Source: a virus
Length of the DNA: 64,000 nt
IMG/VR virus record: IMGVR_UViG_3300042894_003945
Coordinates: 62,001-126,000 of that record
Strand: one strand, 5' to 3'
Shown here: positions 1 through 64,000 of the stretch, piece by piece
Position numbering within the stretch: the first letter of the stretch is position 1
Layout: every line of letters starts with the position of its first letter
Notes under the pieces: generated by a model
The model's input: only the letters and a program-made list of their open reading frames with translations
Databases searched by the model: none
Told to the model about the DNA's origin: nothing
Position numbers and translations under genes: made by a program

Positions 1-1034
1 TCAAAAAACGCACCGTCTATAAAATTTATATTGAATTTTGGCGCATTTTCTTTAGAAGGTATAGACAATTTTTCAGTAGAATTGTACCCTGATATTAATT
101 GATCTTTTAAACTCATATCATATTTCTTTAATAAATCTTTTACTCTATTGGTCCAAGACAAATCAACTGCTTGTAGTCTGGCTTTCTTGGAATAAGAACT
201 GTACGCTATGGGGTCTAAAACCTTACTAAGAGCTTCTATACCCTCCTCCAAACTCCTGTTAACCTTTATCATTCCAGACAAGTCTGCGTTATCTTCGTAG
301 GTTCCCACTATAGGCAGTCCTGAAGCTAGGGCCTCTAGCAAAGTTAAATTAGGATGCCCCGCTTCTAGTTTTGAAAAATGTAAGAATACACTATGGGAAT
401 TGTATAAATCCCTTAACTCTTCTTCGGACAAATTATAAAGTATAGTTGAATTTTTATACTCTATTGGAAATTTTTTAAAGTATACTTGATTATTTTGCGG
501 TCCTGCTATCGTTATAGGAAGATCAAAATACTTAGCTAATTCTATAGCATACCCAAAGCCTTTCCTGTCCTCAGATTGATCGTGTATAAATCCATTATTA
601 GCAACGCACAGAAGTTTATGCGTTTTCCAATCTCTTTTAGGAGTAAAATACTCCGTATTAACCCCATGAGAGAAATATTCCGGTATGTTTCCAAAATAAT
701 CAACCAAGTATTTTGCGGGGACGAATGCTTTTTTAGCGTTTTTTATCGCAAGCATGTTTTCTTTGAATGCCTGAGAGTCCTTACCATACAGATATGCGTG
801 GTGGTCATGCATAGTAAAGTAATAAGGAATGCCTCTTTCGTGAGCCATTATAGCCAAATTAGCAACGTGTATATGCACTACGTCATAATCACTTACTTCA
901 TCTAGGTATTGTATCTTAGAATCATGTCCTAACTCAAGTAAAGCGTTGTGAGTTTCCCATATTATCTTTTCTACGGCTCCCCAACCATTAGGAGGTATAG
1001 GAATAAGCCCAGGAGTGACATTTATTATTTTCAT
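1..1034 (-). CDS. GT4-family glycosyltransferase (partial, 3' end cut by window edge)
   Basis: The gene reads from an ATG at 1034 to the window edge with no stop, giving about 344 codons. It probably transfers a sugar from a nucleotide donor. The N-terminus has the GT-B opening (MKIINVTPGLIPIPPNGWG), and the C-terminal half carries the GT4 donor-binding signature around KLEAGHPNLTLLEALASG, with the spaced Glu pair. After the GT domain the last visible residues (FNINFIDGAFFE) resemble the start of the beta-rich segment that joins GT and FkbM domains in the protein at 2788-5349, so this too may be a fusion. Its ATG overlaps the stop of the upstream FkbM gene (ATGA). Acceptor unknown; virion glycan synthesis is inferred from context. 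Confidence 0.85.
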   Translation of the reverse strand, partial: MKIINVTPGLIPIPPNGWGAVEKIIWETHNALLELGHDSKIQYLDEVSDYDVVHIHVANLAIMAHERGIPYYFTMHDHHAYLYGKDSQAFKENMLAIKNAKKAFVPAKYLVDYFGNIPEYFSHGVNTEYFTPKRDWKTHKLLCVANNGFIHDQSEDRKGFGYAIELAKYFDLPITIAGPQNNQVYFKKFPIEYKNSTILYNLSEEELRDLYNSHSVFLHFSKLEAGHPNLTLLEALASGLPIVGTYEDNADLSGMIKVNRSLEEGIEALSKVLDPIAYSSYSKKARLQAVDLSWTNRVKDLLKKYDMSLKDQLISGYNSTEKLSIPSKENAPKFNINFIDGAFF

Positions 1035-1960
1035 GGTCTTTTAGCGTATATGAACCCAGAATTACTATTTTCATCAGAGTCTCTATACTCTGCAATGTAT
1101 CCTTCCTTTTCTAATTTATGGAACAGAGGTTTAGGATCTCCATGAAACTCTAGAAAAATTTGATTTATTTTTTTATAATAGTAGCTAGACAACGCATTTA
1201 AAACTTCATACTCTGCACCTTCTATATCTAACTTTAAAAGATTTATGTTATTTTCTAACATGAAAAAAGTAGACAATGAAAAAGACTCTATGAATATGGT
1301 ATGGGTCTCTGTCTGTTTATTATACTTATTTATTGTGCTAGAGACTGAACTCCCCAGTGAAAGATCAAAAAGGACAATATCTGTTCTATCGGATAAGGCT
1401 TTATTTAGACATATAACATTTGGATCATCTATAAAATTTTTTTCTAAACAATCAAAAGCTGACGGGTCTGGTTCTACACTGTATATTCTTTTTGCGCCTT
1501 TAGTTTTTGCAAAAGCGGTAAAAAATCCAACATTAGCTCCTGCATCTAAAATAACTCCTGAGAAATCTATTCCTCTACAAAGATCGGAATAAAAAAAATC
1601 TACATATGACGGACCCACCATATCATTATTAGGTGTTATAAATGGAAGTTTTATAGGGGCCGATGTTTTATTTAAATAAAAACTTGTAGACTGCAATAAT
1701 CTTTTATTGGACCCATATACTTTAAAATTGAACCCAGGATACGCTGGATTATTTAAAATTACCTTCATTAACTTTTCTTCTAAAGGAACTAACCAACCTG
1801 AAAAATCTGAGTTAATTTCTATATCTTCCCATAAAAAATAAACACAACCAACATGAACATCAGAAACTGTTATACTTGCCTTAAAAGTATTTTTTGTTTT
1901 TGATTTAAAAGTAAACTGAGCTGTCTTTTTATCAAAAGATATGTCTAATATACTATCCAT
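1031..1960 (-). CDS. FkbM-family methyltransferase with N-terminal beta-rich domain
   Basis: A 309-residue protein. Residues ~130-300 form a Rossmann SAM-dependent methyltransferase of the FkbM type: motif I is ILDAGANVGFF, followed by IYSVEPDPSAFDCL, and the typical LLKLDIEGAEYEVL. FkbM enzymes usually O-methylate sugars or polyketides. Residues 1-100 are a separate beta-strand-rich domain of unknown role, similar in character to the linker region of the 853-residue protein at 2788-5349. The start overlaps the stop of the upstream gene by 8 nt, so the two are translationally coupled. I infer methyl capping of a glycan made by the neighbouring glycosyltransferases. Confidence 0.85.
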   Translation of the reverse strand: MDSILDISFDKKTAQFTFKSKTKNTFKASITVSDVHVGCVYFLWEDIEINSDFSGWLVPLEEKLMKVILNNPAYPGFNFKVYGSNKRLLQSTSFYLNKTSAPIKLPFITPNNDMVGPSYVDFFYSDLCRGIDFSGVILDAGANVGFFTAFAKTKGAKRIYSVEPDPSAFDCLEKNFIDDPNVICLNKALSDRTDIVLFDLSLGSSVSSTINKYNKQTETHTIFIESFSLSTFFMLENNINLLKLDIEGAEYEVLNALSSYYYKKINQIFLEFHGDPKPLFHKLEKEGYIAEYRDSDENSNSGFIYAKRP

Positions 1961-2786
1961 TTTGCTGAATTTTTAGTAAATAATCTACTGCTTCCTCCAT
2001 ATCATTTTTTTCCTTGAATCCATGATATAACAGAACACTATCTGAATCGTGTATATATTCCCAGTCTGTTCCGAAAGCGTCATAACTATTTCCTCCGTAT
2101 TTACCTTTTGCTTTAGACTCTTCTACTTTTTTTATAGTATCTATTCTGTGTGTGTTTACAAAACCAAATCCTAAATTTTTAGTTGCACCCCTTTTCCACA
2201 AACAAATATTAAAAGGTGTCTCATCTGCGTAAGGAAAGTATATGCGTTGTCTGTCTAACAAGTATTTGTTTTTACAAAAAGCAACATACTCTTCAAAAAA
2301 ATCTCTGCAGTTTTCATTAAAAGTATAAAAACAAGACCAAACATATCTTTGAGATCTTTCAGGAACATTGCAATATTTCATCAATGCAGTTTCATCAAAT
2401 ATAGTTTTTACCCCATCTGTTTCTTCCCACATAAATGGATAATCAAAAGGCCCATAACTAGCAAGAGGATGTGATTCACTATGTTTTATTTTACTAAAAT
2501 CAAAGTTAGAAGAGAATAAAACATCGGTATCAGTAAAAACATAGTCTTCTCCTGGAAATATGTTCATGGTAAACAAAGACAGCTCTGCTTTGTAATAGTG
2601 AAATCTAGGGTACAATCCATTATACGGTATTTGTATTGTCTGTAAATTCTTAAAAGAAAACTTAGTTTTAAAACCTATAGTATAATAAACAATTTTTACA
2701 TCAGGAGTTATTTTATTAGTTAACGATCTTATACAAGATATTGCCTGATATTCACAATTTTTATCGCTATATAGTATTAAAATCAT
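1953..2786 (-). CDS. Putative GT-A-fold glycosyltransferase
   Basis: A 277-residue protein opening MILILYSDKNCEYQAISCIRSL, as in nucleotide-diphospho-sugar transferases. The short acidic motif YVFTDTDVLF (DTD) near residue 85 fits a DxD metal/donor site. Later conserved-looking parts are an Asp-rich YFPYADETPFN segment and YHGFKEKND near the C-terminus. It lacks a membrane segment, so it should act in the cytoplasm. It lies between a three-domain GT/methyltransferase and an FkbM gene, and its start follows the upstream stop as TAATATG. The exact GT family is not certain. Confidence 0.65.
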   Translation of the reverse strand: MILILYSDKNCEYQAISCIRSLTNKITPDVKIVYYTIGFKTKFSFKNLQTIQIPYNGLYPRFHYYKAELSLFTMNIFPGEDYVFTDTDVLFSSNFDFSKIKHSESHPLASYGPFDYPFMWEETDGVKTIFDETALMKYCNVPERSQRYVWSCFYTFNENCRDFFEEYVAFCKNKYLLDRQRIYFPYADETPFNICLWKRGATKNLGFGFVNTHRIDTIKKVEESKAKGKYGGNSYDAFGTDWEYIHDSDSVLLYHGFKEKNDMEEAVDYLLKIQQNG

Positions 2787-2787
2787 A

Positions 2788-5349
2788 TTACAAAGGTTTA
2801 AAAGTATACCACTGTCTCCAATAAGGCTCCTCTGTTGTTTCGTATAGTTTTAGATTTTTTTCTTCTGTAAACTCATTTACAGCTTTTCTAACTCCAAACT
2901 TACCTGCATATTCTTTCTTATCTCCTACTGTTAACCAGATGTCTCCATCATGTGGTATGTAGTCGTCTCCACAAAACAATCCTCCTTTTTTAATCTTAGG
3001 CCACCAAGCGTTCAAATCTTTAACCACGCCTTCATAAGAGTGATCAGCGTCTATGTATATAAAATCAAAGTACTCATCAGGGAACATATCTGAGGATTTA
3101 ACGCTATCCATTCTTATTATATGCGCTCTATCCTGCCAAGGTTTTATATTTTTACAAGTCTCAATTAAACAATCATAATGATATTTATCTTCCTGACCAT
3201 TCATGTCTATATAATCTTCTAAATGCCTCCAGGCATCTATTAAATAAAGAGTACCCTTAGGCCATCTCTCTAATATAAGTTTAGAATAGTCTCCCCTTAA
3301 TACCCCAATTTCTACTCCTCTTCCGTCTGGAAACATTTTATTTACTAGAGAAGCTAAGTCCCTTTTGTTAGGTGCTAGATTGGTGTCTAGTAAACGTTCT
3401 ATTTTCTCATTAGTTATCATATTTTCCAGAGGCGTTTTGCTTGCAAATATAAACCCTCCTATAGAGTGCATATCTCTCACTTCTAAGCTATATCCCGCGC
3501 TTGTTAATTTGTTTTTTAGGTCCTCTACATCTTTATAAGATCTACCCGCAATAAGATGATACTCAACTAATATGCTGTCAATAATGTTAAAATCATCTGC
3601 GTCTAATGATTCAAACAATGGGTACTCTCCAGTTTCTATATCTACTTTTAGTAAATCTACTTTTTCTATTTTGTTTTCTTTAATAAAAGATTTGAAACTA
3701 GTAGATTTTACTTTATAAGAAGATCTAAGAGATCCATACTGTGCAGCTGATGATATAGTGGAATTTTCTTGGTCTACAAAAAACTCCATTTCTCCATCTT
3801 TATCAGACATAGCTTTGTCTACAATACAAATTCTATCATCATTTTTATAAGAGTTATTTAGTATTTCAAGTGCTTTTTCATTGGGTTCTACAGCATATAT
3901 CTTTTTAAATTCGACTGTGTTTTTGATATACTCTATCCACAATCCTATATTTGCTCCAACGTCCACAATAACGTTGTAATCTTTCCACAGTAGGTATTTA
4001 TCATATATCTTATCTACAAAAAACTCTACATAGTTTATATAAGTAGGCTCAGTAAAGTTTTTTATTTCTAAGACAGGTTTTTTTATAAAAACATGCTTTA
4101 TCCTTATTTCTTTATGGAATATAGACTCATTGTTTTTATAAAATTCTACCCTTAACCCTCCAAAGGTTGGATCTTTTTCAAAGTCTATGTAAGACTTTGG
4201 AGTGGGAAGGATCCAGTATTCTATGTTAGGATAAAAATCTTTATACTCAGTTGACCACAAAACAGCATGAGAATCTATATCTTTTATAGAAACATGCACA
4301 TCTTTATGAAAATCTTTTGAACTGAAGTAAACTTTATTATCTGAACTCGTATACCACACTTCGAAAACAGCGTTTTCATTCATATTTAAAGTTTTTAAAA
4401 TAGTATTGCAGTTTTTTTCTTTATCTACGGTATCTAAGTATGATATATTATTGAACTTATCAAAATAGTTTAAATAAACGTCTAAGTTATATATTAAAGA
4501 AGGAGCGTTCCAGCTAATAGCCTCTCTTATGACAAGAGGCATAGTCTCTTTGTCTGTTGCGTGTCCTCTAGAAGTAAACAAAAACAAGTCGGCTATTTGA
4601 TAAAAATTATCAACATCTCTCCTCTCTCCCCACCATTTACAATTTGAAGGGAAATCTTTCATTAAAGGCTCCCAATAATGTTTAAAATTGTCAGCTTGAT
4701 TACCAATAAAATGAAATTGGATTGGGTAATCTTTCAAGAATCTAGCATATTCTATAACTTCAGCTTGATTCTTTCTAGGAGTGAATAAACCTACGGTTAT
4801 TACATGTTTTTTATTAGGATCAAGACCACGTTCTTTTAGTAAGTCTTCTCTAGATTTTGTTTTTTCTTTATATTCTATAGGATACTCAACAAGTTCGCAG
4901 GGTATGTTTAATTTTTTATATTCATTTATCTGATATTGGCTTACCATCATAAACTTATCAGGAAAATGTACTTTATTAGAAACATTGTAGCTAGAATCGT
5001 GCGATGTTTCTACAATTACGTACTCTCTATTACTATTATATAGCTTAGATGCTACTTCATGAGGCATAAACATCTCAGGTATTTCCTGTAGATGTACTAC
5101 GTCAGGCTTAAACTCCTCAATTATTTTAAAAAGATGATGCCTGTCTTCATCAAGAGTGATAAGATTTTTACCTAGTAGTTCAAAAATTCTATTTCTTTGT
5201 ACAACAAGCTTACCTCCAGTTACATTATCCCATTCTATACACCAAATTTCAAAGTCATTTTTAAGAACTTCTATCTGTTTGTACAAATATTGAGGCATCC
5301 CCCCAGTAGATAAATGGGGGGCTATAAATAATAACTTCTTTTTACCCAT
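2788..5349 (-). CDS. Trifunctional GT4 glycosyltransferase - FkbM methyltransferase - class I methyltransferase
   Basis: One polypeptide of 853 residues holds three enzyme domains. Residues 1-~320 are a GT4 glycosyltransferase: N-terminal KKLLFIAPHLSTGGMPQ, central ITVGLFTPRKNQAEVIEYA, and the PLVIREAISWNAPSLIYN donor-site region. Residues ~325-430 are a beta-rich linker domain. Residues ~435-645 are an FkbM methyltransferase (IVDVGANIGLWIEYI, IYAVEPNEKALEIL, LLKVDIETGEYPLF). Residues ~660-853 are a second SAM methyltransferase of the Methyltransf_24 type (GVEIGVLRGDYSKLI, FIYIDADHSYEGVVKDL, GGLFCGDDY). The ATG at 5349 is preferred over an upstream TTG. Such a fusion would let one protein add and doubly methylate a sugar; this is inferred. 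Confidence 0.85.
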   Translation of the reverse strand: MGKKKLLFIAPHLSTGGMPQYLYKQIEVLKNDFEIWCIEWDNVTGGKLVVQRNRIFELLGKNLITLDEDRHHLFKIIEEFKPDVVHLQEIPEMFMPHEVASKLYNSNREYVIVETSHDSSYNVSNKVHFPDKFMMVSQYQINEYKKLNIPCELVEYPIEYKEKTKSREDLLKERGLDPNKKHVITVGLFTPRKNQAEVIEYARFLKDYPIQFHFIGNQADNFKHYWEPLMKDFPSNCKWWGERRDVDNFYQIADLFLFTSRGHATDKETMPLVIREAISWNAPSLIYNLDVYLNYFDKFNNISYLDTVDKEKNCNTILKTLNMNENAVFEVWYTSSDNKVYFSSKDFHKDVHVSIKDIDSHAVLWSTEYKDFYPNIEYWILPTPKSYIDFEKDPTFGGLRVEFYKNNESIFHKEIRIKHVFIKKPVLEIKNFTEPTYINYVEFFVDKIYDKYLLWKDYNVIVDVGANIGLWIEYIKNTVEFKKIYAVEPNEKALEILNNSYKNDDRICIVDKAMSDKDGEMEFFVDQENSTISSAAQYGSLRSSYKVKSTSFKSFIKENKIEKVDLLKVDIETGEYPLFESLDADDFNIIDSILVEYHLIAGRSYKDVEDLKNKLTSAGYSLEVRDMHSIGGFIFASKTPLENMITNEKIERLLDTNLAPNKRDLASLVNKMFPDGRGVEIGVLRGDYSKLILERWPKGTLYLIDAWRHLEDYIDMNGQEDKYHYDCLIETCKNIKPWQDRAHIIRMDSVKSSDMFPDEYFDFIYIDADHSYEGVVKDLNAWWPKIKKGGLFCGDDYIPHDGDIWLTVGDKKEYAGKFGVRKAVNEFTEEKNLKLYETTEEPYWRQWYTFKPL

Positions 5350-5380
5350 CAAAACTTAATTTACAGACAAATATAAGAAA

Positions 5381-5563
5381 CTATTCTGCTTCTACCAAAG
5401 AAGATTTATATTTTCTTCCTGTAGGGTCTGCGGCTTGTAGTTCAGCTGCTTTGTCGTCTGCTTCCTGTTTTGTAGAATAAATATATTCGGGGTCTTCTGG
5501 GTTTAATTTTGATACCCAAATCTGATCTACATTAGGAATAAATTGCATGATTACTTTATACAT
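5381..5563 (-). CDS. Small conserved-looking protein of unknown function
   Basis: A 60-residue protein, MYKVIMQFIPNVDQ..., with a predicted beta-hairpin followed by a helix (STKQEADDKAAELQAADPTG). It has no signal peptide or membrane segment. The pattern 'WVSKLNPEDPEYIYSTKQEA' resembles small proteins seen at the end of tail-fibre operons in other T4-like phages, but I cannot name a family. It sits between the Thr-Pro protein and the glycan block, 31 nt before the latter. Confidence 0.6.
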   Translation of the reverse strand: MYKVIMQFIPNVDQIWVSKLNPEDPEYIYSTKQEADDKAAELQAADPTGRKYKSSLVEAE

Positions 5564-5584
5564 ATGATTTATTTTTTATTAACT

Positions 5585-6394
5585 TTAAGTATTAATATAT
5601 ACGCAATAGTCAAGGGAGGTCTCAAATATTTCATTATACTTACTGTAATCATTTTCTCCAAGAGCCACTAAATATACGTCAGTATTTCCCGTTACAACAA
5701 ATGAAAATCCCCCTCCACTATCAAGAATAGTTCCACAATACCTACCCACATTATCAGCATAACTACATACCGCAGAGGTAATATTTGCAGTAAATAATAT
5801 AGGAACATTATAACTATAGGATAACATTCCTATATATAGCGATCTTCCTCCATTAACATTGCTAATAGTACCTAAATAATTACAGTTTTTACTAGATATA
5901 TTACCTCCTATTAAATTATTAGCTGCTGTATATGGAGGTCCTAACCAATAGTAAGCTCTTGCAGCACTTTCTACTACGGGGCCACCAGGTCCTGCTGCAT
6001 TTACGGTTTGCGTAATATTTCCGGTAAAAGAAGCGAATACATTTACAGTATAAGTAGGACCTGGTGTAGGGGTTGGGGGAGTTGTTGGTGTCGGTGTAAC
6101 TGTTGGTATGTTAGTTGGTGTAGGGGTTGGGGTGTTAGGAGAAGAACAAGTCCCTAGATTTGTTATTATTATATTAGTTTGTTCAGTTACGCTACAAGCG
6201 CATATTTCTACTAAATTTCCTCCACTAACAGGTATAGTTCTAGAAATACCTCTACAGTCTGAGTAGCTAACAGTTCTAGGACTGCCTCCTACATTTTCTA
6301 TTGAGTATGAATCACAAGGGCATGGGGTTGGGGTAGGTGTTGGTGTAGGTGTTGGGCCAACAGGACAGTTAACAGTAAAAGTAAAAACAGACAT
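5585..6394 (-). CDS. Thr-Pro repeat virion protein with Cys-rich module
   Basis: A 269-residue protein. After a short N-terminus (MSVFTFTVNCPVG) comes a Pro-Thr stretch (~residues 14-25), then a Cys-containing module (CPCDSYSIENVGG ... SYSDCRG ... ICACSV), a second Pro-Thr linker (~92-113), and a C-terminal beta-rich domain of ~155 residues. The Cys module resembles the three modules in the 978-residue protein at 49527-52463. Thr-Pro linkers of this type occur in phage tail-tip and fibre proteins, and are good O-glycosylation substrates in general. It lies immediately upstream of the 1-5349 glycan block. Role as a tail-tip or fibre part is inferred. Confidence 0.7.
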   Translation of the reverse strand: MSVFTFTVNCPVGPTPTPTPTPTPCPCDSYSIENVGGSPRTVSYSDCRGISRTIPVSGGNLVEICACSVTEQTNIIITNLGTCSSPNTPTPTPTNIPTVTPTPTTPPTPTPGPTYTVNVFASFTGNITQTVNAAGPGGPVVESAARAYYWLGPPYTAANNLIGGNISSKNCNYLGTISNVNGGRSLYIGMLSYSYNVPILFTANITSAVCSYADNVGRYCGTILDSGGGFSFVVTGNTDVYLVALGENDYSKYNEIFETSLDYCVYINT

Positions 6395-6404
6395 ATTATA
6401 TTTT

Positions 6405-6998
6405 TTATAAAATATTTTCTAATCCATTATATGTAACTATGTGTAACACATCCGAAGTTCCCACTAAAGTATAGCTGTGTGTGTTGGTAGTATTTGATGT
6501 GTATCCAGAAAACAAAAACCCACTTAGCAGCTCCCCAAAAGTATTAAAAGGGTATATATTGTATATTCTATAATACCCATACCCAAAAGGTCCAAAAGGC
6601 TCAGACCCGCTTCTAGTAGGGCATACTACAGTTATAACAACAACATCACCCACATTCCCACTTACGGAGATTCTGTTATAAGATCTTCTATCATCTGATA
6701 AAGATGATAATGCATCTCCAAAACTAGTTCCTGAACAAGATCCATTTTGGGTGTGATTGTAGCTATAAAACTCAGATAAAGAATACTGAGCTGTTCTGTC
6801 TGGTTTAGTAGTTGAGTTTTGGTTTATGCCTGCATATCCGGAGAGCAAGTTAGATTTACTATCAAAATTTCCTTTAGAAAGTCTCGACAAACTATAGTTA
6901 AACGCCTTCCCTGACTGCGTAGTTTCAAATGATATTTGAGTGCTAGCGGCGTAGGCACTAGAGCTTATTGATATTTGACCACTACTAGGCAGTGCCAT
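6405..6998 (-). CDS. Putative minor tail or fibre-associated protein
   Basis: A 197-residue protein. I chose the ATG at 6998 rather than an upstream TTG at 7046, because it removes the overlap with the preceding gene and gives the N-terminus MALPSSGQISISSSAYA, typical of small phage tail proteins of the 'LPSSGQIS' kind. The body is Ser/Gly/Tyr-rich and beta-rich, with a segment ISVSGNVGDVVVITVVC in the middle. No enzyme motif is visible. Position within the fibre operon supports a structural role; no family can be named with confidence. Confidence 0.65.
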   Translation of the reverse strand: MALPSSGQISISSSAYAASTQISFETTQSGKAFNYSLSRLSKGNFDSKSNLLSGYAGINQNSTTKPDRTAQYSLSEFYSYNHTQNGSCSGTSFGDALSSLSDDRRSYNRISVSGNVGDVVVITVVCPTRSGSEPFGPFGYGYYRIYNIYPFNTFGELLSGFLFSGYTSNTTNTHSYTLVGTSDVLHIVTYNGLENIL

Positions 6999-7012
6999 AA
7001 CTTTATAATTTA

Positions 7013-7369
7013 TTAAAGATTTAAATAGGACCCAGAAATTAACCAAGGAGCTTGTTCAACTAAAATAGGAGGATTAATTTGATTGTCTATTTGTTGAGCT
7101 ACGTTAGCTTCATGCTGCGCCATTTGGCTTAGACCCATAGAAGCAGTCATCCAGTTATAAACTATGTCGTAAGTTAATTCATTAAATGGAGTAAATGCTG
7201 AACCTGATTCATAACTTACAGGTTGAACTCCTATAACTGAAGATTGGTAAGATCCAGTAGTTCCATAAAGTTGCCAGTGCACTAAGAAGACTACATTATC
7301 TTCTCCTGATGCTGTTGGATATGCTTCTAAAGGGTTAAAATTCCAGCGGTAATTAATTTCTAGTGGCAT
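7013..7369 (-). CDS. Fibre-associated small protein (DUF7936-like)
   Basis: A 118-residue protein beginning MPLEINYRWNFNPLEAYP. The pattern of a short beta-sandwich, then FTPFNELTYDIVYNWMTASMG, then a C-terminal helix and QINPPILVEQAPW recalls a small family found just after tail-fibre genes in many phages; I recall it as DUF7936 but could not check. Its ATG overlaps the stop of the giant fibre gene by one base (TAATG), so the two are made together. A possible role is fibre assembly or tip, by position only. Confidence 0.65.
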   Translation of the reverse strand: MPLEINYRWNFNPLEAYPTASGEDNVVFLVHWQLYGTTGSYQSSVIGVQPVSYESGSAFTPFNELTYDIVYNWMTASMGLSQMAQHEANVAQQIDNQINPPILVEQAPWLISGSYLNL

Positions 7370-10300
7370 TATTTTTTGTTTTTTATAAGTTCGTGTAATT
7401 CTTTTATAGCCTCTATCAAAACAGGTATTAATCTTTCGTATTTTACAGTTAAGTAATCTTCCCCTGATTTAGAACCTCCGTTATCATCCATATCAAATGG
7501 GGCTCTTTCAATAGCTTCCGGAAACTCTTTTTGTATTTCTTGTGCTATCAATCCTAATTTTTGCTTTGCATCGGTAGCCGCTTTTAATTGCAAAGCTAAT
7601 TCATTTGGTTCATAGTAATAGCCCCCTAGCCTGCTTATTTTTTCTAAAGCACTTTCTATAGGTCTTACATTAGTTTTTAATCTTTTATCAGAGTAATATG
7701 CTATCACATCTCCACCAAAATACCCAGTTCCCAAACTTTGAATATCTCCAGTATTGTATATTTTACCAGTTACATGAAGAGGGTATGAAGGGTTAGTTGT
7801 CTTTATACCTACATTACCGTTATTGTATATAGTTATTGGGTCGTTATTATAACTTGGTATAGGTCTACATTTAAAACCAGTCATGTACAGAACATCTGTA
7901 CCTGTTGTGTAGTTAGCAATGAAACCAACACTTATGTACCTACCTGACGGGCTATGGTCTTTTGATCCTCCGTATGGACCAACTACAAATTTATATTTAT
8001 ACCAAGTTCCTACTGTTAAAGTTGATTGATCAACAGAAAAAGGATAATGCCAATCTGTACCGTCACCAGAAATAACATTTCCACTACTATCGTAATTAGA
8101 AACTACCATATATGTAGTTGCTGCACTCACTGCTGTTTGTCTTTTAAGCCAAAATTCTACTTCATAGTTTTGAGTTTTATCAAGACGTATTTTAGGTCCT
8201 CTAGTCCAAACGTAAGAAGATACCGATATTACTTCCGTGCCTACGGGAGATGTAGTATCTGTAGTATATGTTATGCTAGACTCGCTTCCTTGAGTGAAAA
8301 TACTCCACCCTCTTAAGAAAGTGCCTCCATAATATCTTGAATCAATATCTTGAGCCTCGTCATGCATTCCTATAGCACCTGCTACATCTAATGCATAAGA
8401 TGGACTTAGGGTATTTATACCTGCTCTATTATTGGTTCCATCTAATGCTAAAACTATATCACTATTACTACCTCCGGCAGCAAAAAAATATAGATTATTT
8501 CCGTTAGCTTGAATATAGCTAGTTGTTGAGGTATTTGATAATGCTAAATCTGTATAAGATAAAGAAGATTGTGCTCTAATAACAGAACCGGCTCCAGTTA
8601 TATCTAATTTAAAAGTAGGAGAAGTATTTCCAATACCTACAAGATCTCCAGAAACAGTTACAGTTTCTGAATTATTAGAATATAAATGGAGTTTACTTCC
8701 TACTCCACTTTGATATCCTATGTACATGTCTTTATCAATACCGCTTAAAGAATTTCTAAGCACTCTAAAATTTGCATATTGATCTGCTGTTGCTAAGTCT
8801 ATTCCTTCTTCTCCTGCTGTGCCACCAATTACTAATTTAGCAGTTGTAGGATTAACGTTTCTTATACCAACATTTGCTGCTACAGGATTTAAAGATATGT
8901 TTCTATACGCAGCACTATCTCCTGCCTGTAAAGAAGCATATTGAGATCCACTAATAAATGTCATATATAAATAACCATTATTAGCATTGTTAGCTTGAAT
9001 ACGAATACCGGTGGCAAAAGATTCTCCATCTGTTCTGACATTTAATACAACACCAGTAGTTCCAGCTACATCTAATTTACCAAGTGTAGAAGTTGTACCT
9101 ATGCCTACATTTCCTAAGATGTAGTAAGCATCTGCGCCGTTTCTTGCAAAGTTGTGAGCATTGGTATTTGATATAGTAGCTGTTACGTTGGCAAAGGCGC
9201 TTGCTTCAAATCCTACTGCCCAAGTACCATTTGCCCAAGTTGTTGACAATCCAGAATATCCTATTCCTACTTCATCAATAAATACTTGTGGATAACTCCA
9301 TGTACTTGCTAGTTCTCCTATGTACACAACCATATTAGTTCCGTCATATCCAAAACGAACAGTATAGTTTCTATCTACTCCTGCGTCTCCTTCTATATAT
9401 GCAAAAGTATTAACCCAAGAAGGACTAGGAGCATAATTATATCCTCCAAAATGAACTGTAAATGAAGTATTTGAATTGTAATCATAAACTCTAGCTTTTA
9501 CAGTATGCATTGTATTAGTATATCCAACTGGATATGTAATTTTTATTGCGCCTGTAACTACACTAGTTGCAGTATTATAATATCCACCTCTAGGTTTAAC
9601 TATACGAAATGGAGCTGTAGAATCTACAATGGTATAGTCGGTAGCTACTGTTCCTGCAACATCAAGTTTGTATGTAGGAGTTGTATAACCAATACCAACA
9701 TTACCTGCGTTTGTAGCAAACATAACTGGTGTTGTACCAGAGTTGCTGTCAAGACGAAGAACATATTTATCGTTACCCGTATCAGTGGTACGAATTGCTA
9801 CTCCATATCCATCCGCATTCAAACTATTAAAAAATGCAATAGCGTTACCCCCAGCGTCTTTTTCTACGTGTAATGGATTGCCTGGACTTGTAGTACCTAT
9901 ACCAACATTTGTACCGTTATCAAATATTTGACTAATTCCTAAAGTAGTTGCATTAGTAAATTTAGACACATAATTAGTAGTACCACCACTTATAGTTCCA
10001 GCTCCAGATGTACCTGATGAGCCACTAGTACCAGAACTGCCAGAAGTTCCTGAAGATCCACTGCTTCCTGTTGATCCAGAAGAGCCAGAAGATCCTCTAG
10101 ATCCTGAAGATCCTGAAGATCCTGTACTACCTGAGCTACCGCTAGTACCTGTAGAGCCAGATGAGCCAGTAGATCCGCTTGTTCCTGTAGAACCTGATGA
10201 GCCTGATGAACCTGTACTTCCTGAACTACCTGAGGTACCCGTACTACCACTGCTACCAGACGTTCCAGTAGACCCTGAGCTGCCACTAGTGCCAGTAGAG

Positions 10301-13300
10301 CCGGAGGAGCCGCTAGTTCCTGTGGAGCCAGATGAGCCTGTACTACCAGAAGTACCAGTAGAACCACTAGTACCCGTAGAGCCACTAGACCCTGCTGATC
10401 CGCTACTTCCTGAAGTTCCTGTTGATCCTGATGTGCCAGTAGATCCTGAACTTCCTGTGCTTCCTGAAGAACCAGAGGTACCAGTAGAGCCGCTTGTACC
10501 AGTTGAACCGCTAGAACCTGCTGATCCGCTAGTGCCTGTACTACCAGATGTTCCTGTTGAACCAGACGTACCTGTACTGCCACTAGTACCAGTAGATCCT
10601 GATGTCCCAGTTGAGCCTGATGAACCAGAAGAGCCCGATGTACCTGAGGTACCTGATGTATTTGTAGTAGACGACCTGAAGAAGAACTGCCCACTACCTG
10701 TGTCTACTACAACGTAGTTAAGAAGTGCGTTAGAAGTTAATCCTACGCTTAAAGATCCCGTTACAGACACGCTGCCACTGATATCAAGTAGACTGTTTAT
10801 TCCAGTTTCTTTGCCTATTCCTATTCTTGATTGGGACACATACAAAACCCTTTGTCCAAACTGCCCTATTCTAACTGTATTATCAGAAAACGCTTCTATT
10901 ATTGGAAGCCCTGCTGCTGTATTTACTGAAAATAGTGACCCAGAAAGAGAATCATCTATTTGGAAAAGTCTTCCAGAAATACCATCTACTGCAAATACAT
11001 TCGACCCAGTGCCTCTTATTGCTACAGACCCTGTAAATTGATGGATATCTGCTGCACTATCTCCAAAAATATTACTTCCACTACTATAAATTATAGAGGA
11101 AGATACGGTCTGAACTACTAAGGTATTCGCTGTAATATTTCCCGTTGCTATTAAGCCACCATTAAGACTTAATGTAGAACCATCAAATGTTAAATTTGCT
11201 TCTGCGTTAGCAGTATTTGTAGTTCCTAAAGAAGTTAATATCCTATTATCTACAGGATTAGTTATAGTATTGAACCCAGTTCCTGAAGTGCCAGAAGATC
11301 CACTTGTACCACTTGAACCAGACGTTCCTGTACTACCTGATGAACCAGAAGTTCCCGTAGATCCACTACTTCCACTTGTACCAGTGCTTCCAGAACTGCC
11401 AGATGTGCCTGTACTTCCGCTAGAACCACTAGTACCAGTAGAACCTGATGAACCGCTTGTACCTGTGCTACCACTAGACCCACTAGTACCAGTAGATCCT
11501 GATGAACCGCTTGTGCCAGTTGAACCGCTAGTACCTGTAGATCCACTAGAACCAGAAGATCCAGATGTTCCTGTGCTACCAGACGTACCAGTTGAACCAC
11601 TAGATCCTGTGCTGCCTGAAGAGCCTGATGACCCGCTAGTACCTGTAGATCCGCTTGTACCAGTACTACCACTAGACCCTGAAGAGCCTCTACTACCTGA
11701 GGAACCGCTTGATCCTGATGTTCCAGAAGAACCTGATGATCCGCTAGTCCCATTTGCTCCACTTGTACCACTAGACCCTGAAGTTCCTGATGAACCTGAT
11801 GAGCCAGATGTACCTGTGCTACCTGATGAGCCAGAAGAACCCGAACTACCACTAGTGCCAGTCGATCCGCTAGTACCACTACTACCGCTTGATCCTGATG
11901 TGCCTGATGATCCAGATGTACCTGAAGAACCTGTTGAACCAGACGTACCAGTACTACCGCTAGTACCAGTAGATCCAGATGATCCACTACTACCGCTTGT
12001 ACCAGTTGAACCAGATGTGCCTGTTGATCCGCTTGATCCACTCGATCCTGTACTACCTGAAGAACCTGATGATCCTCTACTACCAGAAGATCCTGAAGAA
12101 CCACTTGTACCTGAAGAGCCTGATGTGCCTGTGGAACCACTAGATCCAGATGAACCAGATGAACCGTTTGCTCCAGATGAACCAGAAGAACCACTTGTAC
12201 CAGTAGAACCTGATGAACCAGTAGAACCTGATGATCCCGTGCTGCCGGAACTACCTGATGATCCCGTGCTGCCGGAACTACCAGAAGATCCCGTTGAGCC
12301 AGAAGATCCAGATGTGCCAGTTGATCCAGATGAACCAGAAGTGCCTGTGGAACCACTAGATCCAGAAGTTCCAGTGCTTCCACTACTTCCAGAGCTTCCT
12401 GATGATCCAGAAGTACCAGAGGAACCGTCAGCTCCATTAGCCCTATAAAATACATTACCCGCCTGATCTACTACTAAAAACAGATTTGCGCTAGCACTTA
12501 TTGGTATATTTCTTAAGCTTAAAGAGCCTGTAATTCTAACGCTACCTGTAAACGTGTGGGTATCTAGAATGCTATCTCCAAATATGTTACTGCCACTGCT
12601 ATAAACTACTGATGAGCTTACAGTCTGGACAACTAAAGTTCTTGCAGTTATATCCCCAGTAGCTGTTAAATTACCAGTTAAATTTAATGTAGAGCCATCA
12701 AAAGTTAAATTTGCCTCTGCATTTGCAGTATTAGTTGTACCAAGAGAAGTTAATATTCTATTGTCTGCTGGATTCGTTATTGTATTAAATCCGGTTCCTG
12801 AAGTTCCTGATGAGCCCGAACTACCTGACGATCCACTAGTACCGGTGCTTCCGCTAGATCCACTAGTACCAGTAGAACCTGATGAGCCAGAGGATCCTGT
12901 AGAGCCTGAACTACCCGATGTTCCAGTACTTCCACTAGATCCACTAGTTCCAGTTGATCCTGATGATCCACTAGATCCAGAAGTTCCAGATGAACCAGAA
13001 GATCCAGAAGTTCCACCAGACCCACTACTTCCAGATGTGCCAGTACTACCAGATGTTCCTGTAGAACCTGATGAGCCAGATGTTCCTGAAGTGCCACTTG
13101 AACCTGAGGAACCTGAAGTTCCTGCGGATCCAGATGTACCTGAAGTTCCTGTACTTCCGCTAGACCCGCTTGTACCTGTTGATCCTGATGAGCCACTAGA
13201 ACCGGATGTACCAGCAGATCCGGAAGATCCTGTTGATCCAGATGACCCGCTTGTACCTGTTGAGCCGGAAGATCCTGCTGTACCAGTAGAACCACTAGAA

Positions 13301-15966
13301 CCAGACGTTCCTGTACTTCCACTAGAACCTGAAGTACCTGTTGAACCAGAGCTTCCCGATGTTCCTGTTGAACCACTAGACCCAGAACTGCCTGAAGAAC
13401 CGCTGGTTCCGCTAGTTCCTGAAGTACTTCCTACAGCTACTCCAACTTGTTTAGCATTTATTATAAGTGACGGTGCTAAAGGAATTAGAGGGCTAGTTTG
13501 GGCCCCAAGGGTAGTAACTTGTACATGATCACTTGGTGCAGAAAATACAAATTCTACATACTCATTAGCAACGCTAGAGGTTACTATATAGGACACGTAA
13601 GGAAGCTGGTAAGAGCTATTGGCTACTAATGATATGGTAGAGTTGCTACCAGACACATTAATTCCATTTTGTCTCATCCATATGCTAACATCTACTTGAG
13701 AACCTCCCTGAGTTTTTTGTATTTGCCCAGAATAAGCTACTTCGTATATTCCTGGATAAGCAAATGTAATTCTTGAGCCTCCTTGTACAGTAATACCATA
13801 AGAATATACTGTATTATTGTATGTCCATACTGTAGGAGTGTTAGATGCGCTAACATTCTGAGTAGTAGTATCTATAAAACTTCCTACCCAGTTTGCTATA
13901 CCGGCCCCACTAGATCCAGGAGCTCCATTTATTCCAGAGGTACCTGATGATCCACTTGAACCAGATGACCCTGAACTGCCACTAGTACCAGAAGTACCTG
14001 TTGAGCCAGAAGAGCCGCTTGAGCCTGAAGATCCTGATGAACCTGTGCTACCGCTAGATCCACTTGTGCCTGTAGATCCAGAACTACCGCTTGTACCTGT
14101 ACTGCCACTTGATCCACTTGTACCAGTTGATCCTGATGAACCAGTAGAACCACTAGATCCAGTTGAACCAGAGCTACCAGAGGTGCCTGTGGAACCGCTA
14201 GTCCCAGATGTACCTGAAGATCCAGAGCTGCCAGAAGATCCTGATGTGCCACTTGACCCTGTAGATCCACTGCTACCTGAAGAACCTGTTGAACCAGACG
14301 TACCAGTACTACCAGATGTGCCAGTAGACCCTGATGAACCACTAGATCCAGTTGAGCCACTAGATCCGCTTGTACCTGTGCTACCACTAGATCCACTTGT
14401 TCCAGTACTACCAGAGGAGCCAGAGCTACCGGAACTTCCGCTTGATCCTGAAGAACCTGTTGAACCGCTAGACCCTGTTGATCCTGATGATCCACTTGAA
14501 CCAGATGAACCAGAGCTACCAGATGTACCACTAGTTCCAGAGGTAGCAGTTGTAAATGAAGTACCGTTTATTATTAAAGATCCAGATATATTTACACTAC
14601 CTGTAAACTCGTGAGTATTCTCTACAACCGTACCAAAATGTGTTGATCCAGTTACAAACTCTACACTAGAAGTAATAGTCTGTACTACTATTGTTTGAGC
14701 AGTCAAAGTTCCTCTAACTATAAAGTTATCGGCAGATGATGCTGTTAATGCTAAAGATGCAGTTTGTATACTATCAAACCCATAAGGACCATACACATTT
14801 GACGAACTTACAAAAGAAGCAGTAGCTACTACGGAAGGAACTAATGCTGAAGAAGCTGTGTAATATAGCTGTCCTGTTGAACTGTCAACTAATACTACAT
14901 TATTCTGTGGAGATTGTGTCAGTCCTGGGAAAAAGACAGAAGTTGACGATCTTAAACTTCCAGAAATAGTTGCAGATCCTGATACATTTAACAGGCCAGA
15001 CAAATAATTTGATACTCCGTAGTAATTTTTAACTTTAGCAGTTGGATCTCCAATATTATATAATGCATCTCCTATAGGTAAAAAATGTCCAGTTCCTAAA
15101 GCATTATATGTGCCCGAAATTAACCATCTATTAGCACTGCTTGTACCAAGATGTATCTGCCCTCCTGGGCCAAATGCACTTAAAGTCAAATCTCTACTGC
15201 CACCACCATCGCCTGATGCTTGTATAACAGTTGAGTAAGGGCTTCCTCCAGCAAAAACTGATAATTTTTGATATCCAGCGTCCCCCGGATTATTTACAAC
15301 AAATATATCTATGTTTCCATTTCCGCTTGCAGGGTTTTTTAAATTTTGAACATGTAGAGTTGTTAACCTTGATGAGCCAGTTGCATCTATAGTGTAATTT
15401 GAACTAGAGCCTGATATTACAAGGCTGCCTGTTATTTTAAATATACCACTTGATGTATCGTAAAAAAGATTTGCGGAAGCTATAGCTCTATTAGTACTTC
15501 CATCCGATAATAAAACTCTCCCTTGTAGTGGGTTTATTACTGTTTCAAATCCTGTGCCTGATGTACCACTAGTTCCAGAAGAACCTGCTGTGCCTGATGT
15601 ACCGCTAGATCCGTTAGCTCCAGAAGATCCTACGCCTCCTGATAAAGTGTATTGAAATTGTCCTGTTGTCGGATTTACTACGACAAAATAGGAAGCACTT
15701 GAAGTAAGAGGGAGGTAGTTATTATAAATAGCCCCTGATACGTTTAGAGATCCTGTAATAGTTTGATCTCCCCTAAAAATATTAGATCCAGTAGTAGCTA
15801 AAGATGCAGATTTAGAAGAAAATATAGGATCATTTTCTGGGAAAGAACCTGAAAACGAACCAGTAAAAGATCCTGAAATAGACCCTGCAATTATAGTATC
15901 GTATACCGTTATTGTATTAAATGTAGCATTCGAACCTTCCCTAGGTATCTGGATCCATGTCGCCAT
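7369..15966 (-). CDS. Giant collagen-like tail fibre with C1q-like domain and S74 chaperone
   Basis: A 2865-residue protein, the largest gene in the window. Residues 1-~470 are Ser/Gly-rich beta repeats. Four long blocks of Gly-[Ser/Thr]-[Ser/Thr] triplets follow (about 1000 residues together), separated by modules that open with variants of GTGFNTITNPADNRIL and carry TLVVQT(V/I)(S/T)SS. Residues ~683-846 form a compact beta-rich domain (ITFAYPGIYEVAYSGQIQ, VDVSIWMRQNG) resembling C1q/TNF jelly rolls. Beyond ~residue 2000 are repeats of the NVGIGTTSP / YKLDVAGT kind and, at ~2540-2706, a carbohydrate-binding-like domain. The C-terminus (~2750-2865) is a peptidase S74 intramolecular chaperone (SDKRLKTNVRPIESALEKI, LGLIAQEIQKEFPEA, VKYERLIPVLIEAIKEL), usually autocleaved after trimerisation. 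It is a receptor-binding fibre candidate. Confidence 0.92.
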   Translation of the reverse strand: MATWIQIPREGSNATFNTITVYDTIIAGSISGSFTGSFSGSFPENDPIFSSKSASLATTGSNIFRGDQTITGSLNVSGAIYNNYLPLTSSASYFVVVNPTTGQFQYTLSGGVGSSGANGSSGTSGTAGSSGTSGTSGTGFETVINPLQGRVLLSDGSTNRAIASANLFYDTSSGIFKITGSLVISGSSSNYTIDATGSSRLTTLHVQNLKNPASGNGNIDIFVVNNPGDAGYQKLSVFAGGSPYSTVIQASGDGGGSRDLTLSAFGPGGQIHLGTSSANRWLISGTYNALGTGHFLPIGDALYNIGDPTAKVKNYYGVSNYLSGLLNVSGSATISGSLRSSTSVFFPGLTQSPQNNVVLVDSSTGQLYYTASSALVPSVVATASFVSSSNVYGPYGFDSIQTASLALTASSADNFIVRGTLTAQTIVVQTITSSVEFVTGSTHFGTVVENTHEFTGSVNISGSLIINGTSFTTATSGTSGTSGSSGSSGSSGSSGSTGSSGSTGSSGSSGSSGSSGSSGSTGTSGSSGSTGTSGSSGSTGSSGSSGSTGTSGSTGTSGSTGSSGSSGSTGSSGTSGSSGSSGSSGTSGTSGSTGTSGSSGSTGSSGSTGSSGSTGTSGSSGSTGTSGSSGSTGTSGSSGSTGSSGSSGSSGSSGSTGTSGTSGSSGSSGSSGSSGTSGINGAPGSSGAGIANWVGSFIDTTTQNVSASNTPTVWTYNNTVYSYGITVQGGSRITFAYPGIYEVAYSGQIQKTQGGSQVDVSIWMRQNGINVSGSNSTISLVANSSYQLPYVSYIVTSSVANEYVEFVFSAPSDHVQVTTLGAQTSPLIPLAPSLIINAKQVGVAVGSTSGTSGTSGSSGSSGSSGSTGTSGSSGSTGTSGSSGSTGTSGSSGSTGTAGSSGSTGTSGSSGSTGSSGSAGTSGSSGSSGSTGTSGSSGSTGTSGTSGSAGTSGSSGSSGTSGTSGSSGSTGTSGSTGTSGSSGSGGTSGSSGSSGTSGSSGSSGSTGTSGSSGSTGTSGSSGSTGSSGSSGSTGTSGSSGSTGTSGSSGSSGSSGTSGTGFNTITNPADNRILTSLGTTNTANAEANLTFDGSTLNLTGNLTATGDITARTLVVQTVSSSVVYSSGSNIFGDSILDTHTFTGSVRITGSLSLRNIPISASANLFLVVDQAGNVFYRANGADGSSGTSGSSGSSGSSGSTGTSGSSGSTGTSGSSGSTGTSGSSGSTGSSGSSGSTGSSGSSGSTGSSGSTGSSGSTGTSGSSGSSGANGSSGSSGSSGSTGTSGSSGTSGSSGSSGSRGSSGSSGSTGSSGSSGSTGTSGSTGTSGSSGSSGSTGTSGSTGTSGSTGSSGTSGSSGTSGSSGSSGTSGSTGTSGSSGSSGSSGSTGTSGSSGSSGTSGSSGTSGANGTSGSSGSSGTSGSSGSSGSRGSSGSSGSTGTSGSTGTSGSSGSSGSTGSSGSTGTSGSTGTSGSSGSSGSTGTSGSTGTSGSSGSTGTSGSSGSTGTSGSSGSTGTSGSSGSTGTSGSSGSTGTSGSSGSTGTSGSSGSTGTSGSSGTSGSSGTSGTGFNTITNPVDNRILTSLGTTNTANAEANLTFDGSTLSLNGGLIATGNITANTLVVQTVSSSIIYSSGSNIFGDSAADIHQFTGSVAIRGTGSNVFAVDGISGRLFQIDDSLSGSLFSVNTAAGLPIIEAFSDNTVRIGQFGQRVLYVSQSRIGIGKETGINSLLDISGSVSVTGSLSVGLTSNALLNYVVVDTGSGQFFFRSSTTNTSGTSGTSGSSGSSGSTGTSGSTGTSGSTGTSGSTGTSGSTGTSGSAGSSGSTGTSGSTGTSGSSGSTGSSGSTGTSGSTGTSGSSGSAGSSGSTGTSGSTGTSGSTGSSGSTGTSGSSGSTGTSGSSGSTGTSGSSGSTGTSGSSGSTGSSGSSGSTGTSGSTGSSGSTGTSGSSGSTGSSGSSGSRGSSGSSGSTGSSGSSGTSGSSGTSGSSGTSGAGTISGGTTNYVSKFTNATTLGISQIFDNGTNVGIGTTSPGNPLHVEKDAGGNAIAFFNSLNADGYGVAIRTTDTGNDKYVLRLDSNSGTTPVMFATNAGNVGIGYTTPTYKLDVAGTVATDYTIVDSTAPFRIVKPRGGYYNTATSVVTGAIKITYPVGYTNTMHTVKARVYDYNSNTSFTVHFGGYNYAPSPSWVNTFAYIEGDAGVDRNYTVRFGYDGTNMVVYIGELASTWSYPQVFIDEVGIGYSGLSTTWANGTWAVGFEASAFANVTATISNTNAHNFARNGADAYYILGNVGIGTTSTLGKLDVAGTTGVVLNVRTDGESFATGIRIQANNANNGYLYMTFISGSQYASLQAGDSAAYRNISLNPVAANVGIRNVNPTTAKLVIGGTAGEEGIDLATADQYANFRVLRNSLSGIDKDMYIGYQSGVGSKLHLYSNNSETVTVSGDLVGIGNTSPTFKLDITGAGSVIRAQSSLSYTDLALSNTSTTSYIQANGNNLYFFAAGGSNSDIVLALDGTNNRAGINTLSPSYALDVAGAIGMHDEAQDIDSRYYGGTFLRGWSIFTQGSESSITYTTDTTSPVGTEVISVSSYVWTRGPKIRLDKTQNYEVEFWLKRQTAVSAATTYMVVSNYDSSGNVISGDGTDWHYPFSVDQSTLTVGTWYKYKFVVGPYGGSKDHSPSGRYISVGFIANYTTGTDVLYMTGFKCRPIPSYNNDPITIYNNGNVGIKTTNPSYPLHVTGKIYNTGDIQSLGTGYFGGDVIAYYSDKRLKTNVRPIESALEKISRLGGYYYEPNELALQLKAATDAKQKLGLIAQEIQKEFPEAIERAPFDMDDNGGSKSGEDYLTVKYERLIPVLIEAIKELHELIKNKK
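10005..10665 (-). repeat. Collagen-like G-[ST]-[ST] triplet block 4 within the fibre gene
   Basis: About 220 residues of near-perfect Gly-X-Y triplets where X and Y are Ser or Thr (for example GSTGTSGSSG), with rare Ala or Arg. No Pro occurs. Synonymous codons vary strongly from unit to unit, so the repeat is much clearer in protein than in DNA. Confidence 0.9.
11275..12440 (-). repeat. Collagen-like G-[ST]-[ST] triplet block 3 within the fibre gene
   Basis: The longest block, about 385 residues of Gly-[Ser/Thr]-[Ser/Thr] triplets, with a few interruptions by Asn-Gly, Arg or Ala. It contains a perfect 27-base tandem duplication at 12229-12282 (nine residues, in frame), a sign of recent slippage or recombination. 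Confidence 0.9.
12795..13430 (-). repeat. Collagen-like G-[ST]-[ST] triplet block 2 within the fibre gene
   Basis: About 210 residues of Gly-[Ser/Thr/Ala]-[Ser/Thr] triplets between the C1q-like domain (upstream in the protein) and the second GTGFNTITNP module. Some Ala replaces Ser. Confidence 0.9.
13930..14553 (-). repeat. Collagen-like G-[ST]-[ST] triplet block 1 within the fibre gene
   Basis: About 208 residues of Gly-[Ser/Thr]-[Ser/Thr] triplets ending with the only Pro-containing unit (INGAPGSSG) directly before the C1q-like domain. This collagen-then-C1q order copies that of C1q-family and bacterial exosporium-type proteins. Confidence 0.9.
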
Positions 15967-16001
15967 CTAAGCTTTTGATTTTTATTATAAACTACCGTTA
16001 A

Positions 16002-16011
16002 ATATAAATAT
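16002..16011 (-). promoter_or_regulatory. Candidate phage promoter motif upstream of the fibre gene
   Basis: Reads ATATTTATAT on the coding strand, 35 nt before the fibre ATG at 15966, in a 54-nt gap. It is one of about a dozen copies at gene boundaries. Confidence 0.5.
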
Positions 16012-16020
16012 CAACAAGCC

Positions 16021-16272
16021 TTAAAAAGACTCATCTCCCAGATCTACTGTTGCATTACTTCCTGTGTCTGCGAAAGTTCCTAGACCCTGTATAAATACAG
16101 ATCCGCTGTATCCTGCTGTAGACGCAACCACATGTTGAGAGCCGCTTACTACTATGGCAGGTATAGAAGAGGTCTGGACAAATGTTGTTTGTCCAAAAAC
16201 TGTCAATGATCCTGTCAATACAAAATTTCCTGATAGTTCTTTACTTATTTGCTTAGATCTAATTAATGCCAT
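16021..16272 (-). CDS. Small tail-fibre-like connector protein
   Basis: An 83-residue protein. The ATG at 16272 (MALIRSKQISKELSG) is preferred over a TTG nine bases upstream, and lies 1 nt past the stop of the gp15-like gene. Its body (FVLTGSLTVFGQTTFVQTSS) is built of the same Gly/Ser/Thr beta repeats (SGS, TGSL) as the N-terminal part of the giant fibre that follows. It may be a short fibre section or an adaptor that joins the fibre to the tail. No family recognised; role inferred from similarity and position. Confidence 0.65.
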   Translation of the reverse strand: MALIRSKQISKELSGNFVLTGSLTVFGQTTFVQTSSIPAIVVSGSQHVVASTAGYSGSVFIQGLGTFADTGSNATVDLGDESF

Positions 16273-16273
16273 T

Positions 16274-17527
16274 TTATACAAATTTACCTACAGCTATTAT
16301 CTCATCTTGAGTATCTAAAACATACCCTAAAGTACCTGTATCTATAGTCAAAACGGTATTAAGTCCTGACTCTACAAAAGAAATTATATGAGTTGAATCA
16401 ACATATACTCCATTTACAAAAAACTTAAAATCAGAAACAGATGTAGCCGGTAAACCTGATCCTATTGGAGGCTGTTTAAAGGCTGTGTTTAAGAATGTAG
16501 CTGTGCTAGTTGTTGTAGAAGCTGCATCTGCTTTCTTTGTTTCTGATGTATTTAAATACAATAATATATCGGTAGTTGTTGTTGTGTTTGTTATATTAGT
16601 CACGTTTACTCCTTCAGGTATATAAGATGTCAATGCTTTCTTAGGCTTATTAGGCGCTTTAAACGTAACATTTTCTACATCTTGACTAGATGCTTCCATA
16701 GTGAATAAAACTTGCGCTTTAGACCTATATTTAAGCGCATTTGCAGCCAAGTGCTTTCCAATATTACTAGGAGTTAAGTATCCATTCATTGTTAGAGTGA
16801 ACGTACTTACAAATCTTCTGTCAGACCCATCTGTAATTTCGTTAGTTATAGGAAAACTATCTACTCTAGCTTTAAAAAGAAATTTACCAGGCTCTCCCCA
16901 ATAAGAATCAGCTCTAAAACTTATATCTTCAATTACTTTATTTATATCTTCGTAAAAAGAAGTGTAGATAGTACACGTGTAGGTCAAGGTATAGTAGTCA
17001 GGAACCACTACATTATAAAATTCTTTTACAGGAACTCTATTTGTAAGCACTGCAAAGTTATCATATTGGTTTTTTGTGGTATATTTTTTTTCATAAGTTT
17101 GAAATATATTTACAGTATTTCCGTCTAACTTATGACTTAAGTTTCTATTTCTCTCTAAATTATCTCTTCTTATAGTAATAATAGGCAGCATTATTCTACC
17201 TTCCTTATCTCTATAAACCCCATCTTTTTGTGCTGTTTTCCATCTTTCGGCATCAGCAAATATTACAGGGATGTTTTGTTTTGTCCCTTCATTTATAACA
17301 TACGGTCTAATAACTTCCTGATAATAATACAATATAGCACTATCTATGTCTTCTAAACCTACAGATACATCTTTAAATTCTTCTCCCCTCATTGACACAT
17401 CTTCCCCTCTTTTATACTCATGTATAGGAGGTTTTTGGACGTTGTCGTAGTTGGGAGTTATTAGACTGTTTAAAATCTCTGCCTCAGTCTTAGGTACATT
17501 TTTTATGACTCTTTTTTGTAAAGGCAT
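16274..17527 (-). CDS. Tail terminator / sheath stabiliser, gp15-like
   Basis: A 417-residue protein, MPLQKRVIKNVPKTEAEIL. The middle region has the pattern PVIFADAERWKTAQKDG, then LPIITIRRDNLERNR and YTLTYTCTIYTSFYEDINKV, which matches my memory of proximal tail sheath stabilisation proteins (T4 gp15 role) in marine T4-like phages. The C-terminal ~130 residues are Thr-rich and beta-rich. It lies just downstream of the gp14-like neck gene (junction TAATATG), as expected for the head-tail joining module. A gp3-like tail-tube terminator is the main alternative. Confidence 0.65.
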   Translation of the reverse strand: MPLQKRVIKNVPKTEAEILNSLITPNYDNVQKPPIHEYKRGEDVSMRGEEFKDVSVGLEDIDSAILYYYQEVIRPYVINEGTKQNIPVIFADAERWKTAQKDGVYRDKEGRIMLPIITIRRDNLERNRNLSHKLDGNTVNIFQTYEKKYTTKNQYDNFAVLTNRVPVKEFYNVVVPDYYTLTYTCTIYTSFYEDINKVIEDISFRADSYWGEPGKFLFKARVDSFPITNEITDGSDRRFVSTFTLTMNGYLTPSNIGKHLAANALKYRSKAQVLFTMEASSQDVENVTFKAPNKPKKALTSYIPEGVNVTNITNTTTTTDILLYLNTSETKKADAASTTTSTATFLNTAFKQPPIGSGLPATSVSDFKFFVNGVYVDSTHIISFVESGLNTVLTIDTGTLGYVLDTQDEIIAVGKFV

Positions 17528-17528
17528 A

Positions 17529-18017
17529 TTATGTAGATTTTATAATATTTAACTTATTTACACCAGTAAGATGCGTCTTACATTTTATAGACCAAGACTC
17601 ACCATACTTTTCTAAATCAGATTCAAGAGAGTATTCAGGATTTTTACCCATTACAAATTGATTTTCTATTACTAGATCAACTTCATAATAAGCCTCTTTC
17701 AAATATATTATATCCCCTACTTCCATAATTAAATTTATATCTATAAGATCCTCTCTCAAAAATCTAAATTCTGCCATTTGTCCTATTGACTTTCCGAAAG
17801 ATTGGTCCTCTGATACCTGATCATCTATTGCGTAAAAACAAGCTATTAATATAGGCTGATCATACATTTTATTTTTAGACTCTCCGTATATGTTGTATTT
17901 AGTTTCTGATAAAGACAGTTTATAATACAGTATTTCCTCAGCGACTATTCTATTTACTACTTGTCTGCTGTGGTGTCTAAAAAATGATCTTGCTCTCGGT
18001 CCTCCGTAAAGTGCCAT
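17529..18017 (-). CDS. Neck protein, gp14-like
   Basis: A 162-residue protein. The pattern YNIYGESKNKMYDQPILIACFY followed by AEFRFLREDLIDINLIMEVGDIIYLKEAYYEVD matches the neck protein family of T4 gp14 in distant T4-like phages. In T4, gp14 with gp13 seals the filled head and forms the site for tail joining. The N-terminus is basic (ARSFFRHHSRQVVNRIV). Its ATG overlaps the upstream stop by one base (TAATG) and it precedes the gp15-like gene, which supports the assignment. Confidence 0.65.
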   Translation of the reverse strand: MALYGGPRARSFFRHHSRQVVNRIVAEEILYYKLSLSETKYNIYGESKNKMYDQPILIACFYAIDDQVSEDQSFGKSIGQMAEFRFLREDLIDINLIMEVGDIIYLKEAYYEVDLVIENQFVMGKNPEYSLESDLEKYGESWSIKCKTHLTGVNKLNIIKST

Positions 18018-18412
18018 TAATCAGTTTTTACAAGGGTGTCTAATTTGGGAGATGCCGCAACTATGCCTGGAATATTATTTAGACCTTTTTCTTTATCAGA
18101 CCTTACCATAGCATGCTTTATAAAATTTACATGCTTTCTAGGATCTTTATTAGTTATAAATTTAACTTCTACAGTACTGTATTCGTAGTCCTTTAGAGTT
18201 CTGTTTATTTTATCCAGTCTTTCGTCTCCTCTCAAATCTACAATAGTTACTGTAGGAATGCCTCTAACTCTTTCAACCGCCTGTACTCTATTTATTTTTC
18301 TTTTAAATTTTACAAGAAAAACACAAGAGTAGCTATGAAATATTTTTTTTATAGACTCTTTTCTCTTAAATCTATAGTCACGATCTTCTAATATGATATC
18401 AATTAGTTTCAC
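18017..18412 (-). CDS. Conserved-looking neck-module protein with LxE-type N-terminus
   Basis: A 131-residue basic protein starting at a GTG (MKLIDIILEDRDYRF) that shares one base with the upstream TAG stop. The first nine residues end in I-L-E, like the capsid-targeting leaders noted elsewhere in the window. The core (RVRGIPTVTIVDL ... YEYSTVEVKFITNKD) suggests a small alpha-beta ferredoxin-like fold. It lies between gp13-like and gp14-like neck genes. No named family; head or neck role is inferred. Confidence 0.6.
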   Translation of the reverse strand: MKLIDIILEDRDYRFKRKESIKKIFHSYSCVFLVKFKRKINRVQAVERVRGIPTVTIVDLRGDERLDKINRTLKDYEYSTVEVKFITNKDPRKHVNFIKHAMVRSDKEKGLNNIPGIVAASPKLDTLVKTD

Positions 18413-19578
18413 TATGCTATTATTATTGGCATTGGGAAATTTATAAAAGTCTCTCTCATCGTACTAGCTTCTTGAGATTTTTTCTCAAGTTGTTTTTGAC
18501 GAGATGTGTCATCTAGTGTCCCTCTTAATTGTTCTACCAAAGCAGTTTTTTCTGCGTTTGCTTGATCAATTAATGTTTGTCCATTAATAGTAACTTCTGC
18601 TCCTGGAACAGGTATCTGGCTGTATACGCCTCGTATATTACCTAATGTTTCTTTTGTTACAGCTAGAGCATAATCAAATATCCATTTTTTAAATATGTCG
18701 TTTATTTGATTATAATTAATGTTATTATAAGGAACGTTACTTACGTTTGTTATCAATCCATTAGAAGGGTTTCTGTATACAGCACTCCTTTCTGATTTTT
18801 TAATGTATGTAAAAAACAATCTTTTATCAAAAGTAGGTATTGGGAATATTTTAAGCCTGTTATTTATAAGCTCAAAACTATAACCAGACTTTCTTATCTG
18901 ATCATTAAACTCAATTGCTTGTATCTTTAAAACATCAAAGTATACAGGCATCAACATAAAGTTAATTCCAGGAGAAAATTGTCCAAATCCAAATGTCTCC
19001 ATTAATGATTGAAGTCCTGTACCAGTTCCAGCATATGGATCAAAGTATCTTACTATCGCTGGAGGTGCTTCATAGAATATTCTTTTAATTTCTATGCTAT
19101 CTCCAGGAGCTAATGATGCAGAAGCGCTAGCCCATGCGTTTAGATCGTAATGTTGTTTACCAGATATTAGGTCTATAGACCCAGAGTAGTAGTTTATATT
19201 ACCTCCACTAGCAACTTCGCTACCATAATCAGCAGCTATTCTAAACATGTTATCAAAATTCGGTTGAATTAGAGTCGTGTTTAGTGCGCTACCTGTTGTA
19301 TTTCCTTCTAGAGATAGGTAGTTCTCCCTTATTTTATACTCATATAGCTCCTTTCCATAAACAGCTACAGCATCTTCTAAAGAAGCATAGAAATTGATGT
19401 CTTGAAGTTCAATTTCCATAATTGGATAGCCTAATCTTCTAGCAGCAAACTTTACAAATTTTTGACCATCTACCTGAAATTCAGAATCGTTGTCAAAAAA
19501 TCCAAAAGGTGTGTTTCCTGATACCGGAAGTAATGCTACATTAGCATCATAATATTGTATTTCTACTTGGCCAGCCAT
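18412..19578 (-). CDS. Neck protein, gp13-like
   Basis: A 388-residue protein beginning MAGQVEIQYYDANVALLP. The stretch FVKFAARRLGYPIMEIELQDINFYASLEDAV and the later YIKKSERSAVYRNP resemble the neck protein that follows gp23 in T4-like cyanophages and relatives (T4 gp13 role: head completion). The C-terminal part is a charged helix (RGTLDDTSRQKQLEKKSQ). It starts 27 nt after PhoH, with a promoter-like motif in the gap, and begins the neck-tail-fibre run of genes. Confidence 0.65.
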   Translation of the reverse strand: MAGQVEIQYYDANVALLPVSGNTPFGFFDNDSEFQVDGQKFVKFAARRLGYPIMEIELQDINFYASLEDAVAVYGKELYEYKIRENYLSLEGNTTGSALNTTLIQPNFDNMFRIAADYGSEVASGGNINYYSGSIDLISGKQHYDLNAWASASASLAPGDSIEIKRIFYEAPPAIVRYFDPYAGTGTGLQSLMETFGFGQFSPGINFMLMPVYFDVLKIQAIEFNDQIRKSGYSFELINNRLKIFPIPTFDKRLFFTYIKKSERSAVYRNPSNGLITNVSNVPYNNINYNQINDIFKKWIFDYALAVTKETLGNIRGVYSQIPVPGAEVTINGQTLIDQANAEKTALVEQLRGTLDDTSRQKQLEKKSQEASTMRETFINFPMPIIIA

Positions 19579-19593
19579 TATAATTCTTTATAA

Positions 19594-19603
19594 ATATAAA
19601 TAT
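19594..19603 (-). promoter_or_regulatory. Candidate phage promoter motif upstream of the neck gene
   Basis: ATATTTATAT on the coding strand, 15 nt before the ATG at 19578, in the 27-nt PhoH-gp13 gap. Confidence 0.5.
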
Positions 19604-19605
19604 TA

Positions 19606-20295
19606 CTAACTCCTGTATTGTTCAAATACAGAAAGCATAGGATCAACTATAGGATGTCTATGATTAGTTTGTAAGGTTATAATACTAAATCCCGGTATGT
19701 CTTTCATATGTTTACAAACAAAATCAAACCCTGAATCTTTTTTATTTCTTAAATCTATCTGGGCTGAGTCTCCACATATGATTATTTTAGAACCTAAACA
19801 CAGTCTTCCCATTATTAATTCTAACTGATTTTCAGAACAGTTTTGTGCTTCGTCTATTATAACTATGCAGTTAGTAAAATTAAATCCTCTTAAAAATCCT
19901 ACCGGGATTATTTCTATGAGTCCTTCTGTAACTATCTTTTCTATTTTTTCTTTACCGCATAATCTAAACATGTTGTCGTAAACAGGTGCAGTAAAGGGCG
20001 CCATTTTTTCTTCTTTGGTACCAGGTAGAAATCCTATCTGTTCTCCCGCTGTTATGGCTGGTCTTGCTATTATAATCTTCTCTACATCTTTTTTAAACAG
20101 CATATCTAAGGCTACTTGTGCAGCTAATAACGACTTACCGCTACCTGCTTTACCTCTTATTACTGCTATATCACTGTTTATTATTTTATCTTTGGCATTC
20201 TTTTGTTCCTCGTTTAAAGATATATTAAACTTTATAGGATTCTTTGGAACTCTCTTTGACTTAAAAACCTGATCGCTGTGATGATTAGATGACAT
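19606..20295 (-). CDS. phoH: PhoH-like P-loop ATPase
   Basis: A 229-residue protein. Walker A is GKAGSGKS at residues 48-55, and Walker B is IVIIDEAQ at 144-151. The order of motifs (IIIARPAITAGEQIGFLPG, then SKIIICGDSAQIDL) is that of PhoH, an ATPase linked to RNA handling and common in marine and freshwater phages. It lacks the N-terminal PIN domain of PhoH2. Its exact role in phage is unsettled. It sits between gp23 and the neck genes, separated from gp23 by a strong terminator and preceded by its own promoter-like motif. Confidence 0.93.
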   Translation of the reverse strand: MSSNHHSDQVFKSKRVPKNPIKFNISLNEEQKNAKDKIINSDIAVIRGKAGSGKSLLAAQVALDMLFKKDVEKIIIARPAITAGEQIGFLPGTKEEKMAPFTAPVYDNMFRLCGKEKIEKIVTEGLIEIIPVGFLRGFNFTNCIVIIDEAQNCSENQLELIMGRLCLGSKIIICGDSAQIDLRNKKDSGFDFVCKHMKDIPGFSIITLQTNHRHPIVDPMLSVFEQYRS

Positions 20296-20305
20296 AAACG
20301 CTTTT

Positions 20306-20315
20306 ATATAAATAT
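20306..20315 (-). promoter_or_regulatory. Candidate phage promoter motif directly after the gp23 terminator
   Basis: ATATTTATAT on the coding strand, 10 nt before the PhoH ATG. It follows within 6 nt of the terminator T-run, where a new promoter would be needed. Confidence 0.6.
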
Positions 20316-20320
20316 TTTAA

Positions 20321-20353
20321 AGTAAATAAAAAAGCCGGGACGAACCCGGCTTT
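20321..20353 (-). terminator. Rho-independent terminator after gp23
   Basis: On the coding strand a 9-bp GC-rich stem (AAAGCCGGG / CCCGGCTTT) with a 5-base loop is followed by a T-rich run. It begins 19 nt after the gp23 stop. This is the only strong terminator I see in the window and would cap transcripts of the most abundant capsid protein. Confidence 0.9.
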
Positions 20354-20372
20354 CTTAATATTTAGATTCTCA

Positions 20373-22013
20373 TTAGAATCCGCTGTTGAGGTCAGCAACT
20401 TCAACTTTACCGAAGAATTCGGAACGCAACATTTTCTTAGCGTACCTGGTCATAAGACCTTTTCTTGGTGTGAAAGTTTCTGGATCATACAACAATGGAG
20501 TCATGATCAATGGAATGTAAGGGGCAAATACCGCACCTGTTTCCAAGAACTGGCTACCTTTGTAAGCCAATAGGATGGTGTTCTCATTCATGTATGGGTT
20601 AACATACACTTTGTAACGGCTATTCAATTGACCAGCTTTGTGTGAACCCATTGCAAATTCTTCTTTGCTACCATCGGTATCAGCGGCATAGCCAGGGATA
20701 GATTCGATGATTGTAGCGATAGAAGGTCCGCACATAAGTACGTTAGCTTGACCACGCAAAGTCTTTTGGTGGATCTTACGAGCTACACCTTGGATCTTAG
20801 TACCAAGAGTGGCGAACCACTGACCTTGAGTGTTATAGTAACCACCTGCACCAGCAGTTTGTTGAGACCAAGTACCTGCTACTCTGTTGTAGAAAGTGTT
20901 GGCAGCAGCTGACCAGTAATCAGTGGTGTTAGCGTTTTGGATCAACATGTCGATGATTTCGAGGTCGATCTCAAGAGAGATATATTCTGACAGAGTAGAA
21001 GTCAACTCAGCTTCAGCATCAAGAGACTGGTATGCATTCAGGTCTTGGCTGAATTCAGGAGTCCACTTTGCTTTTAACTTTCTAGTTTTAGCAACTACAG
21101 CCTCAGAACGAAGTTCAACGTTGATCTCAGGGATAGCGTTAGAACCAGTCAAAGGAGATGATGCTGCATCTTCGAAGTCACCACGGCTGTTGTCAGCAGG
21201 TTGCTTCTGATAGAATACTACGCCAGAACCAGAACCCAAGTTCAATTGACCAGCAGAGCCAGATACAATGAAAGAAAGGGTATCGTTAGAAGCGTAAGAA
21301 GTAAATTCAGCAAACAAGTTGCTTTCGTTTACACCACTACCAGTTACGATGAAACCACGTACAGCGTTGATGTCGAGGTTAGTCAAAGAACCGCTAGCAG
21401 AAGTTACTGACAACTTACGAAGTCTACCAGCAGCAGCAGATGCACTGTAGATAGAGTTGAAGTTAACGTCAGCAGCAGATGCTGTTGTGATAGTGTAGTT
21501 TACAGATGCAGAGTAGTTGTTGATTGAGTAACCAAAACGACCTGCGCCGTAAAGACCACCAGAAGGATCAACATCTTTTACATTTGTAGTACCGTACATG
21601 CTGTCACCAGATGTGAAACGGTTTTGTTGAGCTGTACCAGGACGGTTGTTACCATACTTGAATTCTAAGAAGAATACAAGACCAGCAGGTAAAGTCATTG
21701 GTTGTACGCTAACGAACTCTTTAGAAGAGATTTCAGCGAAGATTTTACGAACCAATGGAAGAGCTACACCAGCCCATTGCTCGCCAGCACCTACGGTGAA
21801 TGTTCCACCAGTACCAGTTTGTGATTGTTCTACGAGAAGCTGCTTAGCTTGGTTCTCAAGGATGATAGACATCCTTTCTCTACCATAGGCCTGGTTCTTA
21901 AGGTCGTTACCTTCAAGAAGACCCGTAGCTTCCCACTTCTTTACTAACCTTTGCGCCTCAGTCATCTGAGATGCGTACGGGTTAGAACTTTCGAGGAGAG
22001 ATTGTACGTTCAT
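20373..22013 (-). CDS. 23: Major capsid protein gp23
   Basis: A 546-residue protein of the T4 gp23 family. The N-terminal part (LVKKWEATGLLEG, MSIILENQAKQLLVEQSQ) and the FVSVQPMTLPAGLVFFLEFKYG segment are typical of gp23. It builds the head hexamers after cutting by gp21. A cut after L-V-E at residue ~62 is plausible, by analogy with the L-T-E cut at residue 65 in T4. The gene is visibly richer in G and C and uses more C-ending codons than its neighbours, as expected for very high expression. It follows gp22 by 25 nt and ends in a strong terminator. Confidence 0.95.
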   Translation of the reverse strand: MNVQSLLESSNPYASQMTEAQRLVKKWEATGLLEGNDLKNQAYGRERMSIILENQAKQLLVEQSQTGTGGTFTVGAGEQWAGVALPLVRKIFAEISSKEFVSVQPMTLPAGLVFFLEFKYGNNRPGTAQQNRFTSGDSMYGTTNVKDVDPSGGLYGAGRFGYSINNYSASVNYTITTASAADVNFNSIYSASAAAGRLRKLSVTSASGSLTNLDINAVRGFIVTGSGVNESNLFAEFTSYASNDTLSFIVSGSAGQLNLGSGSGVVFYQKQPADNSRGDFEDAASSPLTGSNAIPEINVELRSEAVVAKTRKLKAKWTPEFSQDLNAYQSLDAEAELTSTLSEYISLEIDLEIIDMLIQNANTTDYWSAAANTFYNRVAGTWSQQTAGAGGYYNTQGQWFATLGTKIQGVARKIHQKTLRGQANVLMCGPSIATIIESIPGYAADTDGSKEEFAMGSHKAGQLNSRYKVYVNPYMNENTILLAYKGSQFLETGAVFAPYIPLIMTPLLYDPETFTPRKGLMTRYAKKMLRSEFFGKVEVADLNSGF

Positions 22014-22038
22014 TTTTTGTTTTTTTTATTTTGTTTTT

Positions 22039-23226
22039 TTATTTGATAATACCAGCGAGTTTCTGCCACCTAGATACTTGCGCATCAGCATCAGTAATCA
22101 CGCCTTCATTTATAACACGCTTAGTTGAGGTACCGGCTGCCTTAGAAGCAAATCCCATAGACTCTTTAAGACCTACTTTAGTATTGTCGTTCTTAACGCT
22201 GAAAGCTTGATCTAAAGATTCATGTACAATTTTAGCTTCTTTAGTTGTGCTAGCTTTGTCAAATGCGCTAATAACTTTTAATTTTTGTTGTTCAGAAAGA
22301 TTGTACTTACGTAAAATCTTATTTAAGTAAAGAAGTTTAGCGTTGATCAAGTTAGTTTCGTTAACTTTTTGAGCTAACTCAGCAGCTTGACGCTTAATTT
22401 CCTGTAGTTCTTCACTATCATTCTTTTTATCCATCATACCTTTTTCTTCCTTCTTTTCTTCAAGCCCCTTTGCTTTAGCTGCGCTTTGTGCAATTGATTG
22501 AAGCTTTTTGAAAATATCAGGATGTTTTTGTTCAAGGTAATCTGATAATTTAGCGATGCCAGCGCCTGCAGCTCCTAATGCTGCGCCGCCTGCTAATCCC
22601 TGTAAAATATCCATCATTGTAGAAGCGTCTTCTTTTACTACTTCCTCATCATCAGCTTCTTCTTCCATATTGTAGCCTTCATCGTCACCACCATCTTCCA
22701 TTTCAGCAAGAAGTGCAGCGATGTCGATTTCTTCGTCTACTGATTTTTCATTATCATCGTCTCCATTTTCTTCCTCAGAATCATCATCGTCAGAATGGCT
22801 TTTCTTACCTTCTTTTTGTGGCTCCATGTCATCATCACCCTCGTCTTCAACTTCCATTACTTCCTTCTTTTCATCATCGTCATCACTGTCATCACCTTTT
22901 TCACCTTTTTCAAGTTCAGCTATGATTTCATCAAGATCGAAAGCTTCGTCAGCGTCACCTTCTATGTCTCCTTCAGCTTCTTCTTCCATACCGTAGCCTT
23001 CGTCATCACCTTCTTTTTCATGCTTTTCCTCTTCCATTTTATTATCATCATCAGAATCTTCGTACTCTTCTTCAAGATCGTCAGCTTCTTCTGATAAACG
23101 AGCGGCAAGCATTGCCTTAACTTTAGAATCAAAAGCTTCGTTTAAACTAGCTTTTGCATTCTCAATAGCCATTTTTTTGATAGCATCCGCTTCTGCGATT
23201 GCTTCTTTGAGCAAATTTGTGTTCAT
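22039..23226 (-). CDS. 22: Prohead core scaffolding protein gp22-like
   Basis: A 395-residue highly acidic protein. Residues ~45-205 are dominated by Asp/Glu runs (DEEYEDSDDDNKMEEE), followed by a helix-rich part with Lys and Gln. The N-terminus MNTNLLKEAIAEADA contains L-K-E and I-A-E sites, the type cut by gp21. Family gp22 proteins form the prohead core and are digested on maturation. Position between protease gp21 and capsid gp23 is exactly that of T4. The acidic insert is longer than in T4, where gp22 has about 269 residues. Confidence 0.85.
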   Translation of the reverse strand: MNTNLLKEAIAEADAIKKMAIENAKASLNEAFDSKVKAMLAARLSEEADDLEEEYEDSDDDNKMEEEKHEKEGDDEGYGMEEEAEGDIEGDADEAFDLDEIIAELEKGEKGDDSDDDDEKKEVMEVEDEGDDDMEPQKEGKKSHSDDDDSEEENGDDDNEKSVDEEIDIAALLAEMEDGGDDEGYNMEEEADDEEVVKEDASTMMDILQGLAGGAALGAAGAGIAKLSDYLEQKHPDIFKKLQSIAQSAAKAKGLEEKKEEKGMMDKKNDSEELQEIKRQAAELAQKVNETNLINAKLLYLNKILRKYNLSEQQKLKVISAFDKASTTKEAKIVHESLDQAFSVKNDNTKVGLKESMGFASKAAGTSTKRVINEGVITDADAQVSRWQKLAGIIK

Positions 23227-23253
23227 TTTTCCTTAAATTTTTTTTTGGATTTA

Positions 23254-23320
23254 CGCCTATTAAAGAGGTGTAATAGATTTCTTTTTATTCAACTCTTTAT
23301 AAGAAAAAGAGTATTAGGCG
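23254..23320 (-). promoter_or_regulatory. Structured leader upstream of gp22
   Basis: In the 158-nt gap between gp21 and gp22 the strand can fold: an outer CGCCTA/TAGGCG pairing encloses an inner ACTCTTT/AAAGAGT hairpin (23292-23312). It may be a 5' leader structure or a weak terminator after gp21. There is no gene in this gap. Confidence 0.4.
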
Positions 23321-23331
23321 AATATGTCTAC

Positions 23332-23341
23332 AATAAATATA
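23332..23341 (-). promoter_or_regulatory. Candidate promoter motif (variant) upstream of gp22-gp23
   Basis: Coding strand TATATTTATT-type variant of the recurring motif, ~106 nt before the gp22 ATG. With the structured leader it could drive the gp22-gp23 unit. Confidence 0.4.
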
Positions 23342-23384
23342 TAAAAAAAGTAAAAAAAATATATTTTATATAAATTTTTTACTC

Positions 23385-23993
23385 TTAGCAATGACAAACC
23401 CCTGTATTATTACAGATAAGGTCTTTTATAATAGTATCTATATTCTGAAAAGATTGTGTCATTTCGTATCCTTCTTTCAAGGTTAAATTAGCCCCTTGTG
23501 TAGATTCAAAAGATACTAAATCAAATGTCAACAATTTAAAATCGTCATTAACTACTACAGTTCCATCGTGAGATTCTTGAACACTTCCCATACCTCTAGA
23601 GCTAATCCCTACTGGAATTCCTCTACGAAGTAGCCCTGCAGCGATTCTACCTGCTGGGAACTCATCTCCATCTAAAATCTCAATATCTCCCATAACATCA
23701 TCTCCTTTCCAGTAAATGTTTACTATATTATGAGATACGTTTTTAAGGTTAACCACATTAGAATCGCTATGATCTAGCTCCCCTAAAGCACGGTTTTGCT
23801 TAACCATGTTGCTGTTATACTCTTCTATTTCTTTGCGCAGTACTCCTTCAGGATACACCCTACCATTCCTATTTTTAGCATTAGCCCTTTGTATGACTAC
23901 ATTCTTAATAATCATCTTCTCACCAGGCTTGTAAGCCTCAGTAAGCTTTATAGGACTTATATCTAACTTATAATATTCTGTAAGTACTTGCAT
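23385..23993 (-). CDS. 21: Prohead maturation protease gp21
   Basis: A 202-residue serine protease of the T4 gp21/herpesvirus assemblin type. The N-terminal KNVVIQRANAKNRNGRVYP and GELDHSDSNVVNLKNVSH (catalytic-His region, GELDHS) are clear, and RGIPVGISSRGMGSV holds the candidate catalytic Ser. It cuts scaffold, capsid and internal head proteins after [LI]-x-E. Position between the large head-module genes and gp22 is as in T4. Confidence 0.93.
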   Translation of the reverse strand: MQVLTEYYKLDISPIKLTEAYKPGEKMIIKNVVIQRANAKNRNGRVYPEGVLRKEIEEYNSNMVKQNRALGELDHSDSNVVNLKNVSHNIVNIYWKGDDVMGDIEILDGDEFPAGRIAAGLLRRGIPVGISSRGMGSVQESHDGTVVVNDDFKLLTFDLVSFESTQGANLTLKEGYEMTQSFQNIDTIIKDLICNNTGVCHC

Positions 23994-24004
23994 GTTATAT
24001 ATAA

Positions 24005-27000
24005 TTATCTATATTTGTTCATTTGTCTATCGGATATTACCTGTAGTGCTTGTAGTATTTTACTTTTAGGATCTATATCTTTTCTAGCTCCTTTTTCTGA
24101 GGCTTTTTGTATAAACTTTACTATTGTTTTTTCTACGTGACCTAAATTAGGATTTTTTTGTATTCCTTTAGACAATGTTCTATCTCTCATGTAATCACTA
24201 GCTAACTCTTCAGCATTTTTAAGCTGCTGGTCCATTGGGACATTGTCATCAAACATAGAGTCTATTTCTTTTTCGTCAGCCTCAGCCACTCTACCGCCTC
24301 TCATAGTCAATGTATTTGGTTCAAAAGGACGTGCCATTTGAGATCCTAATGGACTATCAGCCATATCATTTAAATCGTCAGGACGAGCTATTTCGTAGCC
24401 TTTAGGAGCATAAGAGTTAAATATGGCAACTCCTTCATCTCCTAACTCATGAACAAGCTTATTTACAATAGAATGTTTTTCTGTTCCGTTATACCTTACA
24501 TAAGGATCTTTGTTATCTTGAAATCCCCATTCGTATTTTTTCATGTATTCTTCAAGACGCTTTTTTTTTACTTCAGGACCTTGTGCGCCCATATATTGGT
24601 CTATACCTGCTTCTTGAAGAGCTTTTCTAATACGTGTACGGATATACGCCTCTAGTTTAGACTCTGTTGCTGGGCTTGGGAATACTCTATCTAAAACTCC
24701 TTTAAGAGGTTCTTTAATATCATTTATTTTTCTAGGAGATCCAAATTGATCACTATTATCTGGGTTATATACCCCTGTTACATTTCCACTCTTTGTACCA
24801 GTAAATGTAGCTTGAGAATTGTCATCTAGAGTAATAACTAATTCATTTTTTTCTTTATTAAAAGTAGCCTTTACAGCATTTCCTGTAACCTGCGCCACTT
24901 TGTCCAAATCATTTGGGTCTGATTCTATGACAAAAGATATTTGTGTTTTTAACTTAGCTTCGTCTTCTTTGGAAAGTTCTTCTTTTACATTTTTTTCTGA
25001 TACGTCACTTTTTCTAGTTAGATTTATTCCGTATTTAGGTAGATTTATTTTACTAACAGTAATATAATTAGTAGAACCCAAACTATTCTTAAGATCATCT
25101 GCTTCTTTTTCTGTAGGAAATCCTTTAATAACACGTTTATCAGCTTTATTTACTACAAAGTACAAAGCTGGTCCTCCTTTTTCTGATTTTACAGGTTCAT
25201 TTAATGGAACGGGGCTGTTTACTTTTAAAACTCCTTTTACAGTATCGTATATTGTGTTTCCAGTGTCTTTAGATATGCCTCTTTTTTTCTCCATTTCAAA
25301 ATCAAATGAAGGTTGTTTTTGAGCCCCGGCGTCTATTTTAAAATCAGGAACAAGTTTTTTAATCCTACTTAAAGGCATGATTAAATCTTCGCTTTTTTTG
25401 TCTCCTATTTTAAAATTAACGCTATACACTTTATCCCCAGGTTGCACCTTTCCTACTAATGCCGCTACGTCTTTTGGATTTGTAGGATCAAAATAAGAAT
25501 CATCGGCTGTTCTAACTTTCTTTTCTCCTGAAAGGCTTCTATACCCTCTTAGTTTCTTTTCTGCATCTTGTGTTTTAGGTTCTTCCCCTTTAGTAGGTTT
25601 ATTTTTTTTATACTCTTCTTCCGGTACTATAGACTCCACTCCACTTAATTTTGGAGTTCTTGAAAGTCTTTCAATATTCTCAGCTTGTCTTTTATCTAAA
25701 AACACTTTGTATATTCCAGGTGCATATTTAGACACTTTACCTGAATCATACCTTTTTGCTAGATCAAGTGCAGGTGCAGTAAAATTTCCTTCATCATCAG
25801 TAGCAAGAGTTACTGCGTAGTATTGTTTTTCCCTTTTTTGTATATCTTCAGATATTCTTTGGCTGCTTTTCATTTGTTTCATTTTATCGTACGCGTATTT
25901 AATTCTATTATATAAATCTGGATTTTCTGTAAAACCCTTTATATAATTTTTTATATCTTCTATTATCCTGTCTGTATCTTTTTCACTAACGCTGAGATCT
26001 AAAATAGATTTTAAAAAATCTATCATTTTATTATAATACTTTTTATGAGATAATTTTTTATCTTCTTCATCTCTGGTATCGTCTACAGAATCAGAGTAGT
26101 TTTGTATTATATTCCTTAGTGTAGATACATTATTTCGATCAGTTATAAAACTATCAACTTTGCCTTTTGTCTTACTGTCAGTTTTTTTTGTAGGAACAGC
26201 AGGTTTTTCTTTTTTCACATCAGCACTTGCCGATTTTTTTGGATCTTCAGTCGCACTACCATCCTCACTTCCAGAATAATAATATTTCTCAAAAGAGCTA
26301 TAAAGTTTTGGCCTTTCTAATGTAGTTTCTAGACTGTTAAGTACTGAATCTTCAAAATCCTCATTACCCTCTGCTTCTATTTTTACAAACTTTTTTATTT
26401 CGTCAGAAAGATTTTTTCTAACTTCTTCTTCTTTTTTAGAAGCTTTTACTCTTTCTTCTTGTGAGGCATTTAAATTATATTTAGTTGCAAAATTTACTAT
26501 AAGACTCTTTATATACTTTTGTATTTCTGGTCTTAGGAAAAATTCAGCAATTTTTAATTTTTCTGGTTTTGCGGCCGTAGGGTCTTTTCTTTTAAGTTTT
26601 TTATTCCTTTCTATATCTTCTAAATAAGTTAGATAATCCATTAAAGATGTGTTTCTAACTCCTATCCCTTTTTCATATATATCTTTAAGAGGTACCAACT
26701 CCAGTTTATGTTCGTCTGATAAATTTTTATTGGTTTTCTCTAGTTGATCTTTTGATAAGTAAATAAAATTTTTAGTTGCAAACTTTTTAACAACATCAGA
26801 ACCTTTTGCACCTCTATTATATTCTTTAGTTGACGTATAGTATATATCTTTGCTATGCTCTGGTTGATCACTTGGTACTATAGAAGCTGCTATTTTATAA
26901 TTATTTTTTAAACTGTCATATTCTGACTTTGTTAGTTTTCTATATATTACGTAGTAATGTCTTTTTTGACTATCAACTATATTTTTAAAAGCTATTTCGT

Positions 27001-27148
27001 GTACGCTTCCTTCTGAAAAAGAAGACTTCGTAGATGGGTAAGTATCTCTAGTTCGTAGAGGAGTACTCCCAGCATCTGCTACTTTTAAAGATTTTATTTT
27101 ATCTAAATCTTCTTTTAAGCTATAAAATATTATATCACTAAAAGTCAT
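24005..27148 (-). CDS. Large head-module protein of unknown function, candidate internal head protein
   Basis: A 1047-residue, Lys/Glu/Asp-rich, mostly helical or disordered protein. The N-terminus MTFSDIIFYSLKEDLDK contains an L-K-E site of the gp21 type. The middle has Lys-rich charged stretches (KKEKPAVPTKKTDSKTKGK), with internal segments that look like repeated ~60-residue alpha-beta units (VVNKADKRVIKGFPTEKEA). The C-terminal ~200 residues (YMGAQGPEVKKKRLEEYMKK ...) are more compact. It lies between the DUF5661-like gene and gp21, deep in the head module. A prohead core or injected protein is a reasonable guess, not shown. Confidence 0.7.
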   Translation of the reverse strand: MTFSDIIFYSLKEDLDKIKSLKVADAGSTPLRTRDTYPSTKSSFSEGSVHEIAFKNIVDSQKRHYYVIYRKLTKSEYDSLKNNYKIAASIVPSDQPEHSKDIYYTSTKEYNRGAKGSDVVKKFATKNFIYLSKDQLEKTNKNLSDEHKLELVPLKDIYEKGIGVRNTSLMDYLTYLEDIERNKKLKRKDPTAAKPEKLKIAEFFLRPEIQKYIKSLIVNFATKYNLNASQEERVKASKKEEEVRKNLSDEIKKFVKIEAEGNEDFEDSVLNSLETTLERPKLYSSFEKYYYSGSEDGSATEDPKKSASADVKKEKPAVPTKKTDSKTKGKVDSFITDRNNVSTLRNIIQNYSDSVDDTRDEEDKKLSHKKYYNKMIDFLKSILDLSVSEKDTDRIIEDIKNYIKGFTENPDLYNRIKYAYDKMKQMKSSQRISEDIQKREKQYYAVTLATDDEGNFTAPALDLAKRYDSGKVSKYAPGIYKVFLDKRQAENIERLSRTPKLSGVESIVPEEEYKKNKPTKGEEPKTQDAEKKLRGYRSLSGEKKVRTADDSYFDPTNPKDVAALVGKVQPGDKVYSVNFKIGDKKSEDLIMPLSRIKKLVPDFKIDAGAQKQPSFDFEMEKKRGISKDTGNTIYDTVKGVLKVNSPVPLNEPVKSEKGGPALYFVVNKADKRVIKGFPTEKEADDLKNSLGSTNYITVSKINLPKYGINLTRKSDVSEKNVKEELSKEDEAKLKTQISFVIESDPNDLDKVAQVTGNAVKATFNKEKNELVITLDDNSQATFTGTKSGNVTGVYNPDNSDQFGSPRKINDIKEPLKGVLDRVFPSPATESKLEAYIRTRIRKALQEAGIDQYMGAQGPEVKKKRLEEYMKKYEWGFQDNKDPYVRYNGTEKHSIVNKLVHELGDEGVAIFNSYAPKGYEIARPDDLNDMADSPLGSQMARPFEPNTLTMRGGRVAEADEKEIDSMFDDNVPMDQQLKNAEELASDYMRDRTLSKGIQKNPNLGHVEKTIVKFIQKASEKGARKDIDPKSKILQALQVISDRQMNKYR

Positions 27149-27153
27149 TGTTA

Positions 27154-27702
27154 TTATTTTTTAATAACTTTCTTTTTAGGTGCATTTTTCATCTGATTTT
27201 CCTTGTCCTTAAAGTTTTTCTTTTTGACTTCAATAGGAAGATCAGCACGATTTTTCTTTTTAGCTTTGTACTCAATCATATCTAATCGAGTATAATAGTT
27301 TGGATCCTCAGCTAGATGATCTAAAGCAATTTCTTTAGCTTTATCTATATCATCAGTATGCTCAAGTTCGTGTTTCCATCCTTTACTAAACTCGTAATAG
27401 TTAACTTGATCAGGAGTAAGTTTATCTCCTTTTCCACCTTTAAGCTTTTGTTTCTTACCTTCAGTAAGAGACTCTTGCAATGATTTAAAAGCACTGAAAA
27501 AGTTATATCCTTGCTTTACTTCTGACTTTGATTCTGCATCCCACAAGTGTCCTTTTCCTTTTAATTTAGACACTGTGTCATCATAAGACATTGTGTTGGT
27601 AATAGAATCCTGATATAGAGGATTTCTTCTTACATGCCATAAGAATTCAGACTTAGACATTTCCTCTTTTATCACTTTTTGATATAGTTGCTGTGTTGTC
27701 AT
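27154..27702 (-). CDS. DUF5661-like head-module protein
   Basis: A 182-residue basic protein. The segment LTPDQVNYYEFSKGWKHELE followed by HTDDIDKAKEIALDHLAEDP and NYYTRLDMIE matches the pattern I associate with DUF5661 (an E-H-T ... A-x-D-H-L ... YY helix hairpin). The N-terminus MTTQQLYQKVIKEEMS contains I-K-E, a possible gp21 site. The C-terminus is a Lys-rich tail, which may bind DNA. It is packed between two other unknown genes of the head module. Confidence 0.65.
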   Translation of the reverse strand: MTTQQLYQKVIKEEMSKSEFLWHVRRNPLYQDSITNTMSYDDTVSKLKGKGHLWDAESKSEVKQGYNFFSAFKSLQESLTEGKKQKLKGGKGDKLTPDQVNYYEFSKGWKHELEHTDDIDKAKEIALDHLAEDPNYYTRLDMIEYKAKKKNRADLPIEVKKKNFKDKENQMKNAPKKKVIKK

Positions 27703-27703
27703 T

Positions 27704-27919
27704 TTATAATCCTTTTTTAAAAAGTCTTTTATATTCAGAAGCCAAGTCTATAGACTCAGCCCATTTTCCTATTTTTTTAGTTACAAGTATTCCTTTTTTT
27801 CTTTTAGCTTTTGTACCTCCAGCTCCACCAAAAGCATACTTCGTTGCTACTCCCTCACCGTCTCCAGGAGTAACATGTCCTTGATCTGCTGCAGGAGCTC
27901 CTCCCCCAGTAGTAGACAT
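27704..27919 (-). CDS. Small Gly-rich basic protein of the head module
   Basis: A 71-residue protein from the ATG at 27919 (MSTTGGGAPAADQGHVTPGD). A start 42 bases upstream would overlap the preceding gene by 32 nt; the inner ATG leaves a 10-nt gap and gives an N-terminus like small Gly-rich proteins found at this place in other T4-like phages (TPGDGEGVATKYAFGG). The C-terminal half is basic (KAKRKKGILVTKKIGKW). Function unknown. Confidence 0.6.
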   Translation of the reverse strand: MSTTGGGAPAADQGHVTPGDGEGVATKYAFGGAGGTKAKRKKGILVTKKIGKWAESIDLASEYKRLFKKGL

Positions 27920-36375: not shown

Positions 36376-36385
36376 ATATAAATAT
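36376..36385 (-). promoter_or_regulatory. Candidate phage promoter motif
   Basis: ATATTTATAT on the coding strand, 18 nt before the ATG at 36358. Confidence 0.5.
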
Positions 36386-36964
36386 TTAATTTTCCAGTCT
36401 TTCTTTCATTTCTTTAAGACCTTCTTTCCATTTATCAACTAATTTTTCCTTGTCTATACCGCCTTCCCACTCTTCCACATCTCCTTGTTCCGTAACATAT
36501 GTTTCTTTTATGCTAGACTTTGCAAACTCTTCTATAAACTGTTCTGCCTCTTCTATATGAGTTATGATATTTTTAGTGACCATATTTCTAGCATACTCCT
36601 CATACTTCCCCTCCATTTTTAACTGTGTTTCCATGCTAATTACGCAGTTAAAACACATCCCATGTAAAGGATACATTTTCTTATCTAAAGGGTTTTTAGT
36701 CGGTTGAGAACACTTTGGACATAATAGAGGTATCCTTGTTAACTTTTTTATCCTGTCTAGCTTTGTTACGGTCTGTTTTATACCGTCTTTTATAGTCCAG
36801 GTTTTACCTCCTTCTTCCCAAACATCCCCTTCTAATCTATCTTCCGTTTGTTTTTCATATCCAACTTGTACCCCAGTAGCGTCTCCATATTTTTTGGTGA
36901 TAATATTTCGAAGTCTTTGTACGTCCCTTTCTCTAAACTCTTTCTTTAACTTTGTTTCTGACAT
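36386..36964 (-). CDS. Zinc-ribbon protein of unknown function
   Basis: A 192-residue protein. A zinc ribbon (LLCPKCSQPTKNPLDKKM ... GMCFNCVISM) with two CxxC pairs lies at residues ~82-108, flanked by charged helices. The N-terminus (FRERDVQRLRNIITKKYGD) and ribbon resemble a protein common in T4-like marine phages without a known role. The C-terminal ~75 residues are a charged helix. Nucleic-acid or protein binding is possible. Confidence 0.65.
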   Translation of the reverse strand: MSETKLKKEFRERDVQRLRNIITKKYGDATGVQVGYEKQTEDRLEGDVWEEGGKTWTIKDGIKQTVTKLDRIKKLTRIPLLCPKCSQPTKNPLDKKMYPLHGMCFNCVISMETQLKMEGKYEEYARNMVTKNIITHIEEAEQFIEEFAKSSIKETYVTEQGDVEEWEGGIDKEKLVDKWKEGLKEMKERLEN

Positions 36965-36995
36965 AACTTTAGTTTTGATCTTTTTTTTAAATATG

Positions 36996-37544
36996 TTATT
37001 GTAATTTAGTCACTTTTTTTATAGCTGATAAATCCCATATGCACCCAGAAGCTATATCCCAGGGATAATACCATTGATGTTCTGGGTCTCCTCTATACTT
37101 ATCAAAATATATAGGAAATTCAATACCCTTATATTTTTTAGTAACTTCAGGCCAATCTATTTTATGATTCCCAAATCTACCTTCTTTTTCCGGATCTTTA
37201 TATCTTTTTGAAAACCATAAAAACATACCTTCTTTATCTACATCAATAATATCATCATCATATATATCTATTTTAAACACATGCTCCGTTTCCCTTTCTG
37301 GCATTTCTGCTCTTATAAAATCTATCCAAGATGTCCCAAAACCATACCACAGACCTGTAGGTTTAAATCCTATTCTTGAAGGAGGGATCTTAAAATTAAA
37401 GTCTATACTATCTTTGGTCCCTAAGACTATTCTATCTCTACTGCCTATTTTTTTAAGAGTTTCTGGAGTTACTTTTTCAAATTCATTCGAAGCATAATCA
37501 GACTCCTCTGCAAGTTCTTTAAGTATATTGATAAATTTAATCAC
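36996..37544 (-). CDS. Unknown protein with GTG start and capsid-targeting-like N-terminus
   Basis: A 182-residue protein. I place the start at the GTG at 37544, which overlaps the upstream TGA stop as GTGA and gives MIKFINILKELAEESDYA, matching the other leader-like N-termini (L-K-E, L-A-E). A GTG 54 bases upstream would overlap the neighbour. The body is rich in Trp, Tyr and Asp (TGLWYGFGTSWIDFI, HQWYYPWDIASGC), suggesting a compact globular domain. No family recognised; it might be an enzyme delivered with DNA. Confidence 0.6.
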   Translation of the reverse strand: MIKFINILKELAEESDYASNEFEKVTPETLKKIGSRDRIVLGTKDSIDFNFKIPPSRIGFKPTGLWYGFGTSWIDFIRAEMPERETEHVFKIDIYDDDIIDVDKEGMFLWFSKRYKDPEKEGRFGNHKIDWPEVTKKYKGIEFPIYFDKYRGDPEHQWYYPWDIASGCIWDLSAIKKVTKLQ

Positions 37545-37801
37545 AATTTTTTTATTCTTATTTTTAAATCCCCCGTACCTTTTATTGTCCTGTGCCACTG
37601 TCCCATAGGTATGTGAATTTGCCCTTCTATTTTTATGGGAAGTTCATTTTCCCTTTGAAACATCCAATCGGTAGGCTCTACAGGCTCTACTAGCCTATCT
37701 TCACGGTCTCTATGCCACACTAATTCTCCTGACTCTACATCACTTTTAAAAACCCTTTCATACCAACCTTCATTATAATTTTCCGTATACGGTTTACTCA
37801 T
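37541..37801 (-). CDS. Small cupin-like conserved protein
   Basis: An 86-residue protein. WHRDREDRLVEP, TDWMFQRENELP, then IHIPMGQWHRTIKGTGDL fit a short beta-barrel (cupin-like) protein of the type common in T4-like cyanophages, with His residues that could bind metal. Function unknown. Its stop overlaps the next GTG start. Confidence 0.6.
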   Translation of the reverse strand: MSKPYTENYNEGWYERVFKSDVESGELVWHRDREDRLVEPVEPTDWMFQRENELPIKIEGQIHIPMGQWHRTIKGTGDLKIRIKKL

Positions 37802-37804
37802 ATT

Positions 37805-38395
37805 CTACCAAAATCCTGTAAAGTTAGATTTTAAACCAAGCATACTTGCATATCTAGGTAGTCTACAAGCCCAGTATCCTGCACTTGTCTTGTCTTTATT
37901 CTGTGCACATTTATGCCTAGCTGCAAAAGATTTGCGGGCTTTAGGATCGTTTATCTTCGCTTTTAGACCAGTAGTATCTCCAAAAGAAACTTTCTTAATG
38001 CCTCCACCTGGCTTACGTACATAAACGTAGAACTTCTTTGATCCTCCACGCTTAGGTTTATTTAATGCAGGTTGTTTTTTCTTTGCTTTTGCTTCCATTA
38101 ATTGCTCTTCACTCATAGGAAAATCAAGAGGCACTTTAATACCATTGTAGTATCCGAATTCTCCAAGATCGGTATTTTTTATAAGTTTCTCTTCTTCTTC
38201 TGTAAGTAGGAGTTCTCCTTTTTTGTATAGTTCTCTAGCTTCTTTAAAAAGCTCAAAATACTTCTTAGAGAATGGGCGGTATACGTTTTCGGTAAGAAGC
38301 TTTTGATTATCTATATGATATTGTAGACCTTCTGATATTGGTTTGCTATCGCAGTTACAGTCAGAAACTTCTTTTAAAAAATCTGTGAATTTCAT
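37805..38395 (-). CDS. Unknown protein with capsid-targeting-like N-terminus and conserved C-terminal basic domain
   Basis: A 196-residue protein, MKFTDFLKEVSDCNCDSKP, with L-K-E at residues 7-9. The C-terminal ~75 residues (KKFYVYVRKPGGGIKKVSFG, ARKSFAARHKCAQNKDKTSA, GYWACRLPRYASMLG) form a basic domain with two Cys that I have seen in several giant and T4-like phage proteins of unknown role. The central part is Lys-rich. Candidate packaged protein. Confidence 0.65.
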   Translation of the reverse strand: MKFTDFLKEVSDCNCDSKPISEGLQYHIDNQKLLTENVYRPFSKKYFELFKEARELYKKGELLLTEEEEKLIKNTDLGEFGYYNGIKVPLDFPMSEEQLMEAKAKKKQPALNKPKRGGSKKFYVYVRKPGGGIKKVSFGDTTGLKAKINDPKARKSFAARHKCAQNKDKTSAGYWACRLPRYASMLGLKSNFTGFW

Positions 38396-38766
38396 TATTG
38401 TAAATTTACTAATTTATACTTAGTAGTTTGAATTAAAGTTTCAATCTCATCGTACTGATTCTGTAAGTAAGTGTCTTGAGGTAAAGAAGGTTTAATAGCA
38501 GTCATAAACCTGCACAAACCATCAAAATACATAGCATGTGCTCCATCTTCTCTCAAAGTACCTGCCATTTTATATCCGTATAAGATACCATACTTACCTT
38601 GGTATGATTCTACAAGTCCGTCTATTAAAGGTATAATACCTTCGTAATATGCCTGTAGAGCTAAATGAGCTTGTCCAGAACCTAATCCCTTAGTTTGCCA
38701 ATGGTAAATTTGAGCTTGATTTCTACTCTGTAACAGAGTTCCAATTAATAGTGATAAATTATTCAT
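38395..38766 (-). CDS. DUF5856 / ferritin-like small helical protein
   Basis: A 123-residue all-helical protein. The pattern SRNQAQIYHWQTKGLGSGQA followed by YYEGIIPLIDGLVESYQGKYG resembles Dps/ferritin-like four-helix proteins of phages (DUF5856), with H-W and E residues placed like ferroxidase ligands. It is shorter than Dps (about 160 residues). Iron binding is not certain. It overlaps the upstream nucleotidyltransferase gene by 8 nt. Confidence 0.7.
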   Translation of the reverse strand: MNNLSLLIGTLLQSRNQAQIYHWQTKGLGSGQAHLALQAYYEGIIPLIDGLVESYQGKYGILYGYKMAGTLREDGAHAMYFDGLCRFMTAIKPSLPQDTYLQNQYDEIETLIQTTKYKLVNLQ

Positions 38767-39400
38767 GAGAATCTAATTCATTGGTCATTGGATTAAATAC
38801 ACTCTTCCAAAAACCATCGTTAAACATTTCTTTATATTGTTCCGAATAGCTTTTTAATAATGGAGATTTATCCACTAAAGGTTCGTCATGCACCTTTTCG
38901 TTTATTATAGACAAATACTCGCTAATTTGTTCATTGCTAAAGTCACCTGGTAGTTCTTCCTTTGCCGCCTCTATATCATTATTCTGTGCGGCTTGTTGTA
39001 ATGCAGCAGATGATTTGTAAAATTGAGAAGGAAGGAGCTGCATTCCGTAATTCGGAAATTTGCTAAACTTTTTTTGCAATTTTTTATTTCTAGAAGACTC
39101 CTCGTCTAATGCAATATACGCAGGCTTATCGGGTTTAACCTCAAAAAGAGAATAGACCTCGCTTAAAGGCCCGTTCTCTTTTGATTTTATTATTGTTGCT
39201 TGTGGTGAAAAGCTTGATTTTATAAGCATCTCCCACATCCTAGCTTTCTGATCTTGGCTTATAGGTCCATTAGTTTTACCTATAACTACATTAACATGAC
39301 TGACCTCTGGCCTGTTTAAAAGCCAATATAATGCATTAAGATGCATTTTAGTCGGAGGTGCAAACTCTCCCGGATAATAACAAGGGTGCTGTTGTTCCAT
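38759..39400 (-). CDS. Cytidylyltransferase-like nucleotidyltransferase
   Basis: A 213-residue protein. YYPGEFAPPTKMHLNALYWL matches the N-terminal motif of the nucleotidylyltransferase superfamily (G-x-F-x-P-x-x-x-x-H), with a single His rather than HxGH. The later SSAALQQAAQNNDIEAAKEE resembles the ISS-T-x-R segment, though the Thr/Arg is lost. These enzymes join a nucleotide to a phosphate compound, as in NAD or sugar-nucleotide synthesis. Activity and substrate are open because of the changed residues. Confidence 0.65.
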   Translation of the reverse strand: MEQQHPCYYPGEFAPPTKMHLNALYWLLNRPEVSHVNVVIGKTNGPISQDQKARMWEMLIKSSFSPQATIIKSKENGPLSEVYSLFEVKPDKPAYIALDEESSRNKKLQKKFSKFPNYGMQLLPSQFYKSSAALQQAAQNNDIEAAKEELPGDFSNEQISEYLSIINEKVHDEPLVDKSPLLKSYSEQYKEMFNDGFWKSVFNPMTNELDSHE

Positions 39401-39415
39401 AAATATTCGATACTC

Positions 39416-39425
39416 ATATAAATAT
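39416..39425 (-). promoter_or_regulatory. Candidate phage promoter motif
   Basis: ATATTTATAT on the coding strand, 16 nt before the ATG at 39400. Confidence 0.5.
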
Positions 39426-39430
39426 CAAAT

Positions 39431-39982
39431 TTAACCATTAATCATTGTCTGTTTAAAAGTAGATGTAGAACTCTTTACTGGAGGGTATAATTCTACATTT
39501 TCATGGAACTCTGACGTGTCTGGGTCCATTATGTTCATTACCACTGATTCCTTAAGGCCTTTTAAAAAAGATTCCCTTTCTTTCATTTTTGCTTTAAGCA
39601 ACTCAATGTCCTTATTCATTCTATTCCAAACAGGATCTCCACAAGACTCATAGTCAAATTTTGTAGCCGCTTCAAATAGTTCAAACTTTACGCCGTGCTT
39701 AGAAACGTAAGTTTTTCCGTCATCTGCATTTCTTCCTATCTCTTCTCTTACTAGATCTACAAAAGTATTTTTACCATTGTCATCAGTTAGTTCTTTTAGC
39801 TGCTTTCCTGTCTCCTCTACAAACTTAAGCATTATAGCAACGTCAGTCGCTGACATGTGCCCTTCCATTAGAGCCACGTAAATACTCATAGCGGCTTTTG
39901 CCACCCCTTTTTTAGTTAAATCGGGAGTTTGGTACTGAGTTTCATCTAGTTTAATTAGAAAGTTTGATGTTGTTTCTGTCAT
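39431..39982 (-). CDS. Unknown helical protein downstream of primase
   Basis: A 183-residue protein with long charged helices. The part KDIELLKAKMKERESFLKGL with ETTSNFLIKLDE at the start resembles small phage proteins found with DNA replication or recombination genes, but no family can be named. It overlaps the primase stop as ATGA, so the two are probably made together. It is not clearly structural. Confidence 0.6.
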   Translation of the reverse strand: MTETTSNFLIKLDETQYQTPDLTKKGVAKAAMSIYVALMEGHMSATDVAIMLKFVEETGKQLKELTDDNGKNTFVDLVREEIGRNADDGKTYVSKHGVKFELFEAATKFDYESCGDPVWNRMNKDIELLKAKMKERESFLKGLKESVVMNIMDPDTSEFHENVELYPPVKSSTSTFKQTMING

Positions 39983-40920
39983 AACGATAGTTTATATTTT
40001 AACAATTTATCTTGTGTAAGAGGCTCTACTTTTTGAACTAAGGATAAAAAAGCTTGAAATCCCATCTCAGAAGGATCTTTGTCCTCCATTTCTACTAAAA
40101 AAACTTTCTTTCCCAAAGACGTCAAAGTCTCACAATGTTTTAATGCCATTTTTATAGCATCTCTATCCAAAGCTATGTAAACCTTTTTAATTCTCGATTC
40201 GACTAGTTTTTTCATTAGTTTGGGAGTTATTGATTTCCCTAATAGAGGTATGGCATTTCTTTTTATAGCTAACATATCAAACCCGCCTTCACACAGTACT
40301 ACTGGTATATCCCAGTTTATATACATCTCAAAAGGTATTATATCTCTAGATGCTTGTGGATATTTGTACTTAAGTCTTGTTTCAGGATCGAAGGATCTGC
40401 CTACAAAGTAATTTATTTTACCAGATGCATCAAAAGAAGGTATTATAATCCTTTCTGCGTATTTACCCTCTTCGCAGTATCCCATTTGGTATTTTATAAT
40501 GTCTTCCTCTGTTATTCCTCTTTTTTTGAGGTATAACATAGCATGTTTTGCAAGTATATCGTAGGGTTTTGCATCTAATAAGAACTTGTACTCTACAGGT
40601 AGGACTCCATCAAACTCTTCTGTATCTTCATCATCTCTATCACTTTTTACGACTATAGAAGAAAGTTTCTTCAGAATATCAGAAGTAACTCCTGTCTTTC
40701 TAAATAAAGATCTAATAGTTCTTCCTTTATTACCGCATACCCAACAGGCCCATCTGTTATTACCTTCGGAGTCTGTTACGATATCTACTTCTAATTTTTT
40801 CTTGTGAGTTCCATGAGATGGACAATCCGGAAATGGACAGTGATACTTCCTATTTGTTTTGGAAGCTTTTTCACCATACCCTAAAACTTGGTCTATTAGA
40901 CCAGAAAGAATTGTCTCCAT
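39979..40920 (-). CDS. 61: DNA primase, DnaG/gp61-like
   Basis: A 313-residue primase. An N-terminal zinc ribbon has Cys28, Cys33, Cys59 and Cys62 (HCPFPDCPSH, ACWVCGNKG). The TOPRIM domain shows VVLCEGGFDMLAIKR (catalytic Glu) and VYIALDRDAIK (DxD). It is shorter than T4 gp61 (342 residues). It makes RNA primers for lagging-strand synthesis together with a gp41-type helicase, which is not in this window. Its place inside a run of late and cargo-like genes is unusual. Confidence 0.9.
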   Translation of the reverse strand: METILSGLIDQVLGYGEKASKTNRKYHCPFPDCPSHGTHKKKLEVDIVTDSEGNNRWACWVCGNKGRTIRSLFRKTGVTSDILKKLSSIVVKSDRDDEDTEEFDGVLPVEYKFLLDAKPYDILAKHAMLYLKKRGITEEDIIKYQMGYCEEGKYAERIIIPSFDASGKINYFVGRSFDPETRLKYKYPQASRDIIPFEMYINWDIPVVLCEGGFDMLAIKRNAIPLLGKSITPKLMKKLVESRIKKVYIALDRDAIKMALKHCETLTSLGKKVFLVEMEDKDPSEMGFQAFLSLVQKVEPLTQDKLLKYKLSL

Positions 40921-40936
40921 GAATCAAAGTTAGGGA

Positions 40937-41371
40937 CTAAATATCTTTTCTCCAAAACTTACCTAACACGTTATCCACATAGCAGTTATCAGATTCTAAA
41001 CATCCTTCTAAAATCTGATATCTAATTTCTTGGTAAGTCATTTGCTTTTTGTGTGTACACAAATGCAATATCTCTCTTTTAAACACATCTTTACCCTGTC
41101 CCTTCATATCGGCTTTAAGATTTGTATTAGACCCGTAATAAGTCTTCCAATCGCTCTCAGACACTACCTTCTTTTTGGTAGGCTTCTTACCCTTTCCAGT
41201 ATGTTCGGATAACTCTTTTTTAGTGAGGGCTTTTGTTCTTTCTGAGTATAGATTCTTGCGCCCTACGTAAAATTTACCGTCTGAAGTTCTTGTTATCTTG
41301 TAAATAAAACCGTAAGTATTTTCTGGAAATTCTGATATATCATTTATAACTTGATCTTTGTATAACCACAT
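40937..41371 (-). CDS. GIY-YIG-like nuclease
   Basis: A 144-residue protein. GFIYKITRTSDGKFYVGRK (residues 21-39) matches the GIY-YIG core with G-F-I-Y and F-Y-V-G in place of the usual letters. WKTYYGSN and FKREILHLC then follow in family order, and SDNCYVDNVLGKF is a plausible C-terminal Asn motif. It may be a free-standing homing endonuclease (Seg type) or a repair nuclease. It sits upstream of primase, with the TAATATG junction to the tail gene. Confidence 0.75.
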   Translation of the reverse strand: MWLYKDQVINDISEFPENTYGFIYKITRTSDGKFYVGRKNLYSERTKALTKKELSEHTGKGKKPTKKKVVSESDWKTYYGSNTNLKADMKGQGKDVFKREILHLCTHKKQMTYQEIRYQILEGCLESDNCYVDNVLGKFWRKDI

Positions 41372-41372
41372 A

Positions 41373-41672
41373 TTATATGTCCATTCTAATTAAAAAATTA
41401 GTATCTGTATCTGGGGATATGGGGATTGGCTGTGCAAACTTGGCTACCATCAAAAGATCGTTAGTATCATTGTAAAACCCTACCATTGTTGCGTAAGGGG
41501 TGAAATCAGACCCGCTAGCAAACCCGAGCATCGTTTCTTTACTTCCAGAAACCATTATGCTAGGATTGTAACTATATCCCATTTCATGATCCTTAATAGT
41601 GCATTTTATGGACCTTTCCATTATTAAATGGCTATTCTTAAAAGTCAATGTAAAATCTTGATAAGCTGGCAT
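41373..41672 (-). CDS. Small tail-module protein related to the C-terminus of the 52482-53513 protein
   Basis: A 99-residue beta-rich protein. Its C-terminal ~40 residues (ATMVGFYNDTNDLLMVAKFA) match the end of the 343-residue protein (TIGLYNDANELLAVAKLSKP), followed in both by PIP / PLP and a beta strand. The shared unit is therefore a mobile tail module. There is no enzyme motif. It follows the two Thr-Pro paralogues in a run of TAATATG junctions. Confidence 0.65.
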   Translation of the reverse strand: MPAYQDFTLTFKNSHLIMERSIKCTIKDHEMGYSYNPSIMVSGSKETMLGFASGSDFTPYATMVGFYNDTNDLLMVAKFAQPIPISPDTDTNFLIRMDI

Positions 41673-41683
41673 ATTCTACTTTT

Positions 41684-42442
41684 TTAACAAACTCCGGTAT
41701 CAGAACATATATACCAAGTGTATATTAAACCTCCTCCAATTACAGGATTACCATCTACTGCTGTTATGGTAGCACTAAATCTACCATTTGAGAAGTTAGA
41801 TCCTACATTTTTAGTGGTATATACTAAAAGTACATCTTTATAACCTGCTGCAGGTATTGTTATATTGGCAGTATCTGAATTAGTTAGATAATAAGGGAGA
41901 CTTCCTACGCCTATTGTAGCGCTTACATCTGCTATTAATGTTCCAGTAGCTGGGGCTACTGCTGGTAATGTTGTTTCATATAGGCCTCCGTATAAGCATA
42001 CAGAAGTTCCACTAGTTGTGCTATTAACAAACTGGAGTCCGGTTAAGCTTAATTCAATAACAGATCCGACAGGACCAGTTAACCTTGCCCAAGCCTTTCC
42101 TCCTTGTCCACAAATATTACTATATCCTGTATAACTAGGATCAAATTCTACAGATATCGGAGTGGCCGTTGGCGTAGGCGTAGGCGTAAATGTAGGTCCA
42201 GGAGTTGGTGTAGGAGTAGGAGTAGAAACAGCTAATGCTATATTTAAACTATTGGTGCAGAGTCCTGTAGACTGTACACTTATAACTGTAGAAGTTACAT
42301 CAGTATTTACGTCATATCCAGCTAAAAGTTGAGCCCTACTAACCCCACTAGCAATAACTCCTAAGACATCGTCAGATATCAAAAAAGGCCCGGCGTCTGT
42401 TCCTATACTAGATAAAGTAACTGTTGCTAGTCTTGTTGGCAT
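41684..42442 (-). CDS. Thr-Pro repeat tail protein, paralogue A
   Basis: A 252-residue protein: an N-terminal beta domain (~75 residues, SSIGTDAGPFLISDDVLGVI, GVSRAQLLAGYDV), a Thr-Pro linker ([20 protein letters not shown]) and a C-terminal beta sandwich (~155 residues) ending in Cys-containing YTWYICSDTGVC. The N-terminal domain is paralogous to that of the next gene (AGPFNIYYDTV, NVSRSSLLGGYPV). Probably a tail-tip or fibre part; inferred. It directly follows the glycan cassette. Confidence 0.7.
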   Translation of the reverse strand: MPTRLATVTLSSIGTDAGPFLISDDVLGVIASGVSRAQLLAGYDVNTDVTSTVISVQSTGLCTNSLNIALAVSTPTPTPTPGPTFTPTPTPTATPISVEFDPSYTGYSNICGQGGKAWARLTGPVGSVIELSLTGLQFVNSTTSGTSVCLYGGLYETTLPAVAPATGTLIADVSATIGVGSLPYYLTNSDTANITIPAAGYKDVLLVYTTKNVGSNFSNGRFSATITAVDGNPVIGGGLIYTWYICSDTGVC

Positions 42443-42443
42443 A

Positions 42444-43208
42444 TTATCCCTCCCATATTTGAATACTTACTAAATCAGTAGTAGTTATATCTACTGTAAT
42501 ATAGAAGTCTACTACGTCTCCTAAATTAAAATTATAAGACTGGTATGAACTTCCATTTAAATACAAGACAACACTTCCTGCATCTAAAGCAGTGTTGCTT
42601 GTGGCTGTTTTTCTGATTCTGTATATTACAGTGTTTGAAGCGCCTCCTGCTAAAATATAAGAATCATTTTTACCATAAGCAGTTGTTCCTGGTGAAGTTA
42701 TGCTTATATTGTCTATAGTGCCTCCAGGGGTGCTATTTGAAACCTCAAACACACTAGAAGGCGATATTCCATCCATCACAAGCTGCGCTCTGTGTCTAAC
42801 TAAAGCTCCTGTTGGTGTAGGAGTAGGAGTCGCAGTCAATGTAGGCGTTGGAGTAGGTGTCAAAGTTATAGTCGGTGTAGGAGTAGGTGTAGAAGTTGCA
42901 AAAGTTACAGACCCTCCAAATAAAGTACAATTCAATACGAAAGTAGGAGTTGGTGTAGGAGTAACAGTTGGCACAGGAGTTGGTGTAGGAGTTGGAGTTG
43001 CTAAATAGTATACTTCAGAGTTCTGGCAATCAGAGTCTGTATTAACTACTATTATAGTAGTTGGACTGCCTGCTATAGTTACAGGATACCCTCCCAGCAA
43101 AGAAGATCTACTCACATTACTGTCAACTAAGGTTCCTACGGATACAGTATCGTAATAAATGTTAAAAGGACCTGCTGCGTCTCCTGATATAGTAACTATA
43201 AAATCCAT
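42444..43208 (-). CDS. Thr-Pro repeat tail protein, paralogue B
   Basis: A 254-residue protein. The N-terminal domain (~75 residues) is similar to paralogue A (GDAAGPFNIYYDTVSVGTLV, NVSRSSLLGGYP). Two Thr-Pro linkers flank a short Cys-containing bridge (LNCTLFGGSVTFAT). The C-terminal ~110 residues are a beta sandwich (HRAQLVMDGISPSSVFEV). It lies directly after UDP-galactopyranose mutase (TAATATG), the first virion gene after the glycan block, which suggests it may be one of the targets. Confidence 0.7.
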   Translation of the reverse strand: MDFIVTISGDAAGPFNIYYDTVSVGTLVDSNVSRSSLLGGYPVTIAGSPTTIIVVNTDSDCQNSEVYYLATPTPTPTPVPTVTPTPTPTFVLNCTLFGGSVTFATSTPTPTPTITLTPTPTPTLTATPTPTPTGALVRHRAQLVMDGISPSSVFEVSNSTPGGTIDNISITSPGTTAYGKNDSYILAGGASNTVIYRIRKTATSNTALDAGSVVLYLNGSSYQSYNFNLGDVVDFYITVDITTTDLVSIQIWEG

Positions 43209-43209
43209 A

Positions 43210-44295
43210 TTATATAAATATGATTTTGTTCACTTTTGACAAAGCCGATGCTATTACTTGGTGCATATCATAGTACTTATAGTCTGCTAACCTTCCTCCA
43301 AAGATATACTTTTCTTCTTTTTCCATTAATTCTTTGTATTTGGAGTACTTTTTATTATTATCTGTGTCATTTATGGGATAGTAAGGTTCTCCAAAATTTT
43401 CTGGATATTCCATGGAGATGATGGTATTTTTTTGTTTTCCAAACTCAAAATGCTTGTGTTCAGTTATTCTGGTAAAATAAACCTCTTCATCTGTATAGTT
43501 CATTCCTGCTACCCCTTGATAATCAGGCATATTTAAATTGTAAGTTTCAAATCTTAAACTCCTATAATCTAATTTTCCAAACTTATATCCATAAAAAGCA
43601 TCTACAGGTCCTGTATAAATAGTTTTACGGGCTATTGAATCAAAGTATTCTTTTTGTTCAAAATAATCACAATTTAGCTTTACTTCTACGCCATATAAGA
43701 GTTTTTCAAATATGCCAGTATACCCTCCAATTGGTATCCCTGAGTAAGTATCTTCATAATAATTATCCTCAAAAGACAGCCTTATAGGAAGCCTTTTTAT
43801 TATACTTGTAGGGAGATCTTTAGGATCTTTGTTCCATTGTTTCTTTGTATACCCCTTTATAAAAATATTATAGATCTCAGGACCTACCTGAGATAGGATC
43901 CACTCTTCTAGGTTTTTGGGGCTGTTGTTAGGTATTTTAACATCCTCTAATTTTCTAAAGGCTTCGTCTGGCGTTGTTACTCCATACAATTGGTACAGCG
44001 TCATTAAATTAATTGGAAAAGAGTATATCTTTCCTTTGTAGTTAACTTTAGGTCTGTATTTAAAATCATTAAACTCAGCGTAGTTATTTACGTAGTCCCA
44101 TACTTTTTTATCCGATGTATGAAATATGTGTGGGCCATATTTGTGCACATTTATATCGTCTACGTTCTCAGTGTAGCAGTTTCCACCAATATGAGACCTT
44201 TTTTCTACCACTAAACACTTATACCCGTTATCGGACAATTCTCTGGCGCATACAGCTCCAAAAAGTCCTGAGCCTACAATTAAGTAATCGTACAT
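43210..44295 (-). CDS. glf: UDP-galactopyranose mutase
   Basis: A 361-residue flavoenzyme that turns UDP-galactopyranose into UDP-galactofuranose. The FAD-binding GSGLFGA (residues 8-14), VVEKRSHIGGNCYT (29-42) and YGPHIFHTS (53-61) motifs are clear, and length is close to the family's ~370-390. The C-terminal RLADYKYYDMHQVI is the family's conserved end. It shows that the glycan made here can contain galactofuranose. It lies in a run of coupled genes with a methyltransferase and several glycosyltransferases. Confidence 0.95.
   Translation of the reverse strand: MYDYLIVGSGLFGAVCARELSDNGYKCLVVEKRSHIGGNCYTENVDDINVHKYGPHIFHTSDKKVWDYVNNYAEFNDFKYRPKVNYKGKIYSFPINLMTLYQLYGVTTPDEAFRKLEDVKIPNNSPKNLEEWILSQVGPEIYNIFIKGYTKKQWNKDPKDLPTSIIKRLPIRLSFEDNYYEDTYSGIPIGGYTGIFEKLLYGVEVKLNCDYFEQKEYFDSIARKTIYTGPVDAFYGYKFGKLDYRSLRFETYNLNMPDYQGVAGMNYTDEEVYFTRITEHKHFEFGKQKNTIISMEYPENFGEPYYPINDTDNNKKYSKYKELMEKEEKYIFGGRLADYKYYDMHQVIASALSKVNKIIFI
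43212..43221 (-). promoter_or_regulatory. Candidate phage promoter motif before paralogue B
   Basis: ATATTTATAT on the coding strand, inside the last codons of glf, 4 nt before the ATG at 43208. Confidence 0.4.
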
Positions 44296-44296
44296 A

Positions 44297-44848
44297 TTAT
44301 TTTTTAAAAACCATTATTGTATTTTTGAACCACCACCATTGTGGGACTTGTCTTAAAACAGATTCTACTTCTTTTTCTCTATGAAACCCGTAATTTAAAA
44401 ATAAAGATTCTATATACTCGTTTGGACGCTCATTGTAATGTCCATACCCTCCTTGTCCAATTGTAGCCCAAGAAAGTATTACAAGATTTTTAGAATGCTT
44501 TACTATGTTTTCTATAAAAATAGATTCATACTCTTCGGGAATATGTTCTCCTACTTCCAAAGATAGTACACAATCGTAAGTTTTGCCTAGATCTACAGGA
44601 ACTGATAAGTCCAAAATTCCACAAAGGTTATTGGATATTTCTGGTGTATTAGGGTTTCCATCATAACAATCACAAGTAAATCCGTCTTGTATAAACCTCT
44701 CTGCGTACTGTCCTGGTCCACATCCTAGATCTAATATAGAATCTACCCCATAAGATTTCAGATATTTAGATATCTCTTCATTTAAAGGCTGATCATACTT
44801 ATGGTTATGAGTTCCGTTGTCTTCCCAAAATCCTCTTTCATTTATCAT
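44297..44848 (-). CDS. Class I SAM-dependent methyltransferase
   Basis: A 183-residue protein. Motif I is ILDLGCGPGQYAERF (residues 38-52); CDCYDGNPNTPEI follows as motif II, and YDCVLSLEVGEHIP is the family's motif IV-like region (LxxVxEHIP). The likely target is a sugar hydroxyl on the glycan, as it lies between a fucosyltransferase-type gene and glf. A small-molecule target cannot be excluded. Confidence 0.85.
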   Translation of the reverse strand: MINERGFWEDNGTHNHKYDQPLNEEISKYLKSYGVDSILDLGCGPGQYAERFIQDGFTCDCYDGNPNTPEISNNLCGILDLSVPVDLGKTYDCVLSLEVGEHIPEEYESIFIENIVKHSKNLVILSWATIGQGGYGHYNERPNEYIESLFLNYGFHREKEVESVLRQVPQWWWFKNTIMVFKK

Positions 44849-45657
44849 ATTGGAAATATTTGTCCTTCTTTATATTTTGTTGGCAACGCCATCCAACTTT
44901 CACATATAACATCCTCTGTATCTTGAGGCCCCCCAGGTCCACACCAAGTTCTTGGAGCCACTACCACTTTAGAGTCTTCATTGCAAAGATAAGCTCCCCA
45001 CCAAGAAAAAGAAGAATTAGATAAAATAAAATTATGGCACATTGAAATAGTCCAAAGAGCTTTCCAAGTAGAAACGTCTATAAATTTCATTTTTGGAAGT
45101 TTTATATTTTCTCTGCACCAATCCAAATCATCACTTATTATAAAGTAAACATCAGTGTTTTTTATCTGATTGGCTGCTTCATTTATAAAGTCTGTAGTAA
45201 TTACAGGATGGGTATGTAAATTTAAAAGATAATCCCCTCTCCTAACATTTATACAAGTAACTACCTCATTTAATAATTCTGGGTGGTCCTTTTGGGTTTG
45301 TTCTATGAACTCTTCTGTTGGGGAAAATAAAAATTTTATAAAGCTGGAAATATTAATAAAATTTTTTTCGCTCTGATAATACCCTTCGTATATTGTTACC
45401 CCTTCGTCATAAGGTTTAACTGGTTCATATTGGTATGGGGCGGATATTGTCCTTCCTTGGGGCAGCACATTTAGCTTAAAATCAAGTTTTCTATAGACAT
45501 TATCCTTATAATGATTAAGATCGAATACTTGATCTTTAGAAAATAAAAAAGGTTTGTTGTATTGTATTGACTGGGCTATGCAGTTGGATATCATAAACAT
45601 TTGATTTCCTAATCTGCCTACCATTTTAGAAGTAAGAAAATTTCTATTCGAAATCAT
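44845..45657 (-). CDS. GT11-family (alpha-1,2-fucosyltransferase type) glycosyltransferase
   Basis: A 270-residue protein. The GT11 motifs are all present: GRLGNQMF (14-21), VRRGDY (138-143, here without the usual HxRRGDY His) and SNSSFSWWGAYL (213-224). Members transfer fucose, and sometimes galactose, in alpha-1,2 linkage. It has no membrane segment. It overlaps the upstream GT25 gene by 14 nt. No GDP-fucose synthesis genes are seen here, so fucose would come from the host. Confidence 0.92.
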   Translation of the reverse strand: MISNRNFLTSKMVGRLGNQMFMISNCIAQSIQYNKPFLFSKDQVFDLNHYKDNVYRKLDFKLNVLPQGRTISAPYQYEPVKPYDEGVTIYEGYYQSEKNFINISSFIKFLFSPTEEFIEQTQKDHPELLNEVVTCINVRRGDYLLNLHTHPVITTDFINEAANQIKNTDVYFIISDDLDWCRENIKLPKMKFIDVSTWKALWTISMCHNFILSNSSFSWWGAYLCNEDSKVVVAPRTWCGPGGPQDTEDVICESWMALPTKYKEGQIFPI

Positions 45658-46315
45658 TTTCGTTGTGCTTTATTACTCTTTTATAACTCTCTAAAAATAA
45701 ATCTACTCCTACACTTTTTCCCCAAGCATCCAAATCACTAACACCTTCTCTCTGTGCCACAGCTATAGGACTAACTAAGTATTTGTTTATATAATGCCTC
45801 TGTCCTAACCAACCATCTATTGCAGAATCTCTAAAAGGCGTGTAATCATCTATTATTGTTTTTATAACGCTTCTTTTGTATCCTATAGCGTGTGTTGTAA
45901 GTATAGTTGGAGCTTTATACAAGGTAGTTGACACTCTAAACATTTCATGTATAGGATGTCCTCCAAAATAAATCATATCCCAGTCTGAGAAGTTAGATAT
46001 TTCATCTAAGGCTTTTTCTGATAAGTCTACTCCTTTTGTTTTTCCTCCATCATAAAAATAAGCATCATCTTCAAATATAACAACATTTTCATATCCTTCT
46101 TCATATATTTTAGTAAAAAGTTTGTGATATGTTAAAGAGCAATAACAATGTTTTTTTATAGGATCTGGCTCTTTTATTGAATCCTCGGCGGATACCCTCT
46201 CGAAAAAACCTCCTAATCCTACTCTACTCATCTCATTTTCAAAAAAGACTTTTCTATCTTCTCTTCTGTCTAAGTTTATGTAGTATCCTTTTTGAAAAAA
46301 ATCTTTTATTTTCAT
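45644..46315 (-). CDS. GT25-family glycosyltransferase
   Basis: A 223-residue protein with the GT25 opening GYYINLDRREDRKVFF (residues 10-25), CSLTYHKLFTKIYE and the acidic VVIFEDDAYFY (79-87; D-D-A). GT25 enzymes build LPS core galactose or hydroxylysine-linked sugars of collagen in animals, a point of interest given the collagen-like fibre here. Acceptor unknown. Start overlaps the upstream gene by 4 nt (ATGA). Confidence 0.9.
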   Translation of the reverse strand: MKIKDFFQKGYYINLDRREDRKVFFENEMSRVGLGGFFERVSAEDSIKEPDPIKKHCYCSLTYHKLFTKIYEEGYENVVIFEDDAYFYDGGKTKGVDLSEKALDEISNFSDWDMIYFGGHPIHEMFRVSTTLYKAPTILTTHAIGYKRSVIKTIIDDYTPFRDSAIDGWLGQRHYINKYLVSPIAVAQREGVSDLDAWGKSVGVDLFLESYKRVIKHNENDFE

Positions 46316-47028
46316 CTCAATATATGGATATAATCTTCTATATTAAATGTTTCCCCTAATAATTCTTTACACTTTTTTATAAAATATACTCTTTTATCTG
46401 GTATTCTTATTTGATAATTATGGAAAGTCCCGCTTTCAAACTCTGTTCCATTTCCAAGAGAGAATTTTGGATACCCAAAACTCCCATCATATTTCCAGGT
46501 TAGATCAGAGTAGCATTTGGTAGGGTATGCTAGTATTATTTTTTTACCTTGTTTTTCATTTTCCCTAGTAAACATTTCGGCTACGTCAACTTCTGTTAGG
46601 TATCCTTCAGGATTTGGATAGTGTGTAAATTTAAAATTTTTACACGTAGACTCTTCCCAAAATTTTTTAGTAAAATTTAAAAAGTTAGGAGCCGCAAATG
46701 GTGGAGTTTTGTGGGGATTTATATCAAAAACATTAGAAGCCTGTACGTTACCATACAAAGTGCCATTATCCTTAATAATATCAATAGCTTTGATAATACA
46801 ATCATTAGAAATTGGTATACAGTCTATATCAAATAAAGTTATAGAATCCCAATCGTTATTTGAGCTAAGATATTCTTCTATTGCACATGCATGTCTATCG
46901 GCATTTAAATCATCCTTAAAAGGGATTTGACATACGTCTATTTTGAAAAAATCAAAAACTCTTTTTTGAAGAGTTATAATTTCTTTTGGCAGATCATTAC
47001 CATAGAAACTAACTACTTTATGATTCAT
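46312..47028 (-). CDS. GT-A-like glycosyltransferase
   Basis: A 238-residue protein. SITLFDIDCIPIS carries a DxD motif (D67-I-D69) in a GT-A-like Rossmann half. The rest (NGTLYGNVQASNVF, YPNPEGYLTEVDVAEMF) is consistent with a glycosyltransferase whose family I cannot fix. It overlaps the upstream GT4 gene by 11 nt. It is probably one of the enzymes adding sugars in this cassette. Confidence 0.65.
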   Translation of the reverse strand: MNHKVVSFYGNDLPKEIITLQKRVFDFFKIDVCQIPFKDDLNADRHACAIEEYLSSNNDWDSITLFDIDCIPISNDCIIKAIDIIKDNGTLYGNVQASNVFDINPHKTPPFAAPNFLNFTKKFWEESTCKNFKFTHYPNPEGYLTEVDVAEMFTRENEKQGKKIILAYPTKCYSDLTWKYDGSFGYPKFSLGNGTEFESGTFHNYQIRIPDKRVYFIKKCKELLGETFNIEDYIHILR

Positions 47029-48211
47029 TTTTTACAAGGTTATTTATAAAACCAATCCACATATTTCCAACTTTGCTAACGTTAAAATTAGAAACAATAT
47101 AATCTTTACCTTTATTTCTTATTTCTTCCTTTATAGAAGGGTTTTCTTCTAGAAATTTTATTTTACTTACTATGTTATCCGTTATGGTAAACTTTCCATC
47201 TAGATCTTTAGATAAGGCCTCTTTCTGCATATCATGAGGGATTACGCCTTCTGGGAAGTCTAGCCACACGCAATACCCGTCAAATAGCTCTGGTAAGGCC
47301 CCTAGAGGATACGTTACTACTATTGCTCCTAATGCTATCGCTTCTGCTACTACACAAGAGAAAGTATCTTTGTGAACATCTTGATAAGGTGTATATAAGG
47401 GGTATATAAAATACTCGCTTTCTGCCACATTAGTGAAAAGTGTTTTTTTATCCACTCCGTTGTGCCTATTAAAAAAAGAATCATCGTGATTGTGAGTAGC
47501 CATAAGATAATCAAAAGCATGAAATTCTGAATCTTCAAAATTTAATTTTCTTACTGCTTCTACTGCTACGTTTCCTCCTCTTGCCCAAGCTGCATGAAAA
47601 ATAAACTTATGGGGTTTCCTTATAGGATTAGAATCTGTGACTTCTTTTATCATCTCATCCATTACTGGATTAGGTATTAGCGTCTGTTCTATTTTGATTT
47701 CGGGAGCTATATTCTTTATGTGAGTTAGAATATTCCCAGTCATACTTTTTTCCCATTCTGATATATTAATAAACCCTATGGAAAGATTGTTATTTTTAGC
47801 AAAATTAACAATTTCATCTACTCCGTACACCCATTGCATGTGGGACCAGTATATTATACTTTTTGTAACCTTTATGGGAAGGGAATCATATTGATTAAAC
47901 CACAACATGCTTATCAATATGTCAAACTCTTTATTTTCAATTCCTTTAAAATCTATGTGCGTATATTTAACCCCATAAAACTCTTCTCCGTCCTTATATA
48001 TAATTCCATTATTTTTATAGGAGTTGTGCAACTCAGGCTCAAGCTTATCCGTTGCAAAAACAACTTCATGTCCAGCCTTAGCCAGATGTTCAGCTATTAA
48101 AACAGAACTAGTGTCTGTTCCAGACCCTCCCCCATTTCCATATCTTAGGTTATAACCATTAAGGTAGTTACTTCTTCTGCTATTACCTATAACAATAAAG
48201 GCTATTCTCAT
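47018..48211 (-). CDS. GT4-family glycosyltransferase
   Basis: A 397-residue protein with the GT-B open N-terminal half (MRIAFIVIGNSRRSNYL, SVLIAEHLAKAGHEVVFATD) and the GT4 donor-site region TFSCVVAEAIALGAIVVTYP, then GALPELFDGY. The first half has a Gly-rich loop (YGNGGGSGTDTSS). It shares one base with the upstream stop (TAATG). It lies second in the seven-gene cassette. Confidence 0.88.
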   Translation of the reverse strand: MRIAFIVIGNSRRSNYLNGYNLRYGNGGGSGTDTSSVLIAEHLAKAGHEVVFATDKLEPELHNSYKNNGIIYKDGEEFYGVKYTHIDFKGIENKEFDILISMLWFNQYDSLPIKVTKSIIYWSHMQWVYGVDEIVNFAKNNNLSIGFINISEWEKSMTGNILTHIKNIAPEIKIEQTLIPNPVMDEMIKEVTDSNPIRKPHKFIFHAAWARGGNVAVEAVRKLNFEDSEFHAFDYLMATHNHDDSFFNRHNGVDKKTLFTNVAESEYFIYPLYTPYQDVHKDTFSCVVAEAIALGAIVVTYPLGALPELFDGYCVWLDFPEGVIPHDMQKEALSKDLDGKFTITDNIVSKIKFLEENPSIKEEIRNKGKDYIVSNFNVSKVGNMWIGFINNLVKNES

Positions 48212-49464
48212 TATATATTTTTTTCGTATCTATCACTCCACTTTTTATCTTCATCAAACAAATACATTACTATTTTATGAGGTTTATCTATCGACTCTAA
48301 AGAAAGAGATACTGAATTCTTTTTTAGTTTTACATAATCTGAATCATTTTCTATAGTAAAATCTCTTCTTATTATCTCTGATCCTGATTTATTTTGGACT
48401 CCTAAAGTTAAAAATTTAGGTTTTTTTGATTTGAATTTTTTAAAGAAAGCAACATCCCATTCTATATCAAGAGAAAATTTATTTACTATGAATTGTTCTT
48501 CCCAATTTATAGGATTTGGCGGTTCATTTACTTTAAGAGTGTACTGTTGTATTCTACAGTTTTTAAAATCAAACCCTCCATAGACTTCATAATCATGTAA
48601 AGTTCTACTATCTCCTAAACCATAAATACCCATATCTATTCCATGATCTTCTTGCCCAAACAATTGCCTTGTTTTGTTTCTAGCATATATGTCTCTTTCT
48701 CCAGATGTTTTTTTAGTCTCGCTTTCTATTCCATGATCATCCCAGTGTTTTACACGATAGTTTCTTGTGTATTCGTGCCACATAACCATTCTGTGTGGAC
48801 TAAAGAAGTCATACCCTTTAGTAAAAGCTCTTACACTTAATGTAGTTTCTTCTGTGTACCCTCCAAAGTATATGTCTGGGTCATAAGGAACTTCTTCTAT
48901 GAATTTACCTGTTGTAAAATAGAAATGTCCACTAATAGTCCTAGCTCTTATTACTTTTGTTCTTTCTTTATAATCTTGAATGTACCAAGGCATGCTCATG
49001 AGTAACTTATCAGCGGAAAACTCATACTGAGACATTAGGCATGGAGTAGGATCGTATTTACAAGAACAGTCTTTTGGGTTGAATGGGGTACAGTATGTAG
49101 TTATAATAGGCTTTTCAGAAACCTCTAAAGCCTGTGCATAATCTTCCAAAACAATGGAGTCCCAGTCTTGTACAAATCTATGATGACTGTCTATCTGTAA
49201 AGTAAATTCCTCTCCATCATAAAGTCTATTAGTTATATTCCTTGCCCAACCTAATCCCTGACTTTCTGAATAGTGATGTTTGCTTATACTAAAATTGTGC
49301 ATGCCATCAAACACTGTTATGTCTTCCGTTTCATCGTACTGCCAGCAAATTCCAAAAGTTAAATTTTCTGGGTTCTTTGCCTTGGTTATCATGTCGTCTA
49401 TAGTGGGAATGAGCTCAGGATCTCTATAACTAGCTACCTGAACAAATATTTTGTTCTTTTTCAT
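48211..49464 (-). CDS. GlcNAc-transferase-like glycosyltransferase with C-terminal beta domain
   Basis: A 417-residue protein. I use the ATG at 49464 (MKKNKIFVQVASYRDPEL) instead of a TTG 18 bases upstream. The N-terminal ~290 residues match the GlcNAc (Skp1 GnT, GT60-type) pattern: ASYRDPEL, SQGLGWARN (68-76) and QIDSHHRF (90-97). Eukaryotic GnT1 acts on hydroxyproline. Residues ~300-417 are a beta-rich extension (FSLDIEWDVAFFKKFK, KIVMYLFDEDKKW) like those fused to FkbM domains at the other end of the window. First gene of the cassette, directly after the 978-residue Thr-Pro protein. Confidence 0.85.
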   Translation of the reverse strand: MKKNKIFVQVASYRDPELIPTIDDMITKAKNPENLTFGICWQYDETEDITVFDGMHNFSISKHHYSESQGLGWARNITNRLYDGEEFTLQIDSHHRFVQDWDSIVLEDYAQALEVSEKPIITTYCTPFNPKDCSCKYDPTPCLMSQYEFSADKLLMSMPWYIQDYKERTKVIRARTISGHFYFTTGKFIEEVPYDPDIYFGGYTEETTLSVRAFTKGYDFFSPHRMVMWHEYTRNYRVKHWDDHGIESETKKTSGERDIYARNKTRQLFGQEDHGIDMGIYGLGDSRTLHDYEVYGGFDFKNCRIQQYTLKVNEPPNPINWEEQFIVNKFSLDIEWDVAFFKKFKSKKPKFLTLGVQNKSGSEIIRRDFTIENDSDYVKLKKNSVSLSLESIDKPHKIVMYLFDEDKKWSDRYEKNI

Positions 49465-49526
49465 AAACTGAATTTGTACCAAAAATAAGAAAATTTTTTA
49501 AAAGAGAAAAAACAATAATTTAAACA

Positions 49527-52463
49527 TTAAAGGCAAACTGCTTCGGCACAAAATCCTCCAGAACAATTACTCTCACACTCTGCTAATGAAGTGTAAATGA
49601 TAAAATCTTGAGAACACTGGTAGCAGGTTATAGTAGGCTCAGGAGTAGGAGTGGGTGTCGGAGTATCAGGTACAGCTGTAGGGGTAGGTGTCGGAGTATC
49701 AGGTACAGCTGTAGGGGTAGGTGTCGGAGTTGGTGTTATAGTCGGTGTAGGAGTTGGAGTGTTAGGTACAGCTGTAGGAGTTGGAGTAGGTGTTACCGTA
49801 GGAGCTGGGGTTGGGGTAGGTGTTGTGCTACAAACGGCCCCTTGTACGATAGCTATACAATCTGAGCTTCCTCCGCTACACTCTACTCCGTCAAAACTAA
49901 AACTTCCTTCTATTGCGCATATATTATAACTCTGTATGCCATTTCCAGTAGCAGTGAACGATTGTGGATTTCCTGAACAGTCATTATAGAAAATAGTCTT
50001 AGAAACCGTATAATAGTTAGTTACCTCATAAGTATAACATCCAGCTACCGTTGCAGTTGGTGTCGGAGTTATAGTCGGAGTAGGAGTTGGGGTATTAGGT
50101 ACAGATGTAGCTGTTGGTGTAGGTGTAGATGTTATGGTAGGGGTTGGTGTTGGAGTATTAGGTACAGGAGTTGGAGTAGGTGTTGTATTACAAGTAGCTC
50201 CTTGAACAACTGATATACAATCACTACTACTGTTATCACAGAAGATACCGTCAAAAGTTATAGTACCTTCTATAGCGCATATATTATATGTTTGCAAACC
50301 ATTAGCCGCTGTTGTTACTGATTGTGGATTTCCAGAACAGTCATTGTAGTATACAATCTTTTGAGTAGTATAATAGTTGGTTATTTCATAGGTATAACAG
50401 CCTGCTATAGTTGCAGTAGGTGTTGGAGTAATTGTTGGGGTAGTAGTAGGCGTAGGAGTTGGGGTATTAGGTACAGATGTAGCTGTTGGTGTAGGTGTAG
50501 ATGTTATGGTAGGGGTTGGTGTTGGAGTTGGAGTCGGAGTTCCTGTACAAGAAGATCCTTTTACTATAGCTAAGCAATCTGTAGAACCTCCATTACAGTC
50601 TGTTTCAAAATGGGTAACAGTGCCTTCTATAGCGCAAATATAAGACTGCAGTCCGTTTCCGGGAGCCGATACGGTTTGTGGATCGTTATTGCAATCGTTG
50701 TAGTATACAGTTTTATTTGTTGTATAATAGTTAGTTATTTCAAAAGTAAAGCATCCAGCAGGGGTTGGTGTAGGAGTTACAGTTGGAGTTCCAGTTGGTG
50801 TAGGAGTTACAGTTGGAGTGTTAGTTATAGTAGGAGTAGGAGTTGGTGTTAAAGTTATAGTAGGAGTAGGAGTTGGTGTTAAAGTTATAGTAGGAGTAGG
50901 AGTAGGGGTATCGGTTATAGTTGGAGTAGGAGTAGGGGTATCGGTTATAGTTGGAGTAGGAGTTGGTGTATTAGTTATAGTTGGAGTAGGCGTTGGTGTA
51001 TTAGTTATAGTTGGTGTTGGTGTTATAGTCGGAGTAGCTGTTGGTGTTGGTGTTATAGTCGGAGTAGCTGTTGGAGTGTTAGTTATAGTAGGAGTAGGAG
51101 TTATAGTAGGAGTAGGAGTTGGTGTAAAGGTTGGCGCTCCAGTATTAGTAGGAGTAGGGGTAGGCGTAGCCGTACCTGTAGGGGTAGGCGTTGGTGTTAT
51201 AGTAGGAGTAGGGGTTATAGTAGGAGTAGGGGTTATAGTAGGCGTAGCTGTAGGCGTAGCTGTAGGAGTAGGAGTAGGGGTATCGGTTATAGTTGGAGTA
51301 GGAGTTGGTGTATTAGTTACAGTAGGTGTTGGTGTCGGTGTAACAGTAGGAGTGGACGTTGGAGTACCAGTAGGTGTAGGGGTAGGTGTAGCGGTTACTG
51401 TCGGTGTAGGAGTAGCCGTTGGCATTAAGAATGTTGGAGTAGGTGTAGGAGTAGGAGTTGCTGTAGGAGCAGGAGTAGGTGTAAATGTAGGTGTTGGAGT
51501 CGCTGTAGGGCCAGGAGTAGGTGTAGGAGTTGGTGTAGGAGTTGGTCCTGGTACGGTTACATCTTTAACATACAGAATAAACCCACATAAAGCTTTTTCA
51601 ACATTTACGGTTATTTTTGCAAAATTTGAGTTTAAAACACAAGAACTTCCTGTAGGAGTAGCAGACACTCTGTAATCGGTTGTATAAACTCCAGGAACCG
51701 CTCCTGTAAAAGTTACTGTTCCGTTTCCTACTACAGTAAACTTAGATGCATCAGACCCAGATAACAATATAGATCCTGTTCCAAAAGTACCTCCCCTAGC
51801 ATTGTCGTTAGCTAAAGGATTAAAATTATATGGAGATTGAGAAGGTCTTATTGTGTATGTATCATCCTTTGCATAAGGAGGGAGTGGAAATATGCTTTGA
51901 TAGCCTTGATTAGTCACCACTATCATTCCTTGCTCATAAAATATATTACCTACATGAGTATAGGGAGATGTAGCCAAATCGTACACATTTCCTTTTCCAT
52001 CGTCCTGTAGATTCATAAAGGACGTAGAAATATTAAAAGAAAGATCTTTTACAGCAAATCCGTAAACATCTTTTGAAATAGATAGAACTTTTATTTGAGC
52101 TCCTGAACCTGATGGGAAATCTTTTATCATATACCCAACAGGAGTATAATCAAAATAGGAACCTGAGAGTCTGTATATAGATGCGCTCTCGTAGTAATTA
52201 GACTCTAAAAGCAATGAGCTGTCTAAGAGAGATCCTGAAAAGGATTGATAATACAGATGGTTTACTGAATCATAAACCAATCTATCGTATTCGTTATTTG
52301 TTTTTACATCATTATTGTAATCAAATATACTAGAAGTTTTCACTCCATTATACACTCTTATACCATAAGACTCTAGATCGCAAACACTTATACTCCACTC
52401 CTTATTAGCGACATAAGGAGTACTTACTACATCTGACTTATATAAACGTTTGTATGCCGACAT
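49527..52463 (-). CDS. 978-residue Thr-Pro repeat virion protein with three Cys-rich modules
   Basis: Residues 1-~300 are beta-rich and include an Ig-like/cadherin-type domain ([35 protein letters not shown]). Residues ~303-567 are a Thr-Pro region built of ~10-residue units (TPTPTPTIT plus L, N or D). Then come three copies of a ~75-residue Cys module (~568-640, 687-760, 807-878), each opening with GC(F/Y)T(F/Y)E(I/V)TNYYT and containing YNDC, separated by Thr-Pro linkers, and a final Cys-rich tail ([13 protein letters not shown]). It is probably a long tail fibre or tip protein, exposed and a strong O-glycosylation candidate. Confidence 0.8.
49825..50760 (-). repeat. Three tandem Cys-rich modules
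   Basis: Three related modules (about 50760-50545, 50405-50185 and 50045-49830) each with conserved Cys in YNDC, ICAIEG and a C-terminal DC(I/L)(A/S). The second and third also share long near-identical DNA, so they arose by recent duplication. A shorter relative is in the protein at 5585-6394. Confidence 0.85.
50821..51000 (-). repeat. Six tandem 30-base units inside the Thr-Pro region
   Basis: Six direct 30-base units code for the ten-residue unit TPTPTPTIT plus L, D or N. Neighbouring units differ at few bases, so DNA-level homogeneity is high here compared with the fibre's collagen blocks. Confidence 0.85.
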
Positions 52464-52481
52464 ATTTAGTCATAACGAATT

Positions 52482-53513
52482 TTAAAATTCTAATTTGACT
52501 CTACATGTTATTTGCTTAGTGAAATCTTTTGGCAATGGTTTGCTGAGTTTTGCAACCGCTAAAAGCTCATTAGCATCATTGTACAGTCCTATAGTAGTTG
52601 GAAACACCTGAGGGCTGTCTATCAATGTCGGATACAATATGTTACCGTTATTGTCAATAATTGATGGATTAGTTGTATAATTTAACTGGGAGCTCTTTGC
52701 ATTTACAAAGAAGTATCTAGATGCTAAGGTTTCTTCACTATTTGCTTTAAAAGACTGGCCATCAAGTATAGTCTTAAACAATCTAAAATTATTTATACTG
52801 TACCCAGCGGTGTATGCAGTGGCTGCTGTTTGATCTATGGTTAAACCTAATCCTTTGTTTGCGCCGTAAGTAAGAGCCAAAGCTCTTGGATTCAAAATAA
52901 ATACTCCCATATCAGGGAAGAAAAATCCATAGGAACCACTTACTGTTTGTACAGATGAATCATCGTAGCTACTTCCATTAGATCCACTAACTATGTTATA
53001 ATATCTGTTCCCAGCTATATAGTTAACAGTAGAAGAGTCTTTACTATCGTCAGTTAACGTGATTGCGTTACCTCCATTTGACAATACTAAATTCCAGGTT
53101 CCTGTGTTTATTTCTTCTTTGTACCTTGATCTGTTTATGGATATAGCAAAGATATCAATAGACACGCCATTGTTTCCTCCAAAATTAAAAGACGATCCCT
53201 CGTCACCGTAAACTATATTTCTAAACTGTCCGTAAATGTCTCTAGTAGGGGATTTTTCATTTACTAAGTTGTTAAACAAGGCAGATCCACTACCGTATAT
53301 ATTACCGTATGCTATTGCAAACTGTACTTCCGATCCTACAGATCCTACTGAAGAATTGTAGACATTCAAATAGAATTTTCCACTATCACTAGCTTCTTGT
53401 ACGCTAGACGTAAAGAAGGTGGTCAAGTTGTATAAATTATTTGTCCACAAGCCTGCTGTAATAGCTTCCGTGCTTATTACGCTATCGTCTTCTTGAAAAG
53501 GTATAAATGACAT
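52482..53513 (-). CDS. Putative tail/baseplate structural protein
   Basis: A 343-residue protein, MSFIPFQEDDSVISTEAITA. It is beta-rich with Ser/Gly/Asn loops, typical of tail proteins. The C-terminal TIGLYNDANELLAVAKLSKP is shared with the 99-residue protein at 41373-41672 and recalls a common module of Bacteroidota phage tail proteins. It lies between baseplate genes and the Thr-Pro protein. No T4 homologue can be named. Confidence 0.65.
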   Translation of the reverse strand: MSFIPFQEDDSVISTEAITAGLWTNNLYNLTTFFTSSVQEASDSGKFYLNVYNSSVGSVGSEVQFAIAYGNIYGSGSALFNNLVNEKSPTRDIYGQFRNIVYGDEGSSFNFGGNNGVSIDIFAISINRSRYKEEINTGTWNLVLSNGGNAITLTDDSKDSSTVNYIAGNRYYNIVSGSNGSSYDDSSVQTVSGSYGFFFPDMGVFILNPRALALTYGANKGLGLTIDQTAATAYTAGYSINNFRLFKTILDGQSFKANSEETLASRYFFVNAKSSQLNYTTNPSIIDNNGNILYPTLIDSPQVFPTTIGLYNDANELLAVAKLSKPLPKDFTKQITCRVKLEF

Positions 53514-53521
53514 CTTATATG

Positions 53522-54190
53522 TTATTTGTTTTTAGTCACTGTTAATGGAACTGATATTCTTGCTCCGGAATCTCTACCTACTATTGTAATAGTAGTACTT
53601 AGTTGAGTAGCTGTTGATCCAAAAAGCGTGTCTATTCCTGTTCCTACTAGAGTGAATGAAGTTCCTATGGCTGTTTTACTAATAGCTGTGCCAGTAGTGG
53701 TGCTAAGATCTGATATTCCTAAATTGTTTACGTCTATTCCTATACCGGTAAATGTAGATAGGAGTCTAGCATCTCCTACTGTAACTACATATCCGCTAGG
53801 TTCAAACGTTGAAACGGCGCCTAAATAGTTAAGAGTTTGAGGATTTATAACATAAGACTCATTTTGTTTAATAGATATGGCGTTAGACGAGCCCTTTCCA
53901 ACAACAACTACCGGTAATTTGCTTGTACCTCTAGGGAGAGTCACAAGCTTGTATTTCATTATCTGAGTTTCGTCTGGGAAGGCTTCTAATAGCGGCATAT
54001 TTTCTATAGCCTGTCCATAGAATGCAGAACCAGACGGATGGTCTGGGTTATACAAGGTGTAATCCACCTCGTCATCTGCCATGGCAAATTGTGTAATCTG
54101 GAAAGAGCCGTCATTTCTTGCCAAAAGCTCTCTTCCTTTTTTTGTTAAAATAGCGTCTACTGTGACTACTACATTATTTAAATATCCCAT
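53522..54190 (-). CDS. Putative tail/baseplate structural protein
   Basis: A 222-residue protein. The N-terminal VTVDAILTKKGRELLARNDG, SFQITQFAMADDEVDYTLY is a pattern repeatedly seen in phage baseplate-region proteins. The C-terminal ~110 residues are beta-rich and Thr-rich. There is no enzyme motif. It follows a 45-nt gap with a promoter-like motif, so it may open a new transcript that runs into the fibre and glycan genes. Confidence 0.65.
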   Translation of the reverse strand: MGYLNNVVVTVDAILTKKGRELLARNDGSFQITQFAMADDEVDYTLYNPDHPSGSAFYGQAIENMPLLEAFPDETQIMKYKLVTLPRGTSKLPVVVVGKGSSNAISIKQNESYVINPQTLNYLGAVSTFEPSGYVVTVGDARLLSTFTGIGIDVNNLGISDLSTTTGTAISKTAIGTSFTLVGTGIDTLFGSTATQLSTTITIVGRDSGARISVPLTVTKNK

Positions 54191-54205
54191 TTCTCAAATT
54201 TGTAT

Positions 54206-54215
54206 ATATAAATAT
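54206..54215 (-). promoter_or_regulatory. Candidate phage promoter motif
   Basis: ATATTTATAT on the coding strand, 16 nt before the ATG at 54190, in the largest gap of the tail module. Confidence 0.5.
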
Positions 54216-54235
54216 GGTGCTTTAATGTTTTAAGG

Positions 54236-56416
54236 TTATGCTATAACTAATACTTTAGATAGAACTGTATCTTTCAAAGGTCCTATAATTTGTCCTATGT
54301 TCTTATTTATAGTTCCCTCCAAGTTATGAGGCAAAATTAAGGCATTTGAAGATAAACCAGCTCTTTTTTTGAAATCTAACATTATAACGGTTTCGTCAGG
54401 CAGTTTCCTGAAGAAGGCAAAGGTTGCAGGGTCTATTAGGTTTGAATTGTAAGTTCTATCCAATCTTATAGACAAAGGCCTTGTAGCAGTCCTCTGCGTT
54501 CCTATGTTTTCAATAAGGGGGTCTACCACTTCTGTTATATAAAAGTACTCTGGTTTAACAGAGTAAAACCTAGTAAACCTTACTATGTCATTTTTTTGAA
54601 ACGTAAATGGAACGTCTACGGGGGAGTATAGGTTTGCTACAGAATTTGGATTACTTATATCTTGTGGCTCAAATATAGAACTTGAGTACAAAAGGGAAGC
54701 TTCCGAACTAAAAACCAAAGTTTGATTGTCGGGATCAGTTGTAAATAAGGCCGGGGACTGTGATATTGTTTTAGTGGACAGTATGGTTACATCAGCTATC
54801 TTTTTGTCATATACCTCAAAATAGTTTTTAGAAGAGTCTCCGGTAGCCACTTCAAAGTATATATCTGAACTCCTTCTAAAAAAGCTTGTTACTTCTGCAA
54901 AGTAAAATCTTACTCTTATTTTATCATTTTGATTCAATTTTACATCTTTATCGAAAAGTTGACATCTTCCTTCATAAAAAGGAGTTATAGTCTTGCCGTT
55001 ATAAGTTCCTCCCGTAGTGTCTCCGGAAAAGTATATAAAACTATTACTTTCATCTATTAATGCACGAGTAGTTCCTGTTCTCTCTCTACCTCCTAAAGGT
55101 ATTGGAATATTAGTGGCAGAGAACCTCGTAAATCCGTAAGGAACTACATTAGCCGGATTTGAAGTGTCTAAATACTCCCACGTAGATGCGCCACTCTTTT
55201 GAACTTCAAGTATAGCTATAATTTTTACAACAGAAGGACCTTTTTCATTAGACCTTTCTCCCGCTGTTTCTGGATTTCTGGCTCTTACTTTTACAGGGAT
55301 GTCTATATTTACTGTATAGGTAGAACTTCTGGGGGCTAGATAGTAAGAATAGTTTTCAGAGCCTGCTTTAACTTCGTTTATAGTACCAGCTTGATTCAAA
55401 GATATATAACCTCCACTATTAGTCGTTGTGTCTACGGGTAAGAACCAGTCTATAGCATAATAACTTGCAGGATCAGTATTTGTTTTAAAATCTATAAATG
55501 CTAATTCTCCAAAAGTAAACGCTATTTTTCTTATGTTATTTTGGTAATCTTTATAATTACCACTTAACCAAGATCTTAAAGGCATATGATTATAAGGCCA
55601 AGCATCACTGCTTATCTTACTTAAAGACATAGCCCTATTATTAGGATCGGATAGCCCTTTTAACGTAAATGTATAACCTGTACCGCTATTGCTAGAAAAC
55701 TCAGCATTTGTGTTTCCTACTGTCTGCCATACGGATGCGGTAGTGTTTACAGCTTTTAGACCAAATCTATTTTCTACTGATTCGTTAGGGATTATATATG
55801 AGAAAACTAAATTTTCATCAGTTTCTCTAAACATAATTGGGGCGTATCTAAACCCACCTTCAAATATAGTCTTAGGACCGTCTAATGTAGCTTGGTTAGT
55901 TGGATTGTATCTATCAAACAAGGACACATATGCAATATCTCCTTTTTTGTATGTATTTTGTACTTCAAATAAGTTATTATTATTAGCAGATAATTCAACT
56001 ACAGATCCTGTATTGTCTATTAAATACTTTATGTTTACAGTGGTCTTGTCGTAGAAGTTCAGATTCGTACTGTTTATACTATTTGCAAAAGCAAATTTAC
56101 TAACTGTATAGTCTATAGCTGCTGTTTTTCCATAGGAGGTGTCTCCTTTCCAATCTATTTCTTCCAATCCTACATTAAAAAAAGATGCGCTAGTATAGAC
56201 ATTATACTTTGCACTAGTTACTTTGGACCCATCAAATCTTACCCTTGTGAATTTAGGATCTGTCTGCAAATCATCATGCATCTCAACAGGCTCTAAAACT
56301 CCGGTTTGATTCATGTTAATCTTTCTATATACATTAGAAACAAGTCCCCCAGACACATTATTAATTAATGTATTATAGTCACTACGTTCAAAAGCTGCTC
56401 TGTCTATGGTACTCAT
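54236..56416 (-). CDS. Large tail/baseplate structural protein
   Basis: A 726-residue, beta-rich protein, MSTIDRAAFERSDYNTLINN. Repeated strand patterns (ASFFNVGLEEIDWKGDTSYG, FEGGFRYAPIMFRETDENLV) and lack of enzyme motifs suggest a virion structural protein. Length and position after gp6 would fit a T4 gp7/gp8/gp10-like baseplate part, but no clear similarity is visible. It overlaps the next upstream gene by 4 nt (ATGA). Confidence 0.65.
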   Translation of the reverse strand: MSTIDRAAFERSDYNTLINNVSGGLVSNVYRKINMNQTGVLEPVEMHDDLQTDPKFTRVRFDGSKVTSAKYNVYTSASFFNVGLEEIDWKGDTSYGKTAAIDYTVSKFAFANSINSTNLNFYDKTTVNIKYLIDNTGSVVELSANNNNLFEVQNTYKKGDIAYVSLFDRYNPTNQATLDGPKTIFEGGFRYAPIMFRETDENLVFSYIIPNESVENRFGLKAVNTTASVWQTVGNTNAEFSSNSGTGYTFTLKGLSDPNNRAMSLSKISSDAWPYNHMPLRSWLSGNYKDYQNNIRKIAFTFGELAFIDFKTNTDPASYYAIDWFLPVDTTTNSGGYISLNQAGTINEVKAGSENYSYYLAPRSSTYTVNIDIPVKVRARNPETAGERSNEKGPSVVKIIAILEVQKSGASTWEYLDTSNPANVVPYGFTRFSATNIPIPLGGRERTGTTRALIDESNSFIYFSGDTTGGTYNGKTITPFYEGRCQLFDKDVKLNQNDKIRVRFYFAEVTSFFRRSSDIYFEVATGDSSKNYFEVYDKKIADVTILSTKTISQSPALFTTDPDNQTLVFSSEASLLYSSSIFEPQDISNPNSVANLYSPVDVPFTFQKNDIVRFTRFYSVKPEYFYITEVVDPLIENIGTQRTATRPLSIRLDRTYNSNLIDPATFAFFRKLPDETVIMLDFKKRAGLSSNALILPHNLEGTINKNIGQIIGPLKDTVLSKVLVIA

Positions 56417-58803
56417 AAATAAGGGTTCCTATTTTTTATTTCGAAATCAGCATACACATTTATTACAGACCCAGAAAGTTCTCCTAAATAAAAATCTCTA
56501 CCATCTTCATATCCACTTACATAAATACTGTTTGCCTCAATTTCTCCGCTCTGTATTTCTCCTTCAACATAACTATAGTTTTCAGAAACATCGGAGTCCG
56601 CTCTTTTTGCCTTAGGTCTTTCTAGTATTGGGGACTTTATTATTAAACCTGTCTGTACATTAGATCTTGCTGGGATAAAATCCTTTATCATTTTAAAAAG
56701 AGAGTTGTCAAAGAACTGTATAAGTCTTACAAAATCTTTAATATTATATTCCCTGAAATATCCGGAAGCTGAGTAGTAGTTGCGATTAAACTCTACTAAA
56801 CTTGGATAACTTGCCTTTTGATCATCCCTAGGATCTCCTATATATTTATCTATATTAAAAGAACTGCTATATAAAGAAATTATCTGATCGTTTATTTCAT
56901 TTTGAGGAGAAAATCCAGCCTCTATAAAATGAACGTCTCTAGTGAACTCATCAGTAGGATTCTCTTCTAATCTTAGAAAAGGAGATAAAACACTACCGGT
57001 TATTGTATTGTTTACTATCCTAACTTTATTGATTACGGGAGCGGAGTATACTGCATTTAATTCTGTTAACTTGTCTGATCCTCCAAATTCATTTACTGTT
57101 AATATTGACCCGGTAATTCCAAAAGTTGTTATTAAAGCTTTAAGACCTCTACTAGTTCCTCTTGACTTTAGAAGGTATGGTAGATTATGGTAAACCCTTT
57201 TTAAAATTTCTTTCTGTATATCCTGTCCTGCTACAGTGTATTGAGAAGCGCTTACCATAGTATTTAAAGAAGAACCTGTAGGCATAAAACTGCCTGATAC
57301 GGAGCTTCCTATTAAATACTCAAATATATTCTCATTACTCTTTGAGTTATATAGCTTTATGCCTAAAGAAGATAGTGCATAATAGACTAGATCTTTTGAT
57401 ATTCCTCTGTGTAAATTATTATAACTTTTCCACTGATCAGTTATAGCTTTCTCAAACAGCCATATGTTATCAAAATGCTGACCTACCATATTTAAAAACA
57501 AAGAATACCCATCATTAACAGGGTCTATTGTTATGTATTCTGGTATGGTATATATTAAATTATTTTGATTTTCTAAATCATATGCGGATGATGTATATAA
57601 TTGTCCTCCATACAGATTAGAAGATGCATCGTCACTTCCTAACCAGTTTACAACTTGAGAAGATATTGAGTTATATAAAGGATATGGCTTTACTGATCCT
57701 GACTTAGGCCAAGCAGTTGATTCTGATGCATAATATAGATAGTTCTCATAGCCGTCAAAATTTCTTACAATACTGTCTACTTTTAATTGTAAAGATTGTA
57801 TGCTTGCGCTAGAGTTAAAAGATGTATTAAAGTTAGTTGTGGATCTTATTGAAGCTATATCGGTTTGGTAAGACTCTATTAACTGTATTTTATATCTAAA
57901 ATTTAACAGTCTTTCTTTGGCCGATGAAAAATGTATAAAATTATTGTAGTCACTATAGTCTACATTTATATCAATTCCTTTCTTATTTAAAGCATTTAAT
58001 AATTCTCTGTAAGCTGTTGTAGACTGGTTTGATAGTAACTCTTCGGTGTTTACATACTCAGAAGGTTTTACAGAGCTTTGATCTACATCTATATCAAAAT
58101 TAGCCGATTTTAAAAAAGGAATCACTTCCTGTATTGGTGTGGGAGCTACCTCAACTTCGTAGGAAATAGCTTCTGATAGCTCTTCTACAAACCAAAAAGA
58201 AGATTTTAGATCAAACTCTATAGGAAGAGGTTGATACAATTTTATCAATATAGAATATGGATCAGTGTTTTTGTCTAGAGCTATATTTACTCCATTGACA
58301 AACTTATTATCTCCAAAATTTAATAAGAAATCTTTAAAGTACTGTGAGTTCTGTATTTCATAAAGAAAGTTTACAACTCCATCTTCTATAGTTAAATCTG
58401 AAAAATCATTCGTAGAAATTCTAAGTTCTTTTCTATCGTTAGATATTTCTTTTATGAAAAAAGACTTCTGATTTATGTTTACTATCTTCTTTCTGAATAC
58501 GTTAAATTGTACTATGTAAGTACCAAAAGTAAATCCTAAATCTTCAATTACGGTCTCAGGGAAAAACTGTAGTTCTTGTGTATATGTTTCCGTACCTGCT
58601 TGTAAGTCAGTTGCAGGAATTCTATACCCAGTGTAATTATATTCAGAAAATAATAAAGAATTCCCCTTTGTATAAACATGATATTCTACGTAATCTTCAG
58701 GAAGACCAAATTGTCTTATATAATCCCTAGATGATATTAGAGAACTATCTATAGTATCATATTTAGCTAAACTTTCATTTATCTTTTGTACGGAAACTAT
58801 CAT
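56413..58803 (-). CDS. Large tail/baseplate structural protein
   Basis: A 796-residue protein, MIVSVQKINESLAKYDTIDS. Mixed alpha-beta with a helical centre (TAYRELLNALNKKGIDINVD, LLKSRGTSRGLKALITTFGI) and Ser-rich C-terminal part. It may be a T4 gp7-like wedge protein by position after gp6, though this is only inference. Its ATG shares one base with the upstream stop. Confidence 0.6.
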   Translation of the reverse strand: MIVSVQKINESLAKYDTIDSSLISSRDYIRQFGLPEDYVEYHVYTKGNSLLFSEYNYTGYRIPATDLQAGTETYTQELQFFPETVIEDLGFTFGTYIVQFNVFRKKIVNINQKSFFIKEISNDRKELRISTNDFSDLTIEDGVVNFLYEIQNSQYFKDFLLNFGDNKFVNGVNIALDKNTDPYSILIKLYQPLPIEFDLKSSFWFVEELSEAISYEVEVAPTPIQEVIPFLKSANFDIDVDQSSVKPSEYVNTEELLSNQSTTAYRELLNALNKKGIDINVDYSDYNNFIHFSSAKERLLNFRYKIQLIESYQTDIASIRSTTNFNTSFNSSASIQSLQLKVDSIVRNFDGYENYLYYASESTAWPKSGSVKPYPLYNSISSQVVNWLGSDDASSNLYGGQLYTSSAYDLENQNNLIYTIPEYITIDPVNDGYSLFLNMVGQHFDNIWLFEKAITDQWKSYNNLHRGISKDLVYYALSSLGIKLYNSKSNENIFEYLIGSSVSGSFMPTGSSLNTMVSASQYTVAGQDIQKEILKRVYHNLPYLLKSRGTSRGLKALITTFGITGSILTVNEFGGSDKLTELNAVYSAPVINKVRIVNNTITGSVLSPFLRLEENPTDEFTRDVHFIEAGFSPQNEINDQIISLYSSSFNIDKYIGDPRDDQKASYPSLVEFNRNYYSASGYFREYNIKDFVRLIQFFDNSLFKMIKDFIPARSNVQTGLIIKSPILERPKAKRADSDVSENYSYVEGEIQSGEIEANSIYVSGYEDGRDFYLGELSGSVINVYADFEIKNRNPYL

Positions 58804-59144
58804 TATCTATTAGGGGTTGTTAAAGTCACTATTTGATTTTTTAGAGACACGTTCTCTTCTCTTAGGTTTCTTATCTCCTCTTCTAAATTTTCAAAATCTA
58901 TACCTATATAATCACCGCTTCTTTTTACAATCTCTAAATGAGAATTTACCGATCCGCTAGGAGGTATATCATAAAAAAGAGTGTCGTAGTCATTAAACAA
59001 CTGAGCAACGGTACTAGCCCCTGTTATGTCATCCTCTGCTGGGTTTCCATCCTGCGGTACTAGTTGTTTAAAAGAAACATCTACTACATTTGTAAATGTA
59101 TTCTTACCGTATATTTTTCTTTTTATATCGACTGCTTCAGCCAT
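58803..59144 (-). CDS. Small trimer-like coiled-coil tail protein
   Basis: A 113-residue protein. The C-terminal ~30 residues are a coiled coil (ENLEEEIRNLREENVSLKNQ), suggesting a trimeric or dimeric plug or short whisker-like part. The N-terminal part is beta-rich (NTFTNVVDVSFKQLVPQDG). It is flanked by structural genes with one-base overlaps on both sides. Confidence 0.6.
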   Translation of the reverse strand: MAEAVDIKRKIYGKNTFTNVVDVSFKQLVPQDGNPAEDDITGASTVAQLFNDYDTLFYDIPPSGSVNSHLEIVKRSGDYIGIDFENLEEEIRNLREENVSLKNQIVTLTTPNR

Positions 59145-60244
59145 TATTCAGTTACTTTAAAAAAGTATTGATCATCAAAAATTAATGTAGAACCGCTTAT
59201 TATTGTTTTAATAAGAATTTTATAATACCTCTCAGGCTCTAATCCATACATGTATACATCAAAATAATTACCTTGTAAATCTGCACTTATTTTAGTAAAA
59301 TTATTATCAAAATCAACTACTGTAACGTCACCTTTTACATCTTTTATTGAATAATAAGAACTTGAAGGTATATATTTTTGTGTATTATATATTGAAGAGG
59401 TAGCATAAGTTCTAACTGGAAACTGATCTCTTACGTTCAATCGGAACCTATGTACTTCGTATTGATTAAACTCTCCCTTATTATTAGCTAAAGAAACTCT
59501 AATATCTTGAGAAGAAACTCCTGTTATATTAGATCCTGATATTAAGTATCTAGAATCATCCCATTTAAATTCTAATACAGGGGGGTATATAGTGTTTGTA
59601 TCTCTTCCAAAATAACAAAGCTTAAATACGTAATTAGGATCAAACTCTAAAGATCCTGATAATTTTAAAATGAATCCTTGATTACTTATAGAAGATGATA
59701 GCATAGCTCTAACAGCAGGAGATACGTCTACGTTTATATCTTTATTTACATACACTCCAAAAGACTGTAAAAACTCGTACCCCGTGTACCAAGTACCTCC
59801 CCCCTTATTTGGTGGAGTGAATGAAGCAGTGACTCCTGGGGAAAAGCTTGAGGTTCGCCATGCAGAGGACCCGCTTGGTCCCATAAATTTCCAACTGGCC
59901 CCATCTGTTGGAATAGGAGAATCTCCAAACTTGCCAGTTCCCATATCCCAAGATCCGGAAATTGCAAAAACTTGAACTGTAAAATCAGAGGGAAGTCCAG
60001 TAGCATCTGCTAAATATATTTTTAAACTACTACTAAAGGACGCTGTTCTAATATAGTTAGTAATTACATCAGACATATCTGTGTCTGAAAACTTTATCAA
60101 AGACCTTGCTGCACTGGATTGTGTTTCGTAGAGGAGGCTATTATTCTTAGTCATCTCTAATATTGGATCTAAACCAGTATTGAGTGTCTGATAGTCAGAG
60201 TATAATGTTGTGTCTTTCTCAGCGAATATTTTATATACTGCCAT
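59144..60244 (-). CDS. Tail/baseplate structural protein with DNRLRE-like beta domain
   Basis: A 366-residue protein beginning MAVYKIFAEKDTTLYSDYQT. The first ~220 residues (SSAARSLIKFSDTDMSDVI, KIYLADATGLPSDFTVQVFA, DVSPAVRAML) follow the pattern of a beta-sandwich seen in the DNRLRE / CBM-like family, known from surface and phage tail proteins. The C-terminal part (RFRLNVRDQFPVRTYATSS) is a second beta domain. It follows gp6 by 10 nt. Baseplate attachment is inferred. Confidence 0.6.
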   Translation of the reverse strand: MAVYKIFAEKDTTLYSDYQTLNTGLDPILEMTKNNSLLYETQSSAARSLIKFSDTDMSDVITNYIRTASFSSSLKIYLADATGLPSDFTVQVFAISGSWDMGTGKFGDSPIPTDGASWKFMGPSGSSAWRTSSFSPGVTASFTPPNKGGGTWYTGYEFLQSFGVYVNKDINVDVSPAVRAMLSSSISNQGFILKLSGSLEFDPNYVFKLCYFGRDTNTIYPPVLEFKWDDSRYLISGSNITGVSSQDIRVSLANNKGEFNQYEVHRFRLNVRDQFPVRTYATSSIYNTQKYIPSSSYYSIKDVKGDVTVVDFDNNFTKISADLQGNYFDVYMYGLEPERYYKILIKTIISGSTLIFDDQYFFKVTE

Positions 60245-60254
60245 TTTTTATTTC

Positions 60255-62150
60255 TTAATAAGTTAATACTCTTCCGTATATGTCTGAATTAGGGTATCTA
60301 ACTTCGAATATAGATGGGTCTAAACTTGGGTATATTATATTATTTTTAGTTGCTCCTTTAATATCGTACCCGTATTGAGAATATCCATTAGCTACTCCAT
60401 ACTTATTTACCACTTCTATTTTTACAACACTCTGAACGCCTTTTATATTTCCACAACTTAGTACGTTATACAAGTCTGATAAAAGTATAGGCTGATTTAT
60501 TTGCCACTTATCTATGTTAAAATAGTCCCTTAAAGAACTTAAACAATCATTTAAAACTTCTCTGCTATTATAGGCAGGTAATACTATAATATCAAAATTT
60601 ATACCTATGTTAATATAGTAAGCATTTTTAATATTTATAGCATCTGTTAATATCTTATATTGAGATATGTAAGTCTTTAGGTTTTCTTTTACTGCTGGAG
60701 ATGCTTCTGTTAATCTTTTATTAGCATCGTAAGAAAGTACATACATACTCAACTCTAAAGGATTGTCTTCTATAAAATCGGTTGCACTGTCTATTTCTTT
60801 TAAGGATAAGTCCTGTGTTACATAAGCTTTTGATATGCTACCATATTTAGGAGGCAGACTTAGAGCTCTTATTATATGATCCTCTTTTGTTACGTTTCTT
60901 AACTGTGTAGGGAATGATGCTATAGTTCTCTGTCTTATATCTTCTACACTATCTCCTTCACCTCCTCCAGAAGAAGGCAACTCATTGTTAAAAGACAAAG
61001 TCCTTCGTATATAGGAAAGCAATCCTTGATTTAAACTTGTAGGATTTAAAGACACAGGAGTAGAGGTAACCTCATATATCTGGGAAATATCATTAGACGG
61101 GACGTTTGTTTGTGCCCCTCCTCCTATCATATATCTTACTGTTAATGTTGTGTTACTCGGTGCTAATCCATATTCTTTAGTGTAGATAAAGTTAGATGGA
61201 TCATAAGCTGTAAACATCCTATCTACAGAAGTTGGATTTCCTATACCCACATTATTAGGGTTTGGTATAATAGTAGAATCATTAGAGCTTACTATTCCTG
61301 ATCCAAATTCTAATACTAATTCATTTTTTTCATTATATCTAGATACAAATCTTCTATTTACTGTTATAAGTTTTAGTAAATAAGGTGCTGAATTATTATA
61401 TTGAGATAGTGTTGGATCATTAGCTGCATTATTTAAAACATCTTGAAATATAGTATTTTGAGCTAAGTAGGGAACTTCATACCATTTATTACCATCACTA
61501 TCTATTACGTCAAGTATCTGAATTATATTTGTATCTGGTAAAGTTACTGTGTCAAATTTTACAGCTTGTCCAAAAGTAAAATCTTGAGATTTTATAGTAC
61601 CTGCTATAGCTTTTACTTTCTTCTTTAATAGGTAATATTCAGGCTGATTAGTGGTATTGTTTATTTGAAAAACGCTTACTTCTGTAGGATCTGCTGATGA
61701 TGAGAAGCTAAAATCTACCGAATCTTGTGTTACAAAAACAGTATCAGAATTAGTAGAAGATTTTATTTTTGCTTCTTTATCAACAACTAAACAATATGAG
61801 TAGTCTGGGTTAGCTATATTAGACGCTATTATAGCAGGCACTTGTTGAAATACACTGAGTTCGGCTATAGCGGTGCTTACTACTTTAGGCCTGTAACCTA
61901 AAGAGTATGCCATGGATATTAAATTTTGTTTATCTTGGGCGTACAGGAGTAAATTTTCTTGGGTCTGTTTATCCACATAAAAAGACAGAACATCTCCAAC
62001 ATAGGATGCCATTTCAATAAACATATTTCCAGGAGTAGCCTCTGTAAAGTCGTTATAAACCTCAGGAAAATAGTTTTTGGCATACTCTATGAGAGATTCT
62101 TTAAAACTGCTAAAGTCTTTGTTAATATATTTTATGTCTCTCTGTGCCAT
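60255..62150 (-). CDS. 6: Baseplate wedge protein gp6
   Basis: A 631-residue protein of the gp6/J-like baseplate family. The N-terminus KYINKDFSSFKESLIEYAK and TPGNMFIEMASYVGDVLSFY, with NLISMAYSLGYRPK, are the classical gp6 start. The middle has EDIRQRTIASFPTQLRNVTK and EDHIIRALSLPPKYGSI, as in T4-like baseplate J domains. gp6 forms the ring joining the six wedges. Its ATG shares one base with the gp25 stop, the same gene order as in T4-like phages. Confidence 0.92.
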   Translation of the reverse strand: MAQRDIKYINKDFSSFKESLIEYAKNYFPEVYNDFTEATPGNMFIEMASYVGDVLSFYVDKQTQENLLLYAQDKQNLISMAYSLGYRPKVVSTAIAELSVFQQVPAIIASNIANPDYSYCLVVDKEAKIKSSTNSDTVFVTQDSVDFSFSSSADPTEVSVFQINNTTNQPEYYLLKKKVKAIAGTIKSQDFTFGQAVKFDTVTLPDTNIIQILDVIDSDGNKWYEVPYLAQNTIFQDVLNNAANDPTLSQYNNSAPYLLKLITVNRRFVSRYNEKNELVLEFGSGIVSSNDSTIIPNPNNVGIGNPTSVDRMFTAYDPSNFIYTKEYGLAPSNTTLTVRYMIGGGAQTNVPSNDISQIYEVTSTPVSLNPTSLNQGLLSYIRRTLSFNNELPSSGGGEGDSVEDIRQRTIASFPTQLRNVTKEDHIIRALSLPPKYGSISKAYVTQDLSLKEIDSATDFIEDNPLELSMYVLSYDANKRLTEASPAVKENLKTYISQYKILTDAINIKNAYYINIGINFDIIVLPAYNSREVLNDCLSSLRDYFNIDKWQINQPILLSDLYNVLSCGNIKGVQSVVKIEVVNKYGVANGYSQYGYDIKGATKNNIIYPSLDPSIFEVRYPNSDIYGRVLTY

Positions 62151-62548
62151 TAGGTTATTTGTATTAATATAGAGTCAGCATTATTATTTATCGAATAATT
62201 AAGCTTTATGTTTAAAAGATTTCTATCATAATCAGGAGAAAAGTCTAAAGCATTAACTGTTATCATAGGAAAATAAATTCCAAGATTGCTTAGTAAAATG
62301 TCTCTTGCATCCGTAAAATCAGAAAGTTGATCGAAAAGAAGCTTTCTTAAATCAGCTCCAAACTCAGGATTAAACACCCTCTCTCCTTTATTGGTAAGCA
62401 GGTAGTTTGTCAAGTTACTTTTTATCTGATCTTTTGTTGTGTAGTTAGTAGTGAATACGTTAAAATCGTTGAATGGTAATCTTATACCTATCCCCCTATT
62501 AGGGTTCCTATCGGAAGCAGTCGTTGTATATGTTACCCTTCTCCTCAT
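62150..62548 (-). CDS. 25: Baseplate wedge protein gp25
   Basis: A 132-residue protein of the gp25/GpW family. The conserved TNYLLTNKGERVFNPEFGAD with LRKLLFDQLSD is the classic gp25 signature, including the G-E-R core. gp25 joins the sheath base to gp6 and is the most conserved baseplate protein of contractile tails. Length fits T4 gp25 (132 residues). It precedes gp6 as expected. Confidence 0.95.
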   Translation of the reverse strand: MRRRVTYTTTASDRNPNRGIGIRLPFNDFNVFTTNYTTKDQIKSNLTNYLLTNKGERVFNPEFGADLRKLLFDQLSDFTDARDILLSNLGIYFPMITVNALDFSPDYDRNLLNIKLNYSINNNADSILIQIT

Positions 62549-62549
62549 G

Positions 62550-62930
62550 TTATCCTACTCTATTTTTAAGTTCTTTCCAAGCTATTGAGTCTTTTTTCAT
62601 GAAAGGTATAGGTGCGTCTATGTTTGGCAAAGCCCCATTTGTAGACATTTGCATTGCCGCCTCTTCAGACATTCTAGGTATCTGCGCTGGTCTTTGGAAA
62701 TCCGAACCTACTGCTTCTCTAAGCTTTGCCTTAAATTCATCAGGAGATTGTATTACTTGCTGGGTTGATACGCCCCTTCCTTCTTTTATAGACTTGGCTA
62801 AAAGCATTTTAACTTCTTTTAAGTCTTTTTTGAAAGAAGTCTCCATTTCTTCCTTAATTGCTTCTTTTACAGCAGATTTTACAGCCTCTTTCATAAGCTC
62901 CTTAAAGAGGATTAATTCATCTTGTGTCAT
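62550..62930 (-). CDS. Small helical protein of unknown function, tail module
   Basis: A 126-residue protein. Residues 1-60 are a charged amphipathic helix (LILFKELMKEAVKSAVKEAI) likely to form a coiled coil. The C-terminal half is less ordered (RPAQIPRMSEEAAMQM). There is no enzyme motif. It precedes gp25 with junction TAACATG and has a promoter-like motif just upstream. Structural or assembly role inferred from place. Confidence 0.6.
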   Translation of the reverse strand: MTQDELILFKELMKEAVKSAVKEAIKEEMETSFKKDLKEVKMLLAKSIKEGRGVSTQQVIQSPDEFKAKLREAVGSDFQRPAQIPRMSEEAAMQMSTNGALPNIDAPIPFMKKDSIAWKELKNRVG

Positions 62931-62932
62931 AT

Positions 62933-62942
62933 TAATAAATAT
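62933..62942 (-). promoter_or_regulatory. Candidate promoter motif (variant)
   Basis: Coding strand ATATTTATTA, two bases off the consensus, 3 nt before the ATG at 62930. Confidence 0.4.
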
Positions 62943-62955
62943 TTAAGTGGGGAAT

Positions 62956-63930
62956 TTATGTTTGGTTTAAAATAGCCTTTATCTCATCTAATAATTGTTC
63001 TGAGGTAGAAAAGTAACTGGGAGCCGTTTGTGCCTTTATCATTCCGGAACTTTTATCGTAAGCACGTCCTATTATTTGCTTACTATCGTATTTTTCTACC
63101 TTAAGTATATACTGGTTTAGGTTTTGGTCGGTAAAATCCTCGGAATCCGTTTTTTCTCCTGGGACTCCAAATAGTTCGTCAGCAAGCATTTCCTCTGCTG
63201 TATTTTCATCTATGAAGCTGCCTTTGTTGGCTTCGTCATCTATTTTTATGGAAACTTGTAAATTTCTGAATCTTTCTATTAGCCTAGTTACAACTTCTTT
63301 ATTTTGGGCTAATTCCCTACCTATTACCTTTAGATACTCTTTTACTATTTCTTTTAAAAATATAAGTTTTATCCCTTTTTTTAAAACCACAAAAATAGGT
63401 CCGCTAACAGGGTTGGCAGATAATATTAATTCTTGAACGTCTAATATTGTCTTAAAAGTTTCTATTGCGTCTCTTATTGTTGATAAAGAGCTTATAGTGG
63501 TTCTAAGAATGGTCAGAGTGTTTTGTATTGATGCTATTTTTGTTTCTACAGACGCCTTTATCTCTGTTGCTTTTTGAAGATCAGCTCTAGTTACAGTTAT
63601 CACTAAGGTATTGCCTTGAAGGGTAACTCGGCCTTTAGAGTCTACTTTTTTAACAGAATCTTTTACTAGCTGATCTACCTTCTTTTCTACATTTAGAATT
63701 AATGAATTTATTTTATTTAATGTCTTTGTTATGACAAAGCCAAAAGGATCTTGAACAGCTCCGCTTACATCATCTACTATTCCCGTTACTCTATCTTGAG
63801 CTTCCTGTGCTTTTTGTCTAGCCGCATTGGCTTTTTCTCTAGCAACGTTTATAGTATCGTCTACTTTCTTAGTGGCCCCTTCTGTTATGGAGCTTACTTT
63901 AGAGTCTATATTTGAAGTGCTTAGAGCCAT
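62956..63930 (-). CDS. Coiled-coil tail-module protein
   Basis: A 324-residue protein whose N-terminal ~200 residues are long helices (REKANAARQKAQEAQDRVTG, KVDQLVKDSVKKVDS, IASIQNTLTILRTTISSLST) and which includes a hydrophobic helix (NPVSGPIFVVLKKGIKLIF). The C-terminal ~100 residues are acidic and mixed alpha-beta. It might be a hub, tape-measure-related or baseplate part. No family recognised. Its ATG shares one base with the upstream stop (TAATG). Confidence 0.6.
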   Translation of the reverse strand: MALSTSNIDSKVSSITEGATKKVDDTINVAREKANAARQKAQEAQDRVTGIVDDVSGAVQDPFGFVITKTLNKINSLILNVEKKVDQLVKDSVKKVDSKGRVTLQGNTLVITVTRADLQKATEIKASVETKIASIQNTLTILRTTISSLSTIRDAIETFKTILDVQELILSANPVSGPIFVVLKKGIKLIFLKEIVKEYLKVIGRELAQNKEVVTRLIERFRNLQVSIKIDDEANKGSFIDENTAEEMLADELFGVPGEKTDSEDFTDQNLNQYILKVEKYDSKQIIGRAYDKSSGMIKAQTAPSYFSTSEQLLDEIKAILNQT

Positions 63931-64000
63931 TATATTGTTTTAGATATTTTAGACCTTATTGGAGAGTCCTGCTGAGTATATTTTGTTTTATAAAATCCTA
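63930..64000 (-). CDS. 3' end of an upstream gene (partial)
   Basis: The last ~23 codons of a gene that enters from the right edge. The reading frame ends at a TAA (63930-63932) which shares one base with the next ATG, the same TAATG junction used elsewhere. The visible end reads FYKTKYTQQDSPIRSKISKT. Too short to name. Confidence 0.5.
   Translation of the reverse strand, partial: GFYKTKYTQQDSPIRSKISKTI

What the first reader, a model, noticed from the sequence alone, without database searches (positions are those of the whole stretch)
22039..38395. A family of unrelated proteins with a common head-targeting-like N-terminus
At least ten genes (22039, 24005, 27154, 33385, 33941, 34830, 35729, 36996, 37805, also 18017 and gp23) begin with a short amphipathic helix ending in [LI]-x-E. 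In T4, such leaders send Alt and internal proteins into the prohead and are cut there by gp21, which is encoded in this window. The bodies after the leader are different and include Cys-rich, basic and unknown domains, so they may be a set of proteins injected into the host.
Basis: inference. Interest (0 to 1): 0.8.

Follow-up and report, generated by a model that had tools for sequence, protein, structure and literature searches.

The report
Phage proteins sharing a head-packaging label
An uncultured T4-like virus of probably Bacteroidota bacteria puts the same kind of short removable "address label" on about a dozen otherwise unrelated proteins encoded around its capsid genes, most likely so that they are packed inside the virus head and some of them are shot into the host with the DNA.

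Summary
All eleven named genes start with a short, mostly amphipathic helix followed by [LI]-x-E. The motif alone is weak: it turns up at 29% of random internal windows. Comparative evidence makes it significant. (1) A leader profile trained only on families unrelated to this genome flags 11/25 genes of the head block versus 9/94 elsewhere (Fisher 2e-4). (2) In close relatives, 12 of 12 unrelated accessory gene families in three slots of the block carry the leader; most neighbouring core genes do not. (3) Homologous bodies in other phages carry other leaders matching their own neighbourhoods. (4) gp23 of the clade keeps nearly invariant LLE8, LLE34, ILE53 and xxE62 sites, and a gp21-type S77 protease is present. 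(5) A leader-bearing relative, linked by a gene fusion to the 37805 body, was found by mass spectrometry in cyanophage virions. Best reading: head-targeting leaders cut by gp21, working like T4 capsid targeting sequences but in a different sequence dialect and on many more cargo types. Packaging, cleavage and injection are inferred, not shown. gp22, gp23, probably 27154 and 24005, and 18017 are head or neck parts; the clearest cargo candidates are 33941, 34830, 35729, 36996 and 37805.

The parts
37805..38395 (-). Leader MKFTDFLKE + basic C-terminal domain (phrog_7595); cargo candidate
   Evidence: (p=0.0015); AF2 model: residues 1-17 low confidence, folded body begins at 22
36996..37544 (-). 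Leader MIKFINILKE (GTG start) + phrog_8582-like body with KPxGLWYGFG / SGCIW motifs; accessory cargo candidate
   Evidence: p=0.0011
35729..36358 (-). Leader MNLSQIFKEAILE + Lys-rich body; cargo candidate
   Evidence: p=0.011; 9/9 orthologues
34830..35729 (-). Leader MKLLDILKKMLLE + DUF5872-like basic body (net +25); cargo candidate
   Evidence: 10/10 orthologues
33941..34225 (-). Leader MIKFLKLLE + small Cys-rich body (CxxC...C...C); cargo candidate
   Evidence: p=0.008; 10/10 orthologues
33385..33927 (-). Leader MKLRFYEIFRNKLWE (corrected ATG start); unknown body
   Evidence: p=0.018; motif in 11 of 12 relatives
27704..27961 (-). Small core-like protein, probable TTG start, weak leader ending VKE; homologues have clear leaders
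27154..27702 (-). Leader MTTQQLYQKVIKE; DUF5661; probable prohead core protein between gp20 and gp21
   Evidence: 13/13 orthologues
24005..27148 (-). Weak leader MTFSDIIFYSLKE; 1047 aa, probable core protein, apparently fused to the 27154 family in some relatives
   Evidence: 7/12; p=0.12
23385..23993 (-). gp21-type prohead protease (Peptidase_S77), with its own [LIVM]xE near the N-terminus
   Evidence: 59/59 N-termini, loose motif
22039..23226 (-). gp22-like acidic scaffold (net -60), leader MNTNLLKEAIAE
   Evidence: position between gp21 and gp23; (p=0.024)
20373..22013 (-). gp23 major capsid protein, N-terminal sites LLE8, LLE34, ILE53, xxE62
18017..18412 (-). Leader MKLIDIILE on a small protein of the neck module
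   Evidence: p=0.001; 11/11 orthologues, loose motif
28805..30658 (-). gp20 portal; no leader (negative comparison)
   Evidence: 0/47

Best explanation
The shared N-terminus is a prohead-targeting leader. In the infected cell it docks the protein onto the gp22 scaffold/core, so that the protein is enclosed when gp23 assembles. The gp21 protease inside the prohead then cuts after [LI]-x-E. Scaffold, shell and core proteins use it for assembly; the accessory leader-bearing proteins are cargo left in the capsid, and at least some are ejected into the host with the DNA, like T4 internal proteins. Shown by sequence: shared leaders on unrelated bodies, leader swapping, presence of the protease and conserved sites. 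Inferred: docking, packaging, cleavage, ejection and cargo function.
For: Independent profile enrichment in the head block; 12/12 accessory body families in three slots leader-tagged, p=2e-10 at a 15.5% base, slots chosen after looking; near-identical leaders on non-homologous bodies within one genome, N-terminal pairs scoring >=45: 15 versus 0 internal and 1 C-terminal of 17,975, of which 6 are a separate tail-fibre module; same body with another phage's leader; 56/56 distinct DUF5872-type bodies keep [LI]xE at most 3 residues upstream of LC[PK]KG whatever precedes it; near-invariant LLE/ILE/E62 sites in 83 capsid proteins; S77 protease in the window and in 10 of 10 related records tested; S-SM1 protein T4-GC190, detected in virions (PMC3037559), starts MKKFSAFLNE and is 44% identical to a Melnitz-2 protein whose C-terminus is 55% identical to the 37805 body; T4 precedent (PMC9026906; PMC12373910).
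Against: No virion proteomics for this phage or its close relatives was found. Distant relatives of 37805 (L257-L269) lack the leader and mostly begin MC.CGC or similar, though [LI]SE before the body is mostly kept. The adjacent nucleotidyltransferase-like protein (38759) has no leader (0/7) although cyanophage nucleotidyltransferases do. The profile has false positives, such as the terminase N-terminus (p=0.011). The P3 residue at gp23 E62 is mostly V, not L/I. The E before LCPKG is also kept when that domain sits inside larger proteins, so it may belong to the domain. The isolates Mel-JY01 and HTVC008M have few such leaders.
Confidence: 0.72

Rival explanations
1. The leaders do target proteins to the prohead, but the tagged proteins are structural or DNA-condensing head components that stay in the head and are not injected effectors.
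For: Several bodies are small and basic (34830 +25, 37805 +16); gp22, gp23 and the 27154 family are head assembly parts; Foldseek gives no enzyme fold for 37805.
Against: Accessory genes vary between close relatives and have unrelated bodies, which fits host-directed cargo better than conserved structure; a leader-tagged 5'-deoxynucleotidase-like protein (NT5C, E=4.7e-05, just below the curated cut-off) occurs in immuto.
Confidence: 0.3
2. The N-terminal helix is a docking peptide for another target (host membrane, RNA polymerase or a replication compartment) and has nothing to do with the head.
For: Amphipathic N-terminal helices commonly dock to membranes or partner proteins (general knowledge).
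Against: The same kind of N-terminus is on gp22 and gp23 and the genes cluster in the head block; the acidic [LI]xE end is conserved; a related leader protein is in virions.
Confidence: 0.08
3. Chance: N-termini of overlapping, helix-rich genes in an AT-rich phage give [LI]xE often, and start-site choice inflates it.
For: Loose motif rate is 29% by chance; 8/31 non-substrate T4 genes have it.
Against: Independent profile, accessory-slot and leader-swap tests, and near-zero rates in most neighbouring genes of the same block.
Confidence: 0.03

Closest known systems
T4 capsid targeting sequence (CTS) of internal proteins IPI-III and Alt
   Same: Short N-terminal leader shared by non-homologous proteins, ending in [LI]xE, with a gp21-type protease encoded; accessory cargo varies between relatives (T-even IPs share only the leader, at least 10 known; PMC12373910)
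   Different: Leader sequence differs (M[IVK]K[LF]xDILKE or FDLKKFLVENKLT types); T4 IPII/III do not score on the profile (p=0.16); genes lie inside the head cluster rather than in separate loci; far more cargo families across the clade (59 training leaders from families unrelated to this genome's genes); packaging untested
Processed ejection proteins of giant phages phiKZ / SPN3US
   Same: Head proteins with N-terminal propeptides cut after a Glu by a gp21-like protease
   Different: Propeptides there are often over 100 residues and the phiKZ motif is S/A-X-E (PMC9026906, PMC5694885)
Cyanophage and Methylophilales phage cargo (S-SM1 T4-GC190, Melnitz-2)
   Same: Leader MKKFSxxxxE on a nucleotidyltransferase; homologue of the window's 37805 body fused to it in Melnitz-2
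   Different: In the window the nucleotidyltransferase-like protein and the 37805 body are separate genes and only the latter has a leader

Membership tests
T4-type CTS / internal-protein system | N-terminal leader of about 7-25 residues ending in [LI]xE | tested here: met
T4-type CTS / internal-protein system | Same leader type on non-homologous bodies | tested here: met
T4-type CTS / internal-protein system | Gp21 (S77) prohead protease encoded | tested here: met
T4-type CTS / internal-protein system | Conserved protease sites in the capsid protein's N-terminal region | tested here: met
   (E62 site with V rather than L/I at P3)
T4-type CTS / internal-protein system | Leader sequence similar to the T4 IPII/IPIII leader | tested here: not met
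   profile p=0.16 for IPII/IPIII; gp22, gp23 and gp24 of T4 do score (p<0.03)
T4-type CTS / internal-protein system | Proteins present inside the virion | not testable with these tools
   only an indirect link through S-SM1 T4-GC190
T4-type CTS / internal-protein system | Leader removed by gp21 | not testable with these tools
   needs N-terminal or semi-tryptic peptides
T4-type CTS / internal-protein system | Proteins ejected into the host | not testable with these tools
   needs infection experiments

The most novel reading that the evidence does not exclude
Aquatic phages of the T4 superfamily share a general, modular head-export system: each clade has its own leader dialect matched to its scaffold and protease, and genes acquired into the head block gain the local leader, so that dozens of unrelated protein families are delivered into hosts. 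The leader could be used to list injected proteins directly from genomes and metagenomes.
Probability: 0.45. Interest if true: 0.78.

Novelty: new variant of a known kind. Interest (0 to 1): 0.58.

Why it matters
T4 internal proteins are injected inhibitors of host restriction, but they are known mainly from T-even coliphages. A recognisable leader in uncultured T4-like phages of probable Bacteroidota hosts would let one read off, from sequence alone, which of their many unknown proteins are packaged and perhaps injected. It also gives a candidate tag for packaging reporter proteins into such phages, and a clean test (leader-reporter fusion, virion proteomics) of what fixes the specificity between leader, scaffold and protease.

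Tried and rejected
Motif counting alone was rejected as proof, since the chance rate is 29%. I suspected that 36996 is an ADP-ribosyltransferase like Alt: no Pfam or PDB sequence hit and the AlphaFold2 model was poor (pLDDT 49), so the idea remains untested. For 37805, the model (pLDDT 75) gave no PDB match and only the same mostly unnamed domain in viral models. L103:4085-4612, which looked ART-like by eye, has no relatives in IMG/VR beyond its own contig and none in the phage collection. Pfam and NCBIfam scans of 62 leader proteins gave mostly DUFs; the RegB hit (E=0.0056) is within what 62 scans give by chance. HTVC008M has few such leaders in the matching region (4/22, no more than its flanking genes, 10/28).

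Full report
What the window is. The window is positions 62001-126000 of a 136,878-base IMG/VR virus record. It encodes T4-type gp23 (PF07068, E=1.7e-75), gp20 (PF07230, E=6.3e-67) and the gp21 prohead protease (PF03420, E=5.5e-28). The nearest isolate is Flavobacterium phage immuto (capsid protein 53.7% identical), and two homologues of one cargo protein lie in MAG contigs labelled Bacteroidetes and Fluviicola, so a Bacteroidota host is likely (inference). The block order is cargo genes, terminase, gp20, core genes, gp21, gp22, gp23, neck, all on the minus strand.

The observation. All named genes start as described, after correction of two starts to 37544 and 33927.

Test 1, enrichment. Over 375 protein families from about 100 related loci, 43% of head-block families have the strict leader against 7.6% in the downstream neck/tail region and 15.5% in internal controls. 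A position profile built from 59 leaders of families unrelated to any gene of this genome flags 11 of 25 genes at 17.0-39.5 kb and 9 of 94 elsewhere (Fisher p=2e-4); two of those nine are clear leader genes near the contig end. The T4 positive control behaves as expected: the loose motif is in 8/9 known core or gp21-substrate proteins and 8/31 others.

Test 2, conservation by gene. Across relatives the leader stays with certain genes: 35729 9/9, 34830 10/10, 33941 10/10, 27154 13/13, gp23 60/63 and 18017 11/11 (the last two with the loose motif). It is essentially absent from interleaved genes: DUF5856 0/6, nucleotidyltransferase-like 0/7, 34222 0/8, 32951 0/10, gp20 0/47, gp13-like 1/35 (33385). 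Exceptions are the terminase, 27930 and 17529, whose N-termini often match the loose pattern without looking like leaders.

Test 3, accessory slots. Among close relatives three positions in the block gain or lose genes. The inserted genes fall into 12 body families, and all 12 have the leader, usually M[IVK]K[LF]xDIL(K/L)E. The slots were chosen after looking, so the p-value (2e-10) is only indicative.

Test 4, leader swapping. The 36996 body has relatives with quite different N-termini: MIKFIDLLREL (L272), MNLLRKKIKEIIQEIYLNE (L150), MIGLKEIIKEL (L281), MKLRRFLTTITRELLNE (L275). In L150 several neighbouring unrelated genes share L150's own leader type, and that phage also has a Gp23 capsid protein and an S77 protease. 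The DUF5872-like body of 34830 is preceded by different leaders, yet 56/56 distinct sequences keep [LI]xE within three residues before it. Within immuto and L037, FDLKKFLVENKLT-type leaders are nearly identical on unrelated bodies. Counter-case: distant relatives of 37805 lack the leader.

Protease sites. In 83 capsid proteins the N-terminal region has near-invariant LLE8, LLE34, ILE53 and E62. By position E62 fits the T4 gp23 maturation cut, which removes 65 residues (PMC9026906; the correspondence is inference), although P3 there is mostly V. This suggests a specificity close to, but a little wider than, L/I-X-E.

Link to virions. T4-GC190 was detected in S-SM1 virions (PMC3037559). The S-SM1 protein starts MKKFSAFLNE, and it is 44% identical over 268 residues to a Melnitz-2 protein (start MKKFSEIIE) whose C-terminus is 55% identical over 164 residues to the window's 37805 body. 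This is indirect but places a leader-bearing relative in a virion.

Mechanism. The most economical reading is a T4-like targeting leader: dock on the scaffold, enclosure by gp23, cut by gp21, cargo remains and part is ejected. In T4 ten residues of IPIII suffice for targeting and the cut follows L/I-X-E (PMC9026906), and T-even internal proteins share only the leader (PMC12373910). The sequence of this leader differs from that of T4 IPII/III, so it works like a CTS but belongs to a different dialect. Which tagged proteins are injected is open; the accessory ones (36996, 34830 and the genes in the same slots of relatives) and the small 33941, 35729 and 37805 are the best candidates. gp22, gp23, probably 27154 and 24005, and 18017 are not.

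Limits. Gene starts were called by a simple script with manual correction; no proteomics of this clade was found; body functions are unknown, and structure prediction did not help for 36996 or 37805.

Noticed in passing
18017-18412: A leader of the MKLIDIILE type is conserved on a small protein in the neck module next to the gp13-like gene, where prohead targeting is unexpected.
   Followed up: partly
L006:10420-11187 and L006:11329-11793 (outside the window, near the contig end): Two further genes with strong leaders (MIKLLDILIES, MKLINLLKQSLLLEE), perhaps a second cargo locus cut by the contig end.
   Followed up: partly
7369-15966: 2865-aa protein rich in GTSGSSGSTG repeats with a C-terminus that looks like an S74-type chaperone; another of 2786 aa lies just outside the window.
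   Followed up: no
41684-43208, 49527-52463 and 5585-6394: Proteins with long PTPTPTP repeats, apparently a recurring surface or fibre linker.
   Followed up: no
43210-49482 and 1-5352: Cluster of sugar-modification genes (UDP-galactopyranose mutase-like, glycosyltransferase-like, methyltransferase-like by eye) within the tail region.
   Followed up: no
32951-33385: Conserved protein with a SHELIHHNQN (HExxH) motif, possibly a metallopeptidase, without a leader.
   Followed up: no
38395-38766: DUF5856 / Dps-like protein inside the cargo block, without a leader in all relatives.
   Followed up: partly
window coordinates -49874 to -47919 (L002, outside the window): GroEL-like and GroES-like genes encoded next to each other in the same virus record.
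   Followed up: no
L103:4085-4612: Leader-tagged protein with a YHFTSYESALDII...YVSFTRN pattern that looks ADP-ribosyltransferase-like by eye; not tested.
   Followed up: partly
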